A DNA stretch of 33,190 nt from positions 1 to 33,190 of the forward strand of contig CACYBB010000042.1 in NCBI GenBank assembly GCA_902772585.1. The letters are read 5' to 3'. This stretch comes from an uncultured Bacteroidales bacterium (lineage in GTDB: Bacteria; Bacteroidota; Bacteroidia; Bacteroidales; Bacteroidaceae). Shown here piece by piece: positions 1 to 33,190 of this stretch. Numbering within the stretch: position 1 is the first letter of the stretch; each line of letters opens with the position of its first letter. The position numbers were made by a program, and so were the translations under genes. The notes beneath the pieces were generated by a model. It ran no database searches and was not told where the DNA came from. It saw nothing but the letters and a program-made list of their open reading frames with translations.

Positions 1-1
1 T

Positions 2-142
2 GGTACTGCTGACGTGAAAGCTGTTGCAGTTTGCTCTAATGGCAACACCTATACCCAGAATTATACAGGTTTGAAGAACATTGATGCCAATGACTTCGGA
101 TTCAGACTAAGTATGGAAAAGGCTCACCTTGTATTCGAGTAA
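2..142 (+). CDS. 3' end of an upstream gene, product unknown (partial)
   Basis: An open frame enters from the left edge and stops with TAA at 140-142, giving about 46 C-terminal residues that end in MEKAHLVFE. The visible part is polar with alternating hydrophobic residues, as in the last strands of a beta-sandwich. It lies 35 nt upstream of the GH43 lipoprotein gene on the same strand with no terminator between, so it is probably in the same operon. By position it could be a SusE/F-like or other glycan-binding outer-membrane lipoprotein of the locus, but that is inference from context only; too little is visible to assign a family. Confidence 0.6.
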   Translation, partial: GTADVKAVAVCSNGNTYTQNYTGLKNIDANDFGFRLSMEKAHLVFE

Positions 143-177
143 TCAATTCAACGAACATTCTAAAAAGACAAGTTATT

Positions 178-1911
178 ATGAACAAGAATATTATGAAATA
201 CTGGATGATGGGAATTGCCTGTGTAGGCATGCTGTCCACAGTTACAAGCTGTAAAGAGGACGAGTACCCTGACAACTCTATTCCCACACCACCAGCAGCT
301 ATTACTCCCACAGAACCTACTACTCAGGTTCTGTGGCCCAGCAACCTGCAACGCGTCAGCGTTCACGACCCCAGCGTAGTCTATGACCCCTCTTCTTGGT
401 CATACTACATCTTCGGTTCACACCGTGCCTATGCCAAGTCACCCAATCTGATGACATGGACAACAGTCGCAGTGCCCTGGGGTGCCAATGGTGTTAGCGG
501 TGTAGGCAACGACGTCGCATTTGTTAAGCCTGAGGTCACCAAGGTAAAGAAAGGCGGCGCAGAGGTCGACATGCCTGCATTCAATGCTTTTGAGTGGTCC
601 AAGAAGGGTAATGCCGACTGGAGTATTGATGGCAACATGTGGGCTCCTGACGTTGTTTACAACAAGGCCATGAAGAAGTGGTGCATGTACCTCAGCATCA
701 ATGGTGACTCATGGTACTCCAGCATCATTATGCTGACCTCCGACTTCATCGTAGGTCCTTACACCTATCAGGCTCCCATTGTTATCAGCGGTGTTCGAAA
801 CAATGAAAACTATAACATCACGGACATGCCGTTGGCACTCGGTGATGAAACGATGCCTACACGCTACGCTCCCAGCGACAATTATGGCAACCACTGGCCC
901 AACGCTATCGACCCCTGCGTATTCTACGATGAAGAAGGAAAGTTGTGGATGTCTTACGGTTCATGGAGTGGTGGTATCTTCATGCTCGAACTGGACGAAG
1001 AGACGGGTCTGCGTGACTACAATGTGACCTATGCTGAGAGTGCTACTTCTGACCCCTACTTTGGCAAGAAGATTGCCGGCGGCTGGTATGCTTCTGGTGA
1101 GGCCAGCTATATTGAGTATATTGGCGGCTACTACCACTTGTTCTTGAGCTACGGCGGTCTGGCTGCAGGTGGCGATCCCAAAGACTACAACAATGGTGGT
1201 TACCAGATGCGCGTCTTCCGCTCGGAAAATCCTGACGGACCTTATGTTGACAGCAAGAATACCAGCGCCATATTCAACAGCTATGCCTTGAACTTCGGCC
1301 CTAGTGAGAACGATGGCAACCACGGCGTCAACATCTTCGGTGCCTACGATTGGGAAAGCAGTGACATCCAGGCTTCTGGTGCATGGGCAGAGCGCTCACA
1401 GGGCCACAACTCTGTCATCGCTGCTCCTGACGGTCGTGCCTATCTCGTTTACCACTCTCGTTTCCAGGGACAAGGCGAAGGTCATGCAGTACGTGTACAC
1501 CAGCTCTTCCAGAACGAGAATGGATGGCTTGTTGCTGCTCCGTTCGAGTACACTGGCGAAATGGCCAAGACGGCAGACATTGCCACCAAGCAGCTGATTG
1601 CCAAGGATCAGATTGCAGGCAAGTATAAACTGCTGACTCACCCATACGGTCTCGATCACACCAAGAAGGAAGTGGCAGCGCCTGTTGACATTCAGCTCAA
1701 CGCTGACAACACCGTTTCAGGTATCGCTACTGGCACATGGAGCATCACTGAGGGTAAGTCTTATTTCACCATCAAGTTGGGTACCACCGAATACAAGGGT
1801 GTCATGGCTCTCCAGACCTTAGAGCCTACCAACACGCAGGTGCCCGCCTTCTCTTGCCTGGACGAGGCAACAGGTGTTACCATCTGGGGCTACAGAGCTG
1901 CTGATTTGTAA
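178..1911 (+). CDS. GH43 endo-arabinanase-like lipoprotein
   Basis: This is a 577-residue glycoside hydrolase of family 43, most like two-domain arabinan endo-1,5-alpha-L-arabinosidases. The N-terminus is a lipoprotein signal ending in STVTSC with acceptor Cys25. The following KEDE resembles the acidic export signal of surface lipoproteins in Bacteroidetes, so the enzyme probably sits on the outer face of the outer membrane. The five-bladed propeller carries the expected acidic triad: Asp64 in HDPS (base), Asp245 in AIDPC (pKa modulator) and Glu308 in SGEAS (acid). After about residue 475 comes a small beta domain with the GVMALQTLEPT and TIWGY motifs that typifies the C-terminal domain of these arabinanases. 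It is a close paralogue of the next gene. Known for the family: internal cleavage of alpha-1,5-arabinan. Substrate here is inferred, not shown. Confidence 0.88.
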   Translation: MNKNIMKYWMMGIACVGMLSTVTSCKEDEYPDNSIPTPPAAITPTEPTTQVLWPSNLQRVSVHDPSVVYDPSSWSYYIFGSHRAYAKSPNLMTWTTVAVPWGANGVSGVGNDVAFVKPEVTKVKKGGAEVDMPAFNAFEWSKKGNADWSIDGNMWAPDVVYNKAMKKWCMYLSINGDSWYSSIIMLTSDFIVGPYTYQAPIVISGVRNNENYNITDMPLALGDETMPTRYAPSDNYGNHWPNAIDPCVFYDEEGKLWMSYGSWSGGIFMLELDEETGLRDYNVTYAESATSDPYFGKKIAGGWYASGEASYIEYIGGYYHLFLSYGGLAAGGDPKDYNNGGYQMRVFRSENPDGPYVDSKNTSAIFNSYALNFGPSENDGNHGVNIFGAYDWESSDIQASGAWAERSQGHNSVIAAPDGRAYLVYHSRFQGQGEGHAVRVHQLFQNENGWLVAAPFEYTGEMAKTADIATKQLIAKDQIAGKYKLLTHPYGLDHTKKEVAAPVDIQLNADNTVSGIATGTWSITEGKSYFTIKLGTTEYKGVMALQTLEPTNTQVPAFSCLDEATGVTIWGYRAADL

Positions 1912-1931
1912 GTTATTTTTTCACTATTAAT

Positions 1932-1965
1932 AAGAGGGTGTGCCTTCACACAGACACACCCTCTT
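1932..1965 (+). terminator. 11-bp perfect hairpin between the two GH43 paralogues
   Basis: AAGAGGGTGTG at 1932-1942 pairs perfectly with CACACCCTCTT at 1955-1965 around a 12-nt loop. It begins 20 nt after the first GH43 stop and ends 16 nt before the ATG of the second. No clear T-run follows, so it could be a weak terminator, a processing or mRNA-stability element, or an attenuator setting the ratio of the two enzymes. It also overlaps a possible GTG start at 1940, which argues against that start. Confidence 0.6.
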
Positions 1966-1981
1966 CCATTTCGCACCAACT

Positions 1982-3763
1982 ATGACAAGAGCTATATTCA
2001 GATTACCCATCACGCTTTTGATGCTGTTGATAGTGTTGTCATCAATGGGTTATTCACTCAATCGAGTGAGCGTCCATGACCCCAGCATAGTATGGGAACC
2101 GACATCCCAGACCTACTATATCTTCGGGTCACACCGAGCCTTCGCTAAGTCGAAGAACCTCATGTCGTGGCAGACTGTCAGCATTCCTTGGAAAACAGCT
2201 ACAAGTAACAATGCTGCCAATAGAACAGCTTTTCTGACCCCCGCTGTCAAGAAGGTCACGAAGGGAGGTGTCGAGGTTGACTTTCCTGCATTTAATGCAA
2301 TGGAATGGGCTAAACGCGGTAATGCGTCATACAATATTGATGGTAATTTGTGGGCTCCTGATGTTATCTACAATAAAACCATGAAGAAGTGGTGTATGTA
2401 TATGAGTGTCAATGGTGATGCATGGTTCTCCAGCATTGTGCTGCTAACAGCCGACAAGATAACGGGACCCTATCTCTATCAAGGGCCTGTGGTAATAAGC
2501 GGTTTTAAGAGCGGAACATCCTATAAGGATACCGACCTTGAATTGGGCATTGGCGAACAAGTTTCGCTGCCCAGTCGCTACAATGTAGGCAGCAACTGGG
2601 GGCGTCGCTATCCCAACAACATTGACCCCTGCGTCTTCTACGACGAGGACGATAAGCTGTGGTTGACGTATGGTTCCTGGAGTGGTGGCATCTGGATGCT
2701 TGAACTGGACGAGGGGACGGGACTGCGTGATTATAACGTCGATTATCCTCTGAAGGGCTCTGGTGATGGAGTTACTCAAGACCCCTACTTCGGTAAGAAG
2801 ATTGCTGGCGGCTACTATGTCTCTGGTGAAGGAAGCTATATCGAACACATTGGCGACTACTATTACCTCTTTGTCACCTATGGTGGACTGGCTGCTGGCG
2901 GTGTCTCTTCCGACTACAACAATGGGGGCTACCAGATGCGCGTCTTTCGTTCACAGAACCCTGATGGTCCCTATGTTGACAGCAAGGGAAGCAGTGCTAT
3001 CTTTAACAGTTATCTGCTCAACTTCGGTGTCAATGAGAACGATGGCAACCGCGGCGTAAACATCTTTGGAGCCTATGGTGATTGGGGACATCAGACTGTT
3101 GGAGCATGGTCGGAACGCTCTCAGGGGCATAACTCTATCATTGCTGCTGAGGACGGACGCATCTACCTGGTTTACCACACCCGTTTCCAAAACCAAGGCG
3201 AGTTCCACCAGGTGCGCGTTCATCAAGTATTCCTCAACGAAGAGGGTTGGCTCGTTGCCGCGCCTTTTGAATATACCGGTGAACAAATAAAAAGCAACGA
3301 CATTCCTATTTCTCAGCAAGTGACAAACGGTCAAATCTATGGAAAATACAAACTACTGATACATCAATATAAACTTAATCACCTGACCAAGAAATATACG
3401 ACTCCTGTGGAGATCGCACTCCATAGCGATGGCAGCATCACAGGAGCCTATAATGGAACATGGACTGCAACAGCAGGAACCTCCTATGTTACCATCAACC
3501 TCGCAGGACAAGAGTACAAGGGAGTTATGATGGAACAAACCTTGGAACCGACAATCACCACCACGCCCTGCTTCACGGCCTTAAGGTCTTCTACTGGAGT
3601 CACCATCTGGGGATACAAGTATGACGAGATAACTGGCATTGACGATGTAAGAAGTAAGATGTCTGATGGCAGAGGTGGTTTCTATAATATCAACGGACAG
3701 AAGGTGTCCAACAGCAACAAAGGCATCATGATTGTCAACGGAAAAAAATATTTGAACAAATAA
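1982..3763 (+). CDS. GH43 endo-arabinanase-like secreted enzyme with C-terminal tail
   Basis: This 593-residue GH43 enzyme is a close paralogue of the preceding gene over the propeller and the C-terminal beta domain. I place the start at ATG 1982, which gives a clean signal peptide (MTRAIFRLPIT… ending near SMGYS); the in-frame GTG at 1940 lies inside a hairpin and would add an unlikely leader. Catalytic residues are Asp33 (HDPS), Asp215 (IDPC) and Glu283 (SGEGS). Unlike its paralogue it has no lipobox Cys. It instead carries about 45 extra residues after IWGYKY, ending in YNINGQKV…KGIMIVNGKKYLNK, the Gly/Lys-rich tail seen on many Prevotella secreted proteins and resembling a short type IX secretion tail. 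The two copies may therefore reach the surface by different routes. The stop is 1 nt before the next ATG. Confidence 0.87.
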   Translation: MTRAIFRLPITLLMLLIVLSSMGYSLNRVSVHDPSIVWEPTSQTYYIFGSHRAFAKSKNLMSWQTVSIPWKTATSNNAANRTAFLTPAVKKVTKGGVEVDFPAFNAMEWAKRGNASYNIDGNLWAPDVIYNKTMKKWCMYMSVNGDAWFSSIVLLTADKITGPYLYQGPVVISGFKSGTSYKDTDLELGIGEQVSLPSRYNVGSNWGRRYPNNIDPCVFYDEDDKLWLTYGSWSGGIWMLELDEGTGLRDYNVDYPLKGSGDGVTQDPYFGKKIAGGYYVSGEGSYIEHIGDYYYLFVTYGGLAAGGVSSDYNNGGYQMRVFRSQNPDGPYVDSKGSSAIFNSYLLNFGVNENDGNRGVNIFGAYGDWGHQTVGAWSERSQGHNSIIAAEDGRIYLVYHTRFQNQGEFHQVRVHQVFLNEEGWLVAAPFEYTGEQIKSNDIPISQQVTNGQIYGKYKLLIHQYKLNHLTKKYTTPVEIALHSDGSITGAYNGTWTATAGTSYVTINLAGQEYKGVMMEQTLEPTITTTPCFTALRSSTGVTIWGYKYDEITGIDDVRSKMSDGRGGFYNINGQKVSNSNKGIMIVNGKKYLNK

Positions 3764-3764
3764 T

Positions 3765-4775
3765 ATGATAAGAGCAACAAGACTACTATTATTTCTCGTA
3801 GCATCTACAATAGCGACAGCTACATACGGGCAACATCGGAGAAGGTCTTTCTCTACCGACACGCCCATGGTGCACGACCCCGTCATGGCCTACGAGGACA
3901 GCACCTACCACTTGTTCTGCACAGGTATGGGCATCCAGCACATGACGTCAAAGGATCGTAAGACGTGGACCATGGCCCCTACCCCCCTGATGACGGTAAT
4001 ACCGCAGTGGACGCACGACTCGGTGCCAGGTTTCCAGCAGCATGTCTGGGCACCTGATGTTATCCGGTGGCACGGACGCTGGTGGATGGGCTATAGCTGT
4101 TCTACGTTTGGCAAGAACGGGTCAGCCATCGGACTGCTTTCCACACATTCGCTGTCTGCTCCTATTTGGAATGACGAGGGTTGCATCGTTACATCGCGTG
4201 AGAAACGCGACCAGTGGAACGCCATAGATCCGTGCTTTGTCATTGACGACAACGACCAGCCCTGGATGGCATGGGGCTCCTTCTGGGACGGCATCCAACT
4301 GATTCGTCTCGACACCACCATGCACGTTGCTCAGGGAGAGAAGCCTCGCACCATTGCCCGTCGCTATGCGCCAGGGTGTAAAAATCAGGCACCCAATCCT
4401 ACGTCTAAGTTTGCGGGCACCAATGCCATCGAGGCTCCGTTCATCTATAAGCATGGTGGCTGGTATTACCTCTTCGTGGCGTGGGACTACTGCTGCCGTG
4501 GGTCCAAGAGCAACTACCGTGTGGCAGTAGGCCGCTCCAAGACGGTCGATGGTCCTTATCTCGACCGTGACGGTGTCGATATGCGCGAGGGCGGTGGTAC
4601 CTTATTTATGGAGGGCGACAAGCAGCAGTTTGAGGCTGCGGGCCACTGTGCTGCCTATACCCTCCACGGCGAAGACATCTTCATCTGCCACGGATACAGC
4701 ATTGCCCATAAGGGTGCCAGTATTCTCATTCAGCGTCCTATCCGCTGGACGACAGATGAGTGGCCCACACTTTAG
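3765..4775 (+). CDS. GH43 single-domain arabinanase-like enzyme
   Basis: A 336-residue secreted GH43 enzyme with a signal peptide ending around TATYGQ. It consists essentially of the five-bladed propeller, the size of compact endo-arabinanases. The triad is visible: Asp38 in MVHDPV, Asp155 in NAIDPC and Glu223 in NAIEAP. VWAPDV and the Trp-rich stretches WHGRWWMGY and WMAWGSFWDG fit substrate-stacking blades. It starts 1 nt after the stop of the previous GH43 gene, so the two are almost certainly translationally coupled. Within the family such enzymes cut alpha-1,5-arabinan internally or release oligosaccharides. With no lipobox it is probably periplasmic or secreted and may shorten oligosaccharides made by the two larger enzymes. 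That division of labour is inference. Confidence 0.85.
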   Translation: MIRATRLLLFLVASTIATATYGQHRRRSFSTDTPMVHDPVMAYEDSTYHLFCTGMGIQHMTSKDRKTWTMAPTPLMTVIPQWTHDSVPGFQQHVWAPDVIRWHGRWWMGYSCSTFGKNGSAIGLLSTHSLSAPIWNDEGCIVTSREKRDQWNAIDPCFVIDDNDQPWMAWGSFWDGIQLIRLDTTMHVAQGEKPRTIARRYAPGCKNQAPNPTSKFAGTNAIEAPFIYKHGGWYYLFVAWDYCCRGSKSNYRVAVGRSKTVDGPYLDRDGVDMREGGGTLFMEGDKQQFEAAGHCAAYTLHGEDIFICHGYSIAHKGASILIQRPIRWTTDEWPTL

Positions 4776-4783
4776 TGAAGAGG

Positions 4784-4832
4784 TAAGAGTTAAGAGTTAA
4801 GAATTAAGAGTTAAGAATTAAGAATTAAGAGT
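4784..4832 (+). repeat. 7-bp tandem array, seven TAAGARt units
   Basis: Seven consecutive heptamers (TAAGAGT or TAAGAAT, order G G A G A A G at the variable base) fill the gap between the third GH43 stop and the next start. The array ends 1 nt before the ATG at 4834, so it occupies the ribosome-binding region. Copy number changes would alter the leader without touching either reading frame. Confidence 0.9.
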
Positions 4833-4833
4833 G

Positions 4834-6939
4834 ATGCGTCGTATCGTTTTTTTATCATTTATCATTTGTCAATTAATATTTTGCGACGCAGTCGCGCAAA
4901 GTTGGACGGCAGACAATGGCAATGGCACATTTACCAATCCGTTGTTCTACGACGAGTTCTCCGACCCCGACATTCTGCGTGTGGGCGACGACTATTATCT
5001 GGCAGGCACCACCATGCACTCGGTACCAGGTCTTGTCATTCTACATTCCACGGACTTGGTCAACTGGGAGAATATCAGTTATTGCTTCGACCGCTTCGAC
5101 TTCCCTGACGATGCCTTCTCACTGAAGAACCACAAGGAAATCTACGGTCAGGGAGTCTGGGCACCAGCTATCCGCTATGCCAACGGACAGTTTTATCTCT
5201 TTACAAACATCAACGGCAAGGGTTTGCAGTGCTACACCTCCAAGGACATCCGTGGTCCGTGGAAGCACCATAACATGCAAGGGCGCATCTACGACCTCTC
5301 TGTACTCTTCGACGACGATGGCAAGATATACGCCATCCACGGTTATGGAGAGGTTAAATGTACGGAGTTGAAAGCAGATATGAGCGGTCCTATCGAGTCT
5401 ACCGAGCGTGTTATTATCCCTGAGGGCAACGCTGTAGGCGAGGGACACCATATATATAAGATAGGTGGCATGTACTACCTTATCTCTACCGATTACAAGC
5501 CCAATGGGCGTACGCTCTGCTCACGCTCTAAGAGTATCTGGGGACCTTATGAAACCATCACCATCACGGCTGACGAAACCTTTGGCTATCATGCTGCACC
5601 ATTGACGAAGATTCCCCGCGGCGTGAAGTACCGCATTGGAGAGGATGGCACACCGTTTGGCATCCCTACCGTCGACAAGGATGCTACCGCTTGTACCAAC
5701 ATTCATCAGGGTGGCATCGTCGAAGACCAGAGCGGACAGTGGTGGGCTCTGCTCATGATGGACTTCCACTCTATCGGTCGCACGGTAACGCTGGCACCTA
5801 TCACGTGGAAAGACGGCTGGCCCATGCTGGGGCTGGAGGGCAACCTGGGTCGTGCGCCTCGTACGTGGCTCAAGCCCAATGTGGCGTCTGCTGCTCCTCA
5901 TGCCCCCTACGATCGCAATGAGGATTTTAACGGCAAGGCGCTTGGTCGCATCTGGCAGTGGAACCACAACCCCGACGATAGCAAGTGGAGTCTGAAGAAC
6001 GGTCGTCTACGCCTGCTGTCGATGCCTGCCGAACAACTGATGTGGGCTCGTAATACGCTCACCCAGCGAGTCATCGGACCGTCCTCCATTACCACTGTTG
6101 AACTCTATACCAAGGGAATGAAGGATGGCGATGTCTGCGGACTGGGCAACATCAACGTGCCCTGCTCGTGGATAGGGGTAAGCCTCCCCCTATCCCCCTC
6201 CAAAAAGAGGGGGAACACCTATCGCCTTCGTTGTTTTGAACAGCTCACCAACGATACCGTAGATATCGATGTGGAATTACCACAGAATAAAATTTGGCTC
6301 CGCAGCATGGGCGACTACGACAACGACCAGGCACAGTATGCCTACTCGTTGGATGGCGTCCACTTCCAGCCGTTGGGTCGCATGATGCCCCTCTCTTACC
6401 AGCTCGTTACCTTCCAAGGCTCGCGCCACGCCCTCTTCGCCTTCAACAGCAAAGACAAGCAGGGCGGCTATGCCGAGTTCGACAACTTTACCGTCGTAGA
6501 ATCCAAAGCCGACCGCAGCGGCAACATACCCTACGGCAAGACCTTCCGCATCATCAACCTTGCCACAGGTCGTCCGGCTATCGCTTTGGAGCATGGTCTG
6601 CTGTATGACGCCAAGTCAACGGACAAGAGTCAAGAGACCCGTTTCCGCCTCATCGATAAAGGTCAGGGCCAGGTCGTGCTACAATGTGCCGATGGCCGCT
6701 ACGTCTTCTGTGCTGGCTATGGTCTTGCAGGCGATGTCCGTCTGACAGCAGATAGTTCTAAAGCCGAGGTGTTTATGTGGCAAGACTATCTCGACCACGA
6801 ATTCATGCTCATGTCCATGCGCACCCATCGATACATCGGCAAGAGTCCTACAACAGGCAGTCCCTACTCCATGGACTTCCCTGGTGCCGACCCAGCCCGT
6901 CGCAATGGTGCCGTATTCCGCTGGGAAGAGGTCAAATAA
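4834..6939 (+). CDS. GH43 exo-type arabinofuranosidase/xylosidase-like multidomain enzyme
   Basis: A 701-residue secreted GH43 protein; I prefer ATG 4834 over the adjacent GTG 4831, which falls in the repeat array. A signal peptide ends near CDAVAQ. The N-terminal propeller (about 30-330) has Asp44 in SDPDI, Asp154 in IYDLS and Glu203 in VGEGH, the layout of exo-acting beta-xylosidases and alpha-L-arabinofuranosidases. Residues about 360-570 form a beta-sandwich like the C-terminal domain of GH43 xylosidases (NEDFNGKALGRIWQWNHNP start). The last 130 residues (from TFRIINLATGR) look like a beta-trefoil carbohydrate-binding module, judged only from repeated hydrophobic/Gly patterns. Residues about 450-461 (SLPLSPSKKRGN) come from an inserted C-rich/G-rich palindrome. 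Context suggests removal of arabinose side chains or terminal sugars from arabinan oligosaccharides. Confidence 0.82.
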   Translation: MRRIVFLSFIICQLIFCDAVAQSWTADNGNGTFTNPLFYDEFSDPDILRVGDDYYLAGTTMHSVPGLVILHSTDLVNWENISYCFDRFDFPDDAFSLKNHKEIYGQGVWAPAIRYANGQFYLFTNINGKGLQCYTSKDIRGPWKHHNMQGRIYDLSVLFDDDGKIYAIHGYGEVKCTELKADMSGPIESTERVIIPEGNAVGEGHHIYKIGGMYYLISTDYKPNGRTLCSRSKSIWGPYETITITADETFGYHAAPLTKIPRGVKYRIGEDGTPFGIPTVDKDATACTNIHQGGIVEDQSGQWWALLMMDFHSIGRTVTLAPITWKDGWPMLGLEGNLGRAPRTWLKPNVASAAPHAPYDRNEDFNGKALGRIWQWNHNPDDSKWSLKNGRLRLLSMPAEQLMWARNTLTQRVIGPSSITTVELYTKGMKDGDVCGLGNINVPCSWIGVSLPLSPSKKRGNTYRLRCFEQLTNDTVDIDVELPQNKIWLRSMGDYDNDQAQYAYSLDGVHFQPLGRMMPLSYQLVTFQGSRHALFAFNSKDKQGGYAEFDNFTVVESKADRSGNIPYGKTFRIINLATGRPAIALEHGLLYDAKSTDKSQETRFRLIDKGQGQVVLQCADGRYVFCAGYGLAGDVRLTADSSKAEVFMWQDYLDHEFMLMSMRTHRYIGKSPTTGSPYSMDFPGADPARRNGAVFRWEEVK
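6178..6222 (+). repeat. C-rich/G-rich palindromic insertion inside the GH43 coding sequence
   Basis: CCCCCTC at 6194-6200 and GAGGGGG at 6207-6213 form a 7-bp stem with a CAAAAA loop, preceded by a second C-run. The segment is read in frame as Ser-Leu-Pro-Leu-Ser-Pro-Ser-Lys-Lys-Arg-Gly. Its base composition and peptide are unlike the flanks, and it lies in what should be a short hairpin of the beta-sandwich domain. A related hairpin (CCCCCT-ACAC-AGGGGG) occurs between genes at 29749-29764. Confidence 0.6.
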
Positions 6940-6959
6940 CATCAGACATCATACATCAG
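6939..6959 (+). repeat. 7-bp tandem array, three ACATCAK units
   Basis: ACATCAG ACATCAT ACATCAG runs from the last base of the GH43 stop codon into the stop codon of convergent miaA (TCA at 6956-6958 on this strand). It bridges the two genes exactly. Confidence 0.7.
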
Positions 6960-7948
6960 CCGCATAGCGCCAATATCTGCTGCACCTTGTCCTCCATGGG
7001 CTGCAGCGCATCAATCCAGTGAATGGAAAATCCACGACGTTCCATGCCACGGAACCAAGTCATCTGACGCTTGGCAAACTGGTGGATAGCAATCTCCAGT
7101 CGCTTGAACATCTCATCGTAGGTTGTCTGTCCCATGATATACTCCGTGACAAACTTGTACTCCAATCCGTAGTATATCAAGTCTTCAGCAGGAATGCCCT
7201 CAGCGAGCAGTCCCTTGACTTCATCTATCATTCCCTCCTCCAGGCGTGTCTTCAGACGGCGTGAAATCTTCTCGCGACGAGCCTCGCGGTCAATGTTGAC
7301 ACCAATAATTAATGAGTCGACGGGCGGCATCTCGCGATGGTCTGTCGGTGTATGCAGGTTATACGTCTCTATCTCGATGGCACGAATGGCACGCTGGCAA
7401 GAGTCCACATCCGTTTTGTTGTGCATCGTAGACCCATTCTGCTGTTTCAGTTCTACCAGCATCTGTGTCAGTTCATCAAGTGTCTTACCCTCCAGACTTG
7501 CCCGCAATGCCGGGTTCTGGGGTACAGGAGACAGCTGGTAGCCCTTCAGCACCGCCTCGATGTACAAGCCCGTACCACCACAGAGGATGGGTGTCTTGCC
7601 CCTACTTATTATATCATGGTAGGCATCAAAGAAGTCTTGCTGATACTGGAAGAGGTTGTACTTCGTGCCGGGCTCGCAGATGTCAATGAGGTGATAAGGG
7701 ATGGTTAATGGTTCTTGGTTAATGGTTAATGATGACCCCTGAACCATGGACCCTGAACCATGAACCGTATAGTCTGCGAGGTCCTTGCCGGTGCCGATGT
7801 CCATGCGGCGGTACACCTGGCGGGAGTCGGCAGAGATTATTTCCCCGCCACATTCACCATTAACGGGCGGTAGTGCTACCGCCAAAGCCGCAGCCAACGG
7901 GGTCTTGCCACTGGCTGTAGGTCCGAGTATGGTAATCATCTGCTGCAT
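6956..7948 (-). CDS. miaA: tRNA dimethylallyltransferase with an in-frame repeat insertion
   Basis: MiaA transfers a dimethylallyl group to the N6 of A37 in tRNAs reading UNN codons. The P-loop GPTASGKT is at residues 9-16, followed by EIISADSRQVYRRMDIGTGKD, the IPYHLID motif, GGTGLY and the C-terminal FAKRQMTWFRG, all typical of the family. At 330 residues it is 20-30 longer than usual. The excess is mostly residues 62-82 (HGSGSMVQGSSLTINQEPL and flanks), which sit between LADYTV and IPYHLID where homologues have a few residues, and are encoded by a 63-bp heptamer array. A second small excess (PPVNGECG, about 27-34) precedes EIISADS. The catalytic motifs are intact, so the enzyme is probably functional. 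It converges with the GH43 gene; a strong terminator separates it from gapA upstream. Confidence 0.93.
   Translation of the reverse strand: MQQMITILGPTASGKTPLAAALAVALPPVNGECGGEIISADSRQVYRRMDIGTGKDLADYTVHGSGSMVQGSSLTINQEPLTIPYHLIDICEPGTKYNLFQYQQDFFDAYHDIISRGKTPILCGGTGLYIEAVLKGYQLSPVPQNPALRASLEGKTLDELTQMLVELKQQNGSTMHNKTDVDSCQRAIRAIEIETYNLHTPTDHREMPPVDSLIIGVNIDREARREKISRRLKTRLEEGMIDEVKGLLAEGIPAEDLIYYGLEYKFVTEYIMGQTTYDEMFKRLEIAIHQFAKRQMTWFRGMERRGFSIHWIDALQPMEDKVQQILALCG
7703..7765 (-). repeat. 7-bp tandem array of nine units inside miaA
   Basis: Read on the + strand the units are GGTTAAT, GGTTCTT, GGTTAAT, GGTTAAT, GATGACC, CCTGAAC, CATGGAC, CCTGAAC, CATGAAC. Nine heptamers make 63 bp, or 21 codons, so the frame is kept. 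The array encodes the extra loop of MiaA between residues 62 and 82. Confidence 0.85.
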
Positions 7949-7973
7949 GGTGATGCAAAAGTAACAAAAAAAT

Positions 7974-7996
7974 GCCGTCCGACAAAATCGGACGGC
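7974..7996 (-). terminator. Terminator downstream of gapA
   Basis: GCCGTCCGA and TCGGACGGC form a perfect 9-bp stem with a 5-nt loop. On the - strand it is followed by a run of seven T (the A-run at 7966-7972 on +), so it ends gapA transcription before miaA. A shorter T-run on the other side could make it bidirectional. Confidence 0.88.
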
Positions 7997-8019
7997 ACAA
8001 TTTTTATATCTGAGTGGTA

Positions 8020-8936
8020 TTATTTCAACTCAGCGAGGTACTTGATAGTACGAACCATCTGAGAAGTGTAAGAGTTCTCATTGTCGTACCAAGCAACAAC
8101 CTGTACGAGAGAGTTGCCATCACCGATCTTAGAAACCATAGTCTGGTTAGCGTCGAACAGTGAACCGAACTTCATACCGATGATGTCGCTAGAAACCAGC
8201 TTCTCCTCAGTGTAACCGAAACTCTCGTTCTGAGCAGCCTTCATAGCAGCGTTGATATCCTCAACAGTTACCTCACCCTTAACAACAGCGTGCAGGATAG
8301 TGGTAGAACCTGTAGGAGTTGGAACGCGCTGAGCAGCACCGATCAGCTTACCGTTCACAGAATCATCTGGTCGCCAGTGTAAGCGTGTACAGTAGTCATG
8401 ATACCGCTCTGGATAGGAGCGAAATCGTTCAGAGCCTTGGTCATAGGAGCCAAGCAGTTAGTTGTACAAGAAGCAGCGCTGATAACAGTGTCAGCAGGAG
8501 TCAGAGTCTTGTGGTTAACGTTGTAAACGATAGTGGGCAGATCGTTACCAGCAGGAGCAGAGATAACAACCTTCTTAGCACCAGCAGTCAGGTGAGCAGA
8601 AGCCTTCTCCTTAGATGTGTAGAAACCTGTGCACTCCAGAACAACGTCTACGTCCAGCTTACCCCAAGGCAGCTCAGCAGCGTTAGGAATAGCGTAGATA
8701 GTGATCTTCTTACCATCAACAACGATGTAGTCCTCACCAGCCTCTACAGTGTGCTTGTTCTCACCGAACTTGCCACAGAAACCACCCTGAGCGGTGTCAT
8801 ACTTCAGCAGATGAGCCAGCATCTTTGGGCTGGTCAAGTCGTTGATTGCTACTACCTCATAACCCTCGGCCTCGAACATCTGACGGAATGCGAGACGACC
8901 AATACGGCCAAAACCGTTAATTGCTACTTTTGTCAT
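8020..8936 (-). pseudogene. gapA: Glyceraldehyde-3-phosphate dehydrogenase, internal deletion plus frameshift
   Basis: Type I GAPDH converts glyceraldehyde 3-phosphate to 1,3-bisphosphoglycerate with NAD in glycolysis. The 5' part (8936 down to 8355) encodes 193 residues with the NAD-binding start [11 protein letters not shown], the catalytic Cys in ASCTTNC and the catalytic His in VHAYTGDQ, then MIL and TGA. The 3' part (from about 8358 to 8020) resumes one frame over with [16 protein letters not shown] and reaches the normal C-terminus (WYDNENSY…). Between them some 36 residues normally present are missing, including the S-loop region around LRRAR and NIVPNSTGAAKA that contacts NAD and neighbouring subunits. 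The loss fits about 109 nt (3n+1). Either the gene is dead and another gapA exists, or the assembly is wrong here. Both halves remain highly conserved, which favours a recent or artefactual event. Confidence 0.9.
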
Positions 8937-9028
8937 AATTCTTAATCTTTTTATAAAAAATGAGTTATAAATTTGCTTTCTACATCAAAAAATGTGCCTT
9001 TTGTTGCACTTTTTTCCGTTTTCGGGCA

Positions 9029-9036
9029 CAAAGTTA
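9029..9036 (-). promoter_or_regulatory. -7 element for gapA (TAACTTTG)
   Basis: On the - strand TAACTTTG matches the Bacteroidetes TAnnTTTG element, about 90 nt upstream of the gapA ATG. No clear -33 TTG was seen at the usual spacing. Confidence 0.6.
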
Positions 9037-9048
9037 CAAAAAAATATC

Positions 9049-9056
9049 TATATTTG
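9049..9056 (+). promoter_or_regulatory. -7 element for mscL-sulP (TATATTTG)
   Basis: TATATTTGCAC matches TAnnTTTG and lies about 146 nt upstream of the mscL ATG, back to back with the gapA promoter. The long leader contains two heptamer arrays. Confidence 0.5.
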
Positions 9057-9079
9057 CACTTGAAATCAGTCTTAATTTA

Positions 9080-9114
9080 AGTGAAAAGTGAAAAAGCAAA
9101 AGCGAAAAAGCGGC
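9080..9114 (+). repeat. 7-bp tandem array, five AGTGAAA-type units
   Basis: AGTGAAA AGTGAAA AAGCAAA AGCGAAA AAGCGGC: five diverged heptamers in the mscL leader, just downstream of the putative -7 element. Confidence 0.7.
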
Positions 9115-9162
9115 AAATCAACGTTTCAAGGTTAAGATTGTAAAACGCAGTTAGCAAAAATA

Positions 9163-9197
9163 CAGTTTAAAGTTTATAGTTTACAATTTAAAGATTA
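9163..9197 (+). repeat. 7-bp tandem array, five CAGTTTA-type units
   Basis: CAGTTTA AAGTTTA TAGTTTA CAATTTA AAGATTA ends 5 nt before the mscL ATG and so occupies the ribosome-binding region, as the array before the last GH43 gene does. Confidence 0.75.
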
Positions 9198-9202
9198 CGA
9201 CT

Positions 9203-9598
9203 ATGGGATTTATTAAAGAATTCAAAGAGTTTGCCATGAAGGGCAACGTAATGGACATGGCAGTCGGTGTTATCATCGGCGGTGCTTTCGGTAAGATTGT
9301 ATCTAGTCTGGTCAACGATGTACTGATGCCTCTTATTGGCATGATCACGGGCAACATCGACTTCACGACTTTGTCATTCAAGATTGGCGAGGGTGAGGAT
9401 GCTGCTGTACTGGCTTATGGAAATTTCATCCAGAACACTGTTGACTTCATCATCGTCGCCTTCTGTATCTTCTTGATGCTGAAAGCCATCAACAAGCTGA
9501 ACCGTAAGAAGGAAGAGCCCGCTGCTCCTGAGGCTCCCAAGGGTCCCACGCAGGAAGAACTGCTCGCTGAGATTCGTGACCTGTTGAAGAACAAGTAA
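9203..9598 (+). CDS. mscL: Large-conductance mechanosensitive channel
   Basis: MscL is an inner-membrane homopentamer that opens under membrane tension to release solutes on hypo-osmotic shock. The 131-residue protein has the amphipathic N-terminal helix ([15 protein letters not shown]), the Gly/Ala-rich pore helix TM1 ([17 protein letters not shown]), the periplasmic loop, TM2 (about 75-97, [19 protein letters not shown]) and a C-terminal helix bundle segment ending [14 protein letters not shown]. Length and order are normal. The start is supported by the conserved MGF.KEF opening. The sulP gene follows after 23 nt, so the two are probably cotranscribed. Confidence 0.96.
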
Positions 9599-9621
9599 TT
9601 ATTTATTGGAATAGAAAAGAT

Positions 9622-11331
9622 TTGAAAAAGACATTAGATTTCAAACCCAAATTCTTTTCGGCCATCAAGAACTACGACCGTAAGACCTTCGTAGCCGACT
9701 TGATGGCCGGACTGATTGTTGGTATCGTTGCACTGCCGTTGGCCATTGCCTTCGGTATTGCCAGCGGTGTAAGCCCTGAGAAGGGCATCATCACCGCCAT
9801 CGTTGCCGGACTGTTTATCTCATTGTTCGGTGGTAGTAAAGTTCAGATTGGTGGACCCACGGGTGCTTTCATCGTCATCGTCTATGGCATCATCCAACAG
9901 TATGGCATTCAGGGACTGACCATTGCCACGCTGATGGCTGGCGTGTTCCTCATCATGCTGGGTGTGCTGCGCCTGGGAACCATCATCAAGTACATTCCCT
10001 ACCCCATCGTGGTCGGTTTCACCAGCGGTATTGCCGTTACCATCTTCACCACGCAGGTAAAAGACCTACTGGGCATGTCGATTGAGGGCGCCATTCCTAG
10101 CGACTTCATCGCCAAATGGGGAGTATACCTATCTAATATAAGTAATATAGACCCGTGGAGTGCATTGGTAGGTGTTGTTTCCGTTGCTATCATTGCTGCA
10201 TGGCCCATGCTGGCACGTTTATTCCACTTGTCACCACTCAAGGCACTACCCGGTTCGCTGGTTGCCATCATTGTGATGACCGTTGCCGTATTGTTACTCA
10301 AGCAGTATGCTGGTGTGACAAGCGTCGAGACCATTGGTGACCGCTTCAGCATCAACTCAACATTACCAGGTGCCGTTGTTCCGGAACTCTCATGGGAGAC
10401 CATCAAAGGGCTTGTCGGCCCTGCTGTCACCATCGCCGTGTTGGGTGCTATTGAGTCACTACTGTCAGCCACTGTTGCTGATGGTGTCATTGGAGACCAC
10501 CACAACTCAAACACTGAGCTTATCGGTCAGGGTATTGCCAATCTGGCATCGCCCATCTTCGGTGGTATTCCTGCTACAGGCGCCATTGCCCGTACCATGA
10601 CCAATATCAACAACGGCGGACGCACACCTGTGGCTGGCATTATCCATGCTGCCGTGCTGATGCTCATCTTCCTGTTCCTCATGCCACTGGCGCAGTATAT
10701 CCCTATGGCCTGTCTGGCTGGTGTACTGGTCGTCGTTTCTTACGGTATGAGTGGTTGGCGCTCGTTCCTGGCCATGACTCGCAATCCGAAGAGCGATGTC
10801 ACTGTGCTCTTGCTGACATTCTTCCTGACCATCATCTTCGATCTCACCGTTGCTATCGAGTTCGGCCTTATATGTTCCTGTCTGCTCTTCATGCGTCGTA
10901 TGTCGGAGACCACTGATGTTAAGGCCATCTACGACGAGATTGACCTCAATGAGGATGCCGACATGCAGGCTGGCAACTTGGAGCACCTCACCATCCCCGA
11001 GGGTGTCGAGGTATACGAGATCAATGGTCCTTATTTCTTTGGAGCAGGTAACCGTTTTGAGGATATCATGGCCCGCTATGGCAGTCGTCCCAAGGTGCGC
11101 ATCATCCGCATGCGTAAGGTACCATTCATCGATTCCACGGGACTCCACAACTTGGAGAACATGTGTCTGATGAGTCAGAAAGAGGGCATCACCATCGTCC
11201 TTTCTGGTGTCAACGAGAAAGTAGATGCTGTGCTGCGCCGCAACAACTTCGAACAGTTGTTGGGCAAGGAGAACATCTGCAACCACATTGACCTCGCTCT
11301 GGCACGTGCCAATGAGATTGTAGGTGCCTAA
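9622..11331 (+). CDS. SulP/SLC26-family anion transporter with STAS domain
   Basis: A 569-residue inner-membrane transporter of the SulP family, which moves sulfate, bicarbonate or other anions. The N-terminus (KNYDRKTFVADLMAGLIVG, then PLAIAFGIASGVSP) is the family signature. About 11-12 hydrophobic segments fill residues 25-435, and a cytoplasmic STAS domain covers about 455-560 with the conserved FIDSTG (Asp504). The start is TTG at 9622: the next in-frame ATG would remove the conserved cytoplasmic lead-in, and homologues begin at this point. It lies 23 nt after mscL. The substrate cannot be read from sequence. Confidence 0.93.
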   Translation: MKKTLDFKPKFFSAIKNYDRKTFVADLMAGLIVGIVALPLAIAFGIASGVSPEKGIITAIVAGLFISLFGGSKVQIGGPTGAFIVIVYGIIQQYGIQGLTIATLMAGVFLIMLGVLRLGTIIKYIPYPIVVGFTSGIAVTIFTTQVKDLLGMSIEGAIPSDFIAKWGVYLSNISNIDPWSALVGVVSVAIIAAWPMLARLFHLSPLKALPGSLVAIIVMTVAVLLLKQYAGVTSVETIGDRFSINSTLPGAVVPELSWETIKGLVGPAVTIAVLGAIESLLSATVADGVIGDHHNSNTELIGQGIANLASPIFGGIPATGAIARTMTNINNGGRTPVAGIIHAAVLMLIFLFLMPLAQYIPMACLAGVLVVVSYGMSGWRSFLAMTRNPKSDVTVLLLTFFLTIIFDLTVAIEFGLICSCLLFMRRMSETTDVKAIYDEIDLNEDADMQAGNLEHLTIPEGVEVYEINGPYFFGAGNRFEDIMARYGSRPKVRIIRMRKVPFIDSTGLHNLENMCLMSQKEGITIVLSGVNEKVDAVLRRNNFEQLLGKENICNHIDLALARANEIVGA

Positions 11332-11441
11332 TGCCGTAAAGTGATGTTCGTTTTGCCATACTGACTTTGCAAAGCCGATGGTTTTCAGAATTTATAACAT
11401 AATTATTTTGAATAATGATTTATGTTTTATGAAATAATTAG

Positions 11442-11449
11442 TATCTTTG
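11442..11449 (+). promoter_or_regulatory. -7 element for mdh (TATCTTTG)
   Basis: TATCTTTGCA fits TAnnTTTG and lies 34 nt upstream of the mdh ATG. The region before it is AT-rich without a clear TTG at 20 nt. The 150-nt gap after sulP holds an imperfect AT-rich inverted repeat and nothing else recognised. Confidence 0.65.
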
Positions 11450-11483
11450 CAGTTGGAAATTTCTAAGTAAACAAATAAGTATT

Positions 11484-12476
11484 ATGGCATTTTTAACTAA
11501 TGACAAACTGACCATCGTCGGCGCAGCCGGTATGATTGGTTCAAACATGGCTCAGAGCGCCCTGATGATGGGTCTGACCAAAAACATCTGTCTGTATGAC
11601 GTATTTTCACCCGAGGGTGTTGCTGAAGAAATGCGCCAGAGTGGTTTCGACGACGTAAACATCGTGGCTACCACCAACGCTGAGGAGGCTTTCCGCGACG
11701 CTAAGTACATCATCTCTTCTGGTGGTGCACCCCGTAAGGCTGGTATGACCCGTGAGGATCTGCTCGCCGGCAACTGTAAGATTGCTGAGGAGTTGGGCCA
11801 GAACATCAAGAAGTACTGCCCCGATGTGAAGCACGTCGTCATCATCTTCAACCCCGCTGACCTCACTGGTCTGGTAACCCTGCTCTATTCTGGTTTGAAG
11901 CCAGGTCAGGTTACTACCCTCGCAGGTCTGGACACTACCCGTCTGCAGAGCGCACTGGCAAAGAAGTTCGGTGTTATGCAGAGCGAGATTAAGGGTTGCG
12001 CTACCTATGGTGGTCATGGTGAGCAGATGGCTGTATTCGGCAGCCACGTAGAGATTGCTGGTCGCAAGCTGACTGACATCATCGGTACTGCAGAGTTCCC
12101 CGCTGAGGAGTGGGAGCAGATGAAGGTTGATGTCACCAAGGGTGGTGCCAAGATTATCGAGCTTCGCGGACGCAGTTCATTCCAGAGCCCCGCATACCTC
12201 TCGGTCGAGATGATTCGTGCTGCTATGGGTGGTGAGCCTTTCCGTTTCCCCGTTGGCACATACGTAAAGACCGACAAGTACGACCACATCATGATGGCTA
12301 TGAAGACCACCATGACTGCTGAGGGTGCTAAGTTCGAGGTTCCTCAGGGTACTGCCGAGGAGAATGCTAAGCTCGACCAGAGCTACGAGCACCTGTGCAA
12401 GATGCGCGACGAGCTGGTTACGCTGAACATCGTTCCTCCCATTGCTGAGTGGAGCAAGATTAACCCGAACTTGTAA
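11484..12476 (+). CDS. mdh: Malate dehydrogenase
   Basis: This NAD-dependent enzyme interconverts malate and oxaloacetate; in anaerobic Bacteroidales it feeds the reductive branch leading to fumarate, succinate and propionate. The 330-residue protein opens with a Rossmann fold (TIVGAAGMIG), has the substrate-binding arginine segment APRKAGMTRED, the IIFNPAD motif, a second Arg in LDTTRLQ, and the catalytic His178 in TYGGHGEQ. Length is normal for the Bacteroidetes type. It is a single-gene unit with its own -7 element and stacked hairpins downstream. Confidence 0.93.
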   Translation: MAFLTNDKLTIVGAAGMIGSNMAQSALMMGLTKNICLYDVFSPEGVAEEMRQSGFDDVNIVATTNAEEAFRDAKYIISSGGAPRKAGMTREDLLAGNCKIAEELGQNIKKYCPDVKHVVIIFNPADLTGLVTLLYSGLKPGQVTTLAGLDTTRLQSALAKKFGVMQSEIKGCATYGGHGEQMAVFGSHVEIAGRKLTDIIGTAEFPAEEWEQMKVDVTKGGAKIIELRGRSSFQSPAYLSVEMIRAAMGGEPFRFPVGTYVKTDKYDHIMMAMKTTMTAEGAKFEVPQGTAEENAKLDQSYEHLCKMRDELVTLNIVPPIAEWSKINPNL

Positions 12477-12551
12477 TCAATTGAGGCTTTTCAATTGATT
12501 TCGTAATAAGAAACAGGGCGTTCGCTGAAAGTTTTTGCGGACGTCCTGTTT
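12475..12551 (+). terminator. Two consecutive hairpins after mdh
   Basis: The first hairpin pairs AATCAATTGA (12475-12484) with TCAATTGATT (12491-12500), starting in the mdh stop codon. The second pairs 12511-12525 with 12537-12551 in a 15-bp stem with two G·U pairs, followed by TCTTT. The second is the better Rho-independent terminator. Confidence 0.75.
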
Positions 12552-12651
12552 TCTTTATACCTTTGCATCAAGAAAACAGAAACAGGTTTTTCATATAGTT
12601 TTAGATTCATCATTTAAGGTTAGTAGTTTTTTCATAGTAATTGGATTGTAT

Positions 12652-12670
12652 GCCCGTCGGGATGACGGGC
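12652..12670 (+). terminator. Third hairpin in the mdh-phosphoesterase gap
   Basis: GCCCGTC and GACGGGC form a 7-bp GC-rich stem with a 5-nt loop, followed by TTATTTTTTG. It stands directly before the next promoter and insulates it from upstream transcription. Confidence 0.75.
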
Positions 12671-12688
12671 TTATTTTTTGTCTGTTTG

Positions 12689-12720
12689 TTTGGTGAATAA
12701 AAAATAAATTGATACCTTTG
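12689..12720 (+). promoter_or_regulatory. Promoter of the metallophosphoesterase gene
   Basis: TTTG at 12689-12692, 20 nt, then TACCTTTG at 12713-12720: a full match to the Bacteroidetes -33/-7 pair, 19 nt before the ATG. Confidence 0.85.
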
Positions 12721-12739
12721 CCCCACCAAAGCAAAAACA

Positions 12740-13882
12740 ATGAAGATGATGTGGATGATGATGTTTACGCTACTGCCCCTGCTGGCACTATCGTATATCG
12801 GGTGGCACGTTTGGTGCCTGTTACCCGTCAAGTGGTATGTCAAAACTATCGTGATTGCCATGATGGTGGCCTCATTCCTATTACTGTTTGCTGGTTTCAG
12901 ACGAGCTACCGACAGTATGCCGATGCCACTGGCCACTACGGTTTATGTGATAGGAACTTCCAGCATCTTCATCCTACTCTACCTGTTCATGCTTTTCCTT
13001 GCATTAGACTTAGGGCGACTGGTGCATCTCATCCCGCGTACCTTATTATATAATAACTGGCGGATGGCGGGAGGCATCACAGTCTTCATCTTTGGTTTGT
13101 TCCTCTATGGTCATCTGAACTACAAGCACAAGGTGCGACAGGAGTTAACCATTGCGTCGAAGAAAGTCACCAAGCCCTTCAAAGCCGTGCTGCTGAGCGA
13201 CCTGCACCTGGGTTATCACAATCAACGCGACGAGTTGCATCGCTGGGTGGATATCATCAATAGCGAGAAACCCGACCTGATACTTATTGCTGGCGACATC
13301 ATTGATGGCAGCATGCGTCCACTAAAGGAGCAACGGATGCATGAAGAGTTTCGCCTCCTGCAGGCTCCCGTCTATGCCTGTTTGGGTAACCATGAATATT
13401 TCAGCGGACAACCCGACGCCCTGCAGTTCTACAAGGACGCAGGCATCCACCTGCTTATGGACGACACTGCAATCATCGACAGCACTCTAGTTATCATTGG
13501 TCGCGACGATGCAATGAATAGAAAACGTAAAACGCTAGCAGACCTCGCCAAGACGATTGACAAGTCGATGTTCTCCATCGTATTAGACCACCAGCCTCAT
13601 CATCTGGAACGTGCTGAGAAGGCTGGCATCGACTTCCAATTCAGTGGTCACACCCATCGTGGACAGGTATGGCCCATCTCATGGATTACTGATGCCGTCT
13701 ACGAGTGTTCATGGGGTAGTCACCAGCGTGGCGACACCCACTACTACATCAGTTCCGGAATGGGTATTTGGGGCGGTATGTTTCGCATCGGCACCCAGTC
13801 GGAATACGTGGTGTTAGAGATAAGAGGAATTCGCAACGCCACACTCTGCTCTGCAGAGAAGAGGGATGATGGAAGAGGTTAA
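12740..13882 (+). CDS. Membrane-anchored metallophosphoesterase (calcineurin-like)
   Basis: A 380-residue protein with about four N-terminal transmembrane segments (roughly 9-28, 35-53, 67-90, 109-125) and a C-terminal metallophosphatase domain. The five motifs are present: SDLHLG (153-158), GDIIDG (about 186), GNHEY (about 218), then H in LDHQPHH and GHTHRGQ (about 299), which bind two metal ions. This layout matches the YkuE-like family; members act on phosphomono- or diesters, and UDP-sugar or lipid-linked substrates have been suggested for relatives. The substrate here is unknown. The stop overlaps the stop of the convergent hexapeptide gene by 4 nt with no terminator between, so the 3' ends of the two mRNAs are antisense to each other. 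Confidence 0.88.
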   Translation: MKMMWMMMFTLLPLLALSYIGWHVWCLLPVKWYVKTIVIAMMVASFLLLFAGFRRATDSMPMPLATTVYVIGTSSIFILLYLFMLFLALDLGRLVHLIPRTLLYNNWRMAGGITVFIFGLFLYGHLNYKHKVRQELTIASKKVTKPFKAVLLSDLHLGYHNQRDELHRWVDIINSEKPDLILIAGDIIDGSMRPLKEQRMHEEFRLLQAPVYACLGNHEYFSGQPDALQFYKDAGIHLLMDDTAIIDSTLVIIGRDDAMNRKRKTLADLAKTIDKSMFSIVLDHQPHHLERAEKAGIDFQFSGHTHRGQVWPISWITDAVYECSWGSHQRGDTHYYISSGMGIWGGMFRIGTQSEYVVLEIRGIRNATLCSAEKRDDGRG

Positions 13883-14400
13883 AAGCGACAATCCGGGTTT
13901 TCTTCCATGAAGATCTTGGCGTACTCCACATAGTGCTTGGAGTTGTCAGTCTGACCAGGGCGAACGGGCTTGAGGTATTTGGCTGGCACGCCACCCCATA
14001 TCTCACCAGCAGGAATCTTCGTATTCTGCAGCACCAAGGCACCAGCTGCAACGATGGAACCCTCACCCACCTCACAGCCATCCAGCAACGTAGAACCCAT
14101 ACCTATCAAGGCACCGTCGTGAATAGTGCAGGCATGAACAGTGACGTTGTGTCCGATGGTGACATCGCTGCCAATATGCGTAGGGCCCGTCTCGTGGGTG
14201 ACATGAATACAAGAACCGTCCTGCACATTCGAGCGGTCGCCAATAGTAATAGGTGCCACATCGCCACGAACAACGGCATTGAACCAGATGGAGCACTGGT
14301 CACCCATCTGTACGTCACCCACAATCGTTGCATTCTCACTGAAATAGCAGTCCTTGCCCCACTTGGGCGTCAGACCACGATAGGATTTGATTAAAGCCAA
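13879..14400 (-). CDS. Gamma-carbonic-anhydrase-like hexapeptide-repeat protein
   Basis: A 173-residue left-handed beta-helix protein with repeated hexapeptides (ATIVGDV, SIWFNAVVRGD, TIGDRSNVQDG, IVAAGALV) and the C-terminal helix starting GVPAKYLKP. His66, His84 and His89 occupy the positions of the three metal ligands of gamma-class carbonic anhydrases and YrdA/PaaY-type proteins. Whether it hydrates CO2 or has an acetyltransferase-like or structural role cannot be told from sequence; many bacterial members have weak or no measured activity. It is the last gene of a - strand cluster after gltX and waaA, 50 nt downstream of waaA across an octamer array. Confidence 0.9.
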   Translation of the reverse strand: MALIKSYRGLTPKWGKDCYFSENATIVGDVQMGDQCSIWFNAVVRGDVAPITIGDRSNVQDGSCIHVTHETGPTHIGSDVTIGHNVTVHACTIHDGALIGMGSTLLDGCEVGEGSIVAAGALVLQNTKIPAGEIWGGVPAKYLKPVRPGQTDNSKHYVEYAKIFMEENPDCRF

Positions 14401-14414
14401 TTTCTTAATTTTTT

Positions 14415-14454
14415 CGTTATTACGTGATAACGTTATGTCGTTATTACGAGTTAT
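14415..14454 (-). repeat. 8-bp tandem array between waaA and the hexapeptide gene
   Basis: On the + strand the units are CGTTATTA CGTGATAA CGTTATGT CGTTATTA CGAGTTAT. Five diverged octamers run into the waaA stop codon (14451-14453). It also contains the inverted pair CGTTAT/ATAACG. It is the 8-bp counterpart of the heptamer arrays elsewhere in the window. Confidence 0.65.
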
Positions 14455-15671
14455 AGTTTTACTTGAGACAGGACCTTCTCAGTGGCACCCGCCAGACTGC
14501 TGACATAGGCACCTGCCTTCTCGCCCAACTCTTGCATCACCTCAGGATGCTCTTCGAAGCCCTGCATATAGCGACGGAAATCCTCAGCATTGGCAATCTC
14601 CAAACCAGCACCGCAAGCCTTCAAGCCTTGTGCCTCCTGAAAACGCTGGTTGTTGGGGCCGAAGAATACGGGGACATCCCATACTGCAGCCTCTAAGGTA
14701 TTGTGGATACCCACACCAAAGCCACCACCCACATACGTCACGTCAGCATAGTGGTAGATACTGCTTAGCAAGCCAAAGCAATTGATAATCAGTACCTCAG
14801 CATCCTTTACGTCTTCTTCTGTAGCCTCCGTATAGCGTACCACCTTGCGACCTTCCAACATCTTCTCAATCTGTTTTAAATGGTCTTCGCTAATGACATG
14901 TGGAGCAATGACGAGTTTCCAGTCCTGATGTTCATTGAGCCAGGGGATGAAAATCTCCTCATCGGGTTGCCAACTGCTACCTGCAATAAATACTTTCTTT
15001 TTATCGCAGAAAGACTCAACAATAGGCAACTGCTTGGCAGCAGCCTTAATCTGCAATACGCGATCGAAGCGAGTGTCACCAACCACCGACACATTGGTAA
15101 TGCCAATAGTTGCCAGCAGTTCCTTACTAATCTCATTCTGTACGAAGAAATGCGTGAAGCACTTCAGCACATGACTATACTGGCGACCATACCAGCGGAA
15201 GAACACCTGTCCTGGACGGAAGATGCTGCTAACGCTATAGACGGGTACGCCACGATGGCTCAGAATATGCAGATAGTTATACCAGAACTCGTACTTGATG
15301 AAGAATGCCATCACAGGGCGTATAGTACGCAGGAAGCGACGCGCATTGGTGATAGTGTCAAGGGGCAGATAACAGATGATGTCAGCACCCTCATAGTTCT
15401 TGCGCACCTCATAGCCTGAGGGTGAGAAGAACGTCAACAGAATCTTATATTCCGGATGCTCGCGACGCAATTGCTCCATCAGTGGACGACCCTGTTCGAA
15501 TTCACCCAGCGAAGCTGCATGAAACCATACATACTTGGCATCAGGATCCATCTTCTCCTTGATGACGCGTATGGCCTCGCGCTCGCCACGCCACATCTTG
15601 CGCACCTTCTCACTGAAAAGGCTCACAATGGCTACGCCACACAGATAGAGGAATATGATTAAGTTATACAT
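14451..15671 (-). CDS. waaA: 3-deoxy-D-manno-octulosonic acid (Kdo) transferase
   Basis: WaaA (KdtA) adds Kdo from CMP-Kdo to lipid A precursor at the inner membrane, starting the LPS core. The 406-residue protein has an N-terminal membrane anchor (NLIIFLYLCGVAIVSLF), the motif WFHAASLGEFEQGRP with the catalytic Glu57, the YEFWYN segment, and the C-terminal nucleotide-binding half with YVGGGFGVGIHNTLEAAVWDVPV, all typical of the GT30 family. Its ATG overlaps the gltX stop codon in a TAATG junction, so translation is coupled. Length is normal. Confidence 0.94.
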   Translation of the reverse strand: MYNLIIFLYLCGVAIVSLFSEKVRKMWRGEREAIRVIKEKMDPDAKYVWFHAASLGEFEQGRPLMEQLRREHPEYKILLTFFSPSGYEVRKNYEGADIICYLPLDTITNARRFLRTIRPVMAFFIKYEFWYNYLHILSHRGVPVYSVSSIFRPGQVFFRWYGRQYSHVLKCFTHFFVQNEISKELLATIGITNVSVVGDTRFDRVLQIKAAAKQLPIVESFCDKKKVFIAGSSWQPDEEIFIPWLNEHQDWKLVIAPHVISEDHLKQIEKMLEGRKVVRYTEATEEDVKDAEVLIINCFGLLSSIYHYADVTYVGGGFGVGIHNTLEAAVWDVPVFFGPNNQRFQEAQGLKACGAGLEIANAEDFRRYMQGFEEHPEVMQELGEKAGAYVSSLAGATEKVLSQVKL

Positions 15672-17233
15672 TAGCCCAAAACCTCAATAGCTCGTTTCAT
15701 TCTGGCGAGAGTCTCTTCCTTACCCAGGAAGGCAGAGAGTTCATACATGTCAGGCCCCTGACCCGTGCCAACAAGTGCAATGCGCCATGCGTTCCAAGGC
15801 TTGATACCCGTCTTCTCCACCCACGGGTCGACAATAGCTTTCTGGCCTTCCACGCTCCAATCATTGATAGTTTCCAGCACAGCAAGCATCTGGCGCATCA
15901 GGTCTGCTGTTTGCTCGTTCCAGTTCTTGCGGATAAACTTGTCACCCTCCCTGTCAAAATCAGTAGGAGCCACGAAGAAGAACTTGGTAAGCGGCCAGAG
16001 GTCACTGGGGAAGGAGATATTGCGCTTTCTGGTGTTTCCTTGTTTATCTACCACTTCAACAACCTTGGTCTTCATCATACGCACCACCTCAGCTTCCTGT
16101 TCGGCAGTGGCTGTAATACCATTCTTCTTCAGCACCTTGTCGAAGGCTGGGCACCAGTCGCTGTCCGGACGCTGCAAGAGGTACTGGCGGTTGAACCATT
16201 CTGCCTTCATAAAGTCAAACTTGGCACCATTCTTCGAGCACTTGGAGATATCGAACAAGTTGACCATCTCGTCGAGTGTCATCAGTTCCTGGTCGTTGCC
16301 AGGGCTCCAGCCCAACAGAGCTAAGAAGTTGATAACAGCCTCGGGCAAGTAGCCTTGCTCGCGATAGCCTGAGCTGACTTCGCCCGTCTTGGGGTCATGC
16401 CACTCTAAAGGAAACACGGGGAAACCCAGCTTGTCACCATCACGCTTGGACAGCTTGCCATTGCCGACAGGCTTCAGCAGCAGGGGCAGGTGGGCAAACT
16501 GGGGCATAGTATCTTCCCAGCCGAAAGCACGATACAGCATGACGTGCAAGGGGGCACTGGGCAACCACTCCTCACCACGGATAACGTGCGAGATTTCCAT
16601 CAGGTGGTCGTCAACGATGTTGGCCAAATGGTAGGTGGGCAACTCGTCAGCACTCTTGTAGAGCACCTTGTCGTCGCAGATGTCGCTCTTTACGCGCACC
16701 TCGCCACGAATCAGGTCGTTGACCAGAATCTCCTGACCAGCCTCCACCTTGAAGCGGACAACATACTGGTGGCCAGAGGCTATCAGCGCATCGACCTCTT
16801 CCTTTGGAAGAGTCAGCGAGTTGCGCATCTGCTGGCGGGTGTGACAGTCGTACTGGAAATTCTGAATCTCAGCACGCTTGGCCTCTAACTCCTCAGGAGT
16901 ATCAAAGGCAATGTATGCCTTGTCAGCATCCAACAACTGCTTGACATATTTCTTATAAATATCGCGGCGCTCGCTCTGACGGTAGGGACCCTTGTCGCCA
17001 CCAAACGAGACACCCTCGTCAAACTTAATACCTAACCACTTGAACGATTCGATGATGTATTCCTCTGCACCAGGCACGAAACGGTTCGAGTCGGTATCCT
17101 CAATACGGAACACCAAATCGCCACCATGCTGCTTGGCAAACAGGTAATTATACAAGGCTGTGCGTACACCACCGATATGCAAAGCACCCGTCGGACTGGG
17201 TGCAAAACGTACTCTTACTCTTCTATCAGACAT
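15671..17233 (-). CDS. gltX: Glutamyl-tRNA synthetase
   Basis: This class I aminoacyl-tRNA synthetase charges tRNA-Glu with glutamate. I choose the ATG at 17233 ([16 protein letters not shown]), giving 520 residues; an upstream in-frame ATG at 17266 would include the putative promoter. HIGG (19-22) is the HIGH-type ATP motif and KLSKR (260-264) the KMSKS-type motif. A Glu-specific core ([41 protein letters not shown]) and an alpha-helical anticodon-binding C-terminus follow. It leads a - strand cluster with waaA and the hexapeptide gene. Confidence 0.96.
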
Positions 17234-17255
17234 ATATAAACGTGTATTTTGTGCG

Positions 17256-17263
17256 CAAAGGTA
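17256..17263 (-). promoter_or_regulatory. -7 element for gltX (TACCTTTG)
   Basis: TACCTTTG on the - strand fits TAnnTTTG, 22 nt upstream of the chosen gltX start, and supports that start over the longer one. Confidence 0.7.
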
Positions 17264-17273
17264 CAAAATATTT

Positions 17274-17308
17274 ATGAATTATTAAACATGAATTATGAAT
17301 TATTTCGT
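17274..17308 (+). repeat. 7-bp tandem array in the gltX-pgpH divergent region
   Basis: ATGAATT ATTAAAC ATGAATT ATGAATT ATTTCGT: five heptamers that run straight into the pgpH -7 element, which itself starts in phase (ATCTTTG). Confidence 0.75.
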
Positions 17309-17315
17309 ATCTTTG
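17308..17315 (+). promoter_or_regulatory. -7 element for pgpH (TATCTTTG)
   Basis: TATCTTTGCAC fits TAnnTTTG, 23 nt before the ATG. The spacer and -33 region are made of the heptamer array, so unit number would set promoter geometry. Confidence 0.7.
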
Positions 17316-17338
17316 CACTGTAAAAGTAAATAATAGGT

Positions 17339-19375
17339 ATGAAAGAACTCCATTGGCGTGATATTCTCACCCGAACATTACTCATTATCGTCACTGTTAC
17401 CATCACCGTATGGTCCATGCCGCACGACACCCGCAGTTATTTCCATGTAGAGGAAGGCAAGCCCTGGAAATACGCTGACTTCACGGCACCCTTCGACTTT
17501 CCCATCTACAAGTCGGAAAGTGTCATCCGTGAGGAGCGCGACAGTGCCTTGAGCCAGTATGAGCCCTACTACAAATACCATCAGGAGACGGAGCAGAGGA
17601 TGGTACAGAAGTTCCTGAAGGACTATGCCGATGGCATCCCCGACCTGCCTGCCAGCTATATGGACATCATCTCCAACCGCCTGCAGAGCCTTTACCAGCA
17701 GGGCATCATCGACCAGAAGGACTATACAGAACTGCTGAACGATACTGCAACGATGATACGCATCGTCAACGACAAGCAGGCCACCAGCGTCTCCATCATG
17801 GAGCTCTATTCGCCCAAACAGGCTTATGAGCAGTTGTTCCAAGACGAGAAGATATCCGCTGCACGCACCATTCTCCAGAAATGTAATCTTAACGAGTATA
17901 TCACCCCCAACCTCACCTACGACCGCGAACGCAGCGAGTCCAGCAAGAACGACCTGCTGTCGGGCATCGCATTGGCTAGCGGCTTGGTGCAGAAAGGCCA
18001 GAAAATCATTGACCGAGGCGACATTGTCACAGAAAAAACCTACCGCATCATCGAGTCGTTCAAGCGAGAGAACGAGCTCCGCAACGAGGATATCAAGCAG
18101 AACCACCTGGCACTCTTTGGTCAGATTATCTATGTCACCATCCTCGTCCTCGGCTTCACCATCTACCTCAGCCTCTATCGCAAGGACTATTTCGAGAAGC
18201 CTCGCAGCATGATGATGCTCTATGCGCTCATCATCATCTTTGCCCTGCTGACAGCATTGTTCATGCGCAACACGTTCATTCATGTCTACCTGCTGCCTTA
18301 TGCAATGGTACCTATCTTCATACGTGTCTTCATGGACTCTCGCACGGCCTTCATGGCCCATTGCACAATGGTACTCATCTGTGCCGTCATGCTGCAACAC
18401 CCGTTCGAGTTCATCGTCATGGAGACGGTAGCCGGTCTGGTGGCCATCAGCAGTCTGCGCGAACTCTCCCAGCGTTCCCAGCTCTTCAAGACGGCCATCT
18501 TTGTCACCCTGTCCTGCATCACTGTCAACATGGCGTTCGACTGGATGAACAACGACGGCATCAGCGAGATAGACTACAGTTACTACAACTACCTGATAGC
18601 CAATGGCATCATGCTGCTCTTCGCCTATCCCCTGCTCTACCTTATCGAGAAAGCCTTCGGTTTCACCAGCGACATCACGCTGATTGAGCTCTCCAACACC
18701 AACAACGAGGTGCTGCGCAAGATGAGCGAGGTGGCTCCTGGCACCTTCAACCACTCCATCCAGGTTGCCAATCTGGCTGGCGAGATAGCCAACAAGATTG
18801 GCGGCAAGGCGCAACTGGTACGTACCGGTGCCCTCTACCACGACATCGGAAAGTTGGCTAATCCTATCTATTTTACGGAGAACCAGTCGGGCATCAATCC
18901 CCATGAGATGCTGACAGACATCGAGTCCGCACAGATCATCATCAGCCACGTCACGGAGGGTCTGAAGATGGCCGACAAGTATAATCTGCCTAGCGTCATC
19001 CGCGAATTCATCTCTACCCACCACGGACAGGGCAAAGCCAAATACTTCTACGTTCATTACCACAACGAGCATCCTGATGAGCCCGTCGATGACCTGTTGT
19101 TCACGTACCCTGGTCCCAATCCGTTTACCCGTGAACAGGCTTGTCTGATGATGGCCGACACGATAGAAGCTGCCTCGCGCTCGCTGCCCGACTATACCGA
19201 ACAGTCCATACGCAATCTGGTGGAACGCCTCATCGACAGCCAAGTTGCCGAGGGCTATTTCCGCGAGTGTCCCATCACCTTCCGCGACATCCAGTATGCC
19301 AAGACGGTACTGATTGAAAAGCTGAAAACAATCTATCATACCCGCGTCAACTATCCGACTGAGAAGAAGGCGTAG
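17339..19375 (+). CDS. pgpH: 7TM HD-domain phosphohydrolase (PgpH-type)
   Basis: A 678-residue inner-membrane protein with one N-terminal transmembrane helix (about 10-25), a large extracytoplasmic domain (about 30-265), a seven-helix membrane block (about 265-450) and a cytoplasmic HD domain. HD residues include FNHSIQVANLAGEIA, the HDIGK motif at 501-505, and MMADTIEAASRS. This is the layout of PgpH/YqfF proteins, which hydrolyse cyclic di-AMP. The function is assigned by family; c-di-AMP synthesis genes are not in this window. It is divergent from gltX and followed by a compound hairpin, so it is probably monocistronic. Confidence 0.9.
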   Translation: MKELHWRDILTRTLLIIVTVTITVWSMPHDTRSYFHVEEGKPWKYADFTAPFDFPIYKSESVIREERDSALSQYEPYYKYHQETEQRMVQKFLKDYADGIPDLPASYMDIISNRLQSLYQQGIIDQKDYTELLNDTATMIRIVNDKQATSVSIMELYSPKQAYEQLFQDEKISAARTILQKCNLNEYITPNLTYDRERSESSKNDLLSGIALASGLVQKGQKIIDRGDIVTEKTYRIIESFKRENELRNEDIKQNHLALFGQIIYVTILVLGFTIYLSLYRKDYFEKPRSMMMLYALIIIFALLTALFMRNTFIHVYLLPYAMVPIFIRVFMDSRTAFMAHCTMVLICAVMLQHPFEFIVMETVAGLVAISSLRELSQRSQLFKTAIFVTLSCITVNMAFDWMNNDGISEIDYSYYNYLIANGIMLLFAYPLLYLIEKAFGFTSDITLIELSNTNNEVLRKMSEVAPGTFNHSIQVANLAGEIANKIGGKAQLVRTGALYHDIGKLANPIYFTENQSGINPHEMLTDIESAQIIISHVTEGLKMADKYNLPSVIREFISTHHGQGKAKYFYVHYHNEHPDEPVDDLLFTYPGPNPFTREQACLMMADTIEAASRSLPDYTEQSIRNLVERLIDSQVAEGYFRECPITFRDIQYAKTVLIEKLKTIYHTRVNYPTEKKA

Positions 19376-19414
19376 TCTGATTGACCTAATAGTGAAGAAA
19401 ACACACCCTTATTT

Positions 19415-19451
19415 CTGCACACTTTGGCACATTTGTGCAGAAAGTGTGCAG
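19415..19451 (+). terminator. Compound hairpin after pgpH
   Basis: CTGCACACTTT (19415-19425) pairs perfectly with AAAGTGTGCAG (19441-19451). Inside the loop GCACA (19427-19431) pairs with TGTGC (19434-19438). It is followed by ATTTTAG. A long stable stem such as this after pgpH is most simply a terminator. Confidence 0.7.
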
Positions 19452-19486
19452 ATTTTAGTTAATAAGTCTTAATAATAACTGCACTC

Positions 19487-19519
19487 TTGCGGCTGTTTTG
19501 TGCAATAAGACTACCTTTG
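19487..19519 (+). promoter_or_regulatory. Promoter of the FadL-like gene
   Basis: TTG at 19487-19489, 22 nt, then TACCTTTG at 19512-19519, 32 nt before the ATG at 19552. The -7 match is full; the spacing is at the upper end. Confidence 0.7.
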
Positions 19520-19551
19520 CACCCGATTTTAGCGAAATAAGTTTAAAAGTT

Positions 19552-21114
19552 ATGAAAAAGATTGTTTTGTCGTTGATTGTTTTCACGATGACATCGGTAA
19601 GCGCCCTCGCTGGCGGTATCCTTACCAACACCAATCAGAGTGTATTATTCTTGAAGAACCCTGCCCGCGATGCTGCTATCGGCCTCGACGGTGTCTATTC
19701 TAACCCCGCTGGTGTAGTCTTCATGCCCGAAGGTTTCCACATTGCCTTCAACTGGCAGTATGCACGCCAGACACGTACCATCACATCTACCAACCCTGTC
19801 TTTGGTTTAGGCAAAAAGAACGATGGTAAGATTATAAAAGAGTTCGAGGGCGTGGCTGACGCACCTATCATCCCCTCCCTGCAGGGTGCCTGGAACAAGG
19901 GCGACTGGAGTCTCCAGTTCAACCTCGCTGTTCCTGGTGGTGGCGGTTCCTGTGAGTTTGCCGACGGTCTGGGCTCCTTCGAGAGCGTGGTTGGTAGCAT
20001 TGCCAACATGCTGAAGCCGCTGGGTGCTGCAGGCTACGATATGGATAGCTATATGAAGGGACGCCAGTACTACTATGGCATTCAGGTAGGTGCTGCCTAC
20101 AAAGTCAACAAGAACCTCGCCGTCTATGGTGGTCTGCGCCTGCTCTATGGCGACGCTACCTATAAGGCTAAGATTAACAACATCCTTGTAAAGACGGCTG
20201 GTGGCTATGTCGAGTTTGGTGACTTCATGCAGGGTGCCATCGGCTACGTAGAAGATGGTATCGCACAGGTTGATGCAGGCATTGCAAAGGTTGATGCAGG
20301 CATTGCACAGGTTGAAGCCGGTATTGCCCAGTACGAGGCTGCTGGTGTTCCGGCTCCTGCAGACTTGACAGCCCAGCAGCAAGCATTGGTGGCTCAGCAG
20401 CAAGCATTGCTGGCTCAGCAGGCCCAGCTGGAAGGCACAAGAACGGAGTTGGGTACCCTGCAGAAGTATGCTGAGGGTGTTAACCTGCTCTGTAACCAGG
20501 ACGGTATGGGTATTGCCCCTGTCATTGGTATTGACTGGAGAGTAAAGAACTTCAACTTCGCCGCCAAGTATGAGTTCAAGACCCAGATTCGCATGAAGAA
20601 CGAGTCAACAGTCAACAAGGCCAGCGAGATTCCTGCCGTCAACCGTTTCCGTGATGGTGAGAAAGTTAACGAGGACGCTCCTGCCATGCTGACTATCGGT
20701 GCTCAGTGGAAGCCCATCGACGAGGTAAGCCTGAACCTGGGTTGGCACCACTATTTCGACAAGGATGCCAACTGGTACAACAACACGCAGGACTTGCTGC
20801 GTCGTAATACCAACGAATACTTGGCAGGTGTCGAGTGGGACGTCACCGACCGCCTGAACGTATCATGCGGTGGACAGCTGACCCGCTACGGACTCACTGA
20901 CGAGTACATGAGCGATATGTCGTTCGTGGTCAACAGCTATAGCCTTGGCTTCGGTTTCAGTTACAAGGTCAAGGAGAACATCACCTTCTCTGCCGCCTAT
21001 TTCCAGACGAACTACGACAAATATACACGCGAGAATTATCCCACCGCTGGTGTCAGCGACACCTTCACCCGTACCAACCGCGTACTGGGCGTAGGCTGTC
21101 AGCTCGATTTCTAA
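19552..21114 (+). CDS. OmpP1/FadL/TodX-family outer-membrane porin with heptad insertion
   Basis: A 520-residue outer-membrane beta-barrel of the FadL type, a family that moves hydrophobic molecules. I use ATG 19552 (MKKIVLSLIVF…SALAG, a good signal peptide) because the upstream GTG would lie in the promoter. The mature start (GGILTNTNQSVLFLKNPARDAAIG) and NPAGVVF match the family hatch domain. Strand patterns and the terminal Phe (CQLDF) fit barrel assembly. Oddity: residues about 230-305 hold heptad repeats (DAGIAQV-type four times, then QQQALVA-type), encoded by 21-bp tandem DNA repeats and predicted to form coiled coil, inserted between two barrel strands (…GYVEFGDFM and KYAEGVNLLC…). The substrate is not evident. 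Confidence 0.87.
   Translation: MKKIVLSLIVFTMTSVSALAGGILTNTNQSVLFLKNPARDAAIGLDGVYSNPAGVVFMPEGFHIAFNWQYARQTRTITSTNPVFGLGKKNDGKIIKEFEGVADAPIIPSLQGAWNKGDWSLQFNLAVPGGGGSCEFADGLGSFESVVGSIANMLKPLGAAGYDMDSYMKGRQYYYGIQVGAAYKVNKNLAVYGGLRLLYGDATYKAKINNILVKTAGGYVEFGDFMQGAIGYVEDGIAQVDAGIAKVDAGIAQVEAGIAQYEAAGVPAPADLTAQQQALVAQQQALLAQQAQLEGTRTELGTLQKYAEGVNLLCNQDGMGIAPVIGIDWRVKNFNFAAKYEFKTQIRMKNESTVNKASEIPAVNRFRDGEKVNEDAPAMLTIGAQWKPIDEVSLNLGWHHYFDKDANWYNNTQDLLRRNTNEYLAGVEWDVTDRLNVSCGGQLTRYGLTDEYMSDMSFVVNSYSLGFGFSYKVKENITFSAAYFQTNYDKYTRENYPTAGVSDTFTRTNRVLGVGCQLDF
20263..20415 (+). repeat. 21-bp in-frame tandem repeats encoding heptads
   Basis: Four 21-bp units lie at 20263-20346 (AQVDAGI, AKVDAGI, AQVEAGI, AQYEAAG) and two at 20374-20415 (QQQALVA, QQQALLA), followed by a partial third. 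Each unit is exactly one coiled-coil heptad. The first two units differ at one base, suggesting recent expansion. Confidence 0.85.
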
Positions 21115-21121
21115 TCGGGCG

Positions 21122-21142
21122 TCCGGCGGGTTCCCCGTCGGA
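21122..21142. terminator. Hairpin between convergent FadL-like gene and priA
   Basis: TCCGGCGG (21122-21129) pairs with CCGTCGGA (21135-21142) with one G·U. It fills the 30-nt gap between the two stop codons and can serve both strands. No strong T-run is seen on either side. Confidence 0.5.
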
Positions 21143-21144
21143 AA

Positions 21145-23412
21145 CTACAGCGGATCCACGTCGTAATACACCTGCAACGACGAATAGCGCTTATCCGCGA
21201 GCATCTGTGTCTGCGCAAGCAACAGGTACTCGCGGACTTTTTTCATGTCTATGCCGTTCTCCAATTTCAGAACGAGCTTGCGGATGTTCTGCGACTTCAC
21301 CTTGGCGACAGCGGGCTTATCTGGTCCCAGCACCCTGCCGCCAAACCACTGGCGCAGGCGACTGCCCATCTCGATGGCGGCGGTGTTTACCACATTCTCC
21401 TGACGATGCCGCAAGAAGACATACGTCAGGTGGTAGTATGGCGGATAGCGGAAGGCCTGTCGTTCGGCTATCAGTTCTTTATATAAAGAGGTATAGTCGT
21501 TGCGCACCACCTGTCCGATGACCGACACCTCCTTCTGCTTCGTCTGCAGGATGACCAGTCCGCGCTTTCCCTTACGTCCCGCACGTCCGCTGACCTGTGC
21601 CATCATCATGAAGGCATGCTCATAGGCGCGGAAGTCGGGGTAGTTCAGCATCGAGTCGGCATTGATGATACCCACCACGCTGACCTTGTCGAAGTCCAGT
21701 CCCTTGCTGATCATCTGCGTACCTATCAGGATATTCGTCCTTCCTGTCGAGAAGTCGCTGATGATGCGCTCATAGGCATTCCTGGTACGTGTGGTGTCCA
21801 GGTCCATGCGGGCTATGCGTGCCTCAGGGAACATCTCGTGCACCTGCTCCTCTATCTTCTCCGTACCGTAGCCGCGACTGTGCAGATTCGTCGAGCCGCA
21901 ACACGGACACTCCGAGGGTATCTTGTAAGTATAGCCGCAATAGTGACACGTCAACTGGTTCAGTTGGCGGTGGTAGGTCAGCGACACGTCACAGTGCTGA
22001 CACGTAGGCACCCAGCCACACTGCCTGCACTCCACCACAGGGGCAAAGCCGCGACGGTTCTGGAACAGAATGACCTGCTCGCCACGCTCCAGGGCCTCAC
22101 GCATCCGCGTCAGCAGCAAGGGCGAGAAGGCGCCATGCATCATCTTCCGGTGCTGCAGGTCGGCGGTATCTACTATCTGTATCTCCGGCAGTTCTATGCC
22201 CTGGTAGCGCTCCTTCAACTCCACCAGTCCGTACTTCCCCGTCATAGCGTTATGATAACTCTCCAACGAGGGTGTCGCCGTACCCAGCACGACTTTAGTA
22301 CCCAGCATGATGGCCACGCTGCGTGCATGATAGCGGGGCGCAGGGTCTTGCTGCTTATAGCTCGTCTCGTGTTCCTCATCGACGATGACCAGTCCCAAGC
22401 GCTGGAAGGGCAGCAACACTGCCGAGCGGGCACCGAGAATGACGTCGTAGGGATTCTCCGACAACTGCTTCTGCCAGATTTCCACCCTTTCCGCATCCGA
22501 ATAGCGCGAATGGTAGATACCCAGCCGGTCACCAAACACGCGCTGCAGACGTTGCATCATCTGTACCGTCAGCGCTATCTCCGGCATCAGGAACAACACC
22601 TGTTCCTTCCTGTCCAGTGCCCGTTGTATCAGGTGGATGTATATCTCCGTCTTGCCACTCGACGTCACACCGTGCAACAGCGTCACCTGCTTCTTCATCA
22701 TCGACAGCAGTAGCTGGTTGTATGCCTCCTCCTGGGCAGCACTCAGTGGCTTTATCAGTTCCGGACGGTACGGTCCGCCGTGGTTCAGGCGCCCCACCTC
22801 CACCTCGTAGCACTCCAGCATCTGGCGCTGCTCCAACTGTCTCAGCGTAGCTGACGAGCATCCACTGACATTCATCACTTCCTCGCGGGTCACCTCGGTG
22901 GGCTGAGGTCCCGTAGGCTCCAGTCCCGTCTCCTCCACCTGGTCCCATCCCGACAGCGCCAGGTACTCCGTAAACACGTTCAGTTGGTTCTTGGCGCGTG
23001 CCAGCACGTTCAGCGCCACGTGCAGCGCCGTCACGTTCCGGTACTGCTCTGTCAGTCGGATATACGTCTCCGTCTTCGGCTTATAGCCATCCTCAGCCTT
23101 CAGTCCACCAGGCAGCGCCGCTTTATACACGTCGCCGATGGGCGACAGGTAGTAGTTGCCTATCCATTGCCATAGCTTCAGCTGACTGCTGGTGACGATG
23201 GGTGCCACGTCCATCACCGCCTCTATATCCTTCACGGCATAGTCCTGTGGTTGCTGGTCGTGCACACGGCATACCAGCCCGACATATTTCGTACCTCTGC
23301 CGAAGGGCACCAGCACGCGCACGCCCTCCACAACCACCACCATTCCCTCAGGAATGGCGTAGGTGAAGGTTGCATGCAACGGTACGGGCAGTATGACGTC
23401 AGCGTAGCGCAT
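21145..23412 (-). CDS. priA: Primosomal protein N', replication restart helicase
   Basis: PriA recognises stalled forks and loads the replicative helicase. The 755-residue protein has the N-terminal 3'-DNA-binding domain (YADVILPVPLHATFTYAIP), a superfamily 2 helicase core with Walker A GVTSSGKT (248-255) and a DEEH box in VIVDEEHETSYKQ, and the paired zinc motifs in the core (CRQCGWVPTCQHC, then CHYCG and CPCCGS, eight cysteines). YGTEKIEE and the GRAGR motif complete the family pattern. Length is normal. It has its own -7 element and converges with the FadL-like gene. Confidence 0.96.
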   Translation of the reverse strand: MRYADVILPVPLHATFTYAIPEGMVVVVEGVRVLVPFGRGTKYVGLVCRVHDQQPQDYAVKDIEAVMDVAPIVTSSQLKLWQWIGNYYLSPIGDVYKAALPGGLKAEDGYKPKTETYIRLTEQYRNVTALHVALNVLARAKNQLNVFTEYLALSGWDQVEETGLEPTGPQPTEVTREEVMNVSGCSSATLRQLEQRQMLECYEVEVGRLNHGGPYRPELIKPLSAAQEEAYNQLLLSMMKKQVTLLHGVTSSGKTEIYIHLIQRALDRKEQVLFLMPEIALTVQMMQRLQRVFGDRLGIYHSRYSDAERVEIWQKQLSENPYDVILGARSAVLLPFQRLGLVIVDEEHETSYKQQDPAPRYHARSVAIMLGTKVVLGTATPSLESYHNAMTGKYGLVELKERYQGIELPEIQIVDTADLQHRKMMHGAFSPLLLTRMREALERGEQVILFQNRRGFAPVVECRQCGWVPTCQHCDVSLTYHRQLNQLTCHYCGYTYKIPSECPCCGSTNLHSRGYGTEKIEEQVHEMFPEARIARMDLDTTRTRNAYERIISDFSTGRTNILIGTQMISKGLDFDKVSVVGIINADSMLNYPDFRAYEHAFMMMAQVSGRAGRKGKRGLVILQTKQKEVSVIGQVVRNDYTSLYKELIAERQAFRYPPYYHLTYVFLRHRQENVVNTAAIEMGSRLRQWFGGRVLGPDKPAVAKVKSQNIRKLVLKLENGIDMKKVREYLLLAQTQMLADKRYSSLQVYYDVDPL

Positions 23413-23845
23413 CAGATTCGTTCACTTCTTGATGATTAGACTGCAAAGGTACGAAAAGTTGAGCGCAAAACAAAAGAATATATTCTTTTTTTTGCCGAGA
23501 CAGAGTAACTTCGAGCGCAGCTCAAAGGTAGTGCAAACCGAGCGAAATACAAAATAAATAAGATTTTATTTTTATTTCCGAGGTGCCGACGTTACGGTAA
23601 AATTGCTCTCTCACATGAAATATTCCTCCAAAAAGAGTGATTTTCTCAGATTTTATTTGTACTTTTGCCATGTCATTGAAGATTTTGCTTGTCTTGATTT
23701 TGCAGCACTAAGGTAAGTGAAAAATCTGACATGGCAAAATCCTGCGCCGCTCGGCTCTGCCGCTTGCCTCGCAAGAACTTTTTGCTGCTCAGGAACTTAT
23801 AAAAATAGTTATGTCAAAGTGCTGCGGAATTTAGAATTTATTAAA
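23413..23845. other. Intergenic region between priA and the TldD-like gene
   Basis: This 433-nt gap holds the priA -7 element, an 18-bp perfect AT palindrome (23472-23489), a possible + strand -7 element TACTTTTG (23660-23667), and a 13-bp inverted repeat, TTTTGCCATGTCA at 23663-23675 and its complement at 23727-23739. The frame of the next gene is open back to 23717, but that part has no signal peptide and reads as low-quality coding, so I treat it as leader. Confidence 0.55.
23444..23451 (-). promoter_or_regulatory. -7 element for priA (TACCTTTG)
   Basis: TACCTTTGCAG on the - strand fits TAnnTTTG, 31 nt upstream of the priA ATG. Confidence 0.7.
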
Positions 23846-26800
23846 ATGCGCACATTATTATTATCGTTTTTGCTATTAATGGCAAGCAGCGGATTGAAGG
23901 CTCAGACGGAACAGTCAGATTCTGTTCTTCGGACTCTTAAGGAAGAGCTGAACTATTCTATGGCGCAGTTGAAACAGAAACCTGTACCTGCGTACTTTAT
24001 GAGTCTGCGTATGCAGGACAGTCAGACTCTCACAATTAACAGTGACCTTGGTGCGGCGTCTGTAAACGACAATCATAGTCGTTTCATTGTGCCGAACATA
24101 CGCATAGGCAGCAAGGAACTCGATAACTATAAGTTTGAGAATCAGGGCATAGAACAAGCGAATAACAGAGGTGCTCAAGGTGATGGCGTGGCTATATCTG
24201 GAGGGCCGTTGCGTCAGTATCGTGATGAGATATGGTACGCTTCTATGAACAGATACCGCACGGCTGTGAAACGCTATGAGGAGGCTGTGGCGAAGTCAAG
24301 GACGGATGCACAGTTCGAGGATAAGTCACCATGCTTCTCAGATGCTCCTGTCGAGTCATACTATGAGGCTGCTCTCTCGCCATGGATGGTAGATACCCTG
24401 GCATGGAAGAACAAACTCAACAAGGTGAGCAGCGTGTTCAAGGAGTGCCGTATGCTCGAAGGTGGTTATGCAAATATTGAATTTGTGACAACCAGGACGT
24501 ATATTGTCAACTCGGATGGTACGTCGGTGGTGCAGAACCGCCGTTGTGCCCGTATTATGCTGGGTGCCATGGTCCTTGCTACCGATGGTATGCAATGCCC
24601 TCTGTATGAGGATTTCTTTGGTTTCAGTGAGGCTGAACTTCCTTCCGAGGAGGTGCTTGTAGCTAAGGCGCATGATATCGTGAATCGTCTGCTTGCGCTT
24701 CGTGATGCTCCTCTTGCCGATCCTTATGCCGGTCCTGCTATTCTTTCTGGTTCTGCAAGTGGTGTGTTCTTCCATGAGATCTTCGGTCATCGTCTTGAGA
24801 GTCATCGCATGAAGAAGGGTGGTGAGACCTTTAAGCACATGGTAGGCGAGAGGGTTCTGCCTGCTTCTTTCAGCGTGTATTGTGACCCTACGCAGAATTA
24901 CTACGGCAAGCAGGCTCTCAATGGCTCGTATAAATATGATGACGAGGGAGTTAAGGCTCGTCGAGTGCAAAATGTTGAGAATGGCGTGCTGAAGGATTTC
25001 CTTACGTGTCGCATTCCGATTGACGGATTCCCAGTCAGCAATGGCCATGGAAGGGCTTCTGGTGGCAATGATCCTGTGGCACGACAGTCTAATCTGGTTG
25101 TTGAGACCAACCAGCCATATACTGAGACTCAGCTTCGCGAGATGCTTATCAAGGAGGCAAAGAAGCAAGGTAAGGAGTATGGCTATTTCTTCCGCACGGT
25201 GACGAGCGGTTTTACTTTTACTGATTATCTCAATGCCTTCAACGTGACTCCTGTGGAAGTGTTCAGGATTTATGTGGATGGTCGCAAGGACGAACTTGTG
25301 CGTGGGGTTAATCTTATTGGCACGCCCTTGGCCATGTTCTCTAACATCACGGCTGCTGGTGATACTCCATCTACGTTTACAGGTTCCTGTGGCGCGGAGT
25401 CTGGCTGGGTTCCTGTATCTGCCACCTCACCTTATATATATGTTTCCAAGGTAGAGACACAGCGTAGCAATGATCAGAAGATGGTAGCACCAGCCCTGAA
25501 GCTTCCTGAATATACCAAGACATACGGTAGGGAGTCTGGTAAGGACACGGGTGAGATTATCTTCAAGGCAATGGAGGATGAGATGAAGCGCACGAAAGAT
25601 AGTCTGCACTTCGCCAATCTCCCTCTTCCTTACTTCGTTGACTACAGGTTTATTCATGGTAACATTGCCAATGTGTCGGCTTCACTTGGTGGTGTGCACC
25701 GCGTAAATTATTATACGAGTCAGAATCGTGGCTTTATCAATTTGTCACTTGGCGACAAGATGACGACAAGTATGAGGGCTGCGGGTAATATTGATATGAA
25801 CTTCGGCTTTCCAAACGAGACCGACTATGATATGATACGCCGTGGATTCTGGGTTATCAGTGACCGTAGTTACAAGATGGCTCTCAATAACATGGGAGCT
25901 AAGACCAGTATGCGAAAGGTGAATCCTCTGCCAGAGGAGGATCTACAGATTCCAGAGATGCTTGAGCTTCCTGCAAGTGAATACATAGAGGAGAGTGCCG
26001 TGACTCCTATTGATACTGCTTTGATGATAAGGTATGCTGCCGAGTTGTCAGCTATCTTTGCTGATTATCCTCGTATATTTGATTCTGATGTGCATTTTAA
26101 TGTGGAGACAAAGGATATCTACCGCGTTACTTCCGAAGGACAGAAACTGCGTTTTGCGCGTCCTGAGATAAGAGTTAACATAAATGGAAACATCACGACC
26201 TGTGACGGTTCAACCCTGCATGATCAGTTTGAGGTGTTCGCAAGGCGTATTGATGAGTTGCCTTCGCTTGATGAGCTGAGGCAGCGTACAAGGGAGTTCT
26301 GTGAACTTTTCATGAAGAAGGCAGATGCTCCGGTGGTGAAGGAGTTCTATGTAGGTCCGATAATGATTGAGGATGAGTCTGTTGTTGAGGCTATCTCGCA
26401 TCAGGTTGTTCAGACAAGTTGTATCGCCTCTCGTGATATGCAAAAGGGTAGTGCCGTCAGCAGTATGATGCTTGGCAAGCGTATTATTGATACCAAGATG
26501 AGTATTTCCCAGTGGGCTGATACTCCTGAGTACAAGGGACAGAAACTTTTGGCAAACTATAAAGTGGATGTTGACGGCGTGGCTCCTAAGAAGTCGCTCC
26601 CAATCATCGAGAATGGTATTCTGAAGACTCTCCTCACGGGGCGTCATCCTGCTATCGGTGCTATGGAATCCCAGTTCAATTCTCCAGTATCAAAGTGTAC
26701 TCCAGGCATCATTCATGTTGGCATAGACAAGTGCGTTCCTCAGGCATCAATGAAAAGTATCTTCCTCAAGGAGGCTAAGAAGGCAGGTCTTGATCATGCG

Positions 26801-27097
26801 TATATTGTAAAAGCACCGAAGGATTGCTGGAAGTATCTGGTTCGCGTAGATGTGAATACTGGCGAAGAGGAGATTGTCAGGGTTAGCGAGATTCCGAATC
26901 CTTCCCGTGGTGACCTCATGCATGTGACGGCAGCTTCCAAGGAAGAGTTCGTCAGCAATCATTCGCATTACAACTATAATACGGTGATTAGTTACATCGT
27001 ACCTCGTGCTATCATCGTGGAGAGTATTGAGTACTCATTCCAGAAACCTAATCGCCAGGAAGGCTTCCAATTGCAGAATCCTGCGGAAAGGAAGTAA
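23846..27097 (+). CDS. Exported TldD/PmbA-family protein, tandem TldD-TldE-like fusion
   Basis: A 1083-residue protein; ATG 23846 gives a clean signal peptide (MRTLLLSFLLLMASSGLKAQ). It contains two consecutive TldD/PmbA-type units. The first (about 25-600) has the zinc-protease motif HEIFGHRLE at 310-318 within the typical GPAILSG…GVFFHE context, plus the family motifs PVSNGHGRAS and TGSCGAESG. The second (about 610-1083) repeats the opening (ANLPLPYFVDYRF parallels KPVPAYFMSLRM) and the same core, but the equivalent site, GPIMIED…VEAISHQVVQ (about 837-855), has no HExxxH. In the known cytoplasmic pair, TldD is catalytic and TldE/PmbA is not, so this looks like both partners on one exported chain. 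Known TldD/E trims or degrades unfolded peptides; an extracytoplasmic peptidase role here is inference. Confidence 0.88.
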   Translation: MRTLLLSFLLLMASSGLKAQTEQSDSVLRTLKEELNYSMAQLKQKPVPAYFMSLRMQDSQTLTINSDLGAASVNDNHSRFIVPNIRIGSKELDNYKFENQGIEQANNRGAQGDGVAISGGPLRQYRDEIWYASMNRYRTAVKRYEEAVAKSRTDAQFEDKSPCFSDAPVESYYEAALSPWMVDTLAWKNKLNKVSSVFKECRMLEGGYANIEFVTTRTYIVNSDGTSVVQNRRCARIMLGAMVLATDGMQCPLYEDFFGFSEAELPSEEVLVAKAHDIVNRLLALRDAPLADPYAGPAILSGSASGVFFHEIFGHRLESHRMKKGGETFKHMVGERVLPASFSVYCDPTQNYYGKQALNGSYKYDDEGVKARRVQNVENGVLKDFLTCRIPIDGFPVSNGHGRASGGNDPVARQSNLVVETNQPYTETQLREMLIKEAKKQGKEYGYFFRTVTSGFTFTDYLNAFNVTPVEVFRIYVDGRKDELVRGVNLIGTPLAMFSNITAAGDTPSTFTGSCGAESGWVPVSATSPYIYVSKVETQRSNDQKMVAPALKLPEYTKTYGRESGKDTGEIIFKAMEDEMKRTKDSLHFANLPLPYFVDYRFIHGNIANVSASLGGVHRVNYYTSQNRGFINLSLGDKMTTSMRAAGNIDMNFGFPNETDYDMIRRGFWVISDRSYKMALNNMGAKTSMRKVNPLPEEDLQIPEMLELPASEYIEESAVTPIDTALMIRYAAELSAIFADYPRIFDSDVHFNVETKDIYRVTSEGQKLRFARPEIRVNINGNITTCDGSTLHDQFEVFARRIDELPSLDELRQRTREFCELFMKKADAPVVKEFYVGPIMIEDESVVEAISHQVVQTSCIASRDMQKGSAVSSMMLGKRIIDTKMSISQWADTPEYKGQKLLANYKVDVDGVAPKKSLPIIENGILKTLLTGRHPAIGAMESQFNSPVSKCTPGIIHVGIDKCVPQASMKSIFLKEAKKAGLDHAYIVKAPKDCWKYLVRVDVNTGEEEIVRVSEIPNPSRGDLMHVTAASKEEFVSNHSHYNYNTVISYIVPRAIIVESIEYSFQKPNRQEGFQLQNPAERK

Positions 27098-27123
27098 GGG
27101 CGTAAATGAATGTGACAGGGGAT

Positions 27124-27167
27124 GAAGTGAACCCAGAAAGTTGGACACAACTTAATGGGTTCACTTC
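27124..27167. terminator. Compound palindrome between TldD-like gene and toxin
   Basis: GAAGTGAACCCA (27124-27135) and TGGGTTCACTTC (27156-27167) are perfect 12-bp inverted arms; inside, AAGTTG (27138-27143) pairs with CAACTT (27148-27153) around GACA. It lies between two converging genes, so it may end both transcripts. GTGAACCCAGAAAGTTGGACA also resembles the outer end of IS3-family elements, so a relic of insertion-sequence ends is an alternative. Confidence 0.6.
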
Positions 27168-27200
27168 AGTATCTGTCCCTTGGTTTATTGGAGTGTTGAG

Positions 27201-27479
27201 TTACCATCCAAAAATATCTGCGTGAGTGCCAGTTTCAAGGAACAAAAGCGTAAGTTGTTTATCGTTCTGTTCCCAGGTCATCAACCAGTTTGGCTGAATG
27301 TGACATTCCCATTGCCCTTTATGGTCACCTTTCAATTGATGTGGACGGTACTCGTCCGGAAGTGTACCAGTTTCTGAAAGAATCGTGATGGCTTGCTTGA
27401 TAGCATCTATATCCAAGCCTCTCTTGGCACACTTTCTTAAATCTTTCTTGAACTGATGAGTATAGTCAATACTGTACAT
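27201..27479 (-). CDS. YafQ-type mRNA interferase toxin
   Basis: A 92-residue RelE/YafQ-fold toxin; relatives cut mRNA at the ribosome. The C-terminal pattern HQLKGDHKGQWECHIQPNWL … LETGTHADIFGW is the YafQ signature. By eye alignment to E. coli YafQ, His47, His60, His86 and Phe90 match its active-site residues, while the position of its Asp67 is Asn64 here. The start codon overlaps the stop codon of the upstream antitoxin gene (TAATG), as usual for such pairs. Whether the Asn change weakens activity is unknown. Confidence 0.87.
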   Translation of the reverse strand: MYSIDYTHQFKKDLRKCAKRGLDIDAIKQAITILSETGTLPDEYRPHQLKGDHKGQWECHIQPNWLMTWEQNDKQLTLLFLETGTHADIFGW

Positions 27480-27706
27480 TAGTCAAGAATTTGATTAAAC
27501 ATGTCGTCAACACTACTAGCGTGATAAACACGTCCATTCTTGACATCGTCCATAGCTTCTTTGTAATGGGCAGTCTTAGTGATGTCATCAATTTTAGGAG
27601 CTGATTTCTGTACCTTGACAGAAGCCACACCCATCAACATCTTACAGGCCTGCTTCACTTTCGAAACAAGGTTCTCATCAGGAACTTGTAATACTATTGT
27701 TGCCAT
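27479..27706 (-). CDS. Antitoxin of the YafQ-type pair
   Basis: A 75-residue protein directly upstream of and overlapping the toxin by one base. I use ATG 27706 (MATIVLQVPDENLVSKVKQACKML…), because the longer frame to 27760 adds an unlikely leader. The first 35 residues have strand-helix character; the second half (APKIDDITKTAHYKEAMDDVKNG…) is charged and ends SSVDDMFNQILD, fitting a toxin-wrapping tail. The family of its DNA-binding part is not clear to me; the assignment rests mainly on gene order. Confidence 0.8.
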   Translation of the reverse strand: MATIVLQVPDENLVSKVKQACKMLMGVASVKVQKSAPKIDDITKTAHYKEAMDDVKNGRVYHASSVDDMFNQILD

Positions 27707-27812
27707 AATCGTTACTTCATTTACTTTTTCGGGTGCAAGGCTACGGTTAAGCGAGAGCAATCAAACAAGTTTGAATTGCCGAGCGAAAGCAGTCTCGCAT
27801 CGTTTCACGGTG

Positions 27813-27820
27813 CAAAGATA
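27813..27820 (-). promoter_or_regulatory. -7 element for the YafQ-type module (TATCTTTG)
   Basis: TATCTTTGCACCG on the - strand fits TAnnTTTG, 106 nt upstream of the antitoxin ATG. The leader is unusually long for such a module and could hold an operator. Confidence 0.6.
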
Positions 27821-27959
27821 CAAATAATTCTGGGAAATTATTCACTTTATTCGATAAAAGTATGGGGAAAATGCTAAAAAACAAATAAGAGAGGTATGTC
27901 AATCAAAGGGACAGTTTTTGATTGAAAAATCAGATTTCGCACAATAAGCAATAAGGCTA

Positions 27960-27987
27960 TATGAGACAGGGACCAGTCCCCTGGTTT
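27960..27987 (+). repeat. 28-bp direct repeat, copy A
   Basis: Begins TATGAGACAGGGACCAGTCC and ends CCTGGTTT; identical over 28 bp to copy B at 29435-29462 in the same orientation. It contains the palindrome GGGAC-CA-GTCCC. Short GC-rich palindromes of this sort in Bacteroidetes resemble REP-type elements. Confidence 0.93.
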
Positions 27988-28036
27988 AAATTTGTCTCTC
28001 TGAATACAGCATAAACAATGGGAATTGAATGATATA

Positions 28037-28351
28037 TTACACGGTCACGCCCGTCCGCATTACGTCGTGGTAGAGCGGTGACTGGCGGTCCTCGGCCATG
28101 AGCACTGGTTCGATGAGGAAACTGACCTCGCGGACGTCGCGCCATAGTTTCTTGGAGAGCTCGAACTTGCTGCTGCCATAGGTAGGCACGATAACGGCCA
28201 CGTCAATGTCACTGTCAGGGTTGGCGTAACCCTTGCTGTAAGAGCCAAACATCATCACTTTCGGCTCCACATCGAAGCGGGCGCTTATGACTCGCTTGTA
28301 TCTGCGGACGAGTTCGAGAGCCTCGTCGCGGGTAAGTGTCCTTCTATCCAT
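28037..28351 (-). CDS. Minimal nucleotidyltransferase (MNT-like)
   Basis: A 104-residue protein of the polymerase-beta nucleotidyltransferase fold in its minimal form. GSYSKG (36-41) followed by DSDIDVAV with Asp48 and Asp50 is the GS…DxD metal-binding signature. Such proteins often work with a HEPN partner as a toxin-antitoxin pair, the MNT modifying the HEPN toxin with AMP. No HEPN gene is next to it. Instead its start overlaps by 8 nt the end of a DUF2442-like gene, suggesting a different partner or loss of the HEPN gene. Sits last in a four-gene - strand cassette. Confidence 0.85.
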   Translation of the reverse strand: MDRRTLTRDEALELVRRYKRVISARFDVEPKVMMFGSYSKGYANPDSDIDVAVIVPTYGSSKFELSKKLWRDVREVSFLIEPVLMAEDRQSPLYHDVMRTGVTV

Positions 28352-28607
28352 TGCTGCATCTGTTTGGTTTCGTCAATGATTTGTCGGTGACGGAATAGAT
28401 TTTGCTTAGTGTTTCGAACGAGAAGTACTGGTCGTCCATAATCATCCATTCCTCGCGCTGCTTGCGACTGAGCTGCTTGATGTCGGGAAACATCGAAACG
28501 GGAACGATGATTTCGCGGCCATCGGTAAGATAAGCTGCCATAGCTCCACGCTTCACGTTGAAGTCGAGTTTCTTGATACCTAATGTTGTGTCCTTGAATT
28601 TGCACAT
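28344..28607 (-). CDS. DUF2442-like small protein
   Basis: An 87-residue protein from ATG 28607 (MCKFKDTTLGIKKLDFNVKR…); a longer frame to 28715 overlaps the toxin gene in another frame and is unlikely. The pattern of a strand-rich start, LTDGREIIVPVSMFPDIKQLS, then QREEWMIMDDQYFSFETL resembles DUF2442 proteins, which commonly accompany RelE/ParE or DUF4160 toxin-like genes and are thought to be antitoxin-like. Function is not established. It lies 28 nt after the ParE-type toxin gene and overlaps the nucleotidyltransferase gene, so all are likely one operon. Confidence 0.7.
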   Translation of the reverse strand: MCKFKDTTLGIKKLDFNVKRGAMAAYLTDGREIIVPVSMFPDIKQLSRKQREEWMIMDDQYFSFETLSKIYSVTDKSLTKPNRCSNG

Positions 28608-28635
28608 ATCCTTGTCCTCAGGGAATGTTAGGGTG

Positions 28636-28947
28636 CTACTCTGTCTGGGCAGCCTCGTCTGTCGGCTCCCTGCGCGTGTCCCAGAAAGCAACGATGTGGA
28701 TGGTGTCGTCATCAACGCGGTACACCAGTTTGTTCAGACTATTGATGATAACGCTGCGGTAGGTAGCGACTCGGTCTTCGAAGAGCGGGTCAATCTGCCC
28801 GATGCCTGGGCTACGCATAAGCTGTTTGACCGTGTCGTCAACCTCTTCCTTGAACTTCTTGGCCCGCTTAGTACCAAACTCCTTGCGAATGTAGGCAGCT
28901 ACTTGACGTCTACCGATCTTCGCCCGTGTCTGCCAAATCACCTTCAT
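28636..28947 (-). CDS. ParE/RelE-superfamily toxin
   Basis: A 103-residue toxin of the ParE/RelE fold (MKVIWQTRAKIGRRQVAAYIRKEFG…, SLNKLVYRVDDDTIHIVAFWDTRREP). The two N-terminal helices, the GIGQIDPLFEDR segment and the final strand with FWDTRR match ParE-type members, which poison DNA gyrase; RelE-type ribosome targeting cannot be excluded. Its ATG overlaps the stop codon of the upstream antitoxin by 4 nt. Confidence 0.87.
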   Translation of the reverse strand: MKVIWQTRAKIGRRQVAAYIRKEFGTKRAKKFKEEVDDTVKQLMRSPGIGQIDPLFEDRVATYRSVIINSLNKLVYRVDDDTIHIVAFWDTRREPTDEAAQTE

Positions 28948-29255
28948 AGCGTCTCTGACATTTGCATTTCAAGCTCCTCCTGCTCTTCGCGGGCAAGTTC
29001 TTCTTCCCATTCGCGCATCACTTCCTCATGAGGAGTTCCTCCTCCTGCTGCTATCTCAGCCTCAGCCTCATCAAGCATAGCGTTGAGTTCAGCCATTGTG
29101 TAGCGTTTCATGGGCTTCGTTGACATTTGGGGCTTAACGCTTTCTGCTAACAATGTTATCAACTCCAGCTTCTGGCTGTCGTTCATGTCTTTCACTACGC
29201 TCCAATAGTAGCTCATGGGGTGAGTGCTACGTCTTCTTGCAGTTGTCGTTGCCAT
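28944..29255 (-). CDS. Antitoxin of the ParE-type pair
   Basis: A 103-residue acidic protein (MATTTARRRSTHPMSYYWSVVKDMNDSQ…). The central helix (DSQKLELITLLAESV) and the long Glu-rich C-terminal helix (MREWEEELAREEQEELEMQM) fit an antitoxin that wraps its toxin. It is the first gene of the cassette, with a -7 element 26 nt upstream and the toxin overlapping by 4 nt. A specific antitoxin family cannot be named with certainty. Confidence 0.8.
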   Translation of the reverse strand: MATTTARRRSTHPMSYYWSVVKDMNDSQKLELITLLAESVKPQMSTKPMKRYTMAELNAMLDEAEAEIAAGGGTPHEEVMREWEEELAREEQEELEMQMSETL

Positions 29256-29281
29256 AATTGTATCTTTTTACGTTTCTGCTG

Positions 29282-29289
29282 CAAAGTTA
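29282..29289 (-). promoter_or_regulatory. -7 element for the ParE cassette (TAACTTTG)
   Basis: TAACTTTGCAGC on the - strand fits TAnnTTTG, 26 nt before the antitoxin ATG. Confidence 0.7.
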
Positions 29290-29350
29290 CACATTTTCCC
29301 GTAACCTCCACACATTCTTCCAAAAAAATTGTAATGGGGCGCAAAAAAAA

Positions 29351-29375
29351 GCGCAGAGCCTTCGTCACTCTGCGC
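29351..29375 (-). terminator. Terminator downstream of the 48-aa gene
   Basis: GCGCAGAG (29351-29358) and CTCTGCGC (29368-29375) form an 8-bp stem; on the - strand it is followed by eight T (29343-29350 on +). It ends transcription coming from 29658 and isolates the ParE cassette promoter. Confidence 0.88.
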
Positions 29376-29434
29376 CTTGTTATTCAATCGTTAAATCCGG
29401 TTCTTCACCTTTATTATTATATATAACAGCCTCG

Positions 29435-29462
29435 TATGAGACAGGGACCAGTCCCCTGGTTT
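29435..29462 (+). repeat. 28-bp direct repeat, copy B
   Basis: Identical to copy A (27960-27987) and in the same orientation, 1475 bp apart start to start. It lies between the 48-aa gene and its terminator and therefore in the 3' UTR of that gene. Confidence 0.93.
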
Positions 29463-29511
29463 GTAGGGGGCGAGGCGGTTGATGCCTGTCAGATCAAGTG
29501 CGTTCATGCTT

Positions 29512-29658
29512 TTAGATGCTCAGCTGAAGTCGTTCCTGACGGATTTTCTTTATCTCCTGTTCTGCCCGTTCCTGCCACTCGTGTTTCTTACGGATGGATT
29601 CACGGACTGCGGCAATGATTTCGTCGCGTGTACGGTTCTTGAATGCTGCTGATACCAT
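29512..29658 (-). CDS. Small basic/charged protein, 48 aa
   Basis: An ORF of 48 residues from ATG 29658 to TAA 29512 (MVSAAFKNRTRDEIIAAVRE… ending QERLQLSI). It is preceded by a -7 element at 29692-29699 and followed by a strong terminator at 29351-29375, so it looks like a complete single-gene unit. The sequence is highly charged and almost wholly helical, with the spacing of an amphipathic helix (RTRDEIIAAVRESIRKK, then EQEIKKIRQERL). I do not recognise the family; the position beside toxin modules makes an orphan antitoxin or small regulator possible, but that is a guess. Confidence 0.65.
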   Translation of the reverse strand: MVSAAFKNRTRDEIIAAVRESIRKKHEWQERAEQEIKKIRQERLQLSI

Positions 29659-29691
29659 AATTATGTCTCCTTAAAATGTCATTTCACGCTG

Positions 29692-29699
29692 CAAAGATA
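29692..29699 (-). promoter_or_regulatory. -7 element for the 48-aa gene (TATCTTTG)
   Basis: TATCTTTGCAGCG on the - strand fits TAnnTTTG, 33 nt upstream of the ATG at 29658. Confidence 0.7.
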
Positions 29700-29786
29700 G
29701 TGTAAATTGAGTGAAAAAACAAATTTCCCCTACTTTTTTATCCTTCTTCCCCCTACACAGGGGGATAAGAGAGGGCCTCGGACGAA

Positions 29787-29819
29787 GAAACGGAAGCCGC
29801 GATTGACGACTTCCGTTTC
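29787..29819 (-). terminator. Hairpin downstream of the secreted-protein unit
   Basis: GAAACGGAAG (29787-29796) pairs perfectly with CTTCCGTTTC (29810-29819) around 13 nt. It follows the 28-aa ORF on the - strand and probably ends the transcript of the secreted 331-aa protein. Confidence 0.7.
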
Positions 29820-29866
29820 CTGGTTTTATCTTTAAAACAGATCAGAGTCCCGACCCCATGATCATT

Positions 29867-29953
29867 CTATTCGCTCCAATCAAAGTCGTCACCTTCGTCG
29901 AAGAAGCGGGCCCAGCCTTCGGTGACTTCCTCGTTTTGCAAGTCAGTATTCAT
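29867..29953 (-). CDS. Possible acidic micro-ORF, 28 aa
   Basis: ATG 29953 to TAG 29867 encodes MNTDLQNEEVTEGWARFFDE and then GDDFDWSE. It lies 38 nt after the stop of the secreted protein and before a good terminator, on the same strand, so it would be the second gene of that transcript. It has 11 acidic residues of 28, with aromatic residues spaced among them. No family recognised; short enough to be chance. Confidence 0.4.
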   Translation of the reverse strand: MNTDLQNEEVTEGWARFFDEGDDFDWSE

Positions 29954-29991
29954 ACCGTTTGCATCACTTCATAGTTGTGTCCTCCTTTCTG

Positions 29992-30987
29992 TTATTTGTT
30001 GATGAATACCTTTTTACCATTCACGATATACAGACCCTTGGTGGGGTTTGCCACGCGGCGACCCTGCAGGTCGTAGTATTCGCCACTTACATCTTCCATC
30101 TTACCTCTTACCTCGTTTATGCTCGTCGTATTGCCGTCGAAGCCGAAGAACTTGGGAGCGAGGGAGCCACTGCTATACGTCAGGTATGCCTTGTTGGCGC
30201 CAATGGTTCCGCTGGCACCGAGCTTGTAGAAGCCTGCGCCCGTTGCTGCCTTATAGTTCAGCACGTAGGCATTGCCCGGGTTCGTGATGTTGGTCATCGT
30301 GCCCACGAGGCTGTTGCCCGAGTAGTCGTCGGAACTGTTCGAGCTGGTCGGGGTCATGGTGATGCTGCCCGACGTAGTCTTCTTCAGCACCACGCCCTGG
30401 CCTTTCTTCACGATGCGGTCTGTGATTTCGGTCATCTCAATCGCCGTGCCAGCGAGTGCAACCTTGAACACCTGCGTACCTTCGGGAGCCTTAAAGTTGC
30501 TTGCATTGCTATAGAACGTGGCCCAGTATTCGCCCGATGCACCCTCGTTGGCGGTGACGTTGAAGGGGGCGTAGCCGTAAACCTCAATCTTTTTTATACC
30601 CTTACTCTGCATATTGCCACCATCAATGGGTGTGCCATTTATTCTCGGCGTCTTATCCTCTTCCGTGGTTTCTACTACGAAAGGAGCTTCGCTGTCTGTT
30701 GCTGTACGATTGGATTCGTCATAGAATTTACATTTGGTGATGGTATATCCTTCGGCTGCATTGACGGTTGCCGACCAACCGTATCCCCACCATCCCCACT
30801 GAGCGAGGTATGCTGAGCTCCCTCCTGCAGTATAACTGAATGAAACGGTTGCCACATTCGCCGTACTGTAGCTGGCTTGCTCTTTGGCTGTTGCCGTAAT
30901 TGTGGTCAGCAGCGTCTCGGTCTGCGCCACTGCGCCCGTAGCTGCCATCATCAGCAGCACGAGCAATGAAAGTAATTTTCTTTTCAT
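29992..30987 (-). CDS. Secreted protein with C-terminal surface/secretion tail
   Basis: A 331-residue protein with signal peptide (MKRKLLSLLVLLMMAATGAVAQ) and a body rich in Ser, Thr, Gly and aromatic residues with beta-strand character; WGWWGYGW near residues 65-72 is notable. The end (INEVRGKMEDVSGEYYDLQG, then RRVANPTKGLYIVNGKKVFINK) is the same class of tail as on the second GH43 paralogue at 3640-3763. In the middle, SGEYWATFYSNASNFKAPEG resembles the short repeat often preceding this tail in Prevotella proteins. No enzymatic motif was seen. Probably surface-exposed or exported; function unknown. It has its own -7 element at 31058-31065. Confidence 0.82.
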   Translation of the reverse strand: MKRKLLSLLVLLMMAATGAVAQTETLLTTITATAKEQASYSTANVATVSFSYTAGGSSAYLAQWGWWGYGWSATVNAAEGYTITKCKFYDESNRTATDSEAPFVVETTEEDKTPRINGTPIDGGNMQSKGIKKIEVYGYAPFNVTANEGASGEYWATFYSNASNFKAPEGTQVFKVALAGTAIEMTEITDRIVKKGQGVVLKKTTSGSITMTPTSSNSSDDYSGNSLVGTMTNITNPGNAYVLNYKAATGAGFYKLGASGTIGANKAYLTYSSGSLAPKFFGFDGNTTSINEVRGKMEDVSGEYYDLQGRRVANPTKGLYIVNGKKVFINK

Positions 30988-31057
30988 ACTTGCTTTGTTT
31001 TAAAATGTTAGTAAATATAATACATTTAGTTTTATTGTCTTCAACACAACTTGCATG

Positions 31058-31065
31058 CAAAGGTA
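31058..31065 (-). promoter_or_regulatory. -7 element for the secreted 331-aa protein (TACCTTTG)
   Basis: TACCTTTGCATGC on the - strand fits TAnnTTTG, 70 nt upstream of the ATG. Confidence 0.65.
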
Positions 31066-31216
31066 CAAAGAATTTTGTTAACGAGTGTCACCCCCCCTTA
31101 AAAAACGTTAAGGAATATTGTATTTGAAAATTTTCGGCCTTTTCGTCTATATTCTTTGGAGGTGTCGAGTCAATCAAAGGAACCCACTTTTTCACGTTAA
31201 CGATTTTTGACTATAA

Positions 31217-31264
31217 GAAATGGACTGATTGTATTGGTCAGTTCATTTCTTTTTTGTACTTTTG
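31217..31264 (+). promoter_or_regulatory. Hairpin overlapping the promoter of the 203-aa gene
   Basis: GAAATGGACTGA (31217-31228) pairs with TCAGTTCATTTC (31238-31249) with one G·U, followed by TTTTTTG. Overlapping it is a promoter: TTG at 31234-31236, 20 nt, TACTTTTG at 31257-31264. The same bases can be a terminator for upstream reading or an operator over the -33 box. Confidence 0.75.
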
Positions 31265-31313
31265 CAAATCGAAAAGAGGAGCGAGCCAAGAGCCAAAAAT
31301 CCCCTAAAGCAAG

Positions 31314-31925
31314 ATGTCAGCGCACACCCCAGATATACCCAGAGGAGGCGCTGGTTTTGACGACGCACTACAAGATGCGTTGCGCCAGTGTCTACTGTTG
31401 TCCGACTACGTACGGGCAACAGCACAGTGGTATCAGATGACACGAATGTTGCGCAAGGCAGGTTGTCCGCAGGAGCTCATCGACAAGTACGGAGACATGC
31501 TGCTGGAGTATTTCGAGCAGAAGCAGCATGCCGAGGACACGCAGTACGGCCAGATCATTAAAGGCAACGTGACCACACTCAACATCTATCAGGGTGCTCG
31601 TGAGGTGCCGTTGCGGAAGACGATAACGACGAAGCAGATAGTCACTGCTATTGAACAGTGTCGGCAGTATATATGGGGCAACAGTTCGCTGGCCACCATT
31701 TTCCGCGTCTGTGTGCAGTACTATAAACTCGCTGACAACAGGAGCCAGTTTGAGCGCAATATGAACAATGCAGGCGTGGAGTGTCCGCCAGGCACGCTCG
31801 ACAGTGCCTTCCAGGCTAATGCATATCTGGCATACCCCATCGAGGAGTGGCCTGAGAAAGGTGCCAAGGAACGTGTCATGAAACTCGTTGATGCTTTCTG
31901 TCGTGCCATCGAAGGGAAAGAGTAA
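31314..31925 (+). CDS. Unrecognised 203-aa protein of the mobile locus
   Basis: A 203-residue soluble protein, mostly helical, with no signal peptide or membrane segment. It starts MSAHTPDIPRGGAGFDDALQ. Features: an N-terminal helical part with several Gln and Tyr (LSDYVRATAQWYQM), a short strand-like linker (IIKGNVTTLNIYQGAREVPL) that may separate two domains, and a C-terminal helical part (TTKQIVTAIEQCRQYIWGN … FRVCVQYYKL). I do not recognise the family. It has a strong promoter and lies 124 nt before the VirE-like gene, so it may serve the same element, for instance in replication or regulation. Confidence 0.75.
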   Translation: MSAHTPDIPRGGAGFDDALQDALRQCLLLSDYVRATAQWYQMTRMLRKAGCPQELIDKYGDMLLEYFEQKQHAEDTQYGQIIKGNVTTLNIYQGAREVPLRKTITTKQIVTAIEQCRQYIWGNSSLATIFRVCVQYYKLADNRSQFERNMNNAGVECPPGTLDSAFQANAYLAYPIEEWPEKGAKERVMKLVDAFCRAIEGKE

Positions 31926-31961
31926 CGGAAAAACTATCAGAACTATCGGAATAACTATCGG

Positions 31962-32008
31962 ATGCACCCTATACTCCTTGGGGTGCATTCTTTTTGTCTT
32001 TACTTTTG
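31962..32008 (+). promoter_or_regulatory. Terminator overlapping the promoter of the VirE-like gene
   Basis: ATGCACCC (31962-31969) and GGGTGCAT (31981-31988) form a stem followed by TCTTTTTG. Within the loop lies TTG (31978-31980), 20 nt before TACTTTTG (32001-32008), a full promoter match. This repeats the hairpin-T-run-TACTTTTG arrangement upstream of the 203-aa gene. Three AACTATCRG copies precede it at 31931-31960. Confidence 0.78.
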
Positions 32009-32049
32009 CAGCGTCTTGGCCGAGACATATGTGTAACGAAAAAGTAAAG

Positions 32050-33190
32050 ATGATGACAACGAAAACGAAGACAAAAACGAAAAGTCAGGAGCGTAAGCCC
32101 AACTGGAAGGAGGTGTATGCCTCGGTAGAGGACATTCAGCAGTTCCTGACGGACAGGGTGCTGATGCGCTACAACTTGGTGACACACCAGACGGAGGTGC
32201 ACTGGCTGACGGACTTCGGCGACGACCTGCAGAAGGCGCCACAGTGGGAACGCATCAACGACCGCATAGAGAACACGCTGTGGAAGGAACTGTCGAAGGA
32301 GAAACCCGTGCGCATGCGCGACCTACAATATGTCATAGGGTCGGACTACGTGCCGGCATACCATCCCTTCCGCTTCTACCTGGAGCATCTGCCACCCTGG
32401 GCGGAGGAGCAGGGTGACAATATCATGGAGCTGTCGCTGACGGTGAATGTCCGTGGCGATTCTGACGAGCAGATCCTCTTCTACCAGTACCTGAAGAAGT
32501 GGCTGGTGGCGATGGTGGCATCGTGGATGGACGACCGCGTGGTGAACAACGTCATGCTGGTATTGATAGGCGAGCAGGGTGCATATAAGACCACTTGGTT
32601 CTCACACCTCTTGCCACCCCAGCTCCGCGAGTACTTCTATACGAAGACGAACTCAGGCATGGTGTCGAAGGACGACCTCTTGACGCTGTCGCAGTATGGG
32701 CTGATGTGCTGGGAGGAGCTGGACAGCATGCAACTGAAAGAGCTGAACAAGCTGAAGGCGGTGATGACCATGCCCTCTATCAACGAGCGTGCAGCCTATG
32801 CCCACTACCACGAAAACCGTCCACACCTGGCATCGTTCTGCGGCACGGGTAACAACGTGCAGTTCCTCTCGGACCCTACGGGCACGCGCCGCTGGCTGCC
32901 CTTCGAGGTGGAGAGCATCGAGAGCCCGCTGACCAGTCCTTTCAACTATGAAGGTATCTATAGTCAGGCCTATGCGCTCTACCGCCAGGGCTTCCGCTAC
33001 TGGTTCGACCGCAACGAGATTCTCCGCCTGTCGCAGCACAACCAGCAGTTTGAGACGGCTCGCTCGGAACAGGAACTCATTGATGAGTACTTCCGTCAAC
33101 CTGTCGGTATAGAAGCGGGTGAATACCTGCCCGCATCTGTCATCCTGCAGTTGGTGGGTGGTACGAACATGAAGGACATCAATGCCACCA
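32050..33190 (+). CDS. VirE-like P-loop ATPase of a mobile element (partial, runs off the edge)
   Basis: From ATG 32050 the frame stays open to the window end, giving 380 residues without a stop. After a Lys/Thr-rich start, the segment MRYNLVTHQTEVHW begins the family-like region. LIGEQGAYKTTW (Walker A, Gly174 to Thr181) and LMCWEELDS (acidic Walker-B-like) are followed by CGTGNNVQFLSDPTGTRRWLPFEV, the sensor/arginine region typical of virulence-associated protein E ATPases. Such proteins are superfamily 3-like helicases of phage-satellite and integrative elements, usually with a primase, and in Bacteroidetes they occur on many integrated elements. No primase domain is seen in the visible part. 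Family assignment is by motif memory. Confidence 0.82.
   Translation, partial: MMTTKTKTKTKSQERKPNWKEVYASVEDIQQFLTDRVLMRYNLVTHQTEVHWLTDFGDDLQKAPQWERINDRIENTLWKELSKEKPVRMRDLQYVIGSDYVPAYHPFRFYLEHLPPWAEEQGDNIMELSLTVNVRGDSDEQILFYQYLKKWLVAMVASWMDDRVVNNVMLVLIGEQGAYKTTWFSHLLPPQLREYFYTKTNSGMVSKDDLLTLSQYGLMCWEELDSMQLKELNKLKAVMTMPSINERAAYAHYHENRPHLASFCGTGNNVQFLSDPTGTRRWLPFEVESIESPLTSPFNYEGIYSQAYALYRQGFRYWFDRNEILRLSQHNQQFETARSEQELIDEYFRQPVGIEAGEYLPASVILQLVGGTNMKDINAT

Follow-up and report, generated by a model that had tools for sequence, protein, structure and literature searches.

Tandem arrays of seven-base period and changing sequence between genes and within core-enzyme loops of rumen Prevotella-type genomes

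The window analysed here, a stretch of 33,190 nucleotides from an uncultured Bacteroidales bacterium (contig CACYBB010000042.1), carries short tandem arrays with a period of seven bases, both between genes and inside them. The arrays, together with the miaA gene that holds two of them, are as follows.

4774..4832, plus strand: AGTTAAG/AATTAAG array, about 8.4 units (TRF score 83; lag-7 score 34), occupying the gap between an upstream ORF that ends at 4775 and a downstream ORF that starts at 4831
4851..4875, plus strand: TTTATCA array, 3.6 units (TRF score 36; lag-7 score 11), near the start of that downstream ORF
6939..6959, without strand: ACATCAG array, 3 units (TRF score 35; lag-7 score 10), overlapping the stop codons of two convergent genes
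6956..7948, minus strand: miaA, tRNA dimethylallyltransferase (Pfam IPPT, E 4.2e-59, match 44-301 spanning the arrays)
7701..7731, minus strand: GGTTAAT array (ATTAACC in the miaA frame), inside miaA (lag-7 score 12)
7732..7766, minus strand: second array in miaA, of opposite polarity, GGTTCAT/GGTTCAG in the miaA frame (TRF period 14 score 56, period 7 score 42)
9079..9114, plus strand: AAGTGAA array in the mscL leader (TRF), clean for 2.3 units and degenerate beyond a 1-base shift
9163..9197, plus strand: AGTTTAN array, about 5 units (TRF score 40; lag-7 score 11), ending shortly 5' of the mscL start codon at 9203
17272..17308, without strand: degenerate TTATGAA array (TRF score 43, TRF 17272-17303; lag-21 score 12), between divergent genes (ORF ends 17266 and 17339)
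30086..30114, minus strand: CTTACAT/CTTACCT array, 3.7 units (lag-7 score 13), inside ORF 29992-30987 (minus strand), directly ahead of its C-terminal tail

The original prediction had named six places with arrays of a strict 7-bp period, and all six are present at, or a few bases off, the coordinates it gave; five lie in gaps between genes, counting the one over the convergent stop codons. The period is indeed strict, but the units within an array are not identical. Scanning with match +1, mismatch -2 and a segment score of at least 10, we found six lag-7 segments in the window (4778-4830, 4851-4871, 6939-6958, 7701-7731, 9164-9190 and 30086-30114), against a mean of 0.06 and a maximum of 1 in 100 shuffles of it, and 0-2 segments at each of the lags 2-6 and 8-12. 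Four of the six predicted places pass this threshold; two are weaker, 9080-9114 being one base out of phase (TRF 9079-9094 and 9084-9111) and below score 10, and 17274-17308 scoring 12 at lag 21 only and falling short at lag 7. What had been taken for a single array at 7703-7765 has period 7 and lies inside miaA, but is in fact two arrays of opposite polarity. The arrays at 4851..4875 and 30086..30114 had not been listed; ahead of a C-terminal tail similar to that of ORF 29992-30987, the relative G066 carries a different heptamer array (L271 9416-9446). RNA folds of the 4774-4832 array and of the mscL leader array were not significant, and the GC-rich palindrome pattern had no match within the window.

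The lag-7 excess extends to the genome. In 433 kb we found 23 lag-7 arrays with a score of at least 14, none in shuffled DNA, and 0-6 arrays for each of the periods 2-6 and 8-13. Over four genomes (1.03 Mb) there were 79 arrays at lag 7, 15 at lag 8, 12 at lag 9, 4 at lag 6 and 0-1 at lags 2-5. The distribution is patchy: first samples from five genomes of the genus held 46-110 lag-7 arrays per Mb, the stretches sampled from two further genomes of the genus held none, and seven other families had 3 per Mb. Nor are arrays confined to gene borders, as had been supposed, since 58 of 132 fall within an ORF of at least 90 codons, although some such ORFs are probably not genes; both orientations and coding positions are occupied. 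An inverted partner lies within 150 bp of 18 of 123 arrays, where about 0.2 would be expected (10 of these 18 come from clustered places in G162 and G066), and a direct partner lies within the same distance of 12 of 123, likewise above chance. Tandem arrays in rumen Prevotella-type genomes are mostly of 7-base period, change in sequence, and occur both between genes and in frame within core-enzyme loops. Because the period is mostly 7 while the unit sequence varies, the process behind the arrays appears to be one that counts seven bases.

The best evidence for the phenomenon comes from orthologous slots, such as the miaA loop between GTGKDL.DY and PYHLID, which holds both arrays of the window in frame. 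At 7703-7765 these arrays can fold as a DNA hairpin (-13.3 kcal/mol, z -2.6, 0 of 200 shuffles). A period-7 array is found in 16 of 141 distinct miaA loops, with about a dozen different units, and no other non-harmonic period from 2 to 24 appears in any of the 141; by threshold, 125 are array-free, and by eye the array-free hairpin has a similar layout. Codon-shuffled loops gave no lag-7 signal. Six of the 16 array-bearing loops either have the length of the 30-residue form or depart from it by 7. On a fast, weakly supported tree the 16 carriers require at least 14 changes of the array trait, while the starred branches force only 5.

Other slots are likewise refilled with different units. In the mscL leader 7 of 30 sequences have a period-7 array; by eye, relatives show clear AAGTGAA or ATTGAAA arrays there, and AAGATTA-like units are more degenerate. 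Among chosen sequences, arrays sit in frame in 8 of 17 PrmA, 3 of 12 LpxB (loop 1) and 2 of 5 PyrG, the PyrG pair (AATGAAG and AAAAGTG units, in G097 and G053) lying ahead of an identical core. Relative to the common short form, array-bearing proteins are longer by 12 residues in PyrG, by 10, 13 and 17 in LpxB, and by 8, 15, 16 and 19 in PrmA, and with these lengths net insertion in multiples of 21 nt is not a rule. That the period rather than the sequence is the common property, as originally proposed, is borne out by these slots, which carry different 7-bp units across species. Unit number also varies across species; in the one pair of species compared (92-98% identity), unit number was the same in three of the four arrays aligned and the other array was 11 bases longer, and some 121 kb of aligned stretches of G162 and G148 contained no indel of 7, 14 or 21.

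Units are partly genome-specific. Triplets of AAAGTTC (at most 3 mismatches) number 152 in G097 and 85 in G090 against 3 in this genome, with 7, 16 and 15 for the reversed pattern; a separate reversed-pattern control was uninformative, its unit reading identically backwards after rotation. Arrays within a genome have identical units in common in 26 pairs, against a shuffled mean of 16.0 (8 of 1000 shuffles as high), an excess that disappears when one mismatch is allowed. Some families have fixed ends, as copies of a MITE/REP-like element would. The core TTTGCTNCCGC is present in the two relatives G097 and G090, and in 400 kb of G097 five of its seven sites come directly after an array; among the matches listed, five AAAGTTC arrays are placed 7-14 nt behind a match to the core. 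The pattern GAAGAATTTGCTGCCGC (2 mismatches) occurs 41 times in G097, 70 times in G090 and twice in this genome, versus 3, 1 and 0 for reversed controls. Elements of AATTNTG units with a palindromic head occur in G162 and G148, with matches also in G042, and one such element pair is present in a single genome only. No fixed end was found in this genome, where flanks match in 2 of 49 pairs from the same family, both of them promoter-like, versus 4 of 446 other pairs; for G097 the figures are 1 of 53 versus 4 of 978. By eye the flanks within a family had seemed to have nothing in common, an impression overturned by the core that G097 and G090 share. The AATTNTG units of G162 have six nearly fixed columns and one free (72/214 vs 32/1284). 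As a general rule for units this pattern was rejected: several columns vary among the AAAGTTC units of G097, and in pooled arrays the top-column share of substitutions, 0.58, lies between the nulls for point mutation (0.49) and for slippage plus mutation (0.69). By eye, stop codons may be a content that the units share.

The original observation is confirmed, and its interpretation is partly supported: a 7-bp process "rather than" a dispersed repeat family holds insofar as the period is the shared property, but fails insofar as AAAGTTC, AATTNTG and the fixed ends show that dispersed families exist too.

Palindromic elements of Rickettsia are also tolerated as in-frame insertions in proteins, as are the arrays here, but they are single palindromic elements and not tandem heptamers. 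An excess of heptamers in bacteria is already published: a 2007 survey by Mrazek, Guo and Shah, as cited in PMC4679880 and PMC4692102, found them over-represented among simple sequence repeats and suggested that a 7-nt polymerase contact underlies slippage, and a later survey treats prokaryotic long simple sequence repeats (PMC4060949). Heptanucleotide repeats of that kind resemble ours in that period 7 exceeds both the other periods and shuffled sequence; as those accounts describe them, they differ from ours, which lie in Prevotella-type genomes, have imperfect units, stand in frame inside enzymes, turn over at orthologous slots, and include inverted arms and some fixed ends. The supposition that such arrays were undescribed in this group does not stand, since MacGregor 2015 (PMC4679880) reports TAACTGA arrays from Beggiatoaceae, Cyanobacteria and five Bacteroidetes, often directly 5' of start codons, where a function is proposed, as well as indels of 7 nt that distinguish Cyanothece strains, a mixture of heptamers in some Bacteroidetes, and relatives that lack TAACTGA-type repeats at the corresponding place. 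One unit is the focus there; here many units occur, the slot recurs rather than the unit, and core genes are included. The GGGNATC heptamers of Xanthomonas and Nostoc, described in PMC4692102 as intergenic, paired in inverted orientation and variable in length between relatives, form one G-rich, quadruplex-capable family, whereas our units are diverse and mostly A+T-rich. Neither TAACTGA nor its complement, nor (by eye) any GGGNATC-type G-tract heptamer, is among the 78 consensus units listed for this genome and G097. Among the papers listed in searches of an open-access library, we found none that describes heptamer arrays in Prevotella.

Our preferred reading, to which we assign a probability of roughly 0.4, treats the arrays as short dispersed elements, or what is left of such elements, with heptamer-array bodies, made by copying in 7-nt steps and tolerated at neutral slots. 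In its favour are the period peak, the refilling of orthologous slots with other units, the inverted partners and, in some families, the fixed ends. Against it count the failure to find a fixed end in this genome, the above-chance direct partners, the origin of 10 of the 18 inverted partners in clustered places, the lack of 7-, 14- or 21-base indels in the aligned stretches of G162 and G148, and the unit number kept by three of four aligned arrays. A putative enzyme, with a copying step that would preferably be about 7 nt and more rarely 8 or 9, would make and remake the array body, and the period would outlive the turnover of sequence; slippage would contribute, as would switching to the folded-back strand, which would yield inverted arms. 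Blocks that carry an array, in some cases along with a fixed core or head of 10-20 bp, may be copied elsewhere in the genome, giving rise to genome-specific units, and could arrive in genes at any in-frame length. Arrays would persist in presumably neutral places where length and sequence matter little, such as leaders, promoter spacers, gene ends and exposed protein loops.

A possible but doubtful alternative is that replication slippage in 7-nt steps is purely local, so that arrays are born in situ and grow or decay by units with no copying between places. It would account for the sharp lag-7 peak with its tail at 8 and 9, for the many unit families within one genome and the lack of common ends in this one, and the pooled top-column share between the two nulls is compatible with it; genome-specific units and fixed cores argue against it, the core shared by G097 and G090 in particular reducing the weight on pure slippage, and growth one 7-bp unit at a time would break the reading frames of PyrG, LpxB and PrmA. 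A bolder reading, which we regard as unlikely, is that these bacteria have an activity dedicated to making arrays: a polymerase or reverse transcriptase that re-primes every 7 nt and, for one family or more, adds a single free base with each cycle. Its products would be stem-loop elements with heptamer arms and a short fixed core, placed in leaders and also, in frame, in core genes.

It is quite improbable that the arrays are binding sites or structured leaders under selection, with a 7-bp spacing set by a ligand: several do lie in leaders and promoter spacers, and the near-fixed columns of AATTNTG in G162 would fit, but units are freely lost or replaced at orthologous slots, most miaA loops are array-free, and either orientation and coding positions are used. 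Protein-level selection, under which arrays in genes serve as linkers whose 7-bp period merely mirrors a 7-residue periodicity of the protein, could appeal to the similar layout of array-free miaA hairpins; it is very improbable, for a 21-nt protein periodicity gives no 7-nt DNA period, codon shuffling leaves no lag-7 signal in miaA, and period 7 dominates outside genes as well. Most sources are metagenome-assembled genomes, this bin has a second miaA copy on a 4.7-kb contig, and nine named isolate-type loci (78 kb) gave just one array with a score of at least 11; an assembly or binning artefact is nonetheless scarcely credible, given the many AATTNTG arrays of the near-closed G162 and G148 (2 contigs, 99% complete) and the concordance of orthologous slots over many independent assemblies.

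The cause of heptamer dominance among the tandem repeats of bacteria has been an open question at least from the 2007 survey onwards, as cited in PMC4692102. Here orthologous slots retain the period although their sequence is replaced, and congeners are array-free in the stretches sampled, which makes the question testable. Protein alignments and gene models are affected as well, through the heptamer insertions that lie in frame in CTP synthase, LpxB, MiaA and PrmA. Allele exchange can move arrays too: divergence is raised around the miaA loop between L077 and L079, which weakened our reading of their 36-nt loop swap as a direct replacement.

The window is one of the 92 contigs (CACYBB010000042.1) of a 2.86-Mb draft genome, whose named miaA relatives are mostly Prevotella/Prevotellaceae MAGs, many of them ruminant-derived; we infer a Prevotella-type, rumen label for these genomes. 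Tandem repetition was measured with a segment score computed one lag at a time (match +1, mismatch −2; window threshold ≥10). The window has six such segments at lag 7, against a mean of 0.06 in 100 shuffles preserving dinucleotides within 300-base blocks, and 0–2 at every one of the remaining lags between 2 and 12. All six heptamer places of the original prediction are present in the sequence, although two are degenerate and fall under the lag-7 threshold that the other four pass. Two additional window arrays had been overlooked, and the miaA place (7703–7765) consists of two arrays of opposite polarity. Positions 20263–20421, within ORF 19498–21114, hold repeats of another kind, namely two tandem arrays with 21-bp units.

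In a larger sample of this genome, made up of the window and the opening 20 kb of each of 20 contigs (433 kb in all, or 15% of the total), we found 23 lag-7 arrays of score ≥14 against 0 after shuffling, the runner-up non-harmonic lags being 8 (6), 9 (4) and 11 (4). Among the genomes compared, the same threshold yields 36 arrays in 400 kb of G097, 11 in 100 kb of G066, 9 in 100 kb of G162 and 3 in 65 kb of G067, with none in 100 kb of G092 or 24 kb of G134. Density is uneven in G162, since an additional 200 kb held just three arrays of score ≥12, one of these reaching 14. Pooling four array-bearing genomes gives 4 arrays at lag 6, 79 at lag 7, 15 at lag 8, 12 at lag 9, 2 at lag 10 and 4 at lag 11. 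The loci around 80 named miaA genes hold 21 arrays in 601 kb, a count that includes the miaA loops themselves; nine isolate-type named loci (78 kb) hold one of score ≥11, seven other Bacteroidales families pooled hold one in 287 kb, and 50 kb of E. coli K-12 holds none of score ≥12 at any lag from 2 to 15.

At the miaA loop, a single slot carries different units that share the 7-bp period. All 150 genomes searched in the genus have a MiaA-like match, weak in a few cases; 170 miaA loci gave 157 readable loops, 141 of them distinct, and 16 of these score ≥10 at lag 7. At all non-multiples of 7 between lags 2 and 24, the frame-keeping 3, 6, 9 and 12 included, every loop stays below a score of 8, and 50 codon shuffles produced no lag-7 score of 10. 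Among the units, which were assigned by eye, are AAACATT, AAAGTTC, AATGCAC, CTCGACC, AAAGTGG, ATGAACC, AAAGATT, GAGGTGC, GGTTCAT, AATAACC, CACCCAT, CCACCTT and CTCTAGA; often, again by eye, each third unit is a variant that escapes an in-frame stop (ATGAACC for ATTAACC, CATGAA for CATTAA). Outside the loop (127 kb of miaA genes) the genes that attain a score of 10 number 4 for lag 7, 8 for lag 12, 3 for lag 6 and 0–2 for each remaining lag. On a fast tree built without the loop, array presence requires at least 14 changes; the well-supported branches force only 5. The bin also holds a second miaA copy, either a paralogue or related-strain material, with an AATAACC array:

G000:C66:1362-2288 (locus L393 of this genome, on a 4.7-kb contig), second miaA copy, protein 87% identical

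In the window, a glyceraldehyde-3-phosphate dehydrogenase-like gene (named by eye; 8020–8936, minus strand) is split into two overlapping ORFs, 8355–8936 and 8020–8358, and thus appears frameshifted in the assembly.

The mscL leader has an array slot behind a conserved stretch, CAGTCTTAATTTAA in this genome, filled across species by AAGTGAA or ATTGAAA arrays and by more degenerate AAGATTA-like ones. Seven of 30 mscL upstream regions, our own genome's among them, reach 10 at lag 7, and at most one does so at each other non-harmonic lag. Among pieces of relatives that were chosen rather than randomly sampled, arrays occur in 8 of 17 matched PrmA sequences (4 unmatched), in 3 of 12 LpxB sequences at loop 1 and 1 of 12 at loop 2 (4 unmatched each), and in 2 of 5 for PyrG (1 unmatched). 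A purely seven-based reading is weakened by the other periods at these slots, one period-8 case in PyrG and one each of period 9 and 10 in LpxB loop 2. Gene identities were confirmed with Pfam: the array falls within the family match in five of eight array-bearing proteins tested (MiaA, PyrG, LpxB, SurE and a tRNA_U5-meth_tr protein) and separates two domain matches in another two; in PrmA it precedes the family match or sits at its edge. ORFs of ≥90 codons, with ≥20 codons on either side, span 58 of 132 arrays, though a portion of the ORFs are unlikely to be real genes.

Palindromic GC-rich inserts were seen by eye in LpxB loops of our own genome and two relatives (L364, L353, L367), occupying both slots that hold heptamer arrays in G097. 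Another GC-rich inverted repeat, CCCCCTCCAAAAAGAGGGGG, lies in frame at 6183–6213 inside a protein gene (ORF 4831–6939). Two heptamer arrays with different units, one in the window (30086–30114) and one in DNA piece L271 (9416–9446), stand just ahead of a similar C-terminal tail (DLQGR.VA.PT.GLYI) in ORFs from two species.

Compared with the common short form, array-bearing segments are longer by 12 residues twice in PyrG, by 10, 13 and 17 in LpxB loop 1, and by 8, 8, 15, 15, 15, 16, 19 and 19 in PrmA (two loops pooled), and 6 of the 16 array-bearing miaA loops lie 0 or 7 residues away from a length of 30. Single-unit addition to a short form is therefore not the main origin of in-gene arrays, most of which were built otherwise. 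In the close pair G162 and G148 (92–98% identity over ~121 kb) no indel of 7, 14 or 21 nt was found inside the aligned blocks. Four arrays were aligned: two are equal in length and differ in bases, a third has five units in both genomes with three variable bases and 3 nt at the edge differing, and the fourth is 11 bases longer in G162. A pair of elements is present in G162 and absent from G148.

Units are partly genome-specific. Counted in overlapping windows with ≤3 mismatches, AAAGTTC triplets reach 152 in G097, 85 in G090 and 3 in our own genome, against reversed-pattern controls of 7, 16 and 15. An identical unit is shared by 26 within-genome pairs, where shuffled labels give 16.0 on average and 8 of 1000 shuffles are as high; with one mismatch permitted the figures are 74 and 66.4 (139 of 1000). 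Flanks match in 2 of 49 same-family array pairs of our own genome (promoter-like), 1 of 53 in G097, 5 of 31 in G162 and 1 of 13 in G066, and in 4 of 446, 4 of 978, 0 of 28 and 0 of 47 different-family pairs, respectively; the 49 pairs of our own genome revealed no fixed array end. The single matching same-family pair in G097 led to the core GAAGAATTTGCTGCCGC, with 41 occurrences (≤2 mismatches) there, 70 in G090 and 2 in our own genome (controls 3, 1 and 0). Five AAAGTTC arrays, among the matches listed, begin 7–14 nt behind the core, and in PyrG the arrays found in G097 and in G053 have different units and a common terminal core. Of seven TTTGCTNCCGC sites in 400 kb of G097, five lie directly behind an AATGAAG- or AAAAGTG-type array, as do 0 of 2 in our own sample.

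The AATTNTG arrays of G162 and G148 are, by eye, part of a dispersed element whose head is palindromic; its query region has 106 matches in G162, 101 in G148 and 122 in G042, often several per place. Among the matches listed, where nearly all G148 units have ≤1 mismatch, the fifth column is free (not A in 72 of 214 units in G162 and 31 of 116 in G148) and variation in the remaining six columns is confined to 32 of 1284 cells in G162 and 3 of 696 in G148. Six fixed columns plus a free one was rejected as a general rule for arrays.

A partner array lies within 150 bp of 18 of 123 arrays in inverted and of 12 of 123 in direct orientation (~0.2 expected for each), the inverted ones by source being 1 of 31 in our own genome, 7 of 44 in G097, 10 of 19 in G162 plus G066 (clustered) and 0 of 29 in named loci. 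Miscopying in steps of 7 nt, combined with strand switching, would explain the period, why sequence matters so little and how inverted arms arise, and spread of array-bearing blocks could account for units peculiar to a genome, for fixed cores and for the entry of arrays into genes as whole blocks. The heptamer excess with the slippage idea, TAACTGA arrays and GGGNATC arrays are already in print (PMC4679880, PMC4692102). Our search of open-access literature found no description for this genus of unit turnover at fixed slots, in-frame core-enzyme slots included.

The dispersed core (A)ATTTGCTNCCGC of G097 (41 matches) and G090 (70), almost absent from our own genome, often adjoins heptamer arrays and sometimes forms closely spaced inverted pairs, e.g. 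at 57970 and 58010 of G097:C81. Period-8 arrays with near-palindromic units like ACGTTATA/TCGTAATA recur in our own genome:

L032, 10782, period-8 array
L033, 16643, period-8 array
L035, 13443, period-8 array
L038, 18348, period-8 array
L039, 16854, period-8 array
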